In this document: piece after piece, positions 1 through 64,000 of the stretch
Layout of the letters: the number at the start of each line of letters is the position of its first letter
Position numbering within the stretch: position 1 is the stretch's first letter
Assembly (NCBI RefSeq): GCF_017220215.1
Contig: NZ_CP071131.1
Coordinates: 62,001-126,000, forward strand
DNA: 64,000 nucleotides
Direction: 5' to 3'
Source: Caballeronia sp. M1242
Lineage (GTDB): Bacteria; Pseudomonadota; Gammaproteobacteria; Burkholderiales; Burkholderiaceae
The notes under the pieces: model-generated
What the model saw: only the letters and a program-made list of their open reading frames with translations
Database searches by the model: none
What the model was told of the DNA's origin: nothing
Translations under genes and position numbers: made by a program

Positions 1-714
1 GCTGTGCTCGTAGCCCGATCGATCAAGAGGGCTGAGCGCGTCAGCCAGCATCGTCGAAGATCGATCAATGCGCTTCCGGGCCGACAAGGACGCCAGCGGT
101 GGCATTAACCGTGTGCTTGATGATACGACTAATCAGGCATGGCACTGCACCGTTGCCCGCGCGGTTGCTCCTGTCGCGGAGGTCAGCATGATTAAGCGTA
201 ATCCTGTCTGCTTTCTCGAAGCGGTGCCGAGCTAACGATGCCTTTAGGAGAACCATTAGAGGAGAGCAGTCATCGTCTGGCCAACACGTGCACGATTCAA
301 CACGATAGCTCATCGATATTTATTCATTATCCCGATCGTTGTAGGAAGGAACAACATCTTTACGTCGTCAACACTCCTATGGCACACGGCGTTCGTTCGG
401 TCGCCCGGCCCTTCGATCACTGCCGCGATCTTCGCCGGAGGTCGCGACCAGCTGACCGTGATTAACCCGTTTTCTTGAGCAGACCCGCCTGCGGGCGCGA
501 ATAACTGCGCATTCCCGGCTGCGTCTTATTACTTGATCGCAGGCTCGACCAAGAGCCGCATGCGCCCGTGAGCACCGGATCGGTCGCCGTACACAGAGCA
601 CAACGCATGAAGCAATAGCTGGGGGCGCAGAAGTGCCGGCGCATGCGTGCCGCGTCGCGGCGCGTCCAGGCGATCGCAGGCTGGACCGCAGCACGTCAGG
701 TCTGAAATGCCGCA
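1..714. other. No recognisable gene
   Basis: I see no reading frame here with convincing protein character. The open frames on both strands are short, rich in Arg, Cys and Ser, and overlap each other. This looks like non-coding or decayed sequence beyond the 3' end of the M48 operon. Confidence 0.5.
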
Positions 715-2406
715 TTACTTGCTCGTGCCGATCCACCTGTCGAGTATCTCGTGAATATGGCCCATACCGCCGCTCTTGTCGGCGGTCTTGCTTTCCGCCG
801 GTGTCTGCGCCGCCGTCTGACAGGGCACGCGGTAGTCCGGATGCGCGACAGCGCAATTCGTCGCCATGTCTTTCGCCGTCTTGATGTCGCCTGTCTGCCG
901 ATAGAAAGAGACCATCGACACCCATGTGAGCGGGGCGCGGCTGAAGGCGTCGAACTGCTGCTGCATCAGCGTTAGCGCGCCCGGCTTGTCATGCGCGGCC
1001 ACCATACGCGTCGCGAGATTCACCTGCACTTGCCATGAGCGCTCGCGCGCGTTTTGGTTGCGCCGCAGTATCGCGATGGTGGAATCCGGGCGCCCCGGCG
1101 CGGACAGGCTCGACAAGTTGGCAAGCATATAGAGAGGCAGGCCGTCGTTGGCGGTCGGACCCGATGCGATGGTTTGCACGACCGACGCGGCTTCCGCATA
1201 GCGCCGCTGCGCCTGAAGATCCTGCGCCTTGGGTACGAGCGCGTAGTGTGAGAGGATAGTCGGCGTCGCGCCCTGCCTTCGGACGTTCGTCCAGGGCTGC
1301 ACGCGCGCGTCGGGCATGTCGGTACCGAGCAACGGTTCGACTTCCTTGCGCAGATCGGCTTCGCGTTCGGCGGCATCGCCATGCGTTTCCTGAAGCGCTT
1401 CGACTGCCGTGCCGACCTGATCCTCGATCAGATGCTGCGTGTCGAACACGGCGCCGCCCATCGTCCCTTTCACGTCGACTTCCTTGTTCGTGCCGGCGGC
1501 AAGCGCATCGGTGATTGCGTTGATCGTGCCCGCCTGCGAGCCCAGCGCGGGCAGCGTACCGCCGAACGTCGGCAGCTTGATCGACTGAGCGTTGGCGCCC
1601 TTCACGGTCTTCTCGCGGTCCGCGGCGGTCTGCATCGCCCTGAGCTGCTTTTGTCGTTCTTTTGCCTGCTTGTCGTAGGCGCCGATGCGTTCGAGGAAAG
1701 TCTTGAAGCCCTCGGGATACGAATAGCCGTTTTTCAAACTGATGGTGGCGCCGAACAGGTCAGCCTGCTCCTCCTGCGTTCGCTCCCATGCGGGAAAGAG
1801 CGCGCGCGTGCCGAGCGCCTGCACGACGAAAATGTTATCCACGCCCGACCATTGCGTTGCGCTCGCGCGCTTGTTGGCGTATGTCCAGGCGAGCGTCGTC
1901 AGCGAGGCGCCGGCTTCTCCGGCCGTCTTGACGTTGTTCGCGGCATAGTGATTCAGATAGACGTGACCGAATTCATGCGCGAGTACCGCGAAGATTTCAT
2001 CCTCGCTTTCGACAACCGATATCCAGTACTGGGAAACGTAGATGTTACCCGCCGCCGATGACGAGGCGGTCAGCGCCGTATCCGCCGTGATATGCACGGT
2101 GCCCGGATAGTCCGGCACGCCGGCGGTGCGTTTGATTTTTGCGAGCAGGCCGTTCAGATAGCGCTCCATCTCGGGCATCGCGATGAGCCCCCAGCCGTCG
2201 GCGCGATTGTTGTTGAGGTCTTCCGTCACCGATGGCCAGTCGCGCTGCACGGGCGGCGGTATCTCGCCGGCCTTCTGCATCGTGGCGTCCTTCTTCGCGC
2301 CAGGCATCAGACCCGTGATGCTGGTCGGTAGTTTGGTATCCGAGCAGGCCGATGCCATCACGCCGCACGCGACGGCGAGACCGATTTTGAACGCACGCGT
2401 GGCCAT
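715..2406 (-). CDS. M48 family lipoprotein metalloprotease, BepA-like
   Basis: A 563-residue zinc protease predicted to act in the periplasm. I chose the start beginning MATRAFK because it gives a lipoprotein signal with a lipobox ending A-S-A-C at Cys21; the frame is open further upstream but codes nothing signal-like. The zinc motif HEFGH lies at residues 144-148 and the downstream ExxxD of the family at about 212-216. The C-terminal 150-200 residues are helical and TPR-like, as in BepA/YfgC, which degrades or assists misassembled outer-membrane proteins. It is the last gene of a three-gene operon, 2 bp after the SH3-like gene. Family assignment is firm; the BepA-like role is inferred from architecture. 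Confidence 0.9.
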   Translation of the reverse strand: MATRAFKIGLAVACGVMASACSDTKLPTSITGLMPGAKKDATMQKAGEIPPPVQRDWPSVTEDLNNNRADGWGLIAMPEMERYLNGLLAKIKRTAGVPDYPGTVHITADTALTASSSAAGNIYVSQYWISVVESEDEIFAVLAHEFGHVYLNHYAANNVKTAGEAGASLTTLAWTYANKRASATQWSGVDNIFVVQALGTRALFPAWERTQEEQADLFGATISLKNGYSYPEGFKTFLERIGAYDKQAKERQKQLRAMQTAADREKTVKGANAQSIKLPTFGGTLPALGSQAGTINAITDALAAGTNKEVDVKGTMGGAVFDTQHLIEDQVGTAVEALQETHGDAAEREADLRKEVEPLLGTDMPDARVQPWTNVRRQGATPTILSHYALVPKAQDLQAQRRYAEAASVVQTIASGPTANDGLPLYMLANLSSLSAPGRPDSTIAILRRNQNARERSWQVQVNLATRMVAAHDKPGALTLMQQQFDAFSRAPLTWVSMVSFYRQTGDIKTAKDMATNCAVAHPDYRVPCQTAAQTPAESKTADKSGGMGHIHEILDRWIGTSK

Positions 2407-2408
2407 GA

Positions 2409-2762
2409 TCAGTTGCACCTTGCCGAGCCCGCATTCCTCGAGCCGGCCACATGCGCGGCCGCAGGCGGCGTGCTGCAAACAAAAGTCGTGGCCGGGGCGG
2501 TGCGCACGTCCATCGAATTGACCCAGGCGGGACCGGTCGCCGTCCTGATCTCGTAGAAGCCTCTCGATTTCTGCATGACCCGCCACGGGAAATTCTGCGC
2601 CGGTATCTTCGAGCCCGCATCCGCGATCGACGGCCCCTTGTACAACTGCACTTCCGTCTGACTCGCCGAGACAATGTCCGTGCCTTCCGCGTACGCGACC
2701 GCAGTTCCGGCGAGAGCGAGCAACGCAACGGCGACATGATGCGAGATCGGATTAGTGTTCAT
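2409..2762 (-). CDS. Small secreted SH3-like protein
   Basis: A 117-residue exported protein. The start chosen overlaps the stop of the CHASE2 gene by 4 bp (ATGA). A cleavable signal peptide is visible (MNTNPIS, a hydrophobic Ala/Leu core, then AYA). The remaining ~90 residues contain short beta-like segments typical of bacterial SH3 (SH3b) folds: a VQLYKGPS segment, a FPWRVMQ strand and a GPAWVNS turn. The position between a membrane sensor and a periplasmic protease suggests a periplasmic adaptor, but that is inference. The C-terminal 30 residues contain two Cys. The SH3-like call is from pattern only. Confidence 0.7.
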   Translation of the reverse strand: MNTNPISHHVAVALLALAGTAVAYAEGTDIVSASQTEVQLYKGPSIADAGSKIPAQNFPWRVMQKSRGFYEIRTATGPAWVNSMDVRTAPATTFVCSTPPAAAHVAGSRNAGSARCN

Positions 2763-4390
2763 GACATCTCCTTCTCTCCGAGATACCAGTCGATGAGCTT
2801 CTTGTTCCATTCGAACCATTCGGCCACCAGCGCGAACAACGTCACATGCACGACCGCCAGGTACGGCACATTGAACACCCAGTGCCCGAGGTACAGAAGC
2901 ACGCAGATCATCACGACCGACAGCAGCACTTCCAGCGCTTTCATTCGCGTCAGGAAGACGCCTTCGGCCAGCCTAGCGAGAAAGCGTCTGCGCTTGCGCC
3001 CGGGTCGCTGCTTCACCACTTCGGCGTGCAACTGAAGCGTCACGCGCTGCTCGCTCTCGTGATCGTTCGAATCCGACGCGCGCGTGGTCGCGACGATTGT
3101 TTCGTCGATCTCGATGCGCTCGGTTTGCCGCGCGTCCCGGTAACTGTCCTTCATCGGCTCGATCAGGCGCTCCTTGAAGAGTGCAAGCAACAACACGCAG
3201 ACTCCGCCGATGACGAGTAGCAGCAGGGCGCGCGCGTGCGGGCCATCAGCCTCCAGTTCATGAAGCTCGATAGCCTTCGTATAGTCGGGGCCGCGCGTGA
3301 TCAGGTTGTCGAGCGCCATCGCGTGGAGATAGACGCCAGGCACGCGATCCTGAATCGGCGACACGACCACGTCGTTCGAATATCCGAATGCGCTGCCGAT
3401 CATCACCACCTTGTCCTTCAGCAGCCACTCCAGGCGATTGCTTTGCGACTCGTTCGGATAGCTCATCTCGCGCACATAGAGCGTGTGATGAAACACGCAC
3501 ACGGGGCGTCCGTGCTTCGCGGCGAGCGCGTGCCACACAGCGCCGATGACGAGCGGCGTTGCCTGCTGGCTCTCGTTGCAATACAGATCGTAGTTTTCCT
3601 TGAAGACGTCGGAGGCAGGATCGGGATAGTGACCGTTTTCGCCATCGTTATCCTTGTGGGCAGCCTCGCGCCGGCCGTTGCCGTTCAAGACCGTCCATTC
3701 GATGCCGTCGCGCACGGGATAAAGACCCCACGTGAGCGCGAGTTCTTCCTTTGGGTCTTCGATTTGGTGATGCAGCGCGTCCTCGTAGATGGCTAGCGCC
3801 GCGCTGCGCGCATGCTTCGAATCGCGCGCGACCATTGGATAGGTCCATACGACATGATCGATGTCGTCGGGGTCGTACTCGACGGCTACCTTGGTGGCGA
3901 GGCCTTCCAGTCCGTCGCGCACGAACAGTTCGCGCTTGTCGTTGAGTCCTGCGGCGAGAAAGACGGGAATATGTTCCGCCTGCATTTGCTTGAGTACGTT
4001 TTGCAGTCCCTTCACACTCGCGTCCGTACGCACGGACGAGAAGATCAGGTCGACGAAGATCGCGCTAGGCCGGTATTTCCCGACGTCGGACACGATCTTG
4101 GCGTAGAAGTCGTAAGAGGGCGGCCAACTTTCATGGTTGTCGTCGATCACCTTGTCATCAACGAGCACGACCGTGATGTCGTCGTTGCGCGCATCGGGCT
4201 TATAGAACGCGCCCACGAACGGCGCGACGACGCGCGCCGCCTTACGAGTGGCGAACTCCTCGCCGAAGACGTTCGGGATGACGATCGCGACGATCGCTCC
4301 AATAACGCACGCGCCGATGGCGCGCAGCAGCGTCTCCCGGAAGGGGGGATGTGTCTTGTCGGACTTCTTTGTAGGTCCACTCTCAGCCAC
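2759..4390 (-). CDS. CHASE2 domain membrane protein without output domain
   Basis: A 543-residue protein starting with GTG, preceded by a GGAGG ribosome site 6 bp upstream. One membrane segment lies at about residues 22-43, followed by a periplasmic region with CHASE2 features (DDITVVLVDD near residue 70, a PSAIFVDLIF strand, and a late KDKVVMIGSAFG strand). Further membrane segments lie near 385-410 and 480-530. CHASE2 normally senses ligands for a cytoplasmic cyclase, GGDEF or kinase domain. Here no such domain follows; the cytoplasmic part is a ~60-residue charged linker and the protein ends just after the last membrane segments. It heads the operon with the SH3-like and M48 genes. Confidence 0.85.
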   Translation of the reverse strand: MAESGPTKKSDKTHPPFRETLLRAIGACVIGAIVAIVIPNVFGEEFATRKAARVVAPFVGAFYKPDARNDDITVVLVDDKVIDDNHESWPPSYDFYAKIVSDVGKYRPSAIFVDLIFSSVRTDASVKGLQNVLKQMQAEHIPVFLAAGLNDKRELFVRDGLEGLATKVAVEYDPDDIDHVVWTYPMVARDSKHARSAALAIYEDALHHQIEDPKEELALTWGLYPVRDGIEWTVLNGNGRREAAHKDNDGENGHYPDPASDVFKENYDLYCNESQQATPLVIGAVWHALAAKHGRPVCVFHHTLYVREMSYPNESQSNRLEWLLKDKVVMIGSAFGYSNDVVVSPIQDRVPGVYLHAMALDNLITRGPDYTKAIELHELEADGPHARALLLLVIGGVCVLLLALFKERLIEPMKDSYRDARQTERIEIDETIVATTRASDSNDHESEQRVTLQLHAEVVKQRPGRKRRRFLARLAEGVFLTRMKALEVLLSVVMICVLLYLGHWVFNVPYLAVVHVTLFALVAEWFEWNKKLIDWYLGEKEMS

Positions 4391-4974
4391 GAGGAGCCTC
4401 CGGAGACGATGCCGCGAAGGAAGGGCATAATGAGTTTAGTAAAGGAACCCTGAGTCGCCAGCAGTTTTTTTGTTGATGCCGGCTCTCGAAACGCGGCGCA
4501 GGTAGAAGCTTCTTTCAGCAGACGATTGCGTGGCCGTTCGATATGCGGCGCGCACGCACGTTCGGATTGCTTCGTTATCCGGAAGAAATCGCGGTGAGCA
4601 AGGCGTGGGAGGATCCGGCATCGGCTTCCGCGCTGAACCGGCGCCATGATGCCTTCGTTTCGTTACGCGTCGCGGGTGTCGTCAACGTGCTCTGCCCGAT
4701 GGCGGCGTGCCGACTCATGCTTCCGCGCTACGGCGTGTCCGGTGCGCTGCTCGCATCGATGGCGGCGCTCCTTCTCGGCTCACCATCGATCTCGCGCGCT
4801 TTCGACATTTCGATGCGTTGCGCAGTCGTGCTCCCGGGACTCGCCATGTCATCGACGCTGCTCGTCGCAGCAGCCCACGCAACGGCTTCTCAACGTGCGC
4901 GCGCCGCTCGCGAGCGGTGCCATCGGCACGATGTTCTCTCGTTTCGCTGATGTGGCGGCGATCCGCCGTCCTCA
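4391..4974. other. Decayed or non-coding stretch
   Basis: No intact gene. The first ~150 bases hold the promoter region of the CHASE2 operon. Between about 4600 and 4950 the + strand reads as a hydrophobic, coding-like but unrecognised stretch of about 110 residues with no family motif. It may belong to the decayed region continuing into the NtaA-like remnant, but I cannot identify it. Confidence 0.35.
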
Positions 4975-5354
4975 ACCTCGTCCGCTCGACGCTCTCCCGC
5001 GAACGGTGAAGGACACGCTGGCGCGTCGTCATCGACATGGCGCGCAGGGCTGGCCTGAACGTGCGCGAGCTTGCGCGCCGTGTCGGCGGCTATTCGGGCT
5101 TGCAGATGGTCTGAACCCCGACGGATATCGCCGGCGAGATGGAGCAATGGCTCGACGAGGACGGCAGCGACGACTTCGACGTGATGTTTCCGCTCTTGCC
5201 GGCGAGCCTCGATTATTTCCTCGCGAAGGTCGTGCCGGAAACTGCAGCGGCGCGGCATCTTCAGGCAGGCATACGAAGGCGCGACACTGCGCGAGCATCT
5301 GAGTCTGCCGAGACCGCGCAATCGCTTCTTCGCAAGGGCGATGTGTCGCGTTGA
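4975..5354 (+). pseudogene. C-terminal remnant of an NtaA/SnaA-type flavin monooxygenase
   Basis: Read across frames, this matches the C-terminus of the nitrilotriacetate monooxygenase subgroup of LLM flavoproteins: VVIDMARRAGLNVRELARR, VGGYSGLQMV, then TPTDIAGEMEQWL, then FDVMFPLLP, then a terminal YEGATLREHLSLPRP. A TGA replaces the Gly codon expected between QMV and TPTD (near 5110). A one-base shift is needed near 5240 and another near 5025. The N-terminal two thirds are missing. A dead gene beside a live LLM monooxygenase suggests this sulfur/amine region once held more enzymes. Confidence 0.75.
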
Positions 5355-5495
5355 ATGGAGCGTGAAGCGATGCGCGAGCGGCCTACGCTTATGACCTCAA
5401 GGAACGATTGGTTATCTCTATATATTGGATGGCCGGACGCGCGAGCGGCATTAGCATATTCTGCTTCGCCACTTCTCTAGAGGCTCATTCAAACG

Positions 5496-6554
5496 ATGTC
5501 CAACTCTCCCCGCTTCGGCGTCTGGGCACTGGTGCATGGCAGCCGCGCGGCGCTACAGGATCCCGACGAGCCTTACGACGCATCGTGGGCGCGCAACAAG
5601 GCGCTCGTACTCGAAGCCGAACGCCTCGGCTACGACTCCGTGCTCGTCGCGCAACATACGATCAATCCGCATGATCCTTCACTCGATCAACTCGAGGCAT
5701 GGACGGCATCGGCGGCGCTGGCTGCGCTCACCTCGCGCATCGAGATCATCACGGCGATCAAGCCTTACCTCTATCATCCGGTCGTGCTCGCAAAGATGGC
5801 GCAGCAGATCGAGCACATCAGCGGCGGGCGCTTCGCGATCAATCTCGTGAATGCGTGGAATCGTCCCGAGCTTGAGCGCGCCGGCATCGGTTTCGCCGAG
5901 CACGATGAGCGTTACGCGTATGGCCGCGAGTGGATCGGCGTCGTCGATGCGTTGCTGCGCGGCGAAGCACTGACGCATCGCGGCGACCACTTTCATATCA
6001 ACGATTATCAGTTGCGTCCCGGCGATCCGTTTCGCGCGCGTCCGCGTATCTATGTGGGCGGCGAATCGGAGCCGGCGCGTTCGCTCGTGGCGGCGCATGG
6101 CGACGTGTGGTTTATCAACGGACAGCCGCATGACGATGTTGCCGCGCTCATCGCCGATGTCTCCGCGCGTGTGCGTCCAGCTGGGCGCGAGCCCTTGCGC
6201 TTCGGCTTATCGGCGTTCGTGATTGCGCGCGAGGCGCACGATGAAGCGCTCGCGCATTTGCAGCATCTCTTCGCGCTGGCGGAACTCGACAAGCCACTGC
6301 GCGAGCAGCAGAAGGCGAATATCGATCCGAACGCCGTCATGCATCAGACCTTCGCGCGCTCGGCGCGGGTCGGGTCGAATGGCGGGACGGCGGCCGATCT
6401 CGTCGGCGACTACGATACCGTTGCCCGGCGCATCGCGGATTTCCATCGCGCGGGCATCGAACTGTTCATGCTGCAGTTCCAGCCGTTCGAGGCGGACATG
6501 GCCCGCTTCGCCCACGAAGTTTTGCCGCGCGTGCATCGGCTATTGAGCGCTTGA
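5496..6554 (+). CDS. LLM-class flavin-dependent monooxygenase, SfnG/SsuD-like
   Basis: A 352-residue bacterial-luciferase-like enzyme of the FMNH2-dependent group that cleaves C-S bonds in sulfonates or sulfones. Family marks are the N-terminal FGVWALVHG strand, AERLGYDSVLVAQH, the EIITAIKPYLYHP strand and the NLVNAWNRPE segment typical of SsuD/SfnG proteins; the length is normal. It would need reduced flavin from a reductase, and none is encoded nearby. It lies convergent to the acyl-CoA-dehydrogenase-like and SsuABC-like genes, so a role in scavenging organosulfur is likely. SsuD and SfnG cannot be separated by eye. There is no strong ribosome site before the start; GAGG lies 12 bp upstream. 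Confidence 0.85.
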   Translation: MSNSPRFGVWALVHGSRAALQDPDEPYDASWARNKALVLEAERLGYDSVLVAQHTINPHDPSLDQLEAWTASAALAALTSRIEIITAIKPYLYHPVVLAKMAQQIEHISGGRFAINLVNAWNRPELERAGIGFAEHDERYAYGREWIGVVDALLRGEALTHRGDHFHINDYQLRPGDPFRARPRIYVGGESEPARSLVAAHGDVWFINGQPHDDVAALIADVSARVRPAGREPLRFGLSAFVIAREAHDEALAHLQHLFALAELDKPLREQQKANIDPNAVMHQTFARSARVGSNGGTAADLVGDYDTVARRIADFHRAGIELFMLQFQPFEADMARFAHEVLPRVHRLLSA

Positions 6555-6566
6555 GCGCTTGAGCGC
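6543..6566. repeat. Three tandem copies of TTGAGCGC
   Basis: Three perfect 8-base units run through the stop codon of the LLM gene, followed by a partial ATGAGC. The first copy encodes the last codons, so the repeat is probably a slippage product at the gene's 3' end. Confidence 0.8.
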
Positions 6567-6576
6567 ATGAGCCCGT

Positions 6577-6602
6577 GCGTGTCCGCCCGCGAGCGGACAC
6601 GC
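6577..6602. terminator. Bidirectional hairpin between convergent genes
   Basis: A perfect 10-bp inverted repeat (GCGTGTCCGC / GCGGACACGC) with a 6-base loop lies between the LLM gene (+) and the acyl-CoA-dehydrogenase-like gene (-). There is no long T tract. Position and symmetry fit a shared terminator. Confidence 0.65.
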
Positions 6603-6614
6603 TCCACTGCATCA

Positions 6615-7856
6615 TCAAAAGAACGCGCCCGTGGGCGGCAGTTGTCCGCTCAAAAGGTTTTGCCCGAGCAGGCGTTCCTTATAGAGCCGCGGATTGTGCG
6701 ACGCGATGACCTTGATGTTGCGCCAGTGCCGGTCCAGCGCGCCGATGCGTGAGACGACCGAACCCGAGCCGAGATCGATCAGCCAGCTTGCGATCTGCGG
6801 CGCGAGATCGTCGATGACCACCTTTGCTTCCGATGCCGCGAGCGTGGCGTTAAGCGTCGCCTCGTATTCATCGCGCGTGCCGTAAGCGTCCCAAGCGCGC
6901 TGCAACGCATCGGCTGCGCGGTCGGCGATTGCTTCGGCGCTTGCCGCATAGGCGCGAATGCGGCCGAGCAGGGCGAGCAGCACGGGTTCGTCCGTGGGAT
7001 GCGCGGCTTCGCCATGATAGAAGTTGCGTCCTCGCGCACGCAACACGCCGGCGCCGTCCAGCGCCACGCGACGCGCAATGCCGGCTATGCAGTTGGTCAG
7101 ATAGACCTGATGGAACGTGAAGCCCCACGGCGCGGCTTCGTCGGACTTCGGCGGATCGGCGGGATAAACGTCTGCCGGCGGCACGGTGACGTCGTGAAAG
7201 CGCGCCGTCCCCGAGCCTGTCAGACGCTGGCCGAAGCCTTGCCAGTCATCGTCGTTGCTGACGCCTGCGCCGCGTTCCAACACATACTGCACCGTGCGCC
7301 CCGCGCGGCTTTCCACCGCAAGGCCGGTGAATGCATCGTTGAAAAGATTGCCAGTTGCGTAGGGCTTCTCGCCGGAGCCGACATAGACATCGCGCGACGC
7401 GTCCCATTCCAGCCGGGTCAGTACTTCAGTGGGCCGCGCGCCCGCCGCTGTCACATCGCTTTTGACGAAACTCAGGCCGATGGTTTTCTTTTGCGCAGTG
7501 AGTTCGAGCACGCGCGCATGGAACGGATGCTCGCGTCGTCTGAGCGCCGCCTCGACTTGCCACAGATGATTGCGAAACGCGTGCGCGATGTTCGAATCCG
7601 CTGCGGCGATATCGCGTGCAACGATGAACAGATCGCGCAGCGACACGCCATGGCCGCCGGCATCGGAAGGAAGACGCAGCGCGCCAAAGCCGAGCGCCTT
7701 GAGCTTCGCGATTTCCTCGTGCGGCAGCCGGTAATCGCGTTCGCGCTCGGCGGCCGTCGCGGCGATATCGTCGATGACTTGCGAGAAGCCGAGTGTCGCG
7801 GAAAGCGGCGACACGAGGCGCGGATTCGAGCTTGTGTGTTGAGTGCGTTCAGTCAT
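6615..7856 (-). CDS. Acyl-CoA dehydrogenase family oxidoreductase (SfnB/DszC-like)
   Basis: A 413-residue flavoprotein of the acyl-CoA dehydrogenase fold. The start at MTERTQH was preferred; a longer frame would run into the substrate-binding gene. Visible features are the N-terminal helical domain (LPHEEIAKLKALGFGALRLP), a central beta domain around GLSFVKSDVTAAG, and a C-terminal helical bundle ending NPRLYKERLLGQNLL. Family members near sulfur importers act as flavin-dependent monooxygenases or sulfur-acquisition oxidoreductases rather than beta-oxidation enzymes. It follows the importer genes by 19 bp and is probably the last gene of that operon. The substrate is not readable from sequence. 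Confidence 0.8.
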   Translation of the reverse strand: MTERTQHTSSNPRLVSPLSATLGFSQVIDDIAATAAERERDYRLPHEEIAKLKALGFGALRLPSDAGGHGVSLRDLFIVARDIAAADSNIAHAFRNHLWQVEAALRRREHPFHARVLELTAQKKTIGLSFVKSDVTAAGARPTEVLTRLEWDASRDVYVGSGEKPYATGNLFNDAFTGLAVESRAGRTVQYVLERGAGVSNDDDWQGFGQRLTGSGTARFHDVTVPPADVYPADPPKSDEAAPWGFTFHQVYLTNCIAGIARRVALDGAGVLRARGRNFYHGEAAHPTDEPVLLALLGRIRAYAASAEAIADRAADALQRAWDAYGTRDEYEATLNATLAASEAKVVIDDLAPQIASWLIDLGSGSVVSRIGALDRHWRNIKVIASHNPRLYKERLLGQNLLSGQLPPTGAFF

Positions 7857-7875
7857 GATCGTGCGCGTCCTGGCG

Positions 7876-8880
7876 TCACACTTTGACGCTGAAATCCGCG
7901 ACCTTGATGCGCGAATTGATGATTTTGCGTTCCGCGAGCCAGTCGGCCGCGCGCTGGAATTGCGCAATGAACGCGGCGTCGTCGGGCTCGTGAAACTGAT
8001 TGACGCGCTTAAGGCTCGTCAAGTATTCGCGCACCTGATCCGGATACTTGCCCTCGCGTTGAACGAGCAGTTCGGCATCGGCGGAATGCGCGGACTGCCA
8101 TGCGCCTTCGACGTAGTACGCATCGATCACGGCGCGGATCAGTTCCGAGTTCTCCTCGGTGAACTTGCGGCGCGTCACGAGCGAACTGTAGTCGATCAGG
8201 AAATCCAGATCGCGGCCTTCGTTGAAGATGTCGTGCGCATCGTTGGCAAAGCGCGAAATGTCGACGCCCGGCGACCACATGGACCACGCATCGACCTTGC
8301 CTTGCGCGAAGGCCGGCGCGGCGTCGGGCGGATTCAGATAGACGAACTGCACTTTGTCCCGATCGACGCGATGCTTTTCAAGCGCCGCGATGAGCAGAAA
8401 TTCGCCGAGTCCCGAGCGGTTGACGGCGACCTTGCGGCCGGCCAGATCGCTGACGGAGCGAATGCCGCTCGACTTCTTCGCGATGATGGCAGTCGAGCGC
8501 GGCGAATAGATATCGAATGCGTTGAAGACGATGGGCGAGCCGGCGAGCATGGCGGCGAGTGCGGGTGTCGTCGATCCCCAGAAGCCGAAGTCCGCGCTGC
8601 CGCCGACGACGGCCTGAATCGAGGGTGCGTGGTTCGGAAACGGTCCGACCCATTCCACCTTGATGCCTTTTGCAGCGAGCGTCTTCTCGAACACGCCGCG
8701 CTGTTTCGCGATGTCCGGCAGGCTGCCGTAGCCCCAGCCGATGCGAACCGTATCGGTATTGCGCGTGAGCTTGCGCGGCTCGGCCGCCTGCGCCGGGAAC
8801 AGGCCGCCGACGGCTGCGCCGGCAAACAAGCCACCCGCCGCGCGTAATAACTGGCGGCGGGTCAGCGATGAATCGTTCAT
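7876..8880 (-). CDS. Sulfonate-type ABC transporter substrate-binding protein (SsuA-like)
   Basis: A 334-residue periplasmic binding protein. The N-terminus carries a Tat-type signal (TRRQLLRAAGG with twin Arg, ending AQAAE). The mature part has the NMT1/SsuA pattern: IGWGYGSLPDIAKQRG, a GGSADFGFWG segment, and a VNRSGLGEFLLIAAL segment. It should capture a sulfonate or related organosulfur anion and deliver it to the permease and ATPase encoded just upstream. Tat export is common in this family in Burkholderiales. The ligand is inferred from the family and neighbouring oxygenases. Confidence 0.85.
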   Translation of the reverse strand: MNDSSLTRRQLLRAAGGLFAGAAVGGLFPAQAAEPRKLTRNTDTVRIGWGYGSLPDIAKQRGVFEKTLAAKGIKVEWVGPFPNHAPSIQAVVGGSADFGFWGSTTPALAAMLAGSPIVFNAFDIYSPRSTAIIAKKSSGIRSVSDLAGRKVAVNRSGLGEFLLIAALEKHRVDRDKVQFVYLNPPDAAPAFAQGKVDAWSMWSPGVDISRFANDAHDIFNEGRDLDFLIDYSSLVTRRKFTEENSELIRAVIDAYYVEGAWQSAHSADAELLVQREGKYPDQVREYLTSLKRVNQFHEPDDAAFIAQFQRAADWLAERKIINSRIKVADFSVKV

Positions 8881-8913
8881 TCTCTCGGGTCCTTCTTGTC
8901 GTGGAAAAGGCGG

Positions 8914-9660
8914 TCAATGCGAACGGACACCCAGCTCGTCGAGCAGGATGGGCCGCAGCGTTTGCGGCGTGTGCGCCTTCGGCTCGAACGAAGCCGCGAT
9001 GCGTCCCGCGCGCATGACGAGGATTCTGTCGGCGAGCGCGAGGGCTTCGTCGACGTCATGCGTGACGATCAGCACGCCGGGGTGATGAAGCGCGACGAGC
9101 TCCTTCACGAGCCCGTGCATCTTGATGCGCGTGAGGGCATCGAGCGCCGCGAATGGCTCGTCGAGCAGCAGCAGCGCGGGATCGTGAATGAGCGCGCGCG
9201 CCAGCGCGACACGCTGAGCCTGCCCGCCCGACAGATTGCGCGGCCAGTCGTCCTCGCGGCCTGCGAGTCCGACTTCTGCCAGCGCGCGCGCCGCGCCGTT
9301 GCGGCCGATAGTGTTCTCATGACCGAGCGACACGTTCTGCCACAGCGTCGCCCATGGAAGAAGGCGATGCTCCTGGAACACGACGGAAGGCCGGGCCGGT
9401 GCGCGAATGCTGCCCGCATCGGGCAAATCGAGTCCCGCGAGCGCGCGCAGCAGCGTGGTCTTGCCGCATCCGCTTTCGCCCAGCAGCGCGACGAATTCGC
9501 CTTTTCGGATGTCGAGATCGAGGGAATCGATGACGACGCGGCTGCCGTAGCGCCGCTGAATACCGCGAACCGATACGGCCAGCGTCGATGCGGCGCTTGG
9601 CTCGCGAGTGGCCGACACGCTTGGCGAAGAATCGCGCGAAAGAGCGGTGCTTTCGGTCAC
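8914..9660 (-). CDS. Sulfonate-type ABC transporter ATP-binding protein (SsuB-like)
   Basis: A 248-residue ATPase with Walker A GESGCGKTT, Q-loop VVFQEHRLLPW, signature LSGGQAQRVALARAL and Walker B LLLLDEPFAALD followed by the H-loop TH. I chose a GTG start at 9660 because it overlaps the permease stop by 4 bp (GTGA), giving translational coupling and a short low-complexity lead before the ABC domain. It energises uptake through the adjacent permease. Confidence 0.85.
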   Translation of the reverse strand: MTESTALSRDSSPSVSATREPSAASTLAVSVRGIQRRYGSRVVIDSLDLDIRKGEFVALLGESGCGKTTLLRALAGLDLPDAGSIRAPARPSVVFQEHRLLPWATLWQNVSLGHENTIGRNGAARALAEVGLAGREDDWPRNLSGGQAQRVALARALIHDPALLLLDEPFAALDALTRIKMHGLVKELVALHHPGVLIVTHDVDEALALADRILVMRAGRIAASFEPKAHTPQTLRPILLDELGVRSH

Positions 9661-10505
9661 TTGTGCGCTCCCATGTTGTTGTTCGCGTAGTTCGCGTGCC
9701 AGGAGAGGAAATGGCCTTCGAGCACCCGCACGAGTGTGTCCGCGGCGACGCCGATGGTCGCGTAGATGATCACGGTCAGCACGATCACGTTTGTGTTCAG
9801 GAACTCGCGCGCGTCCATCGCGAGAAAGCCGATGCCTTTGGTCGTCGCAAGCGTTTCGGCGATGACCAGGGCGAGCCACGCATGAGCGAGCGCATAGCGC
9901 ACGCCAGTGAGGATCGACGGCATCGCGCCGGGAAGAATGATTCGCCGCACGGTCGCGCTTCGGCTCATGCCGACGATCTTGGCGAGTTCCATCAGCTTCG
10001 GATCGATCTGGCGGATGCCGAGCATCGTGTTGATATAGATCGGGAAGAGGACCGCGAGCGCGACCAGAAAGATTTTCGCGGTCTCGCCGACGCCGAACCA
10101 CACGATGACGAGCGGGAGCATCGCCAGAAAAGGAATGGCGCGCACCATCTGCACGGAGCGATCAATAATCGCCTGCGCAAGCGGCGAGAAGCCGACCACG
10201 ACACCCAAAGCCAGCCCGATGACCCCGCCAATGGCGAAGCCCGCCGCCGCGCGCAACAGCGAAATGCCAAGGTGAACGAAGAGTTCGCCGTTCTGCGCCA
10301 TTTTGGCGGCGGTCGCAAGGACGCTGCTCGGTGCGGGAAGAACCTGCGGCGCAATTAGTCCGGCGCGTGCGGCGGCTTCCCAAAGAACCACGACCATCGC
10401 CGGTACGAGCCAGGACAGCCACCGGTAAAGGGCGCTTTTGGTTAAGCCCGCGCGAGCGGGTCGCGTGGAGAGATAGCGTTCGCGGGGCGAGGTCAGGTCG
10501 GCCAT
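9657..10505 (-). CDS. Sulfonate-type ABC transporter permease (SsuC-like)
   Basis: A 282-residue inner-membrane protein with about six membrane segments. The EAA-type cytoplasmic loop is visible as KLMELAKIVGMSRSATVRRI followed by LPGAMPSILTGVRYAL. This is the first gene of the four-gene run (permease, ATPase, binding protein, oxidoreductase), an order unlike the common ssuEADCB. An inverted repeat 135 bp upstream may be its operator. Confidence 0.85.
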   Translation of the reverse strand: MADLTSPRERYLSTRPARAGLTKSALYRWLSWLVPAMVVVLWEAAARAGLIAPQVLPAPSSVLATAAKMAQNGELFVHLGISLLRAAAGFAIGGVIGLALGVVVGFSPLAQAIIDRSVQMVRAIPFLAMLPLVIVWFGVGETAKIFLVALAVLFPIYINTMLGIRQIDPKLMELAKIVGMSRSATVRRIILPGAMPSILTGVRYALAHAWLALVIAETLATTKGIGFLAMDAREFLNTNVIVLTVIIYATIGVAADTLVRVLEGHFLSWHANYANNNMGAHK

Positions 10506-11706
10506 TTCATTCCCGTGTCAGTCCATGAAGGATGGAACGCTCCGGCAGGAAGCAGAAGCGCGGCGGTGCGCCGAGTGCCGTCGTCATCGAATACTGAATG
10601 GTGTAAAGCAGCCAGTCATTAGAAGACAGCGCGATCAGCAACGACAAACGATTTATTGTCGTTTGCTTTTCAGCTCTGACGGGATGAGTAATTCACGACA
10701 CATGATGTCGAAGCCGGCAAACCGTCGCGCGTGAACTGCATCTATGAATCGAAGAATTGCTTGTTTTCGGCGGCGGCTGAGTTGCCGTATCGTCGGCGAG
10801 GAAGATCACTCGGGCACGGAAGAAGTCGATGACCCTTCCCGAGGAAACGAGAAGCTCGGTCCACGGAGTCCATAAGGTGCGTTCTCGCACGCTGGCAGCA
10901 GCTTGGCCGTGGTTGCCGGCAAGACGCGGGCAGCGGCGGCATCGACGTTATTCGGGGCTGCGAGAAGCGCGCTTCCGGACGCGTTCCTGCTGTGTCTTCT
11001 GCATCGCCGAAAAGTAGGGCGATTCCCGAACCTCGCCAATCCGGCGGTCGACGCGACATCGCTCGTCGTAAGCAGATCTTCGGCCATGAATGGACGGTTG
11101 AGCGCGCCGCAGTTTGGATGGACTGGATTCTTTTTCCGTCGTTCAATGACCAATCTCCGGCGGGAATTGTTGACGGCACCGTCTCCGCCCGGCGATAAAG
11201 CGTCAGTCGATGCGCGCCGTCGCTCGGACGTTCCGACGTCGTCTCCCTTTGTGACGCTCGAGGCTGGCAGAAGAAGGTTCGTCGCAAGATCAATGTCACT
11301 ACCGGGGTAGGACTCGGTGAGACGGGTAAGGCGGGCAAGCATGAAACCCTGCGTCAGCGCGGCGGTGCATTCAGGCGCACCAGGCCTCGAAGCTGCCGTC
11401 TCCATCGCTCGCCCCGGCATGGACAGGGCTGGCTGCCGCTGTCCGACTACCGCAATCAAGGTGCTGTGGGTCGTCGAGTGGACCCTTGATCTTGCTCGAT
11501 GTGCGTCTCTGCAGCGTTCTCTCTTTGAAGCGATGGCATCCCATCGACCCCTCTACGGGGGGCATCTAGCCGCGCACTAGCCGGGCAACCTTCGCCGAGC
11601 CGCAAAGTGGGGAGCGCTGCGAGCGCGCCGATCGGCCATGAAGGGACTGTCGAGGTGGCCGTCCGGTTTAGTCGGACTATCCCTCATCGGTCTGGACGTG
11701 CTGCGC
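10506..11706. other. 1.2-kb stretch without a recognisable gene
   Basis: The first 250 bases hold the upstream region of the SsuC-like operon, including an inverted repeat at 10640-10663. From about 10740 to 11700 I find only overlapping, unconvincing frames on both strands, rich in Arg, Ser and Pro. No family motif, transposase signature or RNA gene was recognised. Confidence 0.4.
10640..10663. promoter_or_regulatory. Inverted repeat upstream of the sulfonate importer
   Basis: AACGACAA and TTGTCGTT form a perfect 8-bp inverted repeat with an 8-base AT-rich centre, about 135 bp upstream of the SsuC-like start. It could be an operator for a sulfur regulator or a hairpin. No T tract follows in either direction. 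No regulator gene is adjacent. Confidence 0.4.
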
Positions 11707-12603
11707 CTACCCCGGCCCATCGCTCGCCGCTGCGAGCAGCGGCAAGAGCAGATCACTGACCGGCGTGGCGATGCCGCGCGCTCGGCCGCAACGTTGTATG
11801 ACGCCGTTGCGGCTATCCCACTCGAGCGGCTGGCCGGCTTGCCGGTCTGCAAGGATCGATGTACCGAGGTCAGCCGGTGCGCGCCGGAACCCATCGACAA
11901 TTTCTCGCATGACTTCATCGTCTAGCGTCGCGCCTTCCGCACGCGCGACTTCCATGCATTCCTTCAGATACGTGAGCGACAGGTGTTCGATATCGGACCG
12001 GGAATACATGCCGGCTCGGCGGCCCGTCAGCACCATCAATCCGGCCACTGCGTTCTGAAGTAATTTCCGCCACGCGATGCTGATGAAGTCCTCGGTCACA
12101 TCCACGGAACAGCGTGTGTTGCGCAACGCCGTCACGACAGTCTGGGCCGCCGGAGTGTCTGGCAACGTGAGTCTCGGCTTCGCACGCAGCCAAACCGAGG
12201 CATCGGCTTCGCGCTGAGCCGGAAACCAGACTACCGAAGGCAGCACTCGGTCTTGCGATACGTAAGTGGCAAACTGACTCTTCTGTTCCACGCCGTTCTG
12301 CAATACGCAAACCACGGTCTCCTCGCCGCACAACGCGGACAACCACGTCGAGGCAGCTTCGATCTGCGTCGTCTTCACCGCGACGAAGACGAGATCGAAC
12401 GTCGTTTCGATGCACGCAGGGTTTGTCTGCACGGGACCGGGCACGCGGATCTGGCCGCCGTCAAATCGCACGTCCAGGTGGTCGTGTGCGGTGCGGCCGA
12501 ATAACGCCGGTGTACGTCCGGCTTCGTGAAGCGAGGCCGCAACAGTGGCGCCGATCGCGCCGGGGCCCAGCAACGCAATCCTCGGATTGTCATGCATTTT
12601 CAT
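11707..12603 (-). CDS. Ketopantoate reductase family protein (PanE/ApbA-like)
   Basis: A 298-residue NADP-binding enzyme. The Rossmann motif GPGAIGATVA lies near the N-terminus, followed by VAVKTTQ and the LQNGVEQ segment typical of 2-dehydropantoate 2-reductases. The C-terminal helical domain contains IAWRKLLQNAVAG with the family Lys and Asn. The start beginning MKMHDN was chosen for its AGGAAG ribosome site 5 bp upstream. It follows the frameshifted MFS gene by 38 bp. Such paralogues next to transporters often reduce other 2-keto acids rather than ketopantoate, so the substrate is uncertain. Confidence 0.8.
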   Translation of the reverse strand: MKMHDNPRIALLGPGAIGATVAASLHEAGRTPALFGRTAHDHLDVRFDGGQIRVPGPVQTNPACIETTFDLVFVAVKTTQIEAASTWLSALCGEETVVCVLQNGVEQKSQFATYVSQDRVLPSVVWFPAQREADASVWLRAKPRLTLPDTPAAQTVVTALRNTRCSVDVTEDFISIAWRKLLQNAVAGLMVLTGRRAGMYSRSDIEHLSLTYLKECMEVARAEGATLDDEVMREIVDGFRRAPADLGTSILADRQAGQPLEWDSRNGVIQRCGRARGIATPVSDLLLPLLAAASDGPG

Positions 12604-12641
12604 TGGCTTCCTGGTTGTCGAGCGTCGCGCGTACTGGCAAT

Positions 12642-13858
12642 TCACGTCGCGCGTAGATGACGGCGAAGCGCCAGCGCTAACGGGAAGATGGCAAGCGCAG
12701 TGGCCGCCGTCGCGATGGTCGCGCCGTACACGCCGATCCGATCGCCCAACAGCCCGTACGCGACCGGAGCAAGTGCTCCTGATGCAATGGTGCCAGTGTA
12801 AAAGAGCGCAAACGCTCGCTCCGTGCCGCCAGCCGCCGCGAGTTCGGGCACCGTGCCGTAAAGCACTGATGACGTGCCGTTGAGCATCACGCCGAGCAGC
12901 GGCAGCAGGATCATCGCGGGCGAGAGCGGCAGCCAGATCATGGCCAGAATCAGCAGCGCGGTGGCGCCTTCAGTTGTGAACACCGTTCCTATGACGCCTA
13001 CGCGCGCGCCGAGCGCACCACAAGCGAACTTGCCCGCGGCGCCGCGATAAAAACCAGCGCCAGCGCCGTACTCATCATCTGAGGCGAGATGCCCTTCGAG
13101 CGCAGGAGAAAGGGCAGAAACGTGAGCAGCCCCATTCGCACAGCCGTGTCGAGCACGCCAATTCCGAACAGCAGCGAGAAGCCGCTGCGCGACTCCGTCG
13201 TGGCTTCCCTGGCCACCGCTTCGTCTCGTGGCGGCTCGATGTTGCGTGCCGAAGGGAGAAAAAGTGCAATGACTAACCCGGTGAGAATGCCGATGGTCGA
13301 CATCACCAAAAGCGCATGACGCCACGGCATGAAGGTGATAAGCAGTGAAATGGCTGCGGGCAGTGTGGACTTGCCGAGATCACCCGCGAAGTTATAGACG
13401 CTGAGCGGCGCGCGGGCGTCGCGCCCATATGCACGAGACACAACCCCCGACGCCAGCGGATGCTGCGTGCTCGATCCGCAGCCCGACACCGCGAGCGCGA
13501 CGCAAAGACCCATCAGAGAACCCGACATGCCCGCGATGGCATAGCCCAGTGCCGCGAGCAGAGTGCCGATGGCGAGAGTCGCGCGCGTGCCCAGGACGCG
13601 TGCAAGGCTGCCAGCAGGCACTTGCAGCGTCGCCATGGTGCCCGCGTAGATGCCTCGCAAAAGTGCGAGCGCACCGTAGCCGAGGCCGAAATCCGCCTGC
13701 CATACGGGCAACAGCGCGTAGATCATGTCCGTGTAGCCGTCGTGCAACGCGTGTGCCGCGCATGAGATCCATAGAGCCCGCTTGCGGCGCACGGAGCGGG
13801 ACGGATCGGTGTGTTCGGCTGGGGTCGGCGCCGGCGCGGAGAGGGAGAACAGTCGCAT
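12642..13858 (-). pseudogene. MFS transporter broken by a single-base frameshift
   Basis: Two overlapping frames together make one ~400-residue 12-helix carrier resembling the fosmidomycin-resistance-like MFS branch. The first frame begins MRLFSLSAP and carries ALHDGYTDMIYALLPVW; it loses homology after LALVFIA. The second resumes with GAAGKFACGALGAR and ends near LALALRRHLRAT. One missing G in the GC-rich run at about 13038-13046 would restore the frame as FIAGAAGK. This is either a recent mutation or a sequencing error. It lies upstream of the ketopantoate-reductase-like gene and divergent from a LysR gene. Confidence 0.8.
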
Positions 13859-13886
13859 GCGATAAATCAGGGAGCGCGGGTGCAAG

Positions 13887-13956
13887 TTATGTCGTATAGA
13901 ACGTCGCAAGGTGTCTGAAGTGTACGGTCGGGGCACCCGCGCAACAACTGACATAA
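13887..13956. promoter_or_regulatory. Divergent control region with TTATGTC/GACATAA arms
   Basis: The 128-bp space between the MFS gene (-) and the LysR gene (+) holds two inverted 7-bp arms, TTATGTC at 13887 and GACATAA at 13950, 56 bp apart. LysR proteins often bind two separated sites in such spaces. This is a candidate only. Confidence 0.35.
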
Positions 13957-13986
13957 AATTGGCGCTCACGGGAGAAAAAGTCACCG

Positions 13987-14937
13987 ATGAGCACTGAAAA
14001 GCCCGCCGCCGCAGATACCGAAACGTTGCCCCCCTTGAATGCCTTGCGGTACTTCGAAGCGGTGGCCCGTCTCGGCAGTTTCGCGGGCGCGGCGAACGAG
14101 CTTCACGTGACGCATTGGGCCGTGGGCAAGCGTATCCGCATGCTGGAAGACTGGTTCGGCGTCCCGTTGTTCGAACGTCGTGCGCGCGGCGTTGTGCTGA
14201 CTGACGAGGGAACGACACTGCTCGTCGATGTCAACGGTGCCTTCGCACGGCTGGGCAGTTCGGTGGGCCGGTTGCGGCAAGAATCGGCCACTCGCCGAAT
14301 CAAGGGTGTGGTGCGCGTGAATGCGCTGGCTAGTTTCGCGCTGTGCTGGCTCATTCCCCGGCTGGCGGATTTTCAGGCGCTTTACCCCGACGTGGATGTA
14401 AGGCTATCGACTACGTCACGCCGGCTCCGCTACGTGAGCGACGCGTTCGACATCGGCGTGCGTTCTGGACCCGAGGACGCTGCGGGCATCAAGTCATCGG
14501 TCCTGATGCCCGACCTGCGCTTGCCCGCATGCAGCCCTAAGGCTTTGATCAGCCGTCCGCTCGGCACGATTGCCGATTTGCGCAGCCATACTTGGCTGCA
14601 TTCAACAACCACTCGCACGGCATGGTCCGAATGGCTCCGTGAGGCGGGGGAACCGGCCATGCAGGGTGCGCGTGATCTTCATTTTGATCACGTGTTCCTG
14701 CAATTGGCCGCAGCGACGGAGGGCCTCGGTGTAACCCTGGCGTCTCTGCCTCTTATCGAGCGGGAAATCGCCGCGGGGCGGCTCGTGTGTCCGTTGCAGG
14801 GACCCGTTTGGCGCGGTCCAGATTACACGATGGTCGTCAATGTCGATCGTGCAGAGGACGAAGCCGTCAAGGTTTTCGGCAAGTGGATCACGACTGAGGC
14901 CCAAGCGAGTTGCCGATCGAGCATGAAGTCCTCCTAG
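13987..14937 (+). CDS. LysR-type regulator (GcvA-like branch)
   Basis: A 316-residue LysR protein. The winged helix at about residues 15-75 shows LNALRYFEAVARLGSFAGAAN, then a recognition helix and PLFERRARGVVLTDEG. The ligand-binding half has RVNALASFALCWLIPRL and DFDIGVRSG-like strands typical of the GcvA/AmpR group. It is divergent from the MFS/ketopantoate-reductase pair, the usual arrangement for a LysR regulator and its target, so it probably controls that operon in response to its substrate. Confidence 0.85.
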   Translation: MSTEKPAAADTETLPPLNALRYFEAVARLGSFAGAANELHVTHWAVGKRIRMLEDWFGVPLFERRARGVVLTDEGTTLLVDVNGAFARLGSSVGRLRQESATRRIKGVVRVNALASFALCWLIPRLADFQALYPDVDVRLSTTSRRLRYVSDAFDIGVRSGPEDAAGIKSSVLMPDLRLPACSPKALISRPLGTIADLRSHTWLHSTTTRTAWSEWLREAGEPAMQGARDLHFDHVFLQLAAATEGLGVTLASLPLIEREIAAGRLVCPLQGPVWRGPDYTMVVNVDRAEDEAVKVFGKWITTEAQASCRSSMKSS

Positions 14938-15437
14938 CGCACGGCGGCCCCTCCGCCAATTTTTTTGCGCCCCTGGTCGGCATGAAGGCGTGTACGCAAC
15001 CATCTTTGGCCTTGAGATGCCCCTATACCAAGTCTGTGTCGGTGCGAAAAGATGCTGACGGGAAGATCATCGAACGTATCCAAACGGAGTCGGTGACGCA
15101 GCCGAACCAGAGCGGCTGGCCCATCAAACTCGAGCATCTGAAGGGCGTTCAGTCCTGACGATGACGCTTCCGCCGGCGCAACGGCGGAACGCCACACTCA
15201 ATCCCGAACGATTTCTGTTCGACCTTCTGTCTTGTTTCCCGCGTTTGCTAAGTTGGCAAGACAGAGGCTGCAAGCGATTGAACGAACGAAATATCATTCG
15301 CAGTACAAAGTGATTAAACACTGTGCCGAAGCCGGTGCAACTGTGAGCCGCAGGCAGGGCAACGGCTCAGTGATTCGGGCGCAGGGCGTCCGAGGTGGGC
15401 GAAGCAGAAAGCAGCGAGCTGCACCAGTCCCGATGCA
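14938..15437. other. Stretch between convergent LysR and MFS genes
   Basis: No convincing gene. A short + frame ending at 15158 has a coding-like tail (VSVRKDADGKIIERIQTES) that matches nothing I know and may be a gene fragment. I saw no clear terminator hairpin with a T tract. Confidence 0.35.
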
Positions 15438-16748
15438 TCAATTCAGTTTCGAAAGAGCCAGGCTCGACACGTCTGGCTCCGGCTCTTCGATCCGCCGGCG
15501 CACCACGAACATGTAGACGAGCGCGGCGCCGAACGCGACACCCGCGCTGATGAGAAACGCATTGACGAACGAGTGAGTCGTGTCGACGACGACGCCCGTG
15601 ACGAACGGCGCGAACGAGCCGCCGAAATAGCCGCCGAAGTTCTGAATGCTTGCGAGCGACGCGACCATGTGCCGTGGCGCGGCAACCGTTGCAAGCGCCC
15701 AGCATGCGCCGCTCGCCATGTTCACGAAGAACATGGCGGCGCACAGGTAGATCATTGCCAACGTCAGATTCGGTGTGAACGCTGCGGGAACGGTGAAGAG
15801 GGCGGCGCCGACAAGTCCCACGCAAATCGGCCACTTGCGGCTGCGCATGGGCGCCATGCCGCGCGCCATCAGTCCGTCGGCGACGAAGCCGCTCGACAGC
15901 ATGCCAAGCGTGCCGAACAGGTATGGAATCGAAACGAGCCATCCGGTGTTCGCGATCGACAGATGCCGCTCATGTTCCAGATACGCGGGCAGCCAGGTCA
16001 GATACAACCAGACCATGTAAATCACGCCCATGTTGCCGAAAATCATGCCCCACGTCGTCGCCTTGCTGAAGAGGCTGCGCCATTCGACCATCGTCATGCG
16101 GCGCTCCGCTCGTTCGCCGCTTTCGCCGTCGGTGAGATAGGCGAGTTCGCGTGCGTCGAGCGGCATCGAGCGGCGGTCGCGATAGAGCAGATACCAGCCG
16201 ATCGAAACGACGATGCCGAGGACACCCATGATGACGAACATGGCGCGCCAGCCGAATACGAGCAGCAGCACGGTCAGTACCGGAGGAGCGAGTGCGGGAC
16301 CGATGGTGGACGAAGTGATGAAGATGCCCGTCGGCCTGCCGCGCTCATGGACGCCGAACCATTCGCTCACGACCTTTGCGCCCGCCGGAAAATTCGGCGA
16401 CTCGCCGAGGCCGAGCGCCACGCGCGCGACAAGAAATTGCGTCAGGTTCGACACGAGTCCGCCGCACAACTGGGCGGTCGACCACACGAACATGCCGACG
16501 CCGAGCATGATCCGTGCGCCGAAGCGGTCCAGCAATACGCCGATAGGCAACTGCGCGAAGGCATAGGCGAAGGAAAACGCGGAGAGCAGCAATCCCATCT
16601 GGGAAGCAGACAAGCCCAGTTCCGTACTCACCGAATGATTGGCGATCGAGAGCGTGCTGCGGTCGAGATAATTGACGATGCCCGCGATCGTCAGCAATGC
16701 AATCGCCATGACCTGGATGCGCTTCAGGCGTGTCGACTTCTCCTGCAT
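15438..16748 (-). CDS. MFS transporter, anion:cation symporter family
   Basis: A 436-residue 12-helix carrier. The ACS-family pattern is clear: an early NYLDRSTLSIAN helix, LDRFGAR in loop 2-3, GLGESPNFPAGAKVVSEWF in helix 4, and a GWRAMFVIMG segment. Relatives such as the glucarate/galactarate carriers import organic acids with protons. It lies 89 bp after the TauD-like gene and is probably co-transcribed with it. The ligand is not readable. Confidence 0.85.
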   Translation of the reverse strand: MQEKSTRLKRIQVMAIALLTIAGIVNYLDRSTLSIANHSVSTELGLSASQMGLLLSAFSFAYAFAQLPIGVLLDRFGARIMLGVGMFVWSTAQLCGGLVSNLTQFLVARVALGLGESPNFPAGAKVVSEWFGVHERGRPTGIFITSSTIGPALAPPVLTVLLLVFGWRAMFVIMGVLGIVVSIGWYLLYRDRRSMPLDARELAYLTDGESGERAERRMTMVEWRSLFSKATTWGMIFGNMGVIYMVWLYLTWLPAYLEHERHLSIANTGWLVSIPYLFGTLGMLSSGFVADGLMARGMAPMRSRKWPICVGLVGAALFTVPAAFTPNLTLAMIYLCAAMFFVNMASGACWALATVAAPRHMVASLASIQNFGGYFGGSFAPFVTGVVVDTTHSFVNAFLISAGVAFGAALVYMFVVRRRIEEPEPDVSSLALSKLN

Positions 16749-16837
16749 GGTGTCTCCTCCAGAGTTTCGTTGTGAGGCCGGGCGACGCCGCGGCCGTTAT
16801 CGCTTGTTCGGAAGGGCAGGCGGTCAGCCGGCTGCCA

Positions 16838-17776
16838 TCAGCGCGGCCGAACCCTGTCGATCACGGCACGCGAATACGGGCCGAGCACGGGTCCGTCGCC
16901 CGCCACGGTCGTGCGGCGAAAGACGCGGCGATACTTGCTCATGTCGTAGGCTTCCGCCTTGTGCAGCATGGTGCGGTTGTCCCATACGACGAGGTCGCCC
17001 TTTTCCCACTCGTGGAAATATGTGAACTGCGGCTGCGAGATGTGCTCGACGAGCTTGCGATGCAGCGCGCGGGCTTCGTCCAGTGGCAGACCGCTGATCT
17101 CGTTGCCGGCGTTGGCCGTGAGGTACAGCGAGCGCTCGTAGTCGCGATCGGGATGCACGCGCACGAGCGGGTGACTCACGGGCGGAACCGCTTCCTTCTC
17201 GAATCTCGTAAGAGGCGGAAGTTCGGGAAAAAGGCGCCGGCCGAATTCGTACGTATGCACCATGTGCAGCGGCTCGATTTCGTCCTTGAGATCGTCCGGC
17301 AACGCGGCGTAAGCCGCGATCATGTTGGAGAAGCCAGTGCGCCCGCCCGGTGCGCCCTTCGGCATTACTTCGATTCCGTAGAGTAGGGAAACATACGCCG
17401 GCACGTAACGATACGAGCTGTCCGTATGCCAGCGTGCGTTCACCTTCTGGAAAATCACGCGGAAATCGGTTTCCGGCAGGCTTTGACCGTCTGCGGACAC
17501 GTTCGCCACGTGATAGACGGTTGGCGCCGATACGGTCTTGTCTTCCTCCGGGAAGTCTTCGAGCGGACCCCACAGCTTCGAGAATCCGATCTGCTGCGCT
17601 TCCGTGAGCGACTGCCTGCGAAAGCACAGCACGCCGTACGTCGCGATGGCTCGCTTCATCTCTGCGATGGTCTCGGGAAGTATCGGCTGCGCGAGATCGA
17701 GGCCGGTCACTTCCGCGCCCAGCGCGTCTGCCAGCGGCGTCATGACGTAATCGGTATTGAGTTCCGCTTGCTCCAT
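16838..17776 (-). CDS. TauD/TfdA family 2-oxoglutarate-dependent dioxygenase
   Basis: A 312-residue non-haem iron oxygenase. The start beginning MEQAELN has an AAGGAG site 8 bp upstream. The facial triad is visible as HTD (His117, Asp119) after the NARW segment and the distal His272 in DNRTMLHKA, with the 2-oxoglutarate-binding Arg in RRVFRR. TauD and TfdA hydroxylate taurine or aryloxyacetates, releasing sulfite or a phenol; the present substrate is unknown. A 22-bp palindrome sits in its promoter and a GntR gene lies directly upstream on the same strand. Confidence 0.85.
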   Translation of the reverse strand: MEQAELNTDYVMTPLADALGAEVTGLDLAQPILPETIAEMKRAIATYGVLCFRRQSLTEAQQIGFSKLWGPLEDFPEEDKTVSAPTVYHVANVSADGQSLPETDFRVIFQKVNARWHTDSSYRYVPAYVSLLYGIEVMPKGAPGGRTGFSNMIAAYAALPDDLKDEIEPLHMVHTYEFGRRLFPELPPLTRFEKEAVPPVSHPLVRVHPDRDYERSLYLTANAGNEISGLPLDEARALHRKLVEHISQPQFTYFHEWEKGDLVVWDNRTMLHKAEAYDMSKYRRVFRRTTVAGDGPVLGPYSRAVIDRVRPR

Positions 17777-17816
17777 CGTCTTCGCTCCTTGGAAAAGTTT
17801 CGGTTCCCTTCTGGTA

Positions 17817-17838
17817 TGTGGCTGGCATGCCAGACACA
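17817..17838. promoter_or_regulatory. Palindromic operator before the TauD-like gene
   Basis: TGTG-g-CTGGCATGCCAG-a-CACA: a perfect 12-bp palindrome inside a 22-bp symmetric block with one mismatched pair. On the - strand it lies between TTGTGT (possible -35) and ATACCA (possible -10), where a repressor would block RNA polymerase. The adjacent GntR-family gene is the natural candidate binder. Confidence 0.55.
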
Positions 17839-17926
17839 AGGCGATGGTAAGGTGCTTGTTGCGCGGCCTGCAACTGCGAGGAAACCCTAGCTGCGACGCA
17901 AGCTTGGGCGGAAGCGGGGCGGGCGG

Positions 17927-18706
17927 TCAGTCAAGCGTCAGCGGATGCGGGAGCGTCGACTGCGCGAAGGTGGTGAGATAGTCGATGAGGCGGTTGGAGG
18001 CATGCCCGGCGCGCGCCGGATCGCCCGATGCGATGGCCTCGACGAGGTGGCAGTGGACCGGACCGATCTCTCCGAGCGGATTGTGCTGGTCGTGGTGATA
18101 GAACCAGAAGCGGCGCGAGACGGTATGCAGCGTCGAGGCGAGCGCGGCCGCCGTGGCGTTGCGCGCGGCCTTCGACAGCAACTGGTTGAGTTCGGCGTCG
18201 AGCCGGAGGAATTCGCGCGTGTCGCCATCAGCGACGGACTTCTCCGTGCGCTCGAAGTTGGCCGCGAACGCTTTGCGCTCCAGCGCGTTGGACCGCCTCG
18301 CCGCCGCCGAACTGAGCAGCCGGTCGAGCTCGCGCCGTGTCTCGAGCACTTCGAACTGGCGGCGCACGTCGATGGTCGTGACGACCACGCCGCGACGGGG
18401 AATGATCTCCACGAGGTATTCACGCGCGAGCCGTTGCAGTGCCTCGCGTATCGGCGTGGTGCCGATGCCGAGTTGCCGGCTCAGAATAGCTTCCGATACG
18501 AGCGTGCCCGGCGCCAGTTCCAGCGTCACGATCATTTCTTCCAGACGCCGATAGGCTTCCTGGTTGAGCGTGGTCGCGGACCCTTGCCCTGGTGCCGTGG
18601 TCGCTGGGGTGCCTCTGACGTCCTTCAGGCGCTGCACGTGACGGTCTCCGGATGCCGTATTGAGCCAAGCTGGCAATATACCGCTTATTCGCACGTCCCG
18701 GTCCAC
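17927..18706 (-). CDS. GntR-family regulator, FCD domain
   Basis: A 259-residue regulator. The winged helix (LNQEAYRRLEEMIVTLELAPG through GIGTTPIREALQRLAREYLVEIIPRRG) occupies about residues 45-115. It is followed by a helical FCD domain with ETRRELDRLL, LRLDAELNQLL and a late HCHLVEAIASGDPARA metal/ligand segment. The first ~45 residues are poorly structured, so a GTG start near 18637 is possible. It sits between the hydroxyacid oxidase and the TauD-like gene and probably represses the dioxygenase/MFS pair. Confidence 0.8.
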   Translation of the reverse strand: MDRDVRISGILPAWLNTASGDRHVQRLKDVRGTPATTAPGQGSATTLNQEAYRRLEEMIVTLELAPGTLVSEAILSRQLGIGTTPIREALQRLAREYLVEIIPRRGVVVTTIDVRRQFEVLETRRELDRLLSSAAARRSNALERKAFAANFERTEKSVADGDTREFLRLDAELNQLLSKAARNATAAALASTLHTVSRRFWFYHHDQHNPLGEIGPVHCHLVEAIASGDPARAGHASNRLIDYLTTFAQSTLPHPLTLD

Positions 18707-18751
18707 GGTGCGGCGCTGCGCTCATCACCGCTCACGACTGGCTCGCCCCGA

Positions 18752-19972
18752 TCAGCGATATGCGCCCGCGCCGAGCTCGCCGGGCCCGAACCTCAACAGA
18801 CGCAAAAATTCGGGCCCGAGTTCGTCGAGACGGTTCACGCCGAGGAGTCCCATGTCCGCGTGAATCTCGGCCTTTACGAGGCCGATGGCGTGCTCGACGC
18901 CGGCTTGCCCGCCCACGCACGCCGCGTAGTTCATCGGCCGCCCGATGAAAGCGCAGGTCGCGCCTAGAGCGACAGCCTTCAATACGTCCGTGCCGCGTCG
19001 AAAGCCGCTGTCGATCATGAGCGGCATGTCAGGGCAGGCTTCGGCGATGCGAGCCAGCATGCGCATCGGCGAAACGGATCCGTCGAGCTGCCGGCCCCCA
19101 TGGTTGGACACGATAATGCCGTCCGCTCCGAGGTTTCGGGCAGTCGCGGCATCGTCCGGATGCAGGATGCCTTTGATTACCAGCGGCCCGCTCCAGCGCG
19201 CGCGAATTTCGCTGATCGCGTCCCAGTCCAGATGCTCACGCCCGCTGAAATCCCGGTTCGCGCGACGCGAGAGCAACGGCTCGCCTCGTTGCGCGGAGGC
19301 ATTCTCGAAGTGCGGCATGCCATGACGAATCAACGTGCGCAGAAACGTGAGGAGCGACCAGTGCGGATGCGTCAGGCCGTCGCGCAATAGCTGAAAGTTC
19401 GGCCTGAGGGGCGTCCTGAAGCCGTTGCGCAGGTTGTTCTCCCGGTTCGGCACGACCGACGAGTCCACCGTGACGACCAGCGTCGACACGTTGGCGGCGC
19501 TGACTCTTTCCACCAGCGCGCGCATTTCTTCGAGCGTTCTCGGCATGTAGACCTGAAACCATGTGCCCGGCGCGGCCTCGACGACTTCTTCGAGCCGCAC
19601 GAGCGATGCCGCGCTGAGAATCATGGGGACGCCGCATGCGCGCGCGGCCTGCGCCTGGGCGAGGTCGCCGCGATAGCCCGTCAACGAACTGATGCCCATC
19701 GGCGCGATGCCGACCGGCGACTCGTAGCGTACGCCGAAGAGCTCGATCGACTGGCTCCGCTGCGACACGTTGCGCAATACCCGCGGCACGAAGCCGAGCT
19801 CGTTGAACGCCGCGCGGTTGTCCGCGAGGGACGCATTGTCTTCCGTCGCGCCCGCGACGTAGCCGAAGAGAGGGCGCGGCAGCTTGCGCCTCGCGGCCGC
19901 TTCGAAATCGGCGAGCGACAGGAAGCCGCGCAGTTGCCGGGAGACGCTTGTGGATTGCCTGGTTTTGATCAT
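18752..19972 (-). CDS. FMN-dependent 2-hydroxyacid oxidase/dehydrogenase (LldD-like)
   Basis: A 406-residue TIM-barrel flavoenzyme that oxidises an L-2-hydroxy acid to the 2-keto acid. The family marks are PLFGYVAGATEDNAS, SPVGIAPMGIS, VVTVDSSV, the catalytic SNHGGRQLDGS and the phosphate-binding DSGFRRGTDVLKAVALGA. I took the ATG at 19972; a TTG three codons earlier is possible. Its neighbours (MFS carrier, RraA-like protein, porin) suggest a hydroxy-acid pathway. Lactate, glycolate or mandelate cannot be separated by eye. Confidence 0.85.
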   Translation of the reverse strand: MIKTRQSTSVSRQLRGFLSLADFEAAARRKLPRPLFGYVAGATEDNASLADNRAAFNELGFVPRVLRNVSQRSQSIELFGVRYESPVGIAPMGISSLTGYRGDLAQAQAARACGVPMILSAASLVRLEEVVEAAPGTWFQVYMPRTLEEMRALVERVSAANVSTLVVTVDSSVVPNRENNLRNGFRTPLRPNFQLLRDGLTHPHWSLLTFLRTLIRHGMPHFENASAQRGEPLLSRRANRDFSGREHLDWDAISEIRARWSGPLVIKGILHPDDAATARNLGADGIIVSNHGGRQLDGSVSPMRMLARIAEACPDMPLMIDSGFRRGTDVLKAVALGATCAFIGRPMNYAACVGGQAGVEHAIGLVKAEIHADMGLLGVNRLDELGPEFLRLLRFGPGELGAGAYR

Positions 19973-20083
19973 GCCGCGCAACGACCTTTCGTTTTTTCAA
20001 TCGTCCCGCGTTCGTTGCTTAAGAACACGACGAGCGCGCGGACCGTTTCCATGCGCCCAGAAAGGGCAGGCTTGTGAGCGAAC

Positions 20084-21418
20084 TTAGCGCGTGGCCGTGA
20101 CCGCATCGTTGCCGTCGCGTCCCGCGAGACCGAGACGGAACCACACGGCGAGCGCCCCGGTTCCGAGCAACAGCAGGCTGACGGCCGGCACGAGCATCGG
20201 CGCCGAGGTGCTGTGCATGACCTTTCCGACCCACGGCATGATGTTTTGCGCGAGGAACCCTCCGACACTCGACCCCGCGGCAATGACCGCGAGCGCCGCC
20301 GCGCCGCCCGCGCCCTTCATGAACGATGTCGGCAGTAGCCGCGGCGGCAACGCCCAGAAGCACGGGATCATCAGATACAGGCACGGCGCGCCGGCCGAAA
20401 GCGCCGCGAAACGCACCGCATTCGAAAACGGCCCGACGCTCGCGATAAAGCACAGAATGCCGAGGAACGCCGCAGCTAACGCGGCCATCAGCACGGTGCG
20501 AGGCGTACGCAAGCGGCGCGGCAGCCACAGCAGCATCAGTGATGTCAGGAACCACGGAATCATGTTGAGCATGCCGTTGACACTGCTCGACACGCCAAAG
20601 CCCCGGACCAGCGTAGGGAGCCAATAGGCGATACCGTAAATCGCAATCGAGATCGTGCCATAGCCGATCGAAAAGAGCGCCACGGTGAAGAGCGAGCTGA
20701 ACGACCACGCGCCGCCCGTCGCCTGAACCGGCGCTGGATCACGCCGCAGACTGTCCTCTATGACCTCCTTCTCACGCTCGGAGAGAAAGGGCGCCGAGCG
20801 CGGATTGTCCGGCAGGAAGTACAAGGAAACGAAGGTCAGCAGGACGGCCGGGGTACCTGTCGTGAGAAACACCCACTGCCAGCCTTCCAGACCGAGCGCG
20901 CCGTGCATTTCCAGCGAGAAGCCGCCGATGAGCGAGCCGAGCATGTTGCCCATGCTGCTGCCGAGCGTGAGCAATCCGATGATGCCGGTGCGCTGGCGCT
21001 CGGGAAACCACATGCCGAGGTAAAGAATGATGCCGGGATACAGTCCCGCTTCGGCCGCGCCCAACAGGAAGCGCAGCACCTGAAACGCGGTTTCGGACGG
21101 CGTCCACGCGAGCAACAGCGTCGCGACGCCCCACGTAAACATGATGCGCGATATCCAGCGGCGCGCGCCATAGCGATGCATCGCCAGGTTGCTCGGCACC
21201 TCGCACAGCAGATAGCCGATGAAGAACAGCGAAGAGGCGAACCCGTACGATGCCTCGCTCATATGCAGACTCGTGAGCATCTGCAGCTTGGCGAAGCCGA
21301 TGTTCGCGCGGTCGATATAGGCGGTTAGGAAGATTGCGATGAGAAGCGGCACGAGCCGCCACGCCACGCGCGTGAAAAGTTGAGCTTCCACACTACGGTT
21401 TGTCACTAGGGTCTCCAT
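20084..21418 (-). CDS. MFS transporter, ACS family
   Basis: A 444-residue carrier with the ACS pattern AYIDRANIGFAKLQM in helix 1, LCEVPSNLAMHRYGARRWISRIM, and LGAAEAGLYPGIILYLGMWFP in helix 4. Relatives import dicarboxylates, phthalate or sugar acids. I used the METLVTNRS start; an upstream in-frame ATG four codons earlier is equally possible, as neither has a strong ribosome site. It lies between the RraA-like gene (84 bp) and the hydroxyacid oxidase gene (111 bp). Confidence 0.85.
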   Translation of the reverse strand: METLVTNRSVEAQLFTRVAWRLVPLLIAIFLTAYIDRANIGFAKLQMLTSLHMSEASYGFASSLFFIGYLLCEVPSNLAMHRYGARRWISRIMFTWGVATLLLAWTPSETAFQVLRFLLGAAEAGLYPGIILYLGMWFPERQRTGIIGLLTLGSSMGNMLGSLIGGFSLEMHGALGLEGWQWVFLTTGTPAVLLTFVSLYFLPDNPRSAPFLSEREKEVIEDSLRRDPAPVQATGGAWSFSSLFTVALFSIGYGTISIAIYGIAYWLPTLVRGFGVSSSVNGMLNMIPWFLTSLMLLWLPRRLRTPRTVLMAALAAAFLGILCFIASVGPFSNAVRFAALSAGAPCLYLMIPCFWALPPRLLPTSFMKGAGGAAALAVIAAGSSVGGFLAQNIMPWVGKVMHSTSAPMLVPAVSLLLLGTGALAVWFRLGLAGRDGNDAVTATR

Positions 21419-21502
21419 GCCCGGCGGCATTCTGCGCTCGCCGTGGCGCTTGACGTTATGGTGGATGTGCGGCGCACCAGCGCGCCGCACATCCGTTCCG
21501 GA

Positions 21503-22237
21503 TTAATTGCTTCTTTCTGCCCGCCACGCTTCGAATTCCGCACGCGTCGACTCGTCGGGCGGATAGAGACCGAAGGTGGCGCGGCCTTCGCGCACGCGCG
21601 CATCGACCCAATCCTCGAAGAGCGTCATCGCGGCCGATTCCTCGGCGATTTCGTTCGCGAGGTGCGCCGGGATCACGACCACGCCTTCCGCATCGCCGAC
21701 GATGATGTCGCCGGGATACACGGCGACATCGCCACAGGCAATCGGCACGTTCAGGTCCACGGCGTGGTGGTGTATCAGATTCGTCGGCGCGGACGGGCGG
21801 GCCGCATAGCACGGGAAGTCGAGCGAGCGCAGATCCGGGGTGTCGCGAAATCCGCCGTCGGTCACGATTCCAGCGACGCCGCGGATCATCATTCGCGTGA
21901 TGAGGATGCCGCCCGCAGACGCCGCGCGCGGGTCCTTGCGGGAATCGACGACCATGACGTGACCGGCCGGAATCTCCTCGACGCCGCGCCGCTGCGGATG
22001 ACTGCGATCGTTGAACACGGACAGGGTGTCGAGGTCCTCGCGCGCCGGAATATAGCGCAGCGTGAACGCCTCGCCGACCATGCGCGCCGCCGCCGGATTG
22101 ACGGGCAGCACGCCCTGTATGCAGACGTTGCAGAGGCCGCGCTTGAAGAGCGCAGTAGTCAGGGTGGCCGTGCTGACGCCACGAAGGCGCGCGCGGTTCT
22201 CGTCGGTGAGCGGACGGGTGGTATTCACTGAAAGCAT
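21503..22237 (-). CDS. RraA-family protein (4-hydroxy-4-methyl-2-oxoglutarate aldolase-like)
   Basis: A 244-residue protein with the RraA fold. The key motif GIVTDGGFRDTPDL carries the family G-x-R-D active-site segment, followed by the H-x-H-rich HHHAVDLNVPIACGDVAVYPGDIIVGDAEGV core. Within catabolic operons such proteins act as aldolases or oxaloacetate decarboxylases on 4-hydroxy-2-oxo acids rather than as RNase E regulators. Sitting 32 bp after the porin gene and near an alpha-hydroxyacid oxidase, a catabolic role is more likely here. Confidence 0.8.
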   Translation of the reverse strand: MLSVNTTRPLTDENRARLRGVSTATLTTALFKRGLCNVCIQGVLPVNPAAARMVGEAFTLRYIPAREDLDTLSVFNDRSHPQRRGVEEIPAGHVMVVDSRKDPRAASAGGILITRMMIRGVAGIVTDGGFRDTPDLRSLDFPCYAARPSAPTNLIHHHAVDLNVPIACGDVAVYPGDIIVGDAEGVVVIPAHLANEIAEESAAMTLFEDWVDARVREGRATFGLYPPDESTRAEFEAWRAERSN

Positions 22238-22269
22238 CCTGTTAAGGTAAAGCCGGGTGTGGCGACGCG

Positions 22270-23478
22270 TCAGAACTTGTGACGCACGGCGAAGCGGACG
22301 GCGGCCTGCTGATCCGACGACGACGGTGTGAGGCCGTTGAGCGCCGCCCGCGCCGCGTGACCGGTCGAGTCGGTGCCCGACGCGTGTTGCAAGACGCCGA
22401 TCAGATAGAAGTCGGTCCGCTTGGAGACCGCGTAGTCGGCGGCGAGCGCGCCCTGGTGATACGTGGCGTCATGCGCGCCGCTGCTTTTCGTGTAGCTGTA
22501 GGCCGCGCCGAGCGACAGCGCCGGCGTCAATTGATACTGGAAGTCGAGTTCGCCGCTGTTGAAGGTCGCGGTGCCGCTGGCTCCGGCCGGGTTCAGGACG
22601 GATACGGTGCCGCTCAAGTCCTTGAACCGGGTGTTCGAGTAGATGGCGCCCAGCGTCGCACGGCCGATCGCGTAGGTCGCGCCGGCGCCGATGATCTGCT
22701 GGGTTTGCGCCGACGCATAACCATTGATCACCGGGGAGCTGCCGAAGTTGTTGGTCGCCGCCGTGGCGCCGACCGCCGTGCCGAAGAACGAAGCGTTCGG
22801 GTTGCGCGCGTTGAGATAGCCGGCCCCGACGTTGAGCGGACCGCTCGAATAGCCGACGCCTATCGACCAGATCTGGTTCGTGCCGACGCTGCCGGGCACG
22901 CCGCCGAAGCTATACAGCCCTTCGGCCGAGAAGCCGTTCAGATTGACCGTGCGGTACTTGACCGCATTGTTCACGCGGTTCGCGTTGTTCAGATTGTCGA
23001 GGTCCGCCGGATGCGCGCCGATGCTTCCCGAGAACATCGCGCTCGGCATCAGCGCATGCACATAGTCGACGACCGGGTCGTACTGGCGGCCCAGCATGAC
23101 GGATCCGGCGTTCGTCGAGAGTCCGGCATACGCCTGGCGACCGAATTCGAGCGACCCCTGGCCCATCCGCCCGTTGTTTACGTCGAAACCGTTCTCCAGC
23201 ACCACGATCGCTTTCAGGCCGCCGCCCATGTCTTCCACGCCGCGCAGCCCCCAGCGGCTGCCGCTCAGGATGCCGCTCGACAAATTGAACAGGTTGTGAC
23301 CGTTACCGGGGCTCGTCTGCACGTTGCTCGTATAGTTCACGCCCTCGTCGAGGATGCCGTATAGCGTCAGGCTGCCTTGCGCATTCGCCTTGTCGGCAGC
23401 CGTCAACGCGCACGCGGCGGCGAGCCCGGCGAGCGGGAGGTGCTTGAAATATCTTCGGGCCTGGACTTGCTCTTTCAC
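22270..23478 (-). CDS. Gram-negative trimeric porin, Burkholderia type
   Basis: A 402-residue outer-membrane porin. The start is GTG at 23478 with a GGAG site 9 bp upstream; longer frames add a non-signal extension. The signal peptide ends ANAQG, the mature protein opens with SLTLYGILDEG, has GSRWGLRGVEDMGGGLKA, EFGRQAYAGLS and LGRQYDP, and ends with Phe as expected for BAM-mediated insertion. It begins the porin-RraA-MFS-oxidase run, and an operator shared with the divergent-side FadR-like gene lies 71 bp upstream. Confidence 0.9.
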   Translation of the reverse strand: MKEQVQARRYFKHLPLAGLAAACALTAADKANAQGSLTLYGILDEGVNYTSNVQTSPGNGHNLFNLSSGILSGSRWGLRGVEDMGGGLKAIVVLENGFDVNNGRMGQGSLEFGRQAYAGLSTNAGSVMLGRQYDPVVDYVHALMPSAMFSGSIGAHPADLDNLNNANRVNNAVKYRTVNLNGFSAEGLYSFGGVPGSVGTNQIWSIGVGYSSGPLNVGAGYLNARNPNASFFGTAVGATAATNNFGSSPVINGYASAQTQQIIGAGATYAIGRATLGAIYSNTRFKDLSGTVSVLNPAGASGTATFNSGELDFQYQLTPALSLGAAYSYTKSSGAHDATYHQGALAADYAVSKRTDFYLIGVLQHASGTDSTGHAARAALNGLTPSSSDQQAAVRFAVRHKF

Positions 23479-23541
23479 TGAATGTCTCCGGTTGTATTTG
23501 GTTCGTATCGGAAATGCGGGTGAAGCGTTCGGTAGTCGGAA

Positions 23542-23559
23542 AATCAGGTTGTCAGACAA
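23542..23559. promoter_or_regulatory. FadR-subfamily operator before the porin
   Basis: AATCAGG followed by the perfect palindrome TTGTCAGACAA, 71 bp upstream of the porin start. The same 18-base pattern, with one base changed at the palindrome centre, lies before the FadR-like gene at 24322. FadR-subfamily GntR proteins bind short palindromes of this kind. Confidence 0.7.
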
Positions 23560-23606
23560 AGTACTGGAAGTTTTATGGCGCTGCTTGAAACGCAGGCGCC
23601 ATCACG

Positions 23607-24308
23607 TCAGTCGTTGCGGGGCAGGTCTATGCCTTGTCGCTTTGCCGCGGCGCGCAAGTGGCGCTCGGCCGAGGCGGCGGCCTCGACACAATCGCCGCGC
23701 TCGATGGCGTCGAACAGTTCACCGTGCTCGCGCCAGGCAAAGTCGCCGGCATGGTGCGCCGTCTTTTCCCACTGCGCGCGCCGCGCGATGGCGAGCTGGC
23801 TATGCAGGAAATCGTGGAACGCGACGAAGTAGTCGTTTTTGGTCGCCGCCGCGATCGCGCGATGAAAAGCGACGTCCGCCGCCGACGCCGCCTTCGAATC
23901 ATTGCGCTTCAGCTCCATCTGGCGGATCGCATCGCTCATATGCTTCAGGTCCGCGCGCGTCCGACGCCGCGCCGCCGCAGTGGCTGCCTGCGTCTCTATC
24001 CACAGTCGAAACTCGAACAGTTGCGGTAGATCGATGCGGCTACCGTCGTGGCTCGGAAGGCGAAAGACCGTGCCGGAAGGTGTGCCAGAAATGAACGAGC
24101 CCGCGCCGCGGCGTGCGACCAGCACGCCATCGGACTTCAACTGAGCGATGGCTTCGCGAACAACCGAGCGGCTGACGCTGAGCCGTTCCGAGAGTTGCTG
24201 CTCGGTCGGCAAGCGAGATTCGGCGGGGAAGTTGCCCGCCTGAATCTCCGCGCGGATCGCTCCCACTACTCGCTGCACCAGCGAGTCAGGTCTTTCGAGT
24301 TCAAGCAT
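23607..24308 (-). CDS. FadR-subfamily GntR regulator
   Basis: A 233-residue regulator. The N-terminal winged helix reads SLVQRVVGAIRAEIQAGNFP, LPTEQQLSERLSVSRSVVREAI and a GAGSFI wing. The C-terminal FCD domain has FEFRLWIETQAA, FHRAIAAATKN and a late HGELFDAI segment with the metal-binding His. It lies just upstream of the porin operon on the same strand. Identical operators before this gene and before the porin imply autoregulation and control of the porin/RraA/MFS run. The effector is probably the imported acid. Confidence 0.85.
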   Translation of the reverse strand: MLELERPDSLVQRVVGAIRAEIQAGNFPAESRLPTEQQLSERLSVSRSVVREAIAQLKSDGVLVARRGAGSFISGTPSGTVFRLPSHDGSRIDLPQLFEFRLWIETQAATAAARRRTRADLKHMSDAIRQMELKRNDSKAASAADVAFHRAIAAATKNDYFVAFHDFLHSQLAIARRAQWEKTAHHAGDFAWREHGELFDAIERGDCVEAAASAERHLRAAAKRQGIDLPRND

Positions 24309-24321
24309 TGCATCGGCGATT

Positions 24322-24339
24322 AATCAGGTTGTCGGACAA
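24322..24339. promoter_or_regulatory. Autoregulatory operator of the FadR-like gene
   Basis: AATCAGG followed by TTGTCGGACAA, ending 31 bp upstream and beginning 14 bp upstream of the regulator start codon, so it overlaps the expected promoter/leader. It matches the porin operator at 17 of 18 positions. Confidence 0.7.
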
Positions 24340-24392
24340 TAGCGCGTCGAGCGCATCGTGTCAACGCCCAGATCGCCGCCACGCGGCACGTC

Positions 24393-25310
24393 TCAGGCGC
24401 TCGCCGCGAACACGCTCATCCGCTGCAGGATCCAGTTCAGTAGTTCTTCCGCCGCGCCGGAAAGCGGCCGCCGCGCTTTCACGAGGATGCGCGCTTTCGC
24501 CGCTTCGAACAGCGGATGAAGGATGGGCAACGCGACCAGTTCGCCCGCATCGATTTCCCGATACACGGAGAACGCGCCGATCAAAGTCGCACCTTCGCCC
24601 CGGGTCACGAACTGGCGCAGCACCTGCAGCGAGTTGGTGACGAGCGTCGGTCGCACCTCGATATTTTCCGTGTAGGCGAGCATTGCGATGACCTGTCCGA
24701 GACCGAAGGCCGGCGGCATCAGCGCGAGCGGATACCGCAACATCTCGGCGATGGTGACGGCGCCGCCGCGTTTCGCAAGCGGATGCGCCGCATTGACCAG
24801 AAGCACGACAGGCTGCGACGACGTCGCCCGATACACGATGTCGGGATGCGCCGGCGGGTTGTACGCGAGGCCGATGTGCGCGCGGCTCTGAGCGACTTCT
24901 TCGAGCACGTCGTTGACGGGCAGTATGTCGACGGCCACATCGAGCTTCGGGTAGTGCATATGGAAGTCACTCAGGACTTCTTCCATGAGGCCGTCGATAT
25001 AACCCTCGCTGACCGCCAGCCGGATGTGCCCCCGCTGCAGGCCGTGCAACGCCCGCAACCGGTCTTCGAGCTGCTCCTGCTGCGCCTGGCAGCCGCGCCA
25101 GTATTCGAGAAGGTGCGCCGCCGCTTCGGTCGGTTTCACGCCGCGCGCCTGTCGCTCGAACAGCGGCGCGCCGACTTCTTCCTCCAGCAAGCGGATCTGC
25201 CGCGTGATGACGGATGCAGCCGTGTTGAGGCTGTCCGCCGCCGCGCGAATGGAGCCTTGCGTGAGCACTTCGTGGAAATACCGCAGCCTTCGCTGATTCA
25301 GTTCGCGCAT
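24393..25310 (-). CDS. LysR-type regulator
   Basis: A 305-residue LysR protein with the N-terminal winged helix [18 protein letters not shown], recognition helix [16 protein letters not shown] and [15 protein letters not shown]. The effector domain has the [13 protein letters not shown] strand and ends with a Ser/Ala-rich tail. It is divergent from the MFS/M81 pair across 124 bp and is probably their regulator. Confidence 0.85.
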
Positions 25311-25434
25311 TCCGACACCTGTTACAAGCGTTGCCCAGGAGGCAACGATAGCCGACTTCGGTTGCTCTTGCTCGTCGCATTTTGGCTGTTAAAGATGATT
25401 TCACACACGACCGAAACGTCATCGGAGAACGCCC

Positions 25435-26718
25435 TTGTCCGCCATTCCCTCCACGCAGATCACCGAACTGCACGCGGCGCTGTATCGCAAGCTCGACTGG
25501 CGGCTGCTTCCGTTCCTGCTGCTTTGCTATACGTTCGCGTATCTCGACCGGGTCAATATCGGATTCGCGAAACTGCAGATGCAGAGCGATCTCGGCTTCT
25601 CCGACGCGGTGTATGGCCTCGGCGCGGGCATCTTCTTTCTCGGCTATGTGCTGTTCGAAGTTCCCAGCAATCTTTTGCTGCCGAAGGTCGGCGCACGCAA
25701 GACCATCAGCCGGATCATGATTCTCTGGGGCGTGACCTCGGCGGCGATGCTGTTCGTGCGCAGCGAAACGACCTTCTATGCCATGCGCTTTCTGCTCGGC
25801 GTGTTCGAGGCCGGCTTCGCGCCCGGCATGATTTTCTATCTGACGTACTGGTACGGCCGCGCGCGCATGGCACAGGTAATGGCGATCGTGATGCTCGCGG
25901 GGCCGATCGGCGGCGCGTTCGGCGGGCCGCTCTCGACGTGGATCATGACGTCGTTCTCCGGCGCGCACGGTCTCGACGGTTGGCAGTGGATGTTCCTCGT
26001 CGAAGGCCTGCCGTGCGTGCTGTTCGGCGTGCTTGCGCTGTTCGTGCTCGCCGACCGTCCCGCCGACGCGCGCTGGCTTTCCGACGATGAAAAACGCCTG
26101 CTGGCGTCCGATCTCGATACGTCCGGCGGTCATCATTCGTTTGTGCAGGTGGCGCGCGATCCGCGTGTCTATCTGATGGCCGTGCCGTACTTCTGCTTCA
26201 TCTGCGGCATCTACGCCGTGAGCTTCTGGCTGCCGTCCATCATCAAGGCGGCGGGCGTGAAGGACACGATGCAGATCGGTCTGTATTCCGCGATTCCGTA
26301 TGCCGCCGCCGCCATCGCGATGATCGTCATCGGGCGCAGTTCCGACCGGCGCGGCGAGCGGCGCTATCACAGCGCGGTTCCGGCTCTCGTCGGCTCTCTG
26401 GCGCTCGCGCTCGCCACCTTCTTCGGCGGCGATCTCGCGATATCGCTGAGCTGCATGACCATCGCGACCGCAATGATGTGGTGCGCCTACACGGTGTTCT
26501 GGGCGATGCCTTCCGAGCATCTGAAGGGCGACGCCGCTTCGGGCGGAATTGCGCTCATCAACACCATCGGGCTCATCGGCGGCTTTCTCAGCCCGACGAT
26601 CATCGGCTGGGCGCAAAGCGCGACCGGCAGCCTGCACGCCGGCTTGTACGTGATGGTCGCGCTGCTCGCCATCGGTGCACTCGTGCTGATCGCCATGCGT
26701 CCCGCGCGTGCGGCGTGA
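25435..26718 (+). CDS. MFS transporter, ACS family
   Basis: A 427-residue 12-helix carrier with AYLDRVNIGFAKLQMQSDLG in helix 1, LFEVPSNLLLPKVGARKTISRIM and LLGVFEAGFAPGMIFYLTYWY in helix 4. The start is TTG, with GGAGA 7 bp upstream. It is followed after 47 bp by the M81 peptidase gene, a pairing that suggests uptake of the compound the peptidase hydrolyses. Confidence 0.85.
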   Translation: MSAIPSTQITELHAALYRKLDWRLLPFLLLCYTFAYLDRVNIGFAKLQMQSDLGFSDAVYGLGAGIFFLGYVLFEVPSNLLLPKVGARKTISRIMILWGVTSAAMLFVRSETTFYAMRFLLGVFEAGFAPGMIFYLTYWYGRARMAQVMAIVMLAGPIGGAFGGPLSTWIMTSFSGAHGLDGWQWMFLVEGLPCVLFGVLALFVLADRPADARWLSDDEKRLLASDLDTSGGHHSFVQVARDPRVYLMAVPYFCFICGIYAVSFWLPSIIKAAGVKDTMQIGLYSAIPYAAAAIAMIVIGRSSDRRGERRYHSAVPALVGSLALALATFFGGDLAISLSCMTIATAMMWCAYTVFWAMPSEHLKGDAASGGIALINTIGLIGGFLSPTIIGWAQSATGSLHAGLYVMVALLAIGALVLIAMRPARAA

Positions 26719-26765
26719 CCTTCGCTCATTCATCGAACAGACAACGAAAACGAGAGGTGTCCATC

Positions 26766-28292
26766 TTGCCGAGTTCCAGTCCCACCAACCGCACCATTCT
26801 CATTGCCGGCTTTCAGCACGAGACGAACACGTTCGCGCCATCGAAGGCCGCCTACGAAAACTTCGAGCGCGGCGAAGGCTTTCCGCTGATGTGCCGCGGC
26901 GACGACGTGCTCGCGCTGCGCGACGTCAACATTCCGGCAGGCGGATTCATTCGGGCGGCGCAAGCGTCGGGGCACATGCTCGTGCCGGTGATCTGGGCGG
27001 GCGCGAGTCCGTCGGCGCACGTCACGCGCGACGCCTTCGAGCGCATCGTGGGCGAAATCGTCGACGCGGCGCGCACGCGTGACTTCGATGCGGTCTATCT
27101 CGATCTGCATGGCGCGATGGTCGCCGAGCATGTCGACGACGGCGAAGGCGAGCTGCTTGCGCGTGTGCGCCAGACGGTCGGGCGCGATGTGCCGATCGTC
27201 GCTTCGCTTGATCTGCACGCGAACGTCACGGAGCGCATGTTGCAGAACGCCGATGCGCTCGTCGCATACCGCACGTATCCGCACGTCGATATGGCGGATA
27301 CCGGCGCGCGCGCGGCCTCGCTGCTCGAACGGCTCCTGGCGGGCGAGACGCTGCATGGCGCGTCACGACGGCTGCCGTTCCTGATTCCGATCAACGGCAT
27401 GTGCACGTTGCTCGAACCGTCGCGCGGCATGTACGACGCCGTGAACGCGGCGGAGGCGGGCACGGTGGTGTCCGCGTCGTTCGCGCCGGGCTTTCCGGCG
27501 GCGGATTTCGCCGAATGTGGACCGGTGATCTGGGCTTACGCGCATTCGGCGGAGGCCGCGCACGCTGCCGTCGGGTCGCTGTATCGCCGCATGCTCGACG
27601 ACGAGCTCGCCTGGTGCGTGCCGTTCCTCTCGCCCGACGAAGCCGTGCGCGAAGCGATGCGCCTGTCGGAAGGCGCGAGCCGTCCGGTCGTCATCGCGGA
27701 TACGCAGGACAATCCCGGCGCGGGCGGCGACGCCAACACGATGGAGATGCTGCGCGCGCTGGTACGCAATGGCGCGACCGGCGCGGCCTTCGGGCTGATC
27801 TACGACCCGGCGGCGGCCGCGGCGGCGCATCGTGCGGGCGTCGGTGCCCGGCTGGAACTGTCGCTGGGCGGGCAATCCAGCGTGCCGGGCGATGCGCCGT
27901 TCACGGGTGTATTCGAGGTGGTATCGCTTTCGGACGGACGTTGCCGGTACGACGGCCCGATGATGAACGGCATGCAGGCCGAGCTCGGCCCGGTGGCCTG
28001 TCTGCGTTTCGATGGCGTGCTGATTGCGGTGAGTTCGGGCAAGGCGCAGATGCTGGATCGCAATCTGTATCGCGTCGCAGGCATTCAGCCGGAGGACATG
28101 AAGATTCTGGTTAACAAGAGCTCGGTCCATTTTCGTGCGGATTTCGAGCCGATCGCGCAGGCTGTTCTTGTTGCGAAGGCGCCCGGTCCGATGGTGGCCG
28201 ATCCTGCCGACTTGCCGTGGACGCGTCTTGCGCCAGGCATGCGTACTCGGCCGGGCGGTGAGGCGTTTGGAATCGGCAGCGCGGTTGTGTGA
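26766..28292 (+). CDS. M81 family metallopeptidase (MlrC-like)
   Basis: A 508-residue zinc enzyme related to microcystinase C. The N-terminus shows IAGFQHETNTFAPS, the metal-binding core VASLDLHANVTERM and a later ADTQDNPGAGGDAN loop, with a C-terminal domain beginning near VFEVVSLSDGRC. I chose the TTG at 26766 because GAGAGG lies 8 bp upstream; the GTG at 26757 has no properly spaced site. Most genomic members are not toxin-degrading and are thought to act on linear peptides or amides. The paired MFS carrier and LysR gene indicate an inducible uptake-and-hydrolysis unit. Both genes of the pair use TTG starts. Confidence 0.85.
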   Translation: MPSSSPTNRTILIAGFQHETNTFAPSKAAYENFERGEGFPLMCRGDDVLALRDVNIPAGGFIRAAQASGHMLVPVIWAGASPSAHVTRDAFERIVGEIVDAARTRDFDAVYLDLHGAMVAEHVDDGEGELLARVRQTVGRDVPIVASLDLHANVTERMLQNADALVAYRTYPHVDMADTGARAASLLERLLAGETLHGASRRLPFLIPINGMCTLLEPSRGMYDAVNAAEAGTVVSASFAPGFPAADFAECGPVIWAYAHSAEAAHAAVGSLYRRMLDDELAWCVPFLSPDEAVREAMRLSEGASRPVVIADTQDNPGAGGDANTMEMLRALVRNGATGAAFGLIYDPAAAAAAHRAGVGARLELSLGGQSSVPGDAPFTGVFEVVSLSDGRCRYDGPMMNGMQAELGPVACLRFDGVLIAVSSGKAQMLDRNLYRVAGIQPEDMKILVNKSSVHFRADFEPIAQAVLVAKAPGPMVADPADLPWTRLAPGMRTRPGGEAFGIGSAVV

Positions 28293-28446
28293 GGACGGCG
28301 TCGGCTCGCGTGGGAATGCCCCGCGTGTGATCGGGACGCGGCACGGAAGTCGTCGGGAGCGAGGGCGGGCTGGGGCCGGGCGGTCAGGAGACGCCAGCAG
28401 GCATCAGCGACGTTCGACCACGTCCGTCTCTCGGCGATGACGCGAA

Positions 28447-28617
28447 AACGAAAGGTGTCGTGTCGTGCGGAACGCTCAGTTGCACGCCGCCGGGCATCCG
28501 CTTTTGCAACAACGCGAGTTGTGCGCGCACGGCCTTCGCGACCGACAGCGCGTTTGCGCCGCTGGCGAGCATGATGCCCATCGCGGCAGCGGGCTTGCCG
28601 TTCAGACGCGAGGGTTT
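28447..28617 (-). pseudogene. Fragment of an RND efflux pump inner-membrane gene
   Basis: About 55 residues match the porter domain of AcrB/MexB-type pumps: RLNGKPAAAMGIMLASGANA, then a helix AVRAQLALLQKRMPGGVQL and PHDTTPFV. Nothing of the remaining ~1000 residues is present. It ends abruptly next to a transposase remnant, suggesting insertion or deletion-driven loss. Confidence 0.75.
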
Positions 28618-28743
28618 ACATAATGCAAATTAGCGTAGTTATACGTTGTAGCGGCTATATCGTAATGTCCTATTCAGGCTCGCTAGAAATGTCCGATTTC
28701 CGCTCTTGGGCGCATGCTTGGTCGATGCGTCGTCGAGGGCTCA

Positions 28744-28966
28744 ATCATGAACAGGCGTGGACTGTTCTCGGCAAGCATGCGCGAACTGGAACGGATCAAA
28801 GTCATCGAGGCGGTCGTCCACGGTCGACTGGCTTGTTACCAGGCGCCGAGCGGCTGAATCTGTGTGTGAGGCAGATCAGCCGCTCGTGTCGGCGCTATGA
28901 GGCTGGCCCGGCCGGTCTCGTGTCGGGCAAACGCGGCAAGACGAGCGCCACCGTGCAATGTGGGGA
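28744..28966 (+). pseudogene. N-terminal fragment of an ISNCY-like transposase
   Basis: The + strand reads MRELERIKVIEAVVHGRLACYQA and, after a one-base shift at about 28849, AERLNLCVRQISRSCRRYEA then GPAGLVSGKRGKTS. This is the N-terminal helix-turn-helix of ISNCY-type transposases. The catalytic part is absent and no terminal repeats were found, so the element is dead. Confidence 0.65.
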
Positions 28967-29062
28967 CCACCTATGGGACAACCCGCAATGGCCAGACCTA
29001 TTCAATAACGAGAATTTGCTCAGGGCCCAGTAGCGCCCCGTCCGGCTATGCGGTGTCGGTCG

Positions 29063-29316
29063 TCAGTAGTGGTAGCGGCACGAAATGATAGTGATTTGCG
29101 TGTTTGCCACTTCGTAGACCAGCCGATTCGTTTCATCAATGCGACGGGACCAAAATCCACTTAGGTACTCTTTCAGCGGCTCAGGCTTACCGATGCCTTC
29201 GAACGGCGAGCGCTGCACCTCTTTGATAAGTTGATTAATGCGCTTAGGGTCTTCTTGTCCTGACTCTGCCAGTAGAAGTAATCGTCCCACGCCTCGGCAG
29301 TCCACATGATGTTCAA
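29063..29316 (-). pseudogene. yoeB: YoeB/Txe-type toxin with a one-base frameshift
   Basis: YoeB is a ribosome-dependent mRNA endonuclease. From a TTG at 29316 the frame reads NIMWTAEAWDDYFYWQSQDK then KTL and leaves the family. The next frame resumes with KRINQLIKEVQRSPFEGIGK and continues through LSGFWSRRIDETNRLVYEV to the C-terminal CRYHY with the catalytic His-Tyr end. One A missing in the run at about 29243-29247 (CTAAGCGC in place of CTAAAGCGC) explains the break. The toxin is probably inactive unless this is a read error. It lies 8 bp after the antitoxin. Confidence 0.8.
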
Positions 29317-29324
29317 CGCGCCGT

Positions 29325-29585
29325 TCATTCGGTGTCGTCAACTAACTTGCGGGCCTTCACCTTGCCCGTGCGTGCTTGCGCAATTGAGCGCTCCAGATGG
29401 GCTGCGTTCGCGGGGGAGCGCAGAAGATGAACCGTTTCCATCAAGCTGTCGTAGTGCTCTTGCGACATGACAACGGCATTTGGCGCGTCGCGGCGGGTGA
29501 TGAGCGTCACTTCCACATCCTCAACTACCTGATCAATAACGCGCTTCAGATTGGCGCGAGCGTCGGTGAACGGGATGGTGCGCAT
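29325..29585 (-). CDS. yefM: YefM/Phd-type antitoxin
   Basis: An 86-residue antitoxin. It begins MRTIPFTDARANLKRVIDQV with the Phd/YefM dimer fold, has the VTLITRRDAPNAVVMSQEHYDSL core, and a C-terminal toxin-binding tail. A strong GAGGAGG ribosome site precedes the ATG. It binds and neutralises YoeB and, with it, represses their promoter at TGTACA-type palindromes, two of which lie just upstream. Confidence 0.85.
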   Translation of the reverse strand: MRTIPFTDARANLKRVIDQVVEDVEVTLITRRDAPNAVVMSQEHYDSLMETVHLLRSPANAAHLERSIAQARTGKVKARKLVDDTE

Positions 29586-29607
29586 ATGTCCTCCTCGGTG
29601 ACTAATC

Positions 29608-29671
29608 TGTACCGTTATAGGTACAACTCTAACGCACACACCGACGAACATGTACAGTGACCCGTACATGT
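29608..29671. promoter_or_regulatory. Paired TGTAC operators of the yefM-yoeB module
   Basis: TGTACC-6 bp-GGTACA lies at 29608-29625 and ACATGTAC-8 bp-GTACATGT at 29648-29671. YefM is known to recognise TGTACA-containing palindromes, so these are the expected autoregulatory sites. A TATAAC -10-like box on the - strand lies inside the first palindrome. Confidence 0.7.
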
Positions 29672-29988
29672 ATGGCCATTGTCGCTTCAAAGCACGGTGA
29701 GAAAGAGGCCGAGCGGAGGGACGTTGTTATCTCGCGCGACGAACCTTGGAAGGTTGCTGGCATCGCCGCGTAGCCGCCAAGGCAGGGCACTGCCACGCTA
29801 ACCAGTTATCAGACGCAACCGTCACGCGTCCCCGAGTCGCTTGAACAACTCACGATGCTCAGCATAGATGGCAGCCATCTGTGACAGACTGTCATCCCGC
29901 GCATATCGCTTGGTTCCGGCGGCTAACTTACGGGCCGAATGGGACAGAGCCTGTCGCCTCTTAAGCAGTTTCACCCGTACACGTTGTT
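29672..29988. other. Short spacer, no firm gene
   Basis: An ATG at 29672 opens a 33-codon + frame ending WKVAGIAA that matches no known family and may be a gene fragment. Nothing else was recognised. Confidence 0.35.
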
Positions 29989-30789
29989 TCATGGGCGCGA
30001 ATAGGCGACAGTGGAAGCACCCGCCTCGGCCACCGGCGCGACGACCGGCAACGGCTTTTGGGGTAGCGTCCGGGTCAGGAGGTCAAGTAGATGCCGACGA
30101 GCCTTTGCCGCCTCAGCCCCTGCCTTCCCTCTCCAGTTTGCCGGGTGTTGAATTCGGTAGCACAAGAGCTTCCCGTACATCTCGAACTCCCAGAGCTGCA
30201 TGTTAGGAATCCCGACGTCCTCCCAATCGCGGCGCCCCACGCAGACTCTTCCGACTCCCTTGGTCGGAAAAAATTCGCGCCTGGTGGCCGCCGACGCTGA
30301 CCCGTGCGCGAAGATAACGACGTCTGGCTGAAAGTGGTCGAACTGTACTTCCAGCAGCCGTTTGGAAAGGCGCTTGATCTCGGGAAAGTATTCCGAGCCG
30401 CTGGGGTTCCTTCCACCGGCATCGATGCAAAACAGGTTTGAGTAGATCAGTCCGCCTGGATCGAACCGATCTGCTAGAGCGCGCATGAAGTTGAAGAAGG
30501 TGGTGCCGCCGTCCCCATTTTTCGCGAGCCATTTGTCGAAGGATGCGCGATGCTTGGCAAGTGCCTTTGCCACGTATGCGTTCACCCCACCACCCTCGGC
30601 GCTTATGTGCCAATGCTTGCCGCCGAATTCCCTGCCGATCACCATTATGCGCGGTGCGCCCGGGTCTTTGGGACCGTTCACGAGAAAGGGCGTAGAAAGC
30701 CCTCGCGTCTTTGCTACAGAAGGATCTAGGAAAGATGGGTGCGTCGTCGCTAGGATTTCGGCGTAGCGCGCTTCAAGCTGTTCGTCCAT
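29989..30789 (-). CDS. Uncharacterised protein, possibly uracil-DNA-glycosylase-like fold
   Basis: A 266-residue protein I do not recognise by name. Its order of motifs resembles the UDG superfamily: an early strand IMVIGREFGG, a middle LIYSNLFCIDAGG, then a QPDVVIFAHGSASAA strand and a late YRIQHPANW, echoing the HPS-type motif. The classical catalytic residues cannot be confirmed. It stands alone in a region of gene fragments and a toxin-antitoxin module, suggesting accessory or defence-associated cargo. Function is unassigned. Confidence 0.5.
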   Translation of the reverse strand: MDEQLEARYAEILATTHPSFLDPSVAKTRGLSTPFLVNGPKDPGAPRIMVIGREFGGKHWHISAEGGGVNAYVAKALAKHRASFDKWLAKNGDGGTTFFNFMRALADRFDPGGLIYSNLFCIDAGGRNPSGSEYFPEIKRLSKRLLEVQFDHFQPDVVIFAHGSASAATRREFFPTKGVGRVCVGRRDWEDVGIPNMQLWEFEMYGKLLCYRIQHPANWRGKAGAEAAKARRHLLDLLTRTLPQKPLPVVAPVAEAGASTVAYSRP

Positions 30790-31260
30790 ATCGGTCTTGT
30801 GTTAGGGAAAGCAATTCAAAATACGACACGCTCAACCGCGTCCGCGGAATCGGTGATGTCCCGCCCGAAACCGGCCACCTTGTTACAAGCCGTCAAGCAG
30901 CAAACCGCCGAAACAGGTCAGGGCGACAGAAGCAATGCTCGGATGCCGTGAGACGGCAGACGAGAAAAAAGAGCCTCGACCCGGTTTCCCCAGCGAGGCT
31001 CACTTAACACCTATGAACGTGCGACGAAGTGTTCTGCACTTCTCGATCTGCGCTCAAACGGCTACTTCCCAACTGCGGCTCCTGCTTCCCGCTAGACTAC
31101 CACTGCTCCCCGGAACGACTTATGCGAATGGGGAAGCGACGAACGTGAGACGCGTTTTCGGCAACCGCTTGTCCGGATAGGTGTGGAGCGTAGGCCGGGA
31201 TCTCGGTGACTGCCTTTTCTGCGACTCGTGGTGTTCATCGCCACAAGAAGTAGTGTACGT
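30790..31260. other. No recognisable gene
   Basis: I see only short, Arg-rich frames and no motif, tRNA or terminator. It is part of the decay zone at 28.3-31.5 kb. Confidence 0.4.
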
Positions 31261-31533
31261 ATGGAACGCCAATCATCAAGCGACGAAGAAGCAAGGAAAC
31301 CGGGCTCTGTCCTCGCGATAGGACGCGCGTCGCATGCCGATGAAGCGCCACGCACGCACGCGGCCGTTTGCGCGATGCGGCCAAGCAACGTGCGCAAGGA
31401 AGCGGCGCCCGCGCTCGACGAACCAGCCAACGCCGATGCGCTCCTGGAACTTGAAGCCGCCCTCGAAGACGCCGACCCCGAAGCGCGCAATACTCGCATA
31501 GCAAAGGAGCGGCTTGGAATGCGCCACCGATGA
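31261..31533 (+). CDS. Hypothetical small acidic protein (doubtful)
   Basis: A possible 90-residue protein starting MERQSSSDEEARKPG, with an acidic Ala/Glu/Asp-rich C-terminal helix (ADALLELEAALEDADPEARN) and a basic end. The opposite strand is also open here, so the coding direction is uncertain. No family was recognised. It converges on the peptide ABC ATPase gene. Confidence 0.3.
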   Translation: MERQSSSDEEARKPGSVLAIGRASHADEAPRTHAAVCAMRPSNVRKEAAPALDEPANADALLELEAALEDADPEARNTRIAKERLGMRHR

Positions 31534-31542
31534 CGCCCCGCG

Positions 31543-33294
31543 TCAAAGCATCGGTTCTCGCGCGAGGGACGCCGCTTCATCGCGTCTTTCATCGTTCTCG
31601 TGCCGCAAAGTCGGCGCCGATGCCTTCAGCAGTCGTGTATAGGCGTGCCGCGGATGCGCGAACACCGCCTCCACGTCGCCCTCCTCTACGACGCGCCCAG
31701 ACTTGAGAACGAGCACTCGATCGCACAGATGGCCCACGACATCGAGGTCATGCGAGATAAAGAGCAGCGCGGTCGCATGGCGGGCTTGCAAGGACACCAG
31801 CAGATCGAGCACCTGCGCCTGCACATAAACATCGAGCGCGGAAACCGGCTCGTCGCAGACGATCAGCGCCGGCTCCGGCGCAAGCGCCCGCGCGATCGCC
31901 ACGCGCTGCCGCTGCCCGCCGGAAAGCGACATCGGCCGCCGGTCCAGATACGCCGCGCTTAGCCCGACCTGCTCCAGTAATTCGACGCTGCTATCGAGGG
32001 CCGCCGCCTTCGAAAGACCTCGCGAATGCAGCCCCTCGGAAAGCAATTCGCGCACGGCATGCCGCGGATCGAACGAACTCAACGGATCCTGCGGGATATA
32101 TTGCATGCGGGAGCGCAGCGCACTACGCGCGGTCTCGCCGATACCGGCGCCGTTCCATTCACGCCCCAGGAAACGCACGGCCCCGCGATCGGGCGCGAGC
32201 AACCCCAGCACGATATTCCCGCAAGTACTTTTGCCCGATCCCGATTCGCCGATGATGCCAAGCACTTCCCCCTCGCGCACGCGAAACGACACATCGTCGA
32301 GCGCGGTGAATCGTTGGTCGCGCGCCCTGCCGCGCCGTCCATAGGTCTTGCCGATACCCATCACATCGAGCACCGCGCGATCCGACGGAGCCGCCCGAGG
32401 CGGCATCTGATCCCGTACGATCGCCGGCATCGCTCCGCCCGTCGTGACGGCCATGCGCGCCGAACTCAGCCGATGCCCGCGCGACTCGAGCGATGGCTGG
32501 GCGGCCAGCAACTGCCGCGTGTAGTCGTGCGACGGATGCTGCAGCACGTCGCGCGTCGCGCCGCTGTCGACGACCGTGCCGCCGTGCATCACGAGCACGC
32601 GATCCGCGATGCCCGCGACCACCGCCAGATCATGGCTGATGAGCAAGACGCCCACGCCCTGAGCGAGACGCTCGCCAAGCACCGCTAGCACTTGCGCCTG
32701 CACGGTCACATCGAGCGCGGTGGTCGGTTCGTCAGCGATGACAAGCGCCGGGCCGGCCGCGATCGCCGACGCGATCAGCGCGCGCTGGCGCAGGCCGCCC
32801 GAGAGTTCGTGCGCGTATTGCCGAGCACGCATTGCCGGTTCGGGAATGCCGACATCCGTCATCACGTCGTGCACCCGCGCACGTCTATCGGCGCGCGAGC
32901 GCAGCACGCGATGATGCGCGAGCACCTCCTCGATCTCCGCGCCGATCGTGCGGAGCGGATCGAGCGAGACGAGCGCGTCCTGCATCACCAGTCCGGCAAA
33001 CCGACCCCGCAAGCCACGCCAGTCGCGCTCGGCAAACGCGAGCGCGTCGCGTCCGGCGATCTCGAAGCGTTCGGCGCCGATCCGCGCCCCGCGCCCCGCG
33101 AGACCGATCAGACTGCGCGCCGTAAGACTTTTGCCCGAGCCGGACTCGCCGACGAGCGCGACGCATTCTCCGGGCCGGATCGTCAGATCGACGCCCTTCA
33201 CGAGCGGCGTGCCGCCGTTCGCATTCGCGAAACCGATGGACAGCCCGCGAACCTCCACGAGCGGCCGATCCGTCATCGATGCCTGCGGCTTCAT
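31543..33294 (-). CDS. Dipeptide/oligopeptide ABC transporter, fused double ATPase
   Basis: A 583-residue protein with two full ABC domains, equivalent to DppD and DppF joined (as in GsiA). First domain: Walker A GESGSGKS, signature LSGGLRQRALIASAI, Walker B LVIADEPTTALD. Second domain: GESGSGKSTCGNI, LSGGQRQRVAIARAL, LIVCDEPVSALD. The start overlaps the upstream permease stop by 4 bp. It is the last gene of the operon and powers uptake through the two permeases. Confidence 0.9.
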   Translation of the reverse strand: MKPQASMTDRPLVEVRGLSIGFANANGGTPLVKGVDLTIRPGECVALVGESGSGKSLTARSLIGLAGRGARIGAERFEIAGRDALAFAERDWRGLRGRFAGLVMQDALVSLDPLRTIGAEIEEVLAHHRVLRSRADRRARVHDVMTDVGIPEPAMRARQYAHELSGGLRQRALIASAIAAGPALVIADEPTTALDVTVQAQVLAVLGERLAQGVGVLLISHDLAVVAGIADRVLVMHGGTVVDSGATRDVLQHPSHDYTRQLLAAQPSLESRGHRLSSARMAVTTGGAMPAIVRDQMPPRAAPSDRAVLDVMGIGKTYGRRGRARDQRFTALDDVSFRVREGEVLGIIGESGSGKSTCGNIVLGLLAPDRGAVRFLGREWNGAGIGETARSALRSRMQYIPQDPLSSFDPRHAVRELLSEGLHSRGLSKAAALDSSVELLEQVGLSAAYLDRRPMSLSGGQRQRVAIARALAPEPALIVCDEPVSALDVYVQAQVLDLLVSLQARHATALLFISHDLDVVGHLCDRVLVLKSGRVVEEGDVEAVFAHPRHAYTRLLKASAPTLRHENDERRDEAASLAREPML

Positions 33295-34133
33295 GCGCGC
33301 ACCTCGAACTTGCGTTGCAGGAAGCGGCCGATGACCGCGAACGACAAGACGGTCAACGTGATCGCCATGCCCGGAAACACGCTCGGCCACCATGCGACGC
33401 GCAACACGTCGCGTCCTTCGGCGAGCATCACGCCCCACTCGGGCGTCGGCGGTTGCGGACCGAGCCCGAGAAAGCTCAGTCCCGAGACGGCGATGATCGC
33501 GCTGCCGATATCGATCGTCGCGATGACCGGCACCGCGACGAGCACGTTCGGCAGCACATGGCGAAAGAAAATCTGCATGCGCGACAGACCGAAACTCACC
33601 GCGTGCGTGACGTAATCCGCGTGGCGCACGACAAGCGCCTGCGAACGCAGCACGCGCCCGAACTTCGGAATGCCCGCGATACCCACGGCAATGGCGATAT
33701 TGACGATGCCCTGTCCGAGGAAGGTCACGACGAAGAGCGACAACAGAATTGGCGGAAATGCGGAGAGCACGTCGAACACGCGCGACGCGGCTTCAGCGGC
33801 GAGACGGTTCGACAAGCCCGCAAAGAGGCCGACGACGAGCCCGATCGCGAGGCTCACGGTCATGCTCGCGAGTCCGATCAGCAACGAATAGCGCGCGCCA
33901 TGTATCACGCGGGACAGCACGTCGCGCCCGATGCGATCGGTGCCGAACCAGTGCTGCGCGTCGGGCGGCTGCAGCGTCGCGGCAACGTCGCTCACGAGCG
34001 GATCGAACGGCGTCACGATGCGAGGAAAGGCCATCGCCATGCCGAGCGCGACAAGAAACGCCATGGCGATCATCACGCCCGCGGGTAGCGGCGCGCGCCC
34101 CCGCGCGAATGCGGTACTAATAGCGGTGCTCAT
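33291..34133 (-). CDS. Peptide ABC transporter permease, DppC-like
   Basis: A 280-residue inner-membrane protein with an N-terminal anchor (VMIAMAFLVALGMAMA), the conserved HWFGTDRIGRDVLSRVIHGAR segment of DppC/OppC permeases, and about five further helices. It overlaps both neighbours by 4 bp, so the operon is translationally coupled. Confidence 0.9.
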   Translation of the reverse strand: MSTAISTAFARGRAPLPAGVMIAMAFLVALGMAMAFPRIVTPFDPLVSDVAATLQPPDAQHWFGTDRIGRDVLSRVIHGARYSLLIGLASMTVSLAIGLVVGLFAGLSNRLAAEAASRVFDVLSAFPPILLSLFVVTFLGQGIVNIAIAVGIAGIPKFGRVLRSQALVVRHADYVTHAVSFGLSRMQIFFRHVLPNVLVAVPVIATIDIGSAIIAVSGLSFLGLGPQPPTPEWGVMLAEGRDVLRVAWWPSVFPGMAITLTVLSFAVIGRFLQRKFEVRA

Positions 34134-35068
34134 TGTCTGCGCAACCTCGGATCGATGAAGAGATAGGCGATGTCGAGCACCGTCGAAATGACGACATGCA
34201 CGAACGCCGCGAGCAGCACGACGGCCAACACCACCGGCACGTCTTGCGATGTCACCGCGTTGAGCGTCACGCTGCCGATGCCAGGCCTGCCGAACATTTT
34301 TTCAGTGATGACCGCGCCGCCGAGCAGGCTGCCGATCAGCCAGCCGCCGAGCGTCACGACAGGCAGCAAGGCATGGCGCAGCACATGACGCGCGCGCAGA
34401 ACGAGTTCGGACACGCCGCGCGCACGTATCGTCGTGACAAATGGTTTCGCCAGTGCCGCTTCGATCGATTCACGCATCACTTGCGAGAGGATCCCGGCGG
34501 TCGGCAATGCCAATGTCACGGCGGGCAGGACAAGCGCGCGCCAGCCGTTCGCCCCCGATACGGGAAAGAGCCGCAACTGAAAGGAGAACGCGATCAGCAG
34601 CAACATGCCGAGCCAGAACACCGGCGTCGACGTGAACGTGAGCTCGATCAGCGACGCGCATCGCGCACCGAGCGCGCCCCACGCCCCACGCGTGCCCTCC
34701 CCGCCCGCCGTCACCGTCGCCACCCCAATGGCGAGCACGAGCGCAAGCGCGCCGGCAGACAATGCGAGCTGCATCGTCGGCCAAAGCTGGCTGCGCAGCA
34801 CGTCGAGCACCGGCTGCTGCATCACGAACGACGTGCCCAGGTCGCCATGCGCGAGCCGCAGCAGGAATTGCCCGTATTGCCACGGCAGACTGTGATCGAG
34901 GCCCCACTGCGCGGCGATCGCCTCGCGCAAGCCGGGATACGCGAGATCGCCCGCGAGCACGTCCTCGATGCGTCCGGGCAGCGCATGTATCGCGATGAAA
35001 GCCACCGACGCCGCGAGCCACAGCACGAGCAATCCCGTCAGCAGGCGCGTCGCAATCTGTCTGCGCAT
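34130..35068 (-). CDS. Peptide ABC transporter permease, DppB-like
   Basis: A 312-residue inner-membrane protein. It has the early helix LLTGLLVLWLAASVAFIAIH, the QYGQFLLRLAHGDLGTSF segment of DppB/OppB permeases, and the EAA-type loop TTIRARGVSELVLRARHVLR. The start lies 1 bp after the binding-protein stop. It pairs with the DppC-like permease. Confidence 0.9.
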   Translation of the reverse strand: MRRQIATRLLTGLLVLWLAASVAFIAIHALPGRIEDVLAGDLAYPGLREAIAAQWGLDHSLPWQYGQFLLRLAHGDLGTSFVMQQPVLDVLRSQLWPTMQLALSAGALALVLAIGVATVTAGGEGTRGAWGALGARCASLIELTFTSTPVFWLGMLLLIAFSFQLRLFPVSGANGWRALVLPAVTLALPTAGILSQVMRESIEAALAKPFVTTIRARGVSELVLRARHVLRHALLPVVTLGGWLIGSLLGGAVITEKMFGRPGIGSVTLNAVTSQDVPVVLAVVLLAAFVHVVISTVLDIAYLFIDPRLRRQ

Positions 35069-35069
35069 C

Positions 35070-36738
35070 TCACGCTCCCTGTTTGTCGATCCAGATGTCG
35101 TAAGCGCTCGCCGGGCCGTCGAGTTGCGGTTCGAAACCGATGCCATGGACATTCGACTTCGACGCGAGGTGATACACCGGCGCGAACAGCGGCACGATGA
35201 ACGCCTGATCGACGGCACGCGCCTGAATCTCGCCGAGTAGCTTGCGCCGTTCATCGCCGATCGGCATCAGGCGCGCGCGGTCGATGTCGCCAGTGATCTT
35301 CTTGTCGGAGGCAGGAATGGCGTTATACAAGAAGCCCTTGTCGCCGAGCATGTCCCACAGTTCCATCGCGACATCGGACGGGTTGTCCGTGTTCGGATAG
35401 ATGAACCACACGCCGGTCGCCTTCTGATTGGCGAAGTCGCCCGCGGTCGTGATGCGCAGGTTCAGATCGAGTCCGATGTTCTGCCGCAGCGCCGACTGCA
35501 CCGCACGGATCAGCACGTCACGGCTGTCGCGGACGTAAGGTTGGGGATAACCGACTTCGATCGTTAGCCGCTTTCCGTCCTTCGTGCGAAACCCATCCTT
35601 GTCGCGCGCGGTCCATCCGGCTTGGTCGAGCAGACGGTTCGCGTCGGCGATCTTGTTGCCCCATGAACCCTCGAGTTGTTTCGCGTAGTCCGGATTGTCC
35701 GGACCGATGTTCGACCATGCGCGCCGCACCGTGCCGAGATACACGCTCTTCACGATGGCGTCGAGGTCGAAGCCGTCGCGCAGCGCGCGCCGCACGCGGA
35801 CGTCGTTGGCGGGCGGCACCGTGTAGTTGATGTTCAGCGTGAACGATGTGGTCGCGGACGGACCGTGCACGTACTGGAAGCCATCGACCTTGTCGAACAC
35901 GGCGATGTCTGTGGGCTGCACGCCTTCGATCAGATCGACCTGCCCCGAACTCAGCGCGCCGGTTCGCACGGCCGCCTCAGGCAAGAACCGATAAGTGACG
36001 CGATCGAGATAGGCCGGTCCGCGATGCGCTGCGTTGTCGGGCGCCCATCGATAATCGGGATTGCGTTCGAAGGTCGCCTGCTGTCCGCGCTGATACGACT
36101 TGAACACGAAAGGCCCGGTCCCGACGATGCCCGGTCCCCCGCCGCACAGGTCCTTGTTCTCGGCGAGCGCCTTCGGCGAGATGAAGCCGAGCTTGACGCT
36201 CGAGAGCGATTCGAGCGTCGTGGAATCGGCCTGCTTCATCACGAGCCTGGCGACGTAAGGCGACACCACTTCGACGTGATCGAACGCTACGAGCAGCGAC
36301 GCGGACGCCGATGTCGTGCTGACGTTCCTCAAGGATGTAGTCGAAGTTGGCTTTCACCGCGTCAGCATTGAACGGCGAGCCGTCGGTGAACTTCACGTCG
36401 TCGCGCAGCGTGAATGTGTAGCTCTTGCCGTCGTCGGCAATGCTCCACGACTTCGCGAGCCACGGCGCGTAGGTGCCGTCGGTGCGCTTCGAGACGAGGG
36501 AATCGATGTAATTGCGGATGACCCAGAACGAGTTCTGCTGCGACGAACGATGCGGATCGAAGCAAGCGGGTTCGGTCGTCACGCCCCAGGTGAGATCGCC
36601 GCCCGTCGCTGGTTGTCTTGCAGCCGCGTGCGTGGATGTCGCGGACTCCGATTTGCCGCAGGCGGTGATCGCCGCGCTTGATGCGATCGTCACGACTATG
36701 GCCAAAGCGCGTGTGAGCGCCGGTCGTTTCACGTTCAT
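35070..36738 (-). pseudogene. Peptide-binding lipoprotein (family 5) with a one-base frameshift
   Basis: The N-terminal frame starts MNVKRPALTR, has a lipobox ending AITAC, and reads through GGDLTWGVTTEPACFDPHRS to VKANFDYIL. The C-terminal frame resumes with NVSTTSASASLLVAFDHVEV and runs to the normal end of a family 5 extracellular binding protein (YDIWIDKQGA). One extra base in the run at about 36331 accounts for the switch. It heads the DppBC/DF-like operon; if the mutation is real, that importer lacks its own binding protein. Confidence 0.8.
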
Positions 36739-37342
36739 CGAATGGAATTCCCCGAGCAGACAGAAGACGCGATGCCCCCGGCCTTTAGGGTGGTCCGGCG
36801 CAGCGTGCATACGGGCGGGCGGCATCGCGATAGATTGGAAAGCTTACGGTCGCCATGACATGTGAGGCAACGAAGCAAAGTTCATAAACATATTTGACGC
36901 CTAACCTTGGAACCGCGCATCCGCCAGAGTCGAATAGAAGAGAAGCGGCCCTTTGTGCAGCCCTGCGATCCTGGGAATAGAACTTTTCGTTTGCACGAAT
37001 TGCGCGTGTACTGTTCGCGTGCTGCTGCGAGTTGCCTCGACAGGGCGCGCAACGTCGGGCGCTCGCGCGCGACCCATCGCGTGATGACCGCCGCGCGGCC
37101 TGAACGGTGGAAGGATCGGGGAGGCCAGCTGGTCATAGCCGAAGTTCGGTTTGGCACCGCGCGAATTGCCGACACGATGGCTTGCCCTTGCGCACATCGG
37201 TTCGGTTTCACAAATGCTTCGCATTGCAAATCGACCCGCGTCGACATTACAAATCAGAATTCGTTCGTTCGGCATCGGTAAGCGTGACCGTAAGATCGCC
37301 TTCCGCCGAAAACTCCTGGTTAACACTTACAAAAGGAATCGA
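36739..37342. other. Divergent upstream region of the peptide operon and porin
   Basis: About 600 bases with no convincing gene. It must carry the promoters of both the peptide-transport operon (-) and the porin (+). Frames on both strands are open but Arg- and Ser-rich and lack motifs. Confidence 0.4.
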
Positions 37343-38536
37343 ATGAAACGAGTCGAACTCGCCAGCGCTGCTGGCTTGATGGTCGCCCTCTCCGGGATTG
37401 CTCAGGCACAAAGTTCGGTGACGCTCTACGGGTTGATCGATGCCGGCATCGCTTACACGAACAACCAGCGCGGAGCCTCGAACGTCCAGGCGACCAGCGG
37501 CAAGCTCAACGGCAGCCGCTGGGGCATCAAGGGCGTCGAAGATCTGGGCGGAGGCTATACGGCGCTGTTCACGCTCGAAAACGGCTATCGCGTCAACGAC
37601 GGCACGCTCGCGCAAGGTGGACGCGAGTTCGGGCGGCAAGCGTATGCGGGCGTGGGAAAGAAAGGCATCGGCACGCTGACGCTCGGGCGTCAATACGATC
37701 CGAACACCGATCTCGTCGCCCTCTTCGCAGGGCCGGGGTTCTGGTCGCCCGCCACGCACGTCGGTGATAACGACAATCTGAACCAGACGTTCCGCATCAA
37801 CAACGCGGTGAAGTTCAAGAGCGATACCATCGCGGGCTTAACCGTCGATGCACTGTATGCCTTCAGCAATCAGGCCAACAACGGCGCGGGCGCGGGCTTC
37901 GGCAACAACCGCGCGTGGGGCGTATCGGCAAGTTACGGGCGCGGGCCGTTGTCGCTCGGCGCGGGTTATGTGCGGCTAGACCATCCGAACGCGACGACGA
38001 ATACGAGCGGCGCGATCGGCGGTGCATCGACGACATCCGGCGATGACTACAGCGGCGCGCTCTTCTATGGCCTCAACGGTGGGGTCGCGCGTCAGCAGAT
38101 CACCGTGGCGGGCGGCAATTATGCGATCGGATCGCTGGCGACGATCGGCTTCGCGTGGAGTCACACGCAGCTCGACTACAACGACGGCTCCTCGCGCAAG
38201 TTCAATAACTACGACGTCAACGGACGTTACAGCCTCACGCCGGCGACGACGCTCGTAGGCGTCTACACGTTCACCGACGGCCGCGCTTACAGTCTGCCCG
38301 GCACGAACGGCGCGACCCTGAAGCCGCGCTGGCATCAGTTCACGCTGGGCGTCGATTACGCATTGTCGAAGCGTACCGACGTGTATCTGTCGGGCGTCTA
38401 TCAGCTCGCCGCAGGCGATGCATCGACACGCGTCGGCACCGGCTATCGAACGATTGCTGCTATCGCCGACGCCGGCGCCGCATCGTCGACGAACCGGCAA
38501 GTGGCGGCGTTTGGCGGCGTGCGGGTGAGGTTCTAG
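37343..38536 (+). CDS. Gram-negative trimeric porin, Burkholderia type
   Basis: A 397-residue outer-membrane porin. AAGGA lies 6 bp before the ATG. The signal peptide (MKRVELASAAG ... IAQAQ) is followed by SSVTLYGLIDAGI, GSRWGIKGVEDLGGGYTA, EFGRQAYAGVG and LGRQYDP, and the protein ends in Phe. It lies between two peptide-binding protein genes, so it may ease entry of small peptides, but general-diffusion porins are rarely specific. Confidence 0.9.
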   Translation: MKRVELASAAGLMVALSGIAQAQSSVTLYGLIDAGIAYTNNQRGASNVQATSGKLNGSRWGIKGVEDLGGGYTALFTLENGYRVNDGTLAQGGREFGRQAYAGVGKKGIGTLTLGRQYDPNTDLVALFAGPGFWSPATHVGDNDNLNQTFRINNAVKFKSDTIAGLTVDALYAFSNQANNGAGAGFGNNRAWGVSASYGRGPLSLGAGYVRLDHPNATTNTSGAIGGASTTSGDDYSGALFYGLNGGVARQQITVAGGNYAIGSLATIGFAWSHTQLDYNDGSSRKFNNYDVNGRYSLTPATTLVGVYTFTDGRAYSLPGTNGATLKPRWHQFTLGVDYALSKRTDVYLSGVYQLAAGDASTRVGTGYRTIAAIADAGAASSTNRQVAAFGGVRVRF

Positions 38537-38706
38537 GCGAGTCGTCATCGGGTTGTGAATCGAGGCCTGCGTTGATGATCGCTGGGCAGCCAGGCATCGA
38601 CCTGTTCTGCAGCGACGGAATATGTGCGCGCTTGCTCCTGTTGGTAAAGTATGCGATCGAACCCGCTCTCACGCGGGATGACAACCCTTCTCGTGCTAAA
38701 GCGACA

Positions 38707-40353
38707 ATGACAACAATCGCCGCAACACGCAGTGCATGGGCCGCGCCAATGCGCTTCGTCGCCCTCTCAGCGCTTATCGCGCTGGCCGCATTCAGCGCCG
38801 CGCCGCAATCCGCGCAAGCAGCAAGCAAGACGCTCGTGTTCTGCTCCGAAGGTAGTCCCGCCGGTTTCGATTCCGCGCAATACACGACCAGCACGGACTT
38901 CGATGCCGGCGCGCACGCCGTCTTCGACACGCTGGTCGAATTCAAGCGCGGCACGCTGGATCTCACGCCGGGTCTCGCCGAGACGTGGGACGCGTCACCG
39001 GATGCGAAGACCTTCACGTTTCATCTGCGTCACGGTGTGAAGTTCCAATCGACGTCCTACTTCAAGCCGACGCGCGACTTCAATGCGGACGATGTCGTGT
39101 TCACTTTCAAACGCATGATCGACCCGAACGAGCCCTTTCAGAAAGCGCATCCGGTCAGCTTCCCGTATCTGACTGACCTCGGCTACGACAAAAACATCGC
39201 GTCCGTCGAGAAGCTGGACGATTACACCGTGCGCTTCACGCTCAAGACGCCGGACGTCGTGTTCGTGCGCAATGTGGCGATGGAATTCGCATCGGTCGTA
39301 TCGGCAGAATATGCTGCGCAGTTGCTCAAGGCCGGCAAGGTCGAGGACTTCAATCAGAAGCCCGTGGGCACGGGCGCGTTTGTCTTCCGCGATTACCAGA
39401 AGGATTCGACAATTCGCTACGACGCGAATCCGACTTTCTGGAACCGCAAGGACGTGCACATCGACAAGCTCGTCTTCTCGATCACGCCGGACGCTGCCGT
39501 GCGCGAACAAAAGCTGGAGAGCGGCGAATGTCAGCTCACGTCGTTCGCGCGGCCGGCCGATATTGCGAGCGCCAATAAGAAGCCCAATCTTGCGGTGCTG
39601 TCGGGCGTGGGCTTCAACGTCGCTTACGTCGGATACAACACAACGCACAAGCCGCTCGACAACGTGCAGGTGCGCCGCGCGCTCGACATGGCTATCGACA
39701 AACAGGCGATCATCAAGTCCGTGTACGAAGGCGCCGCGACGGTCGCGACCAACCCGATGCCGCCATCGCAATGGTCGTATAACAAGGCGTTGAAAGACGC
39801 GCCCTATGATCCGGCGCGTGCGCGAGCGTTACTGAAGGAGGCAGGGTTTCCGGATGGTTTCGCCATCACGCTCTGGGCCATGCCTGTGCAGCGCGGCTAC
39901 AACCCGAACGCGCGGCTGATGGCGCAGCTCATCCAGTCCGACTGGGCGAAGATCGGCGTCAAGGCGAACATCGTGACTTACGAATGGGCCGAGTACAACA
40001 AGCGCGCGAAAATCAATGGCGAGCACGACGCCATCCTCTACGGCTGGCTCGGTGACAACGGCGATCCCGACAACTGGCTCGGCACGACGCTCGGCTGCGA
40101 CGCCGTGCACGGCAGCAACATGGCGAAATGGTGCAACAAGCAGTTCGACGATCTGCTCTCGAAAGCGAGGCTTATCACCGATCAGAGCGCGCGCACGAAG
40201 CTGTATGAAGAAGCGCAGGTCGTCTTCAAGGACCAGGTTCCTTACACGCCGATCGCCCACGCCAACACGTTCCAGCCCATCTCCAAGCGGGTGCACGGAT
40301 ACTTGATTAGTCCGCTGGGCGGCCATCGGTTCGATGGCATAACGCTTGAATAA
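38707..40353 (+). CDS. Peptide ABC transporter substrate-binding protein, DppA-like
   Basis: A 548-residue periplasmic protein of binding-protein family 5. The start MTTIAATRS gives a signal peptide ending AQAAS; an internal ATG 14 codons later is an alternative. It has TLVFCSEGSPAGFD, the GLAETWDASPDAKTFTFHLR block, and the long DppA-type GWLGDNGDPDNWLGTTLGC segment. No permease or ATPase follows it, so it probably serves the importer at 31.5-35.1 kb, whose own binding protein is frameshifted. Confidence 0.85.
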   Translation: MTTIAATRSAWAAPMRFVALSALIALAAFSAAPQSAQAASKTLVFCSEGSPAGFDSAQYTTSTDFDAGAHAVFDTLVEFKRGTLDLTPGLAETWDASPDAKTFTFHLRHGVKFQSTSYFKPTRDFNADDVVFTFKRMIDPNEPFQKAHPVSFPYLTDLGYDKNIASVEKLDDYTVRFTLKTPDVVFVRNVAMEFASVVSAEYAAQLLKAGKVEDFNQKPVGTGAFVFRDYQKDSTIRYDANPTFWNRKDVHIDKLVFSITPDAAVREQKLESGECQLTSFARPADIASANKKPNLAVLSGVGFNVAYVGYNTTHKPLDNVQVRRALDMAIDKQAIIKSVYEGAATVATNPMPPSQWSYNKALKDAPYDPARARALLKEAGFPDGFAITLWAMPVQRGYNPNARLMAQLIQSDWAKIGVKANIVTYEWAEYNKRAKINGEHDAILYGWLGDNGDPDNWLGTTLGCDAVHGSNMAKWCNKQFDDLLSKARLITDQSARTKLYEEAQVVFKDQVPYTPIAHANTFQPISKRVHGYLISPLGGHRFDGITLE

Positions 40354-41338
40354 ACGGAAACGCCGGCCGCCGTCACAGTCCTCCAACGAGTTAAGCGATG
40401 TCTGATCTGAGCCTCATCGCCGCGCACGTGAAGAAACATAACGATGCGGCAGCCGCCCGTAAGGTCGTCAAATTGGACGGCTACGATGGCCCCTGGCGCG
40501 AGAAGTACATCGCTGGGTGTGCCTTGCGGGTCGATTTCGACTGCATTCCTGCATGCTGCCTGCCTACGCGGACGAACCGACGGCCATTGCAATCCTTCGT
40601 GTCGGGGACACTCGACAAGACCGTTGACCCGACATCTTCGTCGCGCTTGCGACAACGAAGACGAACGCCAGGCGCCTGCTGATTCGCGAGACTCTCCGTA
40701 TACGTGAGCGCTTGGGGCACCCGGAGATGAGGCCCGAACCGACGCGGTTCTTCGGACGACATGAGCAAGAGTGCGCCTCACGAGTGCCTACATTGCGACG
40801 ACACCGCGACTCGTCGCGGCCTGCTGCCGACTCTTCACATGTGAGAGCGATTACTCCTGGTGGGCGGGTGTTTTCCGTGGAAGTTAGCGCGACAGACGAT
40901 TAGTTGCGTACCAGCAAAGCATGACTTACTCACTTCCCGTTTGTTTGGCCCCGGCCTGGGCGGTAGCTCGCGAGCCCGTTAACGAAGCGCCGGCCCTACC
41001 CAGTGCAGCTCGGACGTGCTGACCGTCCATTCTTCTCGAAGAGAATGCTATCCGGTGAAATCTTGCCCATCCGTCGATCCAATTGGCATTACTTGCTTAG
41101 GATAACTACTGTAGCATTCCTTGTGTTCATGTCGAGTAAGCCGTACCCTTGATCGCCCTCGTGGTGCATAGACTCGCCGTGTCAGGGCGTCATGCACATC
41201 GATGAGCCGAATATCCGGACGCGCATAGTCAATGGCTTTGCATTACATCGATAAACAATATTTTTCCGAGTTTATCGGCGAGATAAGTTATGTCTCGGCG
41301 CTGCACGACGGCGCGAACCATTAGCTCAGGGCACATCG
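40354..41338. other. Nearly 1 kb without a recognised gene
   Basis: A frame from 40398 starts with a coding-like MSDLSLIAAHVKKHNDAAAA stretch but turns into non-protein-like sequence after about 55 residues; it may be a decayed gene. The rest to 41240 holds nothing I recognise. The last 100 bases are AT-richer and contain an inverted repeat before the amino-acid importer. Confidence 0.4.
41249..41277. promoter_or_regulatory. Inverted repeat before the polar amino acid importer
   Basis: CGATAAAC and GTTTATCG, perfectly inverted, separated by a 13-base AT-rich centre, 62 bp upstream of the binding-protein start. It could be an operator or a leader hairpin. Confidence 0.4.
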
Positions 41339-42166
41339 ATGAACACCATCAGACACTGGAAACGCTATCTCCTCGCGGTAATGTTCGTCGCGGGCAGCGT
41401 GTCCGCACATGCGGACGACCTGCTTTCGCGTGTGAAGAAACAGGGGGAACTGTCAGTCGGCACCGAGATGCAGTTCGCGCCGTTCGACTTCATTGAGAAC
41501 GGTCAACAGGCCGGCTTCAACAAGGACCTGTTCGCCGCGGTCGGCAAGATCATGGGCGTGAAGGTGCGGTTCATCGATCTGCCGTGGGACAGCGTGTTGC
41601 CCGGTCTGGACGCGGGCAAGTTCGACATGGTCGCGGGCCCGCTCACTGTCACAAAGGCGCGCATGGAGCGCTACGCTTTCACTTCGCCTATCGCCGATGC
41701 CACCGATGCGCTTCTGAAGCGCGCGAAGGACGCCAGTATCACGAAGAGCGCGGACATCGCGGGCAAGACCGTGGGCGCGCAGAAAAGCAGCGCACAGAAC
41801 GCACAACTCAAGAGCTACGCCGAGACGCTCAAGCCAGGTGTCACCGTGCGTGAGTACGTCGATAACAATCAGGCCTATGCCGACCTGGCTGCCGGTCGTC
41901 TGAACGCGGTCGCCAACTCGCTGACGAACATTGCGTACGTCGCGAAGCAACGCCCGAACGTGTTCGCGGTCGTGCAGCCGGCGTTCGGCTCGGCGGTGTA
42001 CTTCGCCTATTGCATGCGCAAGGATGCCGACAGTCAGTCGCTCAACGCCGCATTCAACGACGCACTCGCGACGCTCGGCAAAAACGGCGAGCTCGCGAGC
42101 TTGCAGAAGAAATGGTTCGGCGTGGCCGTGGATCTGCCCGCGACGATGCCCGCGCCCGCGTACTGA
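41339..42166 (+). CDS. Polar amino acid ABC transporter substrate-binding protein
   Basis: A 275-residue periplasmic protein of binding-protein family 3. The signal peptide ends SAHADD. Family marks are GELSVGTEMQFAPFDFIENG, GFNKDLFAAVGKIMG, the LPWDSVLPGLDAGKFDMVAG loop and a late LAAGRLNAVANS. It is followed by two permeases and an ATPase, a complete polar amino acid (PAAT) importer. The exact ligand is unknown. Confidence 0.88.
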   Translation: MNTIRHWKRYLLAVMFVAGSVSAHADDLLSRVKKQGELSVGTEMQFAPFDFIENGQQAGFNKDLFAAVGKIMGVKVRFIDLPWDSVLPGLDAGKFDMVAGPLTVTKARMERYAFTSPIADATDALLKRAKDASITKSADIAGKTVGAQKSSAQNAQLKSYAETLKPGVTVREYVDNNQAYADLAAGRLNAVANSLTNIAYVAKQRPNVFAVVQPAFGSAVYFAYCMRKDADSQSLNAAFNDALATLGKNGELASLQKKWFGVAVDLPATMPAPAY

Positions 42167-42176
42167 AGCGCGCGAC

Positions 42177-42824
42177 ATGTTCAGCATCGAGGCCTTCACG
42201 GACGCCCTTCCGCTGCTGCAGCACGCGGCGCTGACGACGCTGGGTGTATCGGCGGCAGGCCTGGTCATCGGCTTCGTCATTGCGCTGGCCGTGTGTGCGG
42301 CGAATCTCTCCGCAGCGCACGGGCTCTATGTCGCCGCGGTCGTGTACGTGCGCGTGTTCCGCGGTGTGCCCCTCCTCGTGCAACTGCTGCTCGTGTATTA
42401 CCTGCTGCCGTTTATCGGCATCAACGCGCCGCCGCTGATCGCGGCCATCAGCGCGGTGTCGTTATGCGCGGCGGCGTATATCGCGGAGATTCTGCGGGGC
42501 GGCTTCGCCAGTCTGCCGCCGGGTCAGAACGAAGCTGCCGTCATGCTCGGCTTATCGCCGCTCGACCGACTCGTGCGCATCCAGATTCCGCAGGTCGTGC
42601 GCTCGACGCTGCCCTCGCTCGTCAACGAAATGGTGCTGCTCATCAAGGCTTCGTCGCTCATTTCGGTGGTGGGCGTGGCGGAAGTCACGCGCACGGCACA
42701 GAACGTCGCCGCCAGCACCTATCAGCCGATGGAAGCCTATGCCGCCGCCGGCCTGATTTATTTCTGCATCTGCGGCGGGCTGGCGCTGGTCGCGCATTCC
42801 GCCGAACGGCGTCTCGCAGCCTGA
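42177..42824 (+). CDS. Polar amino acid ABC transporter permease (first)
   Basis: A 215-residue HisM/HisQ-type permease with five hydrophobic segments, the early VYVRVFRGVPLLVQLLL motif typical of the family, YIAEILRGGFASLPPGQNEAA and the EAA loop. It starts 10 bp after the binding-protein gene. Confidence 0.88.
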   Translation: MFSIEAFTDALPLLQHAALTTLGVSAAGLVIGFVIALAVCAANLSAAHGLYVAAVVYVRVFRGVPLLVQLLLVYYLLPFIGINAPPLIAAISAVSLCAAAYIAEILRGGFASLPPGQNEAAVMLGLSPLDRLVRIQIPQVVRSTLPSLVNEMVLLIKASSLISVVGVAEVTRTAQNVAASTYQPMEAYAAAGLIYFCICGGLALVAHSAERRLAA

Positions 42825-42852
42825 CCGCGACATCGACGACAGGATCTCTTCC

Positions 42853-43515
42853 GTGCCTCATTTCGACCTCTCCGCCATCACGCATAACCTGTCGCAGATA
42901 GGCGCGGGGTTCGCGACCACGCTCTGGATGTGGCTCGTCAGCGTGCTGCTGGGCGCGATGCTCGGCTTCGTCGTGGCGCTGGCGCAGCAACTGGGCGGGC
43001 GCTTCGTGCGAGCGTTGCTGCGCGTGTATGTGGAGCTGTTTCGCGGCACGCCGTTTCTCGTGCAACTGTTTCTGCTCTACTACGGCGGCCCGTCTTTCGG
43101 ACTGACGCTCACGCCTGCGATGGCGGGCGTCCTCGCTCTCACACTGTATGGTGGCGCATACTTCGCCGAAGTGTTCCGCGGCGGCTTCGCTTCGGTGCCG
43201 AAGGGGCATCTCGAAGCGGCGGCGTGTCTCGGCCTCACTCGCATGCAGGCGGTCTGGCGCATTCAGTTGCCGCAGATGCTGGCGCTGATTCTTCCCGCGC
43301 TTTCGAACTTGACCATCGTGCTGAGCAAGGAAACGGCCGTGCTGTCGGTCGTGACCGTGCCCGAGCTGACCTTCGTGCTCACGGGTATCGGCTCCGCGAC
43401 GTTCGCCTATGTTCAAACGCTGCTCGTGCTAAGCGCCTGCTATCTGCTGCTGGTCGAGCTGGCGACCGGGGCGGGTAACTGGGCCGAAAAGCGCATGACG
43501 CGCTTTCTCGCCTGA
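42853..43515 (+). CDS. Polar amino acid ABC transporter permease (second)
   Basis: A 220-residue HisM/HisQ-type permease with a GTG start. It shows YVELFRGTPFLVQLFLLYYG, YFAEVFRGGFASVPKGHLEAA and LGLTRMQAVWRIQLPQ. It forms the heterodimeric channel with the preceding permease. Confidence 0.88.
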   Translation: MPHFDLSAITHNLSQIGAGFATTLWMWLVSVLLGAMLGFVVALAQQLGGRFVRALLRVYVELFRGTPFLVQLFLLYYGGPSFGLTLTPAMAGVLALTLYGGAYFAEVFRGGFASVPKGHLEAAACLGLTRMQAVWRIQLPQMLALILPALSNLTIVLSKETAVLSVVTVPELTFVLTGIGSATFAYVQTLLVLSACYLLLVELATGAGNWAEKRMTRFLA

Positions 43516-43531
43516 AGGTATCGAGGAATTC

Positions 43532-44374
43532 ATGACGCTCATCATCGCCGAACCCGCGCCCCTCGTCTCCGGCGCAGCCGTTGACCCGCTGGTCGAAGCG
43601 AAGGGCCTGTACAAGCGCTTCGCTTCCACCGACATTCTTCGCGGCATCGATCTGACCATCCGCAAGTCTGAAGTCCTGTGCATCATCGGGCCGTCGGGTT
43701 CGGGCAAGAGCACGCTCCTGCGTTGTCTCGCCGGACTCGAGACCTACGATCATGGCGAGGTGCATATCGAAGGCCAATTGCTCGGCTACACCATGCGCGG
43801 TGGCAAACGCGTGCGCGCCACCGCAAAGGAGTTGCACCATACTCGGCGCCATGTCGGCATGGTGTTTCAGCAATTCAACCTCTGGCCGCATATGACCGTG
43901 CTTGGTAACGTCATGGAAGCGTTGGTGCGGGTACGCGGGTTTCCGAAGGGAAAGGCCGCCGAACAGGCGGGCCGCATGCTGGAGCTGGTCGGTCTGTCGG
44001 GCAAGGCGGACGCGTATCCGTCGCGCTTGTCGGGCGGACAGCAGCAGCGCGTCGCGATCGCCCGCGCACTCGCCATGGAACCGCACATCATGCTGTTCGA
44101 CGAACCCACATCCGCGCTCGATCCTGAACTCGTCGGCGAAGTACTGCAGGTCATGAAACAGCTTGCCCGCGACGGCATGACGATGGCCGTCGTGACGCAT
44201 GAAATGGGCTTCGCCGCGCAAGTGGCGGATACGGTCGCCTTCATCGATGCAGGTCGTATCACCGTGTCAGGCACGCCGCGACAGGTGTTTCGCGAGTCCA
44301 AGAATCCGCGCTTTACACAGTTCCTGCAAAACTACCTGGACCGCAACGCGTTCTGGTCGGGCGACGACGCGTGA
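43532..44374 (+). CDS. Polar amino acid ABC transporter ATP-binding protein
   Basis: A 280-residue ATPase with Walker A GPSGSGKSTLLRC, Q-loop VFQQFNLWPH, signature LSGGQQQRVAIARAL and Walker B IMLFDEPTSALDPEL, the GlnQ/HisP pattern. It completes the four-gene importer. Confidence 0.9.
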   Translation: MTLIIAEPAPLVSGAAVDPLVEAKGLYKRFASTDILRGIDLTIRKSEVLCIIGPSGSGKSTLLRCLAGLETYDHGEVHIEGQLLGYTMRGGKRVRATAKELHHTRRHVGMVFQQFNLWPHMTVLGNVMEALVRVRGFPKGKAAEQAGRMLELVGLSGKADAYPSRLSGGQQQRVAIARALAMEPHIMLFDEPTSALDPELVGEVLQVMKQLARDGMTMAVVTHEMGFAAQVADTVAFIDAGRITVSGTPRQVFRESKNPRFTQFLQNYLDRNAFWSGDDA

Positions 44375-44559
44375 TGCCGATTGCATAGATTCGCAATGCT
44401 TTCTCTCGAACAGGGCAACGTCTGAAACGACACTTAGGTGCAAGTCGCGCCGACGCGCGGGGCACAATCGACCCTCGGGTCGCAGATCGTGCGGTCGCGT
44501 GACGGCAAGAGTCAGGCTTCGGCGTGACCGCATTTCCTCTCTTTCAACAAGACACAGCC

Positions 44560-45291
44560 ATGAACACGAATGAGCGTCAGTTGCGCATCGACCTCGCCGC
44601 CGCTTTCCGTTGCTTCGCAAAGCTCGGCATGCATGAAGCGGTCGCCAACCATTTCAGCGCGGCGGTGTCGCCGGACGGACGCAAGTTTCTGATGAACCCG
44701 AAGTGGGTTCACTTCTCGCGCATTCGGGCAAGCGATCTGCTGCTCCTCGATGCCGAAGACAGCGAAGATCTCGCCGGTCGAGGCGATGTCGATGCCACCG
44801 CGTGGGCGATTCATGGGCAAATCCACCGGCGCGCGCCGCATATTCGTGTGGCGATGCATCTGCATCCCGTTCATGCGACTGCCATCGCGTGCCTCGCGGA
44901 CCCGGAGATCAAGCCTATCGAGCAGAACACGGCGCGTTACTACGGCCGCGTCGCGCTCGACAGCGAATTTGGCGGCATGGCGGACACCGCCGCCGAGGGC
45001 GCGCGCCTTCTCGAAGCGCTCGGTGACAAGTCGCGCCTGATGATGGGCAATCACGGCGTCATGGTGACCGCAGCGAGCATCGGCGAGGCGTTCGACGATA
45101 TGTACACGCTGGAACGCGCTTGCCAGATTCTATGCATCGCATACGGCACGGGCCGGCCGCTGAAGGTGCTGTCGCCGGAAGTGGCCGAAAGAACCGCGCG
45201 CGACTGGGAAGGCATCGTTGACTTCTCCCTCGCGCACTTCGAAGAGATGAAGCGTGTTCTGGACAAGGAGGACCCGTCCTATGCGGACTGA
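44560..45291 (+). CDS. Class II aldolase/adducin family protein
   Basis: A 243-residue zinc enzyme. The zinc site is visible as His100-Leu-His102 in AMHLHPVHAT and His165 in GNHGVMV; NHFSAAV near residue 30 is the phosphate/ligand loop. Such proteins cleave fuculose- or ribulose-type phosphates or act as decarboxylases/epimerases. It lies 185 bp after the importer, possibly co-transcribed, which would link uptake to an aldol cleavage. The substrate is unknown. Confidence 0.8.
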   Translation: MNTNERQLRIDLAAAFRCFAKLGMHEAVANHFSAAVSPDGRKFLMNPKWVHFSRIRASDLLLLDAEDSEDLAGRGDVDATAWAIHGQIHRRAPHIRVAMHLHPVHATAIACLADPEIKPIEQNTARYYGRVALDSEFGGMADTAAEGARLLEALGDKSRLMMGNHGVMVTAASIGEAFDDMYTLERACQILCIAYGTGRPLKVLSPEVAERTARDWEGIVDFSLAHFEEMKRVLDKEDPSYAD

Positions 45292-45298
45292 CATGAAT

Positions 45299-45492
45299 TC
45301 ACGAGAAGTCACGCTCGATAGCCTGAGCAAGGCGATCGCGTGAGTCCGATCGCCCACGATCCCGATCCTGGTTCTGTTCGGACGGCATACCGCAAGGAAC
45401 TCAACACGGCCTTCGAAGGTGCGTGTCCGGCGTTGCAGCGACTCAAGGATGAAAAAGCGGTCGGGGCGATATCGGCGGAAATGCATCGCTAA
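45299..45492 (+). pseudogene. Fragment of an aldo/keto reductase
   Basis: Two short pieces in different frames match the central part of D-threo-aldose 1-dehydrogenase-like aldo/keto reductases: SREVTLDSLSKAIA, then after a TGA and a shift IAHDPDPGSVRTAYRKELNT, FEGACPALQRLKDEKAVGAI and SAEMHR. The N- and C-terminal thirds and part of the middle are gone. It follows the aldolase gene by only 7 bp, so an ancestral aldolase-reductase pair may have existed. Confidence 0.65.
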
Positions 45493-45619
45493 GCATTTGC
45501 CCGCACGGTATCACGTTGCCGGAGGCGGTTCAGAAGTTGCCGGAGGATGACCCATGAAACGCATACCGGCGTGGCGCCGCCTGCGCGTGCGGCCATCTTC
45601 CACGACCTTCAGTCGACTT

Positions 45620-45976
45620 TCACGACGCTTCGCTCACTACGCAATTGCTGGCGATCTGCTTGATGACGGCCTCCATCAAGCCGGGAAAGCGGGCATCCAA
45701 TTCCGCGCGCCGCAATGAATTTTGATGCACGGTGCCGGCAACGCGCGTGCGCACCAGGCCCGCTTCGCGGAGGATCCGAAAATGATGCGAGACACTTGAC
45801 TTCGGTCGACCCCCGTCCAGCTCGCCACAGGTCGCCTCGTCTACCGTCGATAGTCGACGAACGATCTCAAGGCGCACCGGGTCGCTAAGAGCGTGGAAGA
45901 GCCGCCCGAGCGTGAAGTCCTCGGCGACAGGATGGGTATAGGTGCGCATTGTGCAGGTGGAAGTAGCTTCTGCCAT
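45620..45976 (-). CDS. ArsR-family repressor
   Basis: A 118-residue winged-helix protein. It has FTLGRLFHALSDPVRLEIVRRL, the recognition segment SSVSHHFRILREAGL and the wing RVAGTVHQNSL. Cys at positions 8 and 50 and one near the C-terminus could make it thiol- or electrophile-responsive. I took the start at 45976; an earlier in-frame ATG would run through a palindromic operator. It is divergent from the XenA-type gene, which it probably represses. Confidence 0.8.
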   Translation of the reverse strand: MAEATSTCTMRTYTHPVAEDFTLGRLFHALSDPVRLEIVRRLSTVDEATCGELDGGRPKSSVSHHFRILREAGLVRTRVAGTVHQNSLRRAELDARFPGLMEAVIKQIASNCVVSEAS

Positions 45977-45985
45977 ACTCGCTAG

Positions 45986-46001
45986 TTCGATATTCATCGA
46001 A
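45986..46001. promoter_or_regulatory. ArsR-type operator in the arsR-xenA spacer
   Basis: TTCGAT-ATTC-ATCGAA, a perfect 6-bp inverted repeat with a 4-bp centre, 9 bp upstream of the ArsR start and 36 bp upstream of the XenA-like start. ArsR-family repressors bind short AT-rich palindromes of this form. Confidence 0.6.
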
Positions 46002-46037
46002 ATAACGTACAAGCCTCATGAACGGGAGTTTAGCCTG

Positions 46038-47135
46038 ATGTCCGCATTATTTCAGCCCTACAAGCTCAAAGATGTTTCGTTACGCAACCGCATTGCCATT
46101 CCACCGATGTGTCAGTACACGGCCGAGGACGGTTTGATCAACGACTGGCACCGTGTGCACCTGGCCGGTCTGGCACGCGGCGGTGCAGGGTTGGTGATCG
46201 TCGAGGCAACGGCCGTGTCGCCCGAGGGTCGGATTACACCAGGCTGCGCGGGCATCTGGACCGACGAGCAGGCGCAGGCTTTCGCGCCCGTGGTCGCATC
46301 GATCAAGGCGGCGGGCGCGGTGCCGGGCATTCAGATCGGTCACGCGGGCCGCAAAGCCAGCGCGAACAGACCGTGGGAAGGCGACGATCATATCGCCGAC
46401 AGCGATCCGCGAGGCTGGGCAACGCTCGCGCCCTCGGCGATCCCCTTCGGCGGCGGTCTGTCGAAAGTACCCAAAGCGATGACGCTCGACGACATCGCGC
46501 GCGTTCGCGAAGATTTCGTCGCCGCCGCGAAGCGAGCGCGCGACGCGGGCTTCGAATGGCTTGAGTTGCACTTCGCGCACGGCTACCTTGGCCAAAGCTT
46601 CTTTTCCACGCACTCCAATCAACGCGACGACGCGTACGGCGGCAGCCTCGAGAACCGCAGCCGCTTTCTGCTTGAAACGCTGGCCGCCGTACGCAAGGTG
46701 TGGCCGGAGCACCTGCCATTGACGGCGCGCTTCGGCGTGATCGAGTACGACGGCCGCGACGAAGAAACGCTCGTCGAGTCGATCGAACTGGCGAAGAATT
46801 TCAAGCGCGAGGGACTGGACATGCTAAGCGTCAGCGTGGGCTTTTCCACGCCGACCGCAGCCATTCCATGGGCTCCGGCGTTTCTCGCGCCGATCGCGGA
46901 GCGCGTGCGCCGCGAGGCCGGCATTCCGGTTTCGTCGGCATGGGGCATCGATACGCCCGAACTGGCGGACCGTTCGGTGAAGAACGGGCAGCTGGATCTA
47001 GTGATGGTTGGTCGCGCGCACTTGGCCGATCCGCACTGGCCGTACTATGCGGCGAAGAAGCTGGGTATCGAGCGTCCGTCGTGGACGCTGCCGGCACCGT
47101 ACGCGCATTGGCTCGAACGCTATGCGGTTGCGTGA
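46038..47135 (+). CDS. xenA: XenA-type NADPH:flavin ene-reductase (Old Yellow Enzyme family)
   Basis: A 365-residue FMN TIM-barrel enzyme that reduces activated C=C bonds and nitro groups. The thermophilic-like OYE marks are present: IPPMCQYTAEDG with Cys25 and Tyr27, HLAGLARGGAGL, QIGHAGRKASANRPWEG, the LHFAHGYLGQSFFS active-site pair of His, and NQRDDAYGGSLENRSRF. Overall it is very close to Pseudomonas XenA as I recall it. Divergence from an ArsR-family gene suggests induction by electrophiles. Confidence 0.9.
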   Translation: MSALFQPYKLKDVSLRNRIAIPPMCQYTAEDGLINDWHRVHLAGLARGGAGLVIVEATAVSPEGRITPGCAGIWTDEQAQAFAPVVASIKAAGAVPGIQIGHAGRKASANRPWEGDDHIADSDPRGWATLAPSAIPFGGGLSKVPKAMTLDDIARVREDFVAAAKRARDAGFEWLELHFAHGYLGQSFFSTHSNQRDDAYGGSLENRSRFLLETLAAVRKVWPEHLPLTARFGVIEYDGRDEETLVESIELAKNFKREGLDMLSVSVGFSTPTAAIPWAPAFLAPIAERVRREAGIPVSSAWGIDTPELADRSVKNGQLDLVMVGRAHLADPHWPYYAAKKLGIERPSWTLPAPYAHWLERYAVA

Positions 47136-48336
47136 GTTTGCGCGTCGGTTCTCGTTTGTCGTGATGTGCTGACGTACTGATGTGTCGTTTGCCTAGAGCT
47201 TGATGCGTCGGGGCAGACGGCACGTTGGCTCTGCTTCCTCGTGCGCCAGACACCGCGTGTGGCGACACGCTGGAAGCGACTCGGAGGTTGATTCGCAGGC
47301 GCCAATCTGGAGCGCGGCATTCTTAGAGCGCGTTAAGATGCCGCCATCCGATACCCCCAAGGTAACGGGTGCATCCAGTCATAGAAGCCGGCAGCGCAAG
47401 GGACCCCTCGCCGCCTCCCCTAATTGGACCGCCGACGCTCAATCCGATCCTACTATTGGATACATGCGCTAAACCAGAAACATAGGCTATGCAGCGCCTG
47501 AGTCAGTCCGCTACGCAGTTGCAGATCGGGGAGGAAGCCGGTGCATTTGCCGGGCTCGCTGATGCGGTTAGCGATGCCTCTCGGAAGCGAAGGCATCGAC
47601 AATAAACAGTTGTGATTCCCAGCCGGCAGCTAGCTTCCCTCTCTCGACCGGTGCTGCCGCCTAATTTCTTTGATATAGCCCTGCCTTATGCGCAGGCGGG
47701 CGCCACTACCGGCCGAGCAGCATGGCCTTCCATTTCAAGTCGTCGGAAGTGGATTTGCGCAGGCAGTCTACGCGCCAAAACGGCATCGGAACGCCGAAGT
47801 CTGTCGCGCCGCGATCGTGAAGATAGATCTATCGCGTCACGCACCCGCATCCAAGACTGTCGCGCGAACGGCCCACTCGAAAGTACGTTCCCCAAACTCC
47901 TCGGAATCGTGAACGCGTCGATTCGACTCGTGAGAACTTCGGCGCCCGCCGAGTTGTAGCCGAAAGAGGCCGTACGCGATCTATGTAGTACTACATACGA
48001 TCTTCTCTTTCGCCTTAGCAGCTGCTGTCAAAGCCCTGGTCGTTACGGGCGGCACTTCGCCGATCATTATCGCCCCCACCACCCGCTTCCCGCGGTATCG
48101 ACCAATGTACCCCGCAACTTTCGCTGCCCCGTGTGGCGTGACTGTACGGAGTGGCTGCAGCCGCGTCGCGCGCATCTTGCATGGCGGCGGGTTTATCGCC
48201 GTCGGTGTCTATTGCTGCTGCCCTGGAGGTCCGGGATCGGAGCCCAATTCATGCATCGCCGAACTAGCCGCTGCTTGTGCGCGCCATGTCGCAACTCGGT
48301 GCGCTCATGCACGATGGAGAGGCTGTTTCTGCATCC
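47136..48336. other. 1.2-kb stretch without a recognised gene
   Basis: No frame shows a family motif and the open frames overlap on both strands. The 3' end leads into the control region of the ABC importer. Base composition appears lower in GC than the genes around it. Confidence 0.4.
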
Positions 48337-48348
48337 GTGGTGCACCAC
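48337..48348. promoter_or_regulatory. Palindrome GTGGTGCACCAC upstream of the importer
   Basis: A perfect 12-bp palindrome centred about 102 bp upstream of the predicted start of the -24/-12 promoter. Related sites (sharing YACCAC) lie before the divergent amidohydrolase and MarR genes at 61275 and 61377, and ATTT follows 2 bp after ACCAC here and at both of those sites. Confidence 0.55.
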
Positions 48349-48417
48349 ATATTTATTTGCTTCGGCGCTTTATGGATGGAACGTCCACTCCAAGCGTACT
48401 GCGCCGCCTTAGATCGT

Positions 48418-48435
48418 TGGCATACCACTTGCATA
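48418..48435 (+). promoter_or_regulatory. Predicted sigma-54 (-24/-12) promoter of the importer
   Basis: TTGGCATACCACTTGCAT: GG and GC are exactly 10 bases apart, with TGGCA at -24 and TTGCA at -12, close to the sigma-54 consensus. Predicted transcription start is about 48445, leaving a ~100-base leader to the binding-protein gene. An almost identical core precedes the amidohydrolase operon. Confidence 0.6.
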
Positions 48436-48545
48436 TTCCGAGACGGCTTTCTCAGTTCACGAACGAATCGTCTCTTTGACGGTCGCCATCCAGCAACCGC
48501 GCATGCGTTGAACCTGCGCGTCAATCAATCACCAAAGGGGCAATT

Positions 48546-49415
48546 ATGTTAGTTCGTCTTACCCGTCGCGATGCTGGTCAATCCAAACACCGCTTTGCCG
48601 TCACGCTCCTTCGCTCGTGCGCGCTCATGGTCGTCGCTACGGTCGGCCTGAGTCAGGCGGCTCATGCAGCCGGCGCCAAAGACATCAAGGCGCGCGGTTA
48701 TCTGAGCGTTGCGACCGAAGACGACTACAACCCATTCGAGTTCGTCGAGAACGGCAAGAACACGGGGTACGACAACGACCTGCTCGCGCTGATGCGCAAG
48801 AAGCTCGGCGTCGATGTAAAGCAACAGGTGATGCCGTGGTCCGGCATTCTGCCCGGCGTCACGACGGGCAAGTACGACATGGCATTGAGCGCGGTGCTCG
48901 TCACCGAAGAGCGCAAGAAGAACTTCGACTTCGCGTCGCCGACCTGTGAGGCCGTCACCATGTACGCGACGAAGAAGGGATCTTCCATCAAGACCACGGA
49001 CGATCTCGTCGGCAAGGTGGTGGGTGCGGAAACGGGTAGCGCGATGCTCGCAGACCTCAAGCAGTTCAACGAGGAGCTGAAGAAGAAGCACGGCGGCAAC
49101 GGCCTCAAGCAGATCGTCGAATATCAGTCGTATCCGGAGGCCTATCAGGATCTCGGGCTCGGCCGCGTCGATGCCGTCGCCAATACGCAGATCAGCCTGA
49201 ATTCGCTGGTGAAGACACGCCCGGACGTCTTCGTCGTCGGCCAGGCAATCGGCAAGCCTACGTACATCGCGTGGGCCGTGAAGAAGGGCAACACTGACGT
49301 CGTGAAGATGGTCGATGCCGCGCTGCTCGAACTGCGCAAAAGCGGCGAGATGTACCAGCTCCAGCAAAAGTGGCTCGGTGCGAGCTACAAGGACATGCCG
49401 CAGTCGGTCAACTGA
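48546..49415 (+). CDS. ABC transporter substrate-binding protein (family 3)
   Basis: A 289-residue periplasmic protein with a signal peptide ending AHAAG; AAAGGGG precedes the ATG. Family 3 marks are GYLSVATEDDYNPFEFVENG, GYDNDLLALMRKKLG, the VMPWSGILPGVTTGKYDMAL loop and LGLGRVDAVANTQ. It is the first gene of a four-gene importer that converges on the molybdenum hydroxylase cluster and shares its putative promoter elements, so its ligand is probably the compound degraded there. Family 3 proteins bind amino acids and other small charged nitrogen compounds. Confidence 0.88.
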   Translation: MLVRLTRRDAGQSKHRFAVTLLRSCALMVVATVGLSQAAHAAGAKDIKARGYLSVATEDDYNPFEFVENGKNTGYDNDLLALMRKKLGVDVKQQVMPWSGILPGVTTGKYDMALSAVLVTEERKKNFDFASPTCEAVTMYATKKGSSIKTTDDLVGKVVGAETGSAMLADLKQFNEELKKKHGGNGLKQIVEYQSYPEAYQDLGLGRVDAVANTQISLNSLVKTRPDVFVVGQAIGKPTYIAWAVKKGNTDVVKMVDAALLELRKSGEMYQLQQKWLGASYKDMPQSVN

Positions 49416-49442
49416 CCTTTACGCCTCTACCAACTCCCATCG

Positions 49443-50087
49443 ATGAACGCCTTCGATTACTGGAGCATCGCGCAGGGCGCGCTGGCGACCGTGCTTCTTT
49501 CGGTCGCCAGCATCGTGCTCGGCGTGCCGCTGGGGCTCGGACTTGCGTTGATTCGCTGGGCGCGCGTGCCGTATCTCAACCGCATCGCGCTCGCGTACGT
49601 GAGCCTCATCCGCTCGTGTCCTGCCGTCACGCTGACGTTGCTGATTTTCTTCGCGCTGCCGCAGTTCGGCATCTCCCTGGACCCGACGCCCGCCGCGATC
49701 CTCGCACTCACCATCAGCACGGCAGCGTTCAATTGCGAAATCTGGCGCGCTGCGCTGATGAACTTTCCGCGAGATCAGTACGACGCCGCCCTCGCCTTCG
49801 CCATGCCGCGCAGCCTGCGGTTCCGGCGCATCGTGATGCCGCAGATCTGGCGCGCAAGCCTTCCGGGTCTCGTCAACGAAATGACCTTGCAGATCAAGTC
49901 GACGCCCGCGGTCGCGGTCATCGGCATCGTCGAGATCACGCGCGCCGCCCTGCGTGTGGGCGCGCGCACCTATGATCCGCTGCCGCCGTTCGTGTTCGCG
50001 CTGGTGCTGTACGGGCTGATCGTGTTCGTGCTGATCCGGGCGCAGCGTCTGATCGAGAGACGTCAGCCCGTGGAGGCGCGCGCATGA
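49443..50087 (+). CDS. ABC transporter permease (HisM/HisQ type, first)
   Basis: A 214-residue inner-membrane permease with YVSLIRSCPAVTLTLLIFF, EIWRAALMNFPRDQYDAALAF and the GLVNEMTLQIKSTPAVAVIGI segment typical of polar amino acid permeases. Its stop overlaps the next start by 4 bp. Confidence 0.87.
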   Translation: MNAFDYWSIAQGALATVLLSVASIVLGVPLGLGLALIRWARVPYLNRIALAYVSLIRSCPAVTLTLLIFFALPQFGISLDPTPAAILALTISTAAFNCEIWRAALMNFPRDQYDAALAFAMPRSLRFRRIVMPQIWRASLPGLVNEMTLQIKSTPAVAVIGIVEITRAALRVGARTYDPLPPFVFALVLYGLIVFVLIRAQRLIERRQPVEARA

Positions 50088-50743
50088 CCGAACATTTTCT
50101 GATCGTCTGGCAGCAGCGCGCGGACGTGCTTGCGGGCCTGCTCGACACGCTCGGACTGCTGGCCGTCGCCGCGATCGCTTCGCTCCTGCTGGGCGCACTG
50201 CTCGCGCCCGCGCTCATGTCGAAGCGCCCGGCCATCGCGCGGCTCGCCATGCTCTATGTCGATGCCATGCGTTGCGCGCCTTTTCTGCTCTTCGTTTATC
50301 TGATCTATTTCGGTCTGCCGACCGCTGGCATTCGTCTGTCGAACTGGTGGGCGGGCGCCATCGCGCTGATTCTCTATAACACCGCCTACATGGCCGAACT
50401 GTTGCGCGGCGCGTGGGCCGGGCTGCCCGTGCCGATGATCGAAGCCGCGCGCGCCTACGGCTTTCACGGCTTCGGTCTCGTTCGCCGCATCATTCTCCCG
50501 CAGGTCTTCACCGTCGCTTTGCCGATGATCGGAAATCAGCTCGTGCAGATCGTGAAAGACAGCGCGTTCCTCACGGTGATCGCGGTCGGCGAACTGACGC
50601 ATCAGATGAACGGCATTCAGGCTACCTATTTCATCCCGTTTGCCGCGTTCATCACGGCCGTGCTGCTGTACTGGGCCATTTGCCTCGTGATCGAAGGCGG
50701 CAGCGGATTATTGTCGAGATTCGCCGAGGAACGCAGAGCATGA
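50084..50743 (+). CDS. ABC transporter permease (HisM/HisQ type, second)
   Basis: A 219-residue permease with YVDAMRCAPFLLFVYLIYFG, YMAELLRGAWAGLPVPMIEAA and RRIILPQVFTVALPMIGNQ. It overlaps both neighbours by 4 bp, indicating coupled translation and a heterodimeric channel. Confidence 0.87.
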   Translation: MTEHFLIVWQQRADVLAGLLDTLGLLAVAAIASLLLGALLAPALMSKRPAIARLAMLYVDAMRCAPFLLFVYLIYFGLPTAGIRLSNWWAGAIALILYNTAYMAELLRGAWAGLPVPMIEAARAYGFHGFGLVRRIILPQVFTVALPMIGNQLVQIVKDSAFLTVIAVGELTHQMNGIQATYFIPFAAFITAVLLYWAICLVIEGGSGLLSRFAEERRA

Positions 50744-51615
50744 ACATTTCCAACGACGTCCCGCTCACGGCCATGCGCGCACCCGACGCGGCAAAAAGCT
50801 CGAGCGGCCTCGCATACGGCGCGGCGAGCGAGACGGCGCAGACGGTCCTGCAACTCAACGGCATTTCGAAGTCATTCGGCGACAACCACGTGCTGCGCGA
50901 TGTCTCGCTCACCGTGCACAAGGGCGAGACCGTATGCCTGCTGGGACCATCGGGTTGCGGGAAGTCCACTCTCCTACGCTGCGTGAACTGGCTGGAGATT
51001 CCGGATGCCGGCACCATCCACGTATCGGGTCGGCGCATGGGCGTGCGCGAGGGCTCGTCGATCAAGATGAACGATGCCGAACTCGCGCGTTCGCGGGCAC
51101 GCATCGGCATGGTGTTTCAGCACTTCGCACTATGGCCGCATCTGACGGTGCTGCAGAACGTCATGGAAGCGCCGCTCCACGTGCTCGGACGTCCGCGCGA
51201 CGAAGTGCGGGCGGACGCCGAGCGCCTACTGGAACGTGTCGGCCTCGCTGCCAAGCTGGATGCCTTCCCCTCGCGGCTGTCGGGCGGTCAGAAGCAGCGT
51301 GTGGGCATCGCGCGGGCACTGGCAATGAAACCGGACATCCTGCTTTTCGACGAACCCACCAGCGCGCTCGACCCGATGCTCGTCGGCGAAGTGCTGAACG
51401 TGATGCGCTCGCTCGCGCAGGAAGGCGCGACCATGGTGATCGTCACGCACGAGATGGAATTCGCGCGGCAAGTGGCAAGCCGCGTCGTTTTCATGGACGC
51501 CGGACAGGTGATCGAGAGCGCACCGCCCGCGCAATTCTTCGGCACACCGCAGACCTCGCGCGCGCGGCAGTTCCTGGCGCGCTTTCGCTCGCCGCATCAG
51601 GCGGCCGACGACTGA
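50740..51615 (+). CDS. ABC transporter ATP-binding protein (polar amino acid type)
   Basis: A 291-residue ATPase. After a 40-residue lead it shows Walker A GPSGCGKSTLLRC, Q-loop VFQHFALWPH, signature LSGGQKQRVGIARAL and Walker B ILLFDEPTSALDPML. It is the last gene of the importer operon and ends 72 bp before the convergent dioxygenase gene, with a strong hairpin between. Confidence 0.88.
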   Translation: MNISNDVPLTAMRAPDAAKSSSGLAYGAASETAQTVLQLNGISKSFGDNHVLRDVSLTVHKGETVCLLGPSGCGKSTLLRCVNWLEIPDAGTIHVSGRRMGVREGSSIKMNDAELARSRARIGMVFQHFALWPHLTVLQNVMEAPLHVLGRPRDEVRADAERLLERVGLAAKLDAFPSRLSGGQKQRVGIARALAMKPDILLFDEPTSALDPMLVGEVLNVMRSLAQEGATMVIVTHEMEFARQVASRVVFMDAGQVIESAPPAQFFGTPQTSRARQFLARFRSPHQAADD

Positions 51616-51640
51616 AGCGCATCCCCGAACGCGCCTGGGC

Positions 51641-51682
51641 TTCACGCTCGCGGCGGCGTGCACACGCCGCCGCGAGCGTGAA
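51641..51682. terminator. Bidirectional terminator hairpin, 20-bp perfect stem
   Basis: Positions 51641-51660 and 51663-51682 are exact reverse complements with a 2-base CA centre, a 42-base near-continuous palindrome between the stops of the importer ATPase (+) and dioxygenase (-) genes. GC-rich, no T tract. Placement fits a shared terminator that insulates two convergent operons of one pathway. Confidence 0.75.
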
Positions 51683-51687
51683 CCGAC

Positions 51688-52518
51688 TCACTGCGGCGCG
51701 ACCATGTCCGCGGCCTGCTTCACTTCGCCGTCCTTGTACTTGCCCCACGTTTGCGCCAGTTCGCTCATCGAGCGCGGATCGCAATCGTATTCGGGCAAGG
51801 TGTCGGCATCCCAGTGACCGAAGCGATCGACACCGCGTACGAGCGTCGCGCGGCGGCGGCCAGTCGTGGATCGCACGTGCGCCGGCACGTAGAAGAACGC
51901 GAAGCCGATGCGCCGGTCATCCGAGCGATTCGGCAGCGAACTATGCGCGGTGCGTTCGTGATGCATCGAGAATTCGCCCGGCTGGAGCGGCATCTCGACG
52001 GCCAGGTCTTCGTCGATACCGACGAGCGTCTGGCCTTTTGCGAGCATGTTGTCTTTCGCGTAGGTCTCGACGTGCTTCAGGTCGGGTCCGCTGTGCGAGC
52101 CGGGCAGCACACGCAGCACGCCGTTGACCGAATTGGCCGGTGTGAGCGCGACCCACACCGTGACTTCTTCGTGCGGCGTCAGCCCGAAGTACGTTGAATC
52201 CTGATGCCACGACACATAGCGCGGATCGCCACCGTTCTTTGCGAAGATGGACGCGCCGAACAGCATGATGTCCGGTCCGATGAGGTCCTCGACCGCATCG
52301 AGAATGGCCGGATGACGCCCCAACTCGACAATTGCCGGCAAAGCCAGATGGCCTTTGATCTTCAGCGTCTTGTTGACGTCCTCCCCGGTGGACGCCTCAT
52401 ACCGTTCGATGATGCGGCGATACTCCGCCGCCTCTTGCGCGTCGATCGCGCGCATCGGATAGACATAGCCGTGCTGCTTGAAGTGGGCGACCTGCGCTTC
52501 GGTCAGATGCTTCGTCAT
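51688..52518 (-). CDS. Phytanoyl-CoA dioxygenase family protein
   Basis: A 276-residue Fe(II)/2-oxoglutarate dioxygenase. The metal triad is visible as His105-x-Asp107 in WHQDSTYFG and the distal His192 in TAHSSLPNRS, with an Arg in DDRRIG for 2-oxoglutarate. PhyH-family enzymes hydroxylate varied small molecules. It lies 74 bp after the amidase gene as the last gene of the catabolic run, so it may hydroxylate a pathway intermediate or release a side group, for example by N-demethylation. That role is inference. Confidence 0.82.
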   Translation of the reverse strand: MTKHLTEAQVAHFKQHGYVYPMRAIDAQEAAEYRRIIERYEASTGEDVNKTLKIKGHLALPAIVELGRHPAILDAVEDLIGPDIMLFGASIFAKNGGDPRYVSWHQDSTYFGLTPHEEVTVWVALTPANSVNGVLRVLPGSHSGPDLKHVETYAKDNMLAKGQTLVGIDEDLAVEMPLQPGEFSMHHERTAHSSLPNRSDDRRIGFAFFYVPAHVRSTTGRRRATLVRGVDRFGHWDADTLPEYDCDPRSMSELAQTWGKYKDGEVKQAADMVAPQ

Positions 52519-52592
52519 GGACGTTCCTTTGAGTGGGCTTTGTTCGGAAAGACGCCTGCTCGTCCGGCAGCGGGTCGCGCCCGCGCCGACGC

Positions 52593-53810
52593 TTACTGCA
52601 TGACTTCGTGCATCGCGCGCGCGACGCGCAGCACGCCTTCGTCCGCGCCGCGCGCGCCGATCACGGAAAGGCCGACAGGCGCGCCGTCGATGGGTGCCCA
52701 CGGCATGCTCACTTGCGGCAGGCCCGCGAGACCCGCGACGCACAGCATCTGCTGCGCACGCGCGCGCGCGTGATCGACCGCTTGCGCAGATGCATCGGCG
52801 CGCGGCGCGCCGCCCGGCACGGTCGGAATGAGCCAGTAGATGCCTTGCGGCAGGGCTTCGGCCATTGCGCGGATAGCTTCGGCGCGAACGCGCTGCGCCT
52901 GCGCGGTCTGCTCGCGCGTGATGGTCAGGCTCATCGCGAAGCGCGCGCCGACGTCCGCGCCGAAGCTCGCGGCATGATCGCGCGCCCACGCGCCGTATCG
53001 CTGGGCGATTTCCGCCGCCTGCAACACGCGGAAAGCCTGCGCCCAGTCCGCGAGCGACGCCTCCGGCGCGACGACACTCACGCGCTCGCCGAGCGACTTC
53101 ATCGTTGCCTCGATAGCCGCCTCGAAGCGGGCCGCGACGGGTACATCGGCGCAGGCGAGCAGATTGCGCGGAACGTGCACGGAGAAGGCATCGTCATCCG
53201 CCGCGACGACGCTTTGCGCCAGCACCTCGAACATGAGCGCGAGCGTGCGGTGGTCTCGCGCGAACCAGCCGACCGTGTCGAAGCTGTGGGCGAGCGTCAG
53301 ACATCCGTCCGTGGCGATACGGCCATGCGTGGGCCGCATGCCCCATACGCCGCAATAACTCGCCGGCAGCCGCACGGAGCCGCCGCAATCGGTACCGAGC
53401 GCAATGTCCGCATGACCCGCCGCGACCGCCACGACAGAACCCGATGACGATCCGCCCGGAATCCGCGCCGGATCGGCGGGATTGACTGGCGTGCCATAGT
53501 GCGCGTTGACGCCAGCGAGGCTGTAGGTCAGTTCATCCGTGACGGTCTTGCCGACCCATTGCGCGCCTTGTTCGAGAAGCACGCGAACGGCAAGCGCGGT
53601 GCGTGCGGCGACCGGCTGCTGTTCGCGCCACACGGGATTGCCGCTGCCCGTTCGCAAGCCGGCAATATCGAACACGTCCTTCACCGCGAGGCGCAGTGTC
53701 GCCAGTCTGTCGCCGGTGCGCGAGGGCTGCGCGGCCGACGGCAGCGAATCGAAGCCATCGGCGACGAACGCTCCGTGCAGGCCCGCTTGCAGCAAATCGT
53801 TGCTCGTCAT
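52593..53810 (-). CDS. Amidase-signature hydrolase, AtzE-like
   Basis: A 405-residue amidase-signature enzyme. The Ser-cisSer-Lys triad appears as Lys44 in AVKDVFD, the GGSSSGS loop (about 119-125) and the nucleophile Ser145 in [11 protein letters not shown]. The start overlaps the stop of the AtzH-like gene by 4 bp. In atrazine/cyanurate and oxalurate pathways an amidase of this kind (AtzE, HpxY) is coupled with an AtzH/HpxZ-like protein, so the pair points to hydrolysis of an N-carboxy-, N-carbamoyl- or oxalyl-amide. No AtzG/HpxX-like small subunit gene was found in the window. Confidence 0.82.
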
Positions 53811-54196
53811 GACGGGTCCATCCAGCTGACATGAGCGGCGACGACGCGCCACCGGCCGTCGATGCGCACCCACGTCTGCGACTGACGCCCGATGCGCGGT
53901 TCGCCCGCGCGCGAGAACGTGATGTTCGCCACGGCAAAGTCCGCACCGAAGGTCGTCACCGACCGGTCGACGATCGTGCGCATCAGCCCCTTGGCCGGGC
54001 GCTGCGCCCGAAATTCGCGGATGGCGTCGTAGCCTTGCAGGTTTTCGGTCGCGCCGTAGCGCAGCGTCTGCGGACTCATCCAGAAAAGCGTGTCGAGAAC
54101 GGCGACGTCGTTGGTCGTGAGCGCGCGCTCGTATTCATCGAAGGCGGCTTCGACCGCCGCGAGGGTGGCCGGATGATTGATCGGTTGCGCGCTCAT
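53807..54196 (-). CDS. AtzH-like protein (DUF3225, SnoaL fold)
   Basis: A 129-residue cone-fold protein. [47 protein letters not shown], and the end strand [18 protein letters not shown] are typical of the AtzH/HpxZ group. AtzH acts on an unstable ureide intermediate downstream of cyanuric acid; HpxZ accompanies oxalurate hydrolysis. It overlaps the amidase and DUF1116 genes by 4 bp each, so the three products are made in step. Confidence 0.82.
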
Positions 54197-55389
54197 GGGG
54201 TCTCGGCGGAAAGGGTTTGCAAAGCACGCGCGAAGAGCTCGGGCGGCGCTGCATAGAGGCCGCGTCCGAGCAGTCCCGCTCGCCCGTCGCCGCCGATCAT
54301 CGCGATGGCGGCGAGCGGCGCGATCCCTTCGCGCTCGACGCGCGCCGCGTCGAGCACGCCGGGCAGCCGCCCGAATGCGGGGTGCGATTCCGTATGAACG
54401 CGCGCCTGCCGATCGCGCCAGCCGGCGGGCAGAAATGGCTCGAAGGCCTGCGCCGGCTCCGGGGCGAACGCGAGCGCCTGAGCGCCGAAACCGGCCGCGT
54501 CGATGACGCCGCTGTCGCCGGTCAGCGGCGCGGCGTGCGCGGCCTGTCGCGGATCGATGCGCGGTCCTTTCGGCGCGTGTGCAGCCGCGGTGATCCAGCG
54601 TGAGGGCGCGCCCGCAAGCCGGATGCCGACGCGCTCGCCGTTGCCCGCGAGCGCAACGACGAGCGTCGACGAAGCGTCGCCCGGACTCGCCGCCGAAAGC
54701 ATGAGCGCGCACGCGGCCATCCATAGCGTCAGGAAGAAGAGCGGCGTCTGCGCCAGCATGGCGTCGATTTCGGCGGATGCATCGGTAAGGCGGCTAGCAA
54801 GCGCAGCACGCAGCGCGGCGGTTGCGGCCGTGGTGCGCGCATGCAGGTCGTCGCCGTCATGCAGACCTGTCTGCGCCAGGGCGAGCAAATCGAGCGGTCC
54901 GCGAGCGAGGGCGTCATCGAGCGCGGGCGCGAGCACCTCGTCCCGCCACTTCATGCGATCGAGAATGCGCAAGTCGCGGGTTCCGAAGCGGATCTGCGGA
55001 CCGGCGCCGCTGCCTAGCAGGGACCACGCGCGTGCGGCGGGATCGATCTCATCGCTCACTTCCACGAGCGTCGTATGCGGCGAGATCACCGCCGCGAGCG
55101 GCGTCACCACGCCGTACGACTGCGCGCTTTCGAGCCGCACTTCGCCCTGCGCGATCAGCCGCTCGGCGTGCGCTTCGTCCATCGCCCAGCCTTCATAGAG
55201 ACAGCAAAGGATGGCCGACGAGCGCACGGGCGGCGACGGCTCGCGCGGATTCCCGAACGGCGGCCCCGCGTGAAGCAGGGTGAAGTCCGGCAGACACACG
55301 GCGTCGCGCGCCGCCACGACCGCACGCCATTGCGGACGCACCGCGTGAATTCGGCTCAACGCGCGTGCGTTGGCATCGTCGGCGCGCAT
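54193..55389 (-). CDS. DUF1116 protein, AllG-like (oxamate carbamoyltransferase subunit family)
   Basis: A 398-residue protein. The DUF1116 pattern is visible: [46 protein letters not shown], then [20 protein letters not shown] and [19 protein letters not shown]. In enterobacteria AllG (YlbE) works with AllF (FdrA) and AllH in splitting oxalurate to oxamate and carbamoyl phosphate. No AllF- or AllH-like gene lies in this window, so this protein may act alone or with other partners in the AtzH/amidase context. The match is by motif memory and should be treated as probable. Confidence 0.72.
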
Positions 55390-55391
55390 GG

Positions 55392-56090
55392 TCAGCGGGC
55401 CGCGAAGCTGAACAGTCCGCGCAGGCGCGACCACAGCATCTTCCAGAACAGATTGCCGACGTCGAGCGGCGCGTTCGCCGGTCTCACCGCGTTGGCCGAT
55501 GCCGGACGCTCAGCGGGACGCTCAGCCGGACGCGCTTCCAGGGGCGCTTGCGCAGCGGCCGCAATGTGCTCCGCCGGCGCGACGGGTGCCTCAGCTTCCT
55601 GCACCACGGCCTGCACCGGCGCGCTGTCGGATGCCGCGCCCGCCTCGTCGAGCTTCGCCTTCAGATTGGCCGCGAACGCTTCGGTCATGCGCGTCGCCAG
55701 CTCCTTCACGATGCCGCCACGCGAAAACTGCGCGAGGCTCCCGCCGATCGTGTAGTCCACTTTCACGTCGACACGCGTCTCGTTTGCCGCCGTGGCCTCG
55801 AGTGCGAACGACGCTACGCCCTTCACGCGCGACGAACTCTTGCGGTCCACGCCCGTTCCGGTAATGCTGCCGCGATACTGCGCATCGTCGAGCTTCATCT
55901 CGCCGTCGCCCGCGAAAGACGCGACGATCGGGCCGAGCTTGACGGTCATCGCGAGCTTGAGCATGCCGTTGTCGACCGGCGCCGTGAGCGACGCGCCCGG
56001 CAGGCACGCGACAATCTCCGGCGTGTCGTGAAAGCGCGCCCAGACGGCATCCCGCGGATACGGGACGGTGAAGCTTTGTTCGATTTCCAT
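55392..56090 (-). CDS. CoxG family SRPBCC protein
   Basis: A 232-residue protein. An N-terminal SRPBCC/CoxG domain (about 1-150) shows EQSFTVPYPRDAVWARFHDT, ACLPGASLTAP, GSITGTGVDRKSSSRVKG and a VDVKVDYTIGGSLAQFSRG segment. An Ala/Pro/Glu-rich linker and a C-terminal hydrophobic segment (NLFWKMLWSRLRGLFSF) follow, which in CoxG anchors the molybdenum hydroxylase to the membrane. It lies 24 bp after the iron-sulfur subunit gene, as expected for hydroxylase maturation or membrane recruitment. Confidence 0.82.
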   Translation of the reverse strand: MEIEQSFTVPYPRDAVWARFHDTPEIVACLPGASLTAPVDNGMLKLAMTVKLGPIVASFAGDGEMKLDDAQYRGSITGTGVDRKSSSRVKGVASFALEATAANETRVDVKVDYTIGGSLAQFSRGGIVKELATRMTEAFAANLKAKLDEAGAASDSAPVQAVVQEAEAPVAPAEHIAAAAQAPLEARPAERPAERPASANAVRPANAPLDVGNLFWKMLWSRLRGLFSFAAR

Positions 56091-56114
56091 TGCGTACGGG
56101 TTCCGTATCGGTTC

Positions 56115-56636
56115 TCAGGCGGTCACGGCCGCGACCGCAAGCGGCACCGCTGCGTGGGCGCGACGCGCATCGAGCACGCGGCGGATCGCGCGGACGATGC
56201 CCACGTAACCAGTGCACCGGCAGAGGTTGCCGGAGAGTTCGAGGCGCACGCGGGCGTCGTCGGCGTCGGGCAGGCGGGTCACGATGTCGCGCGCCGTCAT
56301 CAGCATGCCCGGCGTGCAGTAGCCGCATTGCAGCGCGTGCTCGGCGCTGAACGCAGCGCGCAACTCGTTCATGGTGGCGTCGTCGTCGAAGCCTTCGATG
56401 GTGCGTACCGTGCTTCCCGCGCACGTGACCGCTGGCGTGATGCACGAACGGGTCGGCATGCCGTCCACCTCGAGCGTGCAGGCGCCGCATACGCCCTGCT
56501 CGCAGCCGATGTTGGTGCCGCACAGCATGCGTTGCTCGCGCAGGAAATCGGCGAGGCTCGTGCGCGGCTCGACGCGGTCCGCGACTGGCGCACGGTTGAC
56601 GATGAGTTCGATCGTCTTGATCATGGGCTCGCTCAT
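56115..56636 (-). CDS. Molybdenum hydroxylase, [2Fe-2S] subunit (CoxS-like)
   Basis: A 173-residue iron-sulfur protein. The plant-ferredoxin cluster uses CEQGVCGAC with Cys45, 50, 53 and Cys65. The second cluster uses CGYCTPGM and CRCTGY in the C-terminal helical domain. It passes electrons from the Mo site to FAD. Both ends overlap or abut the other subunit genes. Confidence 0.9.
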   Translation of the reverse strand: MSEPMIKTIELIVNRAPVADRVEPRTSLADFLREQRMLCGTNIGCEQGVCGACTLEVDGMPTRSCITPAVTCAGSTVRTIEGFDDDATMNELRAAFSAEHALQCGYCTPGMLMTARDIVTRLPDADDARVRLELSGNLCRCTGYVGIVRAIRRVLDARRAHAAVPLAVAAVTA

Positions 56637-57466
56637 GCTTTTCCATCCTGATTGCGAATGCCCGCAGAAGCGCGTACCAGCGCCACGCGATGCACTTCGT
56701 GTTCGTAGCTTCCGGCTTCGATGCCCGCTGCTTCGAGATGCGCATCGAAGCACGAGGTCCGTGGATCGGCGTCGGCAAGCAGGTCGCGCGCATCGTCGAT
56801 TGGATAGGGCGGTGCGTCGATCGCGCCGATCACGGCACGGCACACGCCGCGCGCCGCATCGTCGATGAACACCGCAATCGCTTCGGCGAACTCTCCCGGC
56901 TTGCGGTTGAACTTGTAATAGCTCCAGCGCGCCGTCGGCGAAAGACGCGCGAAGCGCACGCCGGTGAGGATTTCATCGGCTTCGAGCGCGGTCGTGAATG
57001 CGCCGGCCATCCAGTCCGCGCAGTCGATCACCCGCGCGCCGCCTCGTCCCGCGACGAGATACTGCGCGTCGAGCGCGCACATCGTATTGATCCAGTCGGC
57101 GGCGGGATCGGCGTGGGCGAGACTGCCGCCCAGCGTGCCGCGGTTGCGCACCGCGCGATACGCGATGCCGCCCGCCACGTATTCCATCAGGCCGCGCGTG
57201 CCGGTCTCGACCTTGCCGTCCTCGATCTCCGCGTGCGTGATGCACGCGCCGAGCGTGACCGTCTCGCCATCGGTGCGGCATGCGCGCAGCGCCTCGATTC
57301 CGCGAAGATCGACGAGCATTTCGGGCTGCGCGAGCCGCAGGTTCATCATCGGTCCGAGCGACTGGCTGCCGGACACGAACTTGCCCATGCCGTCGGTCGG
57401 TCCGATGAGTGCAATCGCCTCGCCGCAGGCGAGCGGCTTTGCGTAATCGTAGGTCGCGGCTTTCAT
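56633..57466 (-). CDS. Molybdenum hydroxylase, FAD subunit (CoxM-like)
   Basis: A 277-residue FAD-binding subunit of the xanthine dehydrogenase family. It has the dinucleotide loop GKFVSGSQSLGPMMNLRLAQP, LGACITHAEIE, and VRNRGTLGGSLAHADPAADW typical of CoxM/XdhB proteins. It overlaps the Mo subunit and the iron-sulfur subunit genes by 4 bp each. It hands electrons to NAD, oxygen or a quinone. Confidence 0.88.
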   Translation of the reverse strand: MKAATYDYAKPLACGEAIALIGPTDGMGKFVSGSQSLGPMMNLRLAQPEMLVDLRGIEALRACRTDGETVTLGACITHAEIEDGKVETGTRGLMEYVAGGIAYRAVRNRGTLGGSLAHADPAADWINTMCALDAQYLVAGRGGARVIDCADWMAGAFTTALEADEILTGVRFARLSPTARWSYYKFNRKPGEFAEAIAVFIDDAARGVCRAVIGAIDAPPYPIDDARDLLADADPRTSCFDAHLEAAGIEAGSYEHEVHRVALVRASAGIRNQDGKA

Positions 57467-59868
57467 GCGGGCATTCCTTTCATCGCGTGGGCCTGGCGCT
57501 GGCGCTCCCCGGCGATCGCTTCGACGACGAGGCGCGGCGTGATCGGCAACTGGTCGATGCGCACGCCGAGTCCGCGCAGCGCATCGTTGACGGCGTTGGC
57601 GATCGCGGCGGGCGGACCGATCGCCCCGCTTTCGCCGATGCCCTTCTGCCCGAACTCCGTGTACGGGGCGGGCGTTTCCATGTGTTCGATGCGAATGGCG
57701 GGCACCTCGGTCGCGCCGGGCAGGAGGTAGTCGGCGAGCGTCGAGGCAAGCGGCTGGCCGTCGTCGCTGTACGGCATCGCCTCGTAGAGCGCCGTACCGA
57801 TGCCCTGCGCCGCGCCGCCGTAGACCTGTCCGTCGACGACCATCGGATTGATGAGCACGCCGCCGTCTTCCACGATCACGTAGTCGAGAATCTCCGTCTG
57901 GCCGAGCGCCGGATCGACCGCGACCACCACCGCGTGACACGCGTAGCTGAACGTGCCCGAGTCGCGCTTCGCCTGATAGGACGTCGAGACTTCGAGTCCG
58001 CGCGGATCGACATCGGACGGCAAAAGTTGCGGCGCGAGATACCATGTCCGCGCGATGTCCCGCAGGCTGCGCGAGCCTTGCGTGCCGACCACCGCGCCGT
58101 TCTCCCAGCGCACCTCGCTCAACGGTTCGCCAAGCAGATGCGCGCCGATCTTCAGGAGCCGCTCCTTCAATTCCTTCGATGCGCGGCCCACCGCGCCGCC
58201 CGCCATCACGATCGAGCGCGAGCCCCACGTGCCGGTGGAATACGGCGTCACGCCGGTGTCGCCCAGCACGATGCGCACGCGGTCGGTGTCGATGCCGAGC
58301 ACTTCGTGCGCGATCTGCGCGAGCGTCGTCTCCATGCTCTGGCCGTGCGAGTGCACGCCGGCGCGCACTTCGAGCACGCCGTCGGGCGTGAGGCGGATCA
58401 CGGCCGGCTCGTAACCCGGCACCATCGGAATGCCCCAGCCGTGATACACCGACGTGCCGTGCGCGCCCTGCTCGCAGAACACCGACATGCCGAAACCGAT
58501 GCGCCTGCCGTCAGGCTCGCCCCGGCGCTGTCTTGCGCGCACGGCCGGCAGGTCGATGGCGGCCATCGCACGGCGCACCGCCTCGGGATAGTCGCCGCTG
58601 TCGAAGTGCTTCTTCGTGATGTTGTCGTAGGGCATTTCGTGCGGCTCCACGAGATTGCGCAGCCGCACCTCGAAAGGTTCGATGCCCGCTTCGAGCGCGA
58701 TGCCATCCATGATGGATTCGATTGCATAGCAGACACCCGTGCGCGCCACGCCACGATACGGCAGGATCGGCGGCTTGTTGGTCGCGACCGACCACGTCCG
58801 GCACCGGAAACGCTCCATCTTGTACGGCCCGGGCAGAATGCTGCCGACCTGCGCCGCTTCGAGGCACGCCGAGAACGGATAGGACGAGTACGCGCCTGAA
58901 TCCACATGTGCCTCGCACTCGACCGCGAGCAGGCGCCCGTCGCGATCCGCGTAGCCGGTGATGTCGTAGTCGTGCTCGCGGCAGTTCGCATTTGCCGTGA
59001 GCTGCTCGCGGCGATCCTCGATCCAGCGCACCGGCTTTTCGAGTTGCATCGCTAGCCATCCGCAGCACACTTCCTCAGGAAGCAGGATGCCCTTGTAGCC
59101 GAAGCCCCCGCCCACGTCCGGCGCGATCACGCGCACTTGTCCTTCGTCGAGGCCGAGACATTCCGCGAGCCCGGTACGCGTGATATGCGGCATCTGCGCG
59201 GACGTGTGCACGATCAGTTGCGACAGCCGCCGGTCCCAGTGCGCCACGCAACCGCGGCCTTCCATCGGCGCCATGCTCTGGCGCGCCGTGCGCAGCTTGC
59301 GATGCACGCGGATGGGCGCGTCGCGGCGAATGGCATCGAGATCGACGTCGGGGTTCGCATCGACGAACGTTTCTAGGAAGACGTTGTCACCCCAATGTTC
59401 GTGCACGAGTGGGGAATCGTCGCGGCGCGCGTCCAGCATGTCGACGACGGCGGGCAGTTCCTCGAAATCGACGAACACCTGCGCGGCGATGTCCTCGGCC
59501 TGCGCGCGCGTCGCGGCCACGCACATCGCGATCGTCTCGCCGACCTGCCGCACTTTGGCGCTCGCGAGAACAGGCTGTTCAGAGCATTTGAAGCCCGGAA
59601 GGCCCGAATTCGCGACGATAGGCTTCACGCCTTCCATGTCGGCGAGCGTGTAGATCGCGTGTTCGAATTCCTTCGGCTTCTCGATGCCGACGATATGACC
59701 GTGCGCAATCGGGCTGCGCACGAAGGCCACATCCACCATGCCGACCATGCGTATATTCGGCACGTATTCGCCGCGCCCGTGCATGAAACGCTCGTCTTCC
59801 TTGCGCGTGAGCGATGCACCGATGCCTTGCGGGCGGTTGCTGCCTTGTTTCTGCGGACGTCTGATCAT
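57463..59868 (-). CDS. Molybdenum hydroxylase, molybdopterin-binding subunit
   Basis: An 801-residue catalytic subunit of the xanthine dehydrogenase/CO dehydrogenase family. Mo-cofactor motifs DVGGGFGYKG (about 251-260) and the catalytic Glu segment KGIGESGAIGPP near the C-terminus are present. The active-site loop reads PYRGVAR (about 370-376), like the form II/AYRGAGR group, and lacks the AYXCSFR motif of true CO dehydrogenase, so it is a hydroxylase of an organic, probably heteroaromatic or aldehyde, substrate. It starts 11 bp before the amidohydrolase stop, in the same operon. Confidence 0.88.
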   Translation of the reverse strand: MIRRPQKQGSNRPQGIGASLTRKEDERFMHGRGEYVPNIRMVGMVDVAFVRSPIAHGHIVGIEKPKEFEHAIYTLADMEGVKPIVANSGLPGFKCSEQPVLASAKVRQVGETIAMCVAATRAQAEDIAAQVFVDFEELPAVVDMLDARRDDSPLVHEHWGDNVFLETFVDANPDVDLDAIRRDAPIRVHRKLRTARQSMAPMEGRGCVAHWDRRLSQLIVHTSAQMPHITRTGLAECLGLDEGQVRVIAPDVGGGFGYKGILLPEEVCCGWLAMQLEKPVRWIEDRREQLTANANCREHDYDITGYADRDGRLLAVECEAHVDSGAYSSYPFSACLEAAQVGSILPGPYKMERFRCRTWSVATNKPPILPYRGVARTGVCYAIESIMDGIALEAGIEPFEVRLRNLVEPHEMPYDNITKKHFDSGDYPEAVRRAMAAIDLPAVRARQRRGEPDGRRIGFGMSVFCEQGAHGTSVYHGWGIPMVPGYEPAVIRLTPDGVLEVRAGVHSHGQSMETTLAQIAHEVLGIDTDRVRIVLGDTGVTPYSTGTWGSRSIVMAGGAVGRASKELKERLLKIGAHLLGEPLSEVRWENGAVVGTQGSRSLRDIARTWYLAPQLLPSDVDPRGLEVSTSYQAKRDSGTFSYACHAVVVAVDPALGQTEILDYVIVEDGGVLINPMVVDGQVYGGAAQGIGTALYEAMPYSDDGQPLASTLADYLLPGATEVPAIRIEHMETPAPYTEFGQKGIGESGAIGPPAAIANAVNDALRGLGVRIDQLPITPRLVVEAIAGERQRQAHAMKGMPA

Positions 59869-59879
59869 GTGCTTGAACC

Positions 59880-61142
59880 TCACGCGGCGCGCGCGAGCGG
59901 CAGCGTCGGCGAGACCGCGTTGTGGCGCACGCCGTCCCGCAGGCAAAAGAGCGGCGACAACATGCGGTCGGTGATGACCTGTGTGCCTTCGTTGTCCTCC
60001 AGCACCCAGCGCCCGCGACGGTCATCCAGCACGCTGATGTCCGCGCCCCGCCCCACTTCGAGCGTGCCGATCTCGTGCTCCATGCCGACCATCTTCGCGG
60101 CGTTGCAGGTCGCCATCGCAACGACGTGACCGAGCGGCAGGCCGAGCGCCAGCATGCTTGTCATCGCGCTGACGAGGCTGAACTGGGTGCGGCCGAGAAA
60201 CGAATGCTCTTCGTCCGGGTGACTGTCGGGCGTGCCGGCGGGGGCGGGCACGTGCGTGTTGTAGCCGTGCATGTCTGCGCCGAGCGTGTCGGGGACGACA
60301 CCCGCGTCGAGCACGATACGCGCCGTCTTGAAGCTGAAGTGCGAGCCGTGGCCCACGTCGATCTTCAGGCCGCGCGACACCGCTTCGTGCACGAGCGGAT
60401 GCAGTTGCCCGTTCTCTTCGACGAAGCCGCCGGGATGACGGCTGAACGGATGCGCGAGGATGTCGCCGGGCTTGAGCGTCTCAACCACCTGATTGAAGAT
60501 ACAGTCGGGCTGCACCGGCAGTCCGCCACTCTGCGGCTTCGGCCACAACTGACCGAAATGGATGTACAGGGGCAGATTTGCGCCGCGCCCGATCTGCGCG
60601 GCGATCTTCATGACGTCGAGACCCCAGCGCGCAAACCCGCCGATTTCTGCATGCGCCTTGATGCCCTTCACGAGATCCGGATTGGCCTTGATCGACTTGA
60701 TGGTCGCATCGGCATCGAGACAGTCGGGGCGATACAGGTCCGGATAATAGTGACCTTCGAGCCCCCCGACGAGATAGGCGGAAATGAACGCCAGGACGCG
60801 CGTGGCCGAACGCTCCGCCACGTAGTGCCGAAAGCCCGGAATGGTGATGCAACTCGGTCCGCCCTGATCGACGAGCGTCGTGACGCCCGACTGCACGCCG
60901 CACTGATCCGCGTTCAGGCCGAAGCGTCCCGTGACGTATTGGTAGACGTGACCGTGGGTATCGATAAGACCGGGCAGCACCAGCTTGCCACTGCAATCGA
61001 CGACTTCTGCATGCCGCGCCTGTGTCGCGGCGTCGACGCCCATTGCGGCGATGACGCCGTTGTCCACCAGAATGTCGAGTGTGGCGTCGATCTTCTGGGC
61101 CGGGTCAATGACGCGCCCCCCTTTGAGCAGTACTTGTGACAT
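59880..61142 (-). CDS. Amidohydrolase/deacetylase family metallohydrolase
   Basis: A 420-residue TIM-barrel metal enzyme. It shows the N-terminal metal motif DTHGHV (61-66) after GKLVLPGLI, then GIKAHAEIGG, YIHFGQLWP, LAHPFSRHPGG and DVGHGSHFSF metal ligands, and the DISVLD barrel end. Relatives such as Atu3266/EF0837 hydrolyse N-acyl or ester bonds; dihydroorotase- and hydantoinase-like members open cyclic amides. As the first gene of the run it would open a ring or remove an acyl group. Its promoter region carries a -24/-12 element and palindromes shared with the importer. Confidence 0.82.
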   Translation of the reverse strand: MSQVLLKGGRVIDPAQKIDATLDILVDNGVIAAMGVDAATQARHAEVVDCSGKLVLPGLIDTHGHVYQYVTGRFGLNADQCGVQSGVTTLVDQGGPSCITIPGFRHYVAERSATRVLAFISAYLVGGLEGHYYPDLYRPDCLDADATIKSIKANPDLVKGIKAHAEIGGFARWGLDVMKIAAQIGRGANLPLYIHFGQLWPKPQSGGLPVQPDCIFNQVVETLKPGDILAHPFSRHPGGFVEENGQLHPLVHEAVSRGLKIDVGHGSHFSFKTARIVLDAGVVPDTLGADMHGYNTHVPAPAGTPDSHPDEEHSFLGRTQFSLVSAMTSMLALGLPLGHVVAMATCNAAKMVGMEHEIGTLEVGRGADISVLDDRRGRWVLEDNEGTQVITDRMLSPLFCLRDGVRHNAVSPTLPLARAA

Positions 61143-61172
61143 GTGCTGTGCGCATCGCGAGTGGAAAGATGC

Positions 61173-61184
61173 GTGGTGTACCGC
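61173..61184. promoter_or_regulatory. Imperfect palindrome GTGGTGTACCGC at the amidohydrolase promoter
   Basis: Differs from the importer site GTGGTGCACCAC at the centre and one arm base. It overlaps the -12 element and predicted start, a position suited to repression. Confidence 0.4.
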
Positions 61185-61196
61185 AAGTAGTATGCC
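61183..61196 (-). promoter_or_regulatory. Predicted -24/-12 promoter of the amidohydrolase operon
   Basis: Read on the - strand: GGCATACTACTTGC, with GG and GC 10 bases apart. It matches the importer element GGCATACCACTTGC at 13 of 14 positions, though its outer bases fit the sigma-54 consensus less well. Predicted start is about 61171, giving a leader of some 30 bases. Confidence 0.5.
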
Positions 61197-61274
61197 GGTT
61201 TCGCTTCGCCATGCCTCGCAGGCCTCTTTCCTCGTCGTTTCAATGGCTTACGACCTTCGATTACGGGCGATGCG

Positions 61275-61394
61275 TGCCGTACCACGGATTTTGTCGAAAG
61301 CCATCGCACCAAGTCGGACAGTCACGGACGCGCGCCCGCACCACGCCCATGCGCGATGCCTTCTTATGGTGATTCGTAGGTGTACCACGGATTT
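61275..61394. promoter_or_regulatory. Direct repeat GTACCACGGATTT, candidate activator/MarR sites
   Basis: The 13-mer occurs exactly at 61280-61292 and 61382-61394, each as the right half of an imperfect palindrome (61275-61286 and 61377-61388) related to GTGGTGCACCAC. Relative to the predicted amidohydrolase start they are centred near -109 and -211. The second lies about 90 bp before the MarR gene. Confidence 0.5.
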
Positions 61395-61472
61395 GCGGCG
61401 CGATGCGGTTTGGGCCTAAAATGCGGCATCGGGCGCCCGACGCTCAATCCTTTTTCTGAAAAAGTCGCTGAC

Positions 61473-62039
61473 ATGCGAAACATGGCCACCGATCGAATCG
61501 ACATCAAGAGCGTCCGAGCCGAGCTTGCCGAACGACAGACTCGCTCGCCGCTCTTTGCACGGCCGGGCTTTCTCATTCGTCGCCTGCATCAGATCCATAC
61601 CTTCCTGTTCGTGCAGGAAACGAGCGAATTCAATATCACGCCAGTGCAGTACAGCTTGCTCACGGCGCTCGAGTCACTCGGCGAGATGGATCAGAACTCG
61701 CTCGCTATCGAAGTCGGACTGGAGCGATCCAGCGTCGCGGAAGTGATTCCTCGCCTCAACGCGCGCGGGCTCGTCAGCCGCACGCAGGCGGAGCATGACA
61801 AGCGGCTGCGGCTTGTCAGGCTCACGCCCGCTGGCAAACGCCTGGTCAGGAAGATGGCCGCCGCGGTGCAGCGCGCGCACGAGCGCACCATCGAGCATCT
61901 GTCGCCCGTCGAGCGTGATTTCTTCATGCTCCAGATGATCCGGCTGGTGGAAGCCAACAACGCGGATAATCTCGTACCCTTCCGGCTGCCCGACAGCCAG
62001 TTGCTCGCGCAGGACGAAAGCGAGGCCGACGCCACGTGA
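61473..62039 (+). CDS. MarR-family regulator
   Basis: A 188-residue winged-helix protein. LIRRLHQIHTFLFVQETSEFNITPVQYSLLTAL is the dimer/helix 1-2 region, ERSSVAEVIPRLNARGLVSR the recognition helix, and HDKRLRLVRLTPAGKRL the wing. The length is slightly above typical for MarR, with an acidic C-terminal tail. It is divergent from the amidohydrolase operon over a 330-bp spacer and probably represses it until the substrate or a product binds. An ATG three codons later is an alternative start. Confidence 0.85.
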   Translation: MRNMATDRIDIKSVRAELAERQTRSPLFARPGFLIRRLHQIHTFLFVQETSEFNITPVQYSLLTALESLGEMDQNSLAIEVGLERSSVAEVIPRLNARGLVSRTQAEHDKRLRLVRLTPAGKRLVRKMAAAVQRAHERTIEHLSPVERDFFMLQMIRLVEANNADNLVPFRLPDSQLLAQDESEADAT

Positions 62040-62490
62040 ACACGACGCCCAGGGGCGCCCCGCCATCGCCCCGGACGCGTCTAATATCCGCTGAGCGACG
62101 AAACCTTCGACCTGCATCTCTTGCCCGGCAACCCGTTCGCTGACCGCACAAACATCGTTGTATAGGTTCGCATCGTTTCGTTCGGACTCACTACGATCTC
62201 GAAGAAGCGAATCGATCTGCGGTACGGGTTTCGTTGTTTCTTTCTGTCTGCACATTTTGCAGCATGGCGACAACCGACACGCCCTCCGATGACGCGTGCG
62301 CACTGTCGACGCGCATCTGCGCACTACTATAGTGAAATTCAATCTAGCGCTAAAGTTCGATAGCGCAGCGCCGTAAATGTCGATATATCCGGCTGGCTTG
62401 CATTGAAGCCGGGGCGCCCATCGCACGAACGCACGAGGTCCCGTTGATGCATCGTTCTTTCTCCAGCCGGTACTGCACCGCTCGCAGGCG
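62040..62490. other. Upstream region of the sensor gene, with a short upstream frame
   Basis: No standard gene. The 62330-62380 part is AT-rich and could hold a promoter (CTATAGTGAAATT). A 15-codon frame at 62447-62494 begins ATGCATCG, has GAGGT 7 bp upstream, and its TGA overlaps the sensor start codon as ATGA, so it may be a coupled leader peptide. Confidence 0.4.
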
Positions 62491-64000
62491 ATGAAGACCA
62501 ACCACTTCTTCCGGCTGCTGGCCCGCCTCCGCGTGGGCCACAAGTTGCTGCTGATCTATCTGTTGGACTTGAGCGCCGTCATCTATATCAGCGGCATTTT
62601 GATCCACGAAAAGTATCTCGCGATTGATTTCTCCAACAGGGAGATCGTCGGCAACGCGTATGTGCGAGTCGTGACGAGCGCGCTGATCGATGTCGCGCTG
62701 ACGGGCGCTGGTCAGCGCTTGCCCCCCGCCGCATGGCGCGCGACGATCGATCAACTCGCCGCCGCAGATGCGCAATACGGCGAGCCGCTGCAAAGCGCCG
62801 CGCTCAACCGCACCTTGCGCGATGCGTTGCAAGCGCTGTCGCTCGACAGGCGACCGGACGCCCCGACGAGCCACGCAGCGCTCGACGCATGCCGCGAACT
62901 GATCACGCGTATCGGCAATCAATCGAATCTGATCCTGGATCCCGACCTGGACAGCTACTACACGATGTCACAGTCGATCCTGCGCTATCCCCCGCTGATC
63001 GATGCAGTCAACGGCATCGGACGCCACCTGCATGAAGGACGCACCGCGCGCTCGCGTGAAGAGGTTCGCACGCGTTACCTCGTGCTCGAAGGCCAGCTCG
63101 ACGCCGCAATGCAGGGCCTGCGTTCCGACTTCGCGGAAGCGGCCGCGGCCAATCACGCGCTCGACGCATCGCTCGGGCCGTCGATCTCGCGCATGCGCGC
63201 GGCGGTCGATGCCTTTCGTCATGCGGCGCGCGTGGTCGTGGACGGCGACAGTGCCCCAGACGCCGTGACGCTCTCTCTTATCGATACCGCGCAGCAATCG
63301 GTCATCGCAAATGCAAGCACGAGCTGGCGCATAACAGGAGCGAACCTCGATCGACTGCTGCGCGCCCGCGTGGAAGGACTGTACTCGAAGATGTGGTTGC
63401 ATCTGGGCACTGCGCTCTCCTTGCTGTGCGGCATTCTCGCAATGGTGTACTTTGTTGCCCAGCAAATCTCCTCGCCGCTACGCAAGCTGGCGCGTGTGAT
63501 GGACACTGTGCGGCGCACGGGCGACCACTCGCTGCGCGCTACCTGGCACAGTCAGGACGAGATCGGCCAACTCGTACGCGGCTTCAATGACATGCTCGCG
63601 CAGCTCGACCACGAACGCGATGTTCAGAAGGAACTCGCAGCATCGACACGCGCATCTGCCGCGCAATATGCGCTGGTAGAAGCGACGCCCGTGCCGATGG
63701 TGGTCACTGCGATTCCCGGCCATGAAGTGCTGCACGCAAACAAGCCTGGCCTTTTCTGGCTCAACGGCTGCGCCACGGACCCCTGGGCTTTCGGGCTCGA
63801 TTCATCGACACGCGCGCGATTCTTCCAGCAATTGTCCGACCGTGAGGCCATTAATGAATTCGAGGTTCACTGGAAGGCCACCGCGCAGCCGACGTGGGCG
63901 ATGCTGTCCGCGCGCCGCCTCGATTTTCAGGGGCGCGATGCCATTCTGACCGCCTTCACGCCGATCAACCAGATCAAGCTCATGGAGCAGCGCCTGGAAT
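62491..64000 (+). CDS. Membrane sensor with HAMP and PAS-like domains (partial, runs off the end)
   Basis: The frame is open without a stop to the end of the window (503 codons). Helix 1 (LLLIYLLDLSAVIYISGIL, about 19-37) is followed by a ~270-residue periplasmic helical sensor region, then helix 2 (HLGTALSLLCGILAMVYFVA, about 304-324). A HAMP linker follows with ISSPLRKLARVMDTV and DEIGQLVRGFNDMLAQL. A PAS-like domain begins near ALVEATPVPMVVT and ends NQIKLMEQRLE. The output domain, beyond the window, could be GGDEF/EAL or a histidine kinase. The ribosome site before the start is weak. Confidence 0.8.
   Translation, partial: MKTNHFFRLLARLRVGHKLLLIYLLDLSAVIYISGILIHEKYLAIDFSNREIVGNAYVRVVTSALIDVALTGAGQRLPPAAWRATIDQLAAADAQYGEPLQSAALNRTLRDALQALSLDRRPDAPTSHAALDACRELITRIGNQSNLILDPDLDSYYTMSQSILRYPPLIDAVNGIGRHLHEGRTARSREEVRTRYLVLEGQLDAAMQGLRSDFAEAAAANHALDASLGPSISRMRAAVDAFRHAARVVVDGDSAPDAVTLSLIDTAQQSVIANASTSWRITGANLDRLLRARVEGLYSKMWLHLGTALSLLCGILAMVYFVAQQISSPLRKLARVMDTVRRTGDHSLRATWHSQDEIGQLVRGFNDMLAQLDHERDVQKELAASTRASAAQYALVEATPVPMVVTAIPGHEVLHANKPGLFWLNGCATDPWAFGLDSSTRARFFQQLSDREAINEFEVHWKATAQPTWAMLSARRLDFQGRDAILTAFTPINQIKLMEQRLE

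Follow-up and report, generated by a model that had tools for sequence, protein, structure and literature searches.

A 64,000-nucleotide stretch of DNA from the soil bacterium Caballeronia sp. M1242 (the window) was found, from open reading frames and family searches, to carry a 13-gene set in which a four-gene importer on the forward strand faces nine same-strand genes on the reverse strand. The gene content suggests a catabolic module that scavenges nitrogen from a single imported N-heterocycle, which is probably acidic; we judge the chances of this reading to be about even. Conservation of the cluster, the association of its amidohydrolase (AHase) with HpxZ, HpxW-like and oxalate-antiporter neighbors, and sigma-54-type promoters together point to the chemistry of ureide nitrogen compounds. 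The last three of these, and a solo branch of AllG-like proteins, are new observations.

Gene Organization

The importer operon begins with a substrate-binding protein of the SBP_bac_3 (polar amino acid) type by Pfam (48546..49415, +), followed by two ABC permeases matching the NCBIfam model HEQRo_perm_3TM (49443..50087 and 50084..50743, both +) and an ABC ATPase (Pfam ABC_tran; 50740..51615, +). Alignment of the binding protein to solved homologues showed that R123 is kept and that N213/T214 stands at the position of the usual amine-binding Asp; R123 and N213-T214 are common to all 11 binding-protein sequences aligned.

The catabolic genes all lie on the reverse strand. First in transcription order is AHase, of the PRK09237 family (59880..61142; NF006689 over cut-off), followed by the subunits of a molybdenum hydroxylase: a CoxL-like molybdopterin subunit with PYRGVARTG and KGIGE motifs (57463..59868; MoCoBD_1/2), a CoxM-like FAD subunit (56633..57466; PF00941, FAD_binding_5), and a CoxS-like [2Fe-2S] subunit (56115..56636; Fer2_2/Fer2). 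Further downstream are a CoxG-like SRPBCC protein (55392..56090; PF06240), a solo AllG-like (DUF1116) protein (54193..55389; PF06545), an AtzH/HpxZ-type protein with Y22 and R46 (53807..54196; NF033625), an amidase of the PRK08310 family that has a Ser/Ser/Lys signature and is distantly AtzE-like (52593..53810; NCBIfam NF006169 over cut-off), and a PhyH-type 2-oxoglutarate/Fe(II) oxygenase whose HxD motif aligns at H105/D107 (51688..52518; Pfam PF05721). A divergent MarR-family regulator (Pfam PF01047) is encoded just upstream of the catabolic operon (61473..62039, +, start assumed).

The two operons converge with 72 bp between them, an interval in which no intrinsic terminator was found. Overlaps of 4 bp occur at six junctions (two of three within the importer and four of eight within the catabolic operon), and the non-overlapping junctions of the two operons have gaps of 27, 2, 11, 24, and 74 bp. 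A first-pass annotation of the window had described an importer converging on nine same-strand genes that mostly abut or overlap by 4 bp, and the open reading frames and family assignments agree with both points. The MarR gene and two sigma-54-type promoters were absent from its list.

Conservation in Other Bacteria

Thirteen other Burkholderiaceae loci keep the gene content and order, within the limits of their contigs, at 66–98% protein identity, and three of them have lost amidase and/or AtzH; this set was found with the DUF1116 protein as bait and comprises 12 loci and a plasmid. Such retention indicates that the cluster is more than a chance arrangement. AtzH was lost in L007, and the linked amidase and AtzH were both missing from L012 and L016; the L012 genome has no PRK08310 amidase over the cut-off, and the L016 plasmid carries one elsewhere. 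Distant Proteobacteria also have the core, consisting of MarR, AHase, CoxLMS/CoxG, and an importer, although the importer there is of another type. P. graminis and Azospirillum are among the bacteria in which clusters were found. With AHase as an independent bait, the gene was present in 11 of 398 Proteobacteria genomes. Among the 10 of these other than M1242 itself, CoxL lies beside AHase in 8, a branched-chain-type importer is present in 8, and a related MarR accompanies AHase in 9. The gene-neighborhood comparison suggested in the first-pass annotation found the cluster linked within Burkholderiaceae and its core linked beyond them.

PhyH is present in all 13 Burkholderiaceae loci; no match to it was found in stretches L094–L096 or at AHase loci outside Burkholderiaceae, which ruled it out as a core enzyme. 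Judged by this distribution, PhyH is a lineage-specific accessory. Its predicted structure was of no use (mean pLDDT 34). A distant PhyH gene (27%) was seen in Ruegeria (L017) ∼8 kb from an AllG-like gene, with no AHase within the stretch. Because PhyH, amidase, and AtzH are each absent from some otherwise intact clusters, the nine genes do not form one indivisible pathway. Of the earlier idea of a single novel pathway, the linked importer and catabolic set is supported and the unity of all nine genes is not. A search of the open-access literature (titles, abstracts, and passages) returned no paper describing such a gene combination.

Ureide-related Enzymes and Oxalate-related Neighbors

The AtzH/HpxZ-type protein scored 185 bits against NF033625 (cut-off 135) and keeps Y22 and R46, assuming the same numbering as in AtzH; a published passage on AtzH describes Tyr22 and Arg46 as required (PMC6219798). 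With 214.5 bits, where the cut-off is 461, the amidase does not qualify as an AtzE/HpxY equivalog. Its Ser/Ser/Lys signature positions were kept in all seven sequences aligned, and it matched 56 solved amidases, biuret hydrolase and malonamidase E2 among them. No AtzG/HpxX-like (DUF4089-type) protein was seen in the operon, whose largest gap (74 bp) is too small for one. An AtzE/AtzH- or HpxY/HpxZ-type pair had been proposed for these genes; the AtzH/HpxZ member was upheld and the AtzE/HpxY amidase was not.

HpxZ was found in all 11 AHase genomes compared with 31 of 387 others (42 of 398 overall), although the AHase genomes cluster in families rich in HpxZ, so that the 11 do not represent 11 independent events. 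An HpxW-like (oxamate-amidohydrolase-like) gene, for which the nearest solved chain is 5hft, is adjacent to 6 of the 13 Burkholderiaceae clusters, occupying one of two sites. It also lies beside the Azospirillum cluster and, in G193, occurs with amidase-HpxZ. The adjoining MFS gene, scanned in L008 and L009, encodes an oxalate/formate antiporter (NCBIfam, 410 and 411 bits; cut-off 335). No HpxW-like gene was found in 7 of the 13 Burkholderiaceae loci within flanks of a few kb, two of the contigs being short. There is none in the window, and the best match in the M1242 genome (40% identity) is on another contig.

The cluster shares an HpxZ-type protein and an amidase with the hpxWXYZ genes of Klebsiella purine breakdown, and an HpxW-like gene adjoins it in several relatives. 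It differs in having a PRK08310 amidase in place of AtzE/HpxY, in having no HpxX in the operon, in having no linked HpxW in M1242, and in being coupled to a molybdenum hydroxylase, AHase, and solo AllG. With atzGEH, which encodes 1-carboxybiuret hydrolase and AtzH for the degradation of cyanuric acid, it has in common an AtzH family member carrying Y22 and R46 as well as the idea of deamination followed by decarboxylation, as outlined in a passage of PMC6219798. However, AtzG, AtzD, and AtzF are not found within this operon, and the amidase subfamily is different.

Solo AllG-like Protein

The AllG-like protein, encoded by a single-copy gene, scored 208 bits against PF06545, well under the 299–331 bits of AllG-proper matches; core residues such as H40, E66, R134, D180, H183, N250, and D292 are common to both. 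Its predicted structure was weak (61.5), and the only significant structural match was 3clq, a protein of unknown function. The genome gave 0 matches to AllH (PF11392) in a search that detected the E. coli control, and none to AllF/FdrA over the cut-off, with two weak partial matches of 46 and 36 bits compared with 433. The divergent AllG branch occurred without AllH in five of five sampled genomes, and an AllG match was absent altogether from 7 of the 10 non-self AHase genomes. On these sequence features, the window homologue is a member of a divergent "solo" branch.

These findings bear on the proposal of the first-pass annotation that the set imports and breaks down an N-heterocycle, perhaps with release of carbamoyl phosphate. 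The former part is supported as to a linked importer and catabolic set for a nitrogen compound, with HpxZ/AtzH-type ureide chemistry. The latter is not supported because the genome lacks AllH and lacks AllF over the cut-off, and the solo branch is without AllH wherever sampled. A transcarbamylase pathway, in which the AllG-like protein would split an oxalurate-like ureide with phosphate to yield carbamoyl phosphate, agrees with its family membership and with the shared core residues (H40, E66, R134, etc.). Such a route is nevertheless quite improbable given the same missing partners, since E. coli oxamic transcarbamylase (OXTCase) is described in a passage of PMC11326118 as needing AllF, AllG, and AllH, and carbamoyl phosphate via AllG was ruled out as a product on this basis. 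An AllG family protein is thus common to this cluster and E. coli AllFGH, whereas here AllH is absent, AllF is absent over the cut-off, and the AllG branch is divergent. In nitrifier clusters with allFGHK and triuret/biuret genes, AllG- and AtzH-family genes likewise belong to proposed organic nitrogen pathways; their AllG is, however, accompanied by AllF, AllH, and AllK, and the passages concerned describe no molybdenum hydroxylase or AHase (PMC12625717).

Molybdenum Hydroxylase and Amidohydrolase

Hallmarks of the xanthine oxidase family were present, namely MoCo, FAD, and [2Fe-2S] domains and the Glu in KGxGE. The solved chain nearest to CoxL was quinoline 2-oxidoreductase (1t3q_B, 471 bits), with CO dehydrogenase second (435 bits). 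In an alignment of 10 loci, 317 CoxL positions were invariant, and the motif was PYRGVARTG or PFRGVARTG in every locus. The three-subunit organization is that of quinoline 2-oxidoreductase and other CoxLMS hydroxylases, whereas the cluster CoxL forms its own subfamily with an invariant P-Y/F-RGVARTG and a CoxG partner that is either separate or fused to CoxS. CoxLMS might instead be a CO dehydrogenase or aldehyde oxidase lying by chance beside unrelated amide genes, and CO dehydrogenase models do match CoxL and CoxG. However, the equivalog models stayed below cut-off (548 against 950 bits at best), the motif of all 10 loci differs from the AYRCSFR of form I CO dehydrogenase, and the CoxL-AHase linkage recurs in distant taxa. 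We regard such a coincidence as extremely improbable, and the scores and motif ruled out a CO dehydrogenase identity.

AHase, which we take to be of the COG3964 type, has likely metal ligands at H63, H65, K162, H195, H231, and D290 that are invariant in 14 of 14 loci, and the active-site residues of both AHase and CoxL are invariant across importer types. Characterized members of the AHase family are esterase/deacetylase-like, which counts against the module proposed here.

Proposed Pathway and Alternatives

The following steps are predicted from protein families and gene context. After ABC import of the N-heterocycle, CoxLMS would oxygenate a ring carbon next to nitrogen, with CoxG as an assembly or electron-acceptor partner, and the metal-dependent AHase would open the lactam or cyclic ureide hydrolytically. 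The amidase would then deaminate an oxalurate-like acyl-urea, and AtzH would decarboxylate the N-carboxy amide so formed; besides NH3 and CO2, this would yield an oxamate-like amide. The solo AllG-like protein may also act on the oxalurate-like ureide, through a reaction other than the known one of AllFGH. Where an HpxW-like hydrolase exists, oxamate could be converted to oxalate and NH3, with the OxlT-type antiporter handling oxalate. PhyH would add a lineage-specific tailoring step. Cyclic ureides of the type represented by hydantoin, parabanate, and imidazole derivatives are, as far as gene content can indicate it, the favored substrate class.

A pyridine, pyrazine, or other N-heteroaromatic acid could also be the substrate, with CoxLMS hydroxylating it, AHase opening the lactam, and the amidase removing the amide, so that no ureide would be formed. 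Quinoline 2-oxidoreductase as the closest solved relative of CoxL agrees with this, as do a UbiD decarboxylase in L015 and a nicotinate (nic)-like gene set on the same strand downstream of AHase in Azospirillum Sp7, annotated as 2,5-dihydroxypyridine dioxygenase, FAD monooxygenase, Asp/Glu racemase, alpha/beta hydrolase, and isochorismatase and having an importer of its own. That set, however, was seen in one Azospirillum record only, with its first genes 93–267 bp apart, and neither the 11/11 AHase-HpxZ association nor the HpxW-like and oxalate-antiporter neighbors would be explained; we consider this route fairly unlikely. The same neighbors suit a C2 product better than the malonate of an oxidative pyrimidine route, in which CoxLMS would convert a uracil-type ring to barbiturate, AHase would yield ureidomalonate, and the amidase and AtzH would release ammonia and malonamate/malonate. 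Known barbiturases belong to another fold family. Enzymes of these types would also suit an acyl urea that adjoins a carboxylate, and biuret hydrolase and malonamidase E2 among the amidase matches, the L043 grouping of a DIOX_N-type 2-oxoglutarate oxygenase with AHase and DUF1116, and UbiD in L015 speak for the pyrimidine route, which on balance we think decidedly unlikely.

Caffeine and creatinine were rejected as substrates because the enzyme sets do not match. Riboflavin was rejected on the same grounds (PMC12746152). Lumichrome (riboflavin) catabolism in Nocardioides has in common with the cluster hydrolytic opening of a cyclic ureide and a xanthine-oxidase-like enzyme; it acts on a larger substrate through LumH, LumI, LumM, LumJ, and a Rieske dioxygenase, and the passages describing it do not name AllG or HpxZ (PMC12746152).

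We tentatively suggest that the molybdenum hydroxylase and COG3964-type AHase may form an undescribed oxidative route for scavenging nitrogen that leads from the imported N-heterocycle straight to oxalurate or a similar acyl urea without passing through allantoin, that the solo AllG-like enzyme, which has neither AllF nor AllH as a partner, may be a new kind of ureide-cleaving enzyme, and that the module may be distributed over alpha- and betaproteobacteria, in many cases under sigma-54-type promoters; this combination is conceivable, though somewhat doubtful as a whole. The module would tie N-heterocycle oxidation to an oxalurate-oxamate-oxalate end route outside purine breakdown and would provide a testable function for three groups, the solo AllG/DUF1116 branch, the AHase subfamily, and the CoxL subfamily.

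Promoters and Regulation

Sigma-54-type -24/-12 promoters were predicted for the catabolic operon (CGGCATACTACTTGC; 61183..61197, −) and the importer operon (TGGCATACCACTTGC; 48418..48432, +). The GG-N10-GC pattern has two perfect matches in the window, one at each operon, and the importer site alone matches a stricter pattern. With one mismatch allowed, the pattern showed no clear enrichment over the window (6 sites compared with 2.9 expected; 7 of 100 shuffles reach 6), and the stricter pattern gave 3 sites compared with 3.2 expected. Upstream of AHase, a sigma-54-type site was found in 22 of 32 loci, compared with 0.03 expected from mononucleotide shuffles; two of the 10 loci missing it are from Burkholderiaceae.

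Upstream of the importer lies the palindrome GTGGTGCACCAC (48337..48348, +), a likely regulator site that is invariant in 13 aligned importer promoters and has its only perfect copy in the window here. A related site with one mismatch, GCGGTACACCAC, is next to the -12 element of the catabolic promoter (61173..61184, −), and weaker copies with two mismatches are at 61274-61285 and 61377-61388; the palindrome showed no enrichment across the window at two mismatches (16 copies compared with 11.9 expected). The case for the promoter and palindrome motifs is made by where they lie and by their conservation.

A B. cenocepacia ntrC mutant is reported in a passage of PMC5491218 to use allantoin and parabanic acid poorly, which is suggestive and is not linked to the cluster. 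Taken together, the MarR regulator and the sigma-54-type promoters suggest that the cluster responds both to its substrate and to a shortage of nitrogen, with nitrogen shortage plus an inducer as the candidate inducing condition.

Gene content of the cluster

The first-pass annotation described 13 genes at 48546-61142, and this description agrees with the open frames and family matches. An importer (SBP_bac_3 binding protein, two permeases and an ATPase) faces a convergent operon encoding, in order, an amidohydrolase (AHase), the molybdenum hydroxylase proteins CoxL, CoxM, CoxS and CoxG, an AllG-like (DUF1116) protein, an AtzH/HpxZ protein, an amidase and a PhyH oxygenase. A divergent MarR gene (61473-62039) lies upstream of AHase. 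Each of these enzyme families is already known; in the open-access literature searched, we found no description of the gene combination, of a solo AllG branch with AHase or of any connection with HpxZ, HpxW and an oxalate antiporter. By eye only, a second polar-amino-acid-type importer followed by class II aldolase- and old-yellow-enzyme-like genes was seen at 41339-47135 of the window.

Conservation of the gene set

Using the AllG-like protein as bait, which biases the set towards AllG, we obtained 14 loci from 12 Burkholderiaceae and two metagenome-assembled genomes; the Paraburkholderia plasmid locus L016 was joined to them, giving 13 Burkholderiaceae loci. As far as contigs reach (those of L004 and L006 end early), the arrangement is kept in all 13 apart from L012 and L016, which have no linked amidase or AtzH, and L007, where AtzH is lost and just its last codons remain before the amidase (L007:11189-11224). 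The Caballeronia loci L002 and L003 are among the closest named relatives (80-98% protein identity). The neighborhood search proposed earlier for DUF1116, AtzH, amidase and CoxLMS found them linked in these Burkholderiaceae loci, with the losses named.

A close AHase was patchily distributed among the surveyed genomes, occurring in 11 of 398 Proteobacteria and, within the window's own family, in 8 of 150. For the 398-genome survey, the neighborhood of every non-self match (10) was read: CoxL and a branched-chain-type importer adjoin AHase in eight, a related MarR is present in nine and an AllG-like gene is at the locus in three. AllG was absent altogether from seven AHase genomes of this survey, which counts against the proposed pathway. 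Four of the 7 non-self matches in the family survey were read, one of which (L097) probably comes from the genome of L010. L095 and L096 carry AHase, CoxL, CoxM, CoxS/CoxG, AllG and an importer of the branched-chain type, but amidase, AtzH and PhyH are all missing from the stretch read; L094 has AtzH without a linked amidase or PhyH. Azospirillum Sp7 (L018, L029) and genome G016 (L051, L077) combine AHase, Cox genes, amidase, HpxZ and AllG with a branched-chain-type importer.

CoxS and CoxG form a single polypeptide at L024:14417-15604 and L027:17360-18559, a fusion that speaks for direct cooperation between CoxG and the iron-sulfur subunit. At L043:4938-10155, AHase and an AllG-like gene accompany a DIOX_N-type 2-oxoglutarate oxygenase, an SDR and an NMT1-type binding protein, with no CoxLMS in the stretch; this set is perhaps an alternative oxidation step. 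A UbiD-family decarboxylase gene sits between the AllG-like gene and AHase at L015:11205-12590, and a nickel pincer cofactor-dependent isomerase gene (group 22, NF052515) lies close to AHase, amidase, HpxZ and AllG at L052:7049-8341.

A separate AllG branch

AllG matches were found in 15 of 398 genomes. Seven of the ten genomes with matches of at least 299 bits also have AllH, versus none of the five, including the window's, with matches of 215 bits or less (Fisher p 0.026, on small numbers), and AHase lies within 7 kb in four of these five. The window protein keeps the family core residues and has A89/Q90 versus mostly C/H in AllG proper. The low score, lack of AllH, AHase proximity and A89/Q90 together set it apart as a branch of its own that is linked to AHase. 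A structural model of the protein gave no hint to its reaction.

A family of ~200-amino acid proteins was seen near AllG-like genes at L017:8719-9977 (two copies), L022:5862-6452 and L023:9311-9916, with Rieske oxygenases annotated nearby in L017 and L023. Scans gave no Pfam match (first L017 copy, L023) and no NCBIfam match (both L017 copies). Together with the AllG-like genes, this family is possibly another undescribed DUF1116 pathway.

Promoters and regulation

A first sigma-54 pattern, derived from the window itself, gave two perfect sites in the 64 kb, one per operon; each is conserved when the corresponding 13 promoters are aligned. At one mismatch there was no clear enrichment in the window, and a stricter pattern matched at the importer site only. 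A sigma-54-type site lies within 260 nt upstream of AHase in 22 of 32 loci, where mononucleotide shuffles give an expectation of 0.03. Fourteen of these 22 loci come from close relatives, so the other eight provide the fair test (8/18). The site is missing in L014, L015, L024, L027, L048, L050, L051, L052, L095 and L096. The palindrome GTGGTGCACCAC is found upstream of the importer in 13/13 aligned promoters, with a variant at the catabolic promoter; MarR or an enhancer protein is the candidate binder.

Association with HpxZ, an HpxW-like gene and an oxalate antiporter

HpxZ was present in 42 of 398 genomes, including all 11 AHase genomes (Fisher p ~5e-12, overstated because of relatedness among the genomes: one family contributes four of the AHase genomes and another two). 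In 8 of the 11 it is remote from AHase, either on a different contig or 0.8 Mb or more away. We read 12 HpxZ loci, nine of them in AHase genomes and three elsewhere. An amidase adjoins HpxZ in 10 (exceptions L090 and L092), and a 60-68-amino acid protein, HpxX-like by eye, occurs in four. In genome G193 (L089), HpxZ is accompanied by transporter genes, TRAP-type by eye, and by an amidase, a GGT (HpxW-like) and a TauE that are 48, 64 and 58% identical, respectively, to their Azospirillum counterparts.

GGT adjoins the cluster on the MarR side in L002, L003 and L007 (at about 0-3.4 kb of these stretches) and on the importer side in L008, L009 and L011 (at about 17-21 kb of theirs). An MFS gene accompanies it in all six, as does a GntR gene wherever the contig or stretch reaches (in L009 it lies beyond); the L002 protein has GntR and FCD domains. 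NCBIfam identifies the two MFS proteins scanned (L008, L009) as oxalate/formate antiporters, with 410 and 411 bits over a threshold of 335. The scanned GGTs score under the gamma-glutamyltransferase cut-off, and the nearest solved chain (for L007 and Azospirillum) is 5hft, labeled gamma-glutamyltranspeptidase, which we take to be Klebsiella HpxW. PMC5270733 describes HpxW as an oxamate amidohydrolase. No close HpxW was found in the Caballeronia sp. M1242 genome, which counts against the proposed pathway.

According to PMC6219798, the probable substrate of AtzH in cyanuric acid breakdown is an N-carboxy compound, and AtzH needs Tyr22 and Arg46. The window protein has Y22 and R46 at these positions. 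An AtzH homolog was found in 27 of 34 loci searched, with R46 in 27/27 and Y22 in 25, the remaining two not being covered there; none was found in the stretches of L007, L012, L016, L024, L043, L095 and L096.

Substrate and proposed route

The likely metal ligands of AHase (14/14 loci) and 317 positions of CoxL (10/10) are kept regardless of importer type, in line with a single substrate. AHase and CoxL divergence is correlated (rho 0.74, 66 pairs), as shared ancestry alone could produce. In 11/11 aligned binding proteins R123 is kept and N/T stands at the Asp of the AncQR template; with the roles we assume for these two positions, the sequences suggest that the ligand is acidic and lacks the amino group usual for such proteins.

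From genes, conservation, association and promoter motifs, all observed directly, we infer the substrate, every reaction and the step order. Cyclic ureides fit best. A pyrimidine is a live alternative, as is a pyridine- or pyrazine-type acid; the pyridine reading is favored by Azospirillum Sp7, where AHase is divergent from the Cox operon and is followed on the same strand by nicotinate-like genes that have an importer of their own (L042:13919-25811). Taken together, families, linkage and promoters favor a route in which a compound, most fittingly a cyclic ureide, would be imported and hydroxylated by the molybdenum enzyme, its ring hydrolyzed, the acyl urea deaminated and the N-carboxy product decarboxylated to an amide resembling oxamate; where HpxW is present, the route would end in oxalate.
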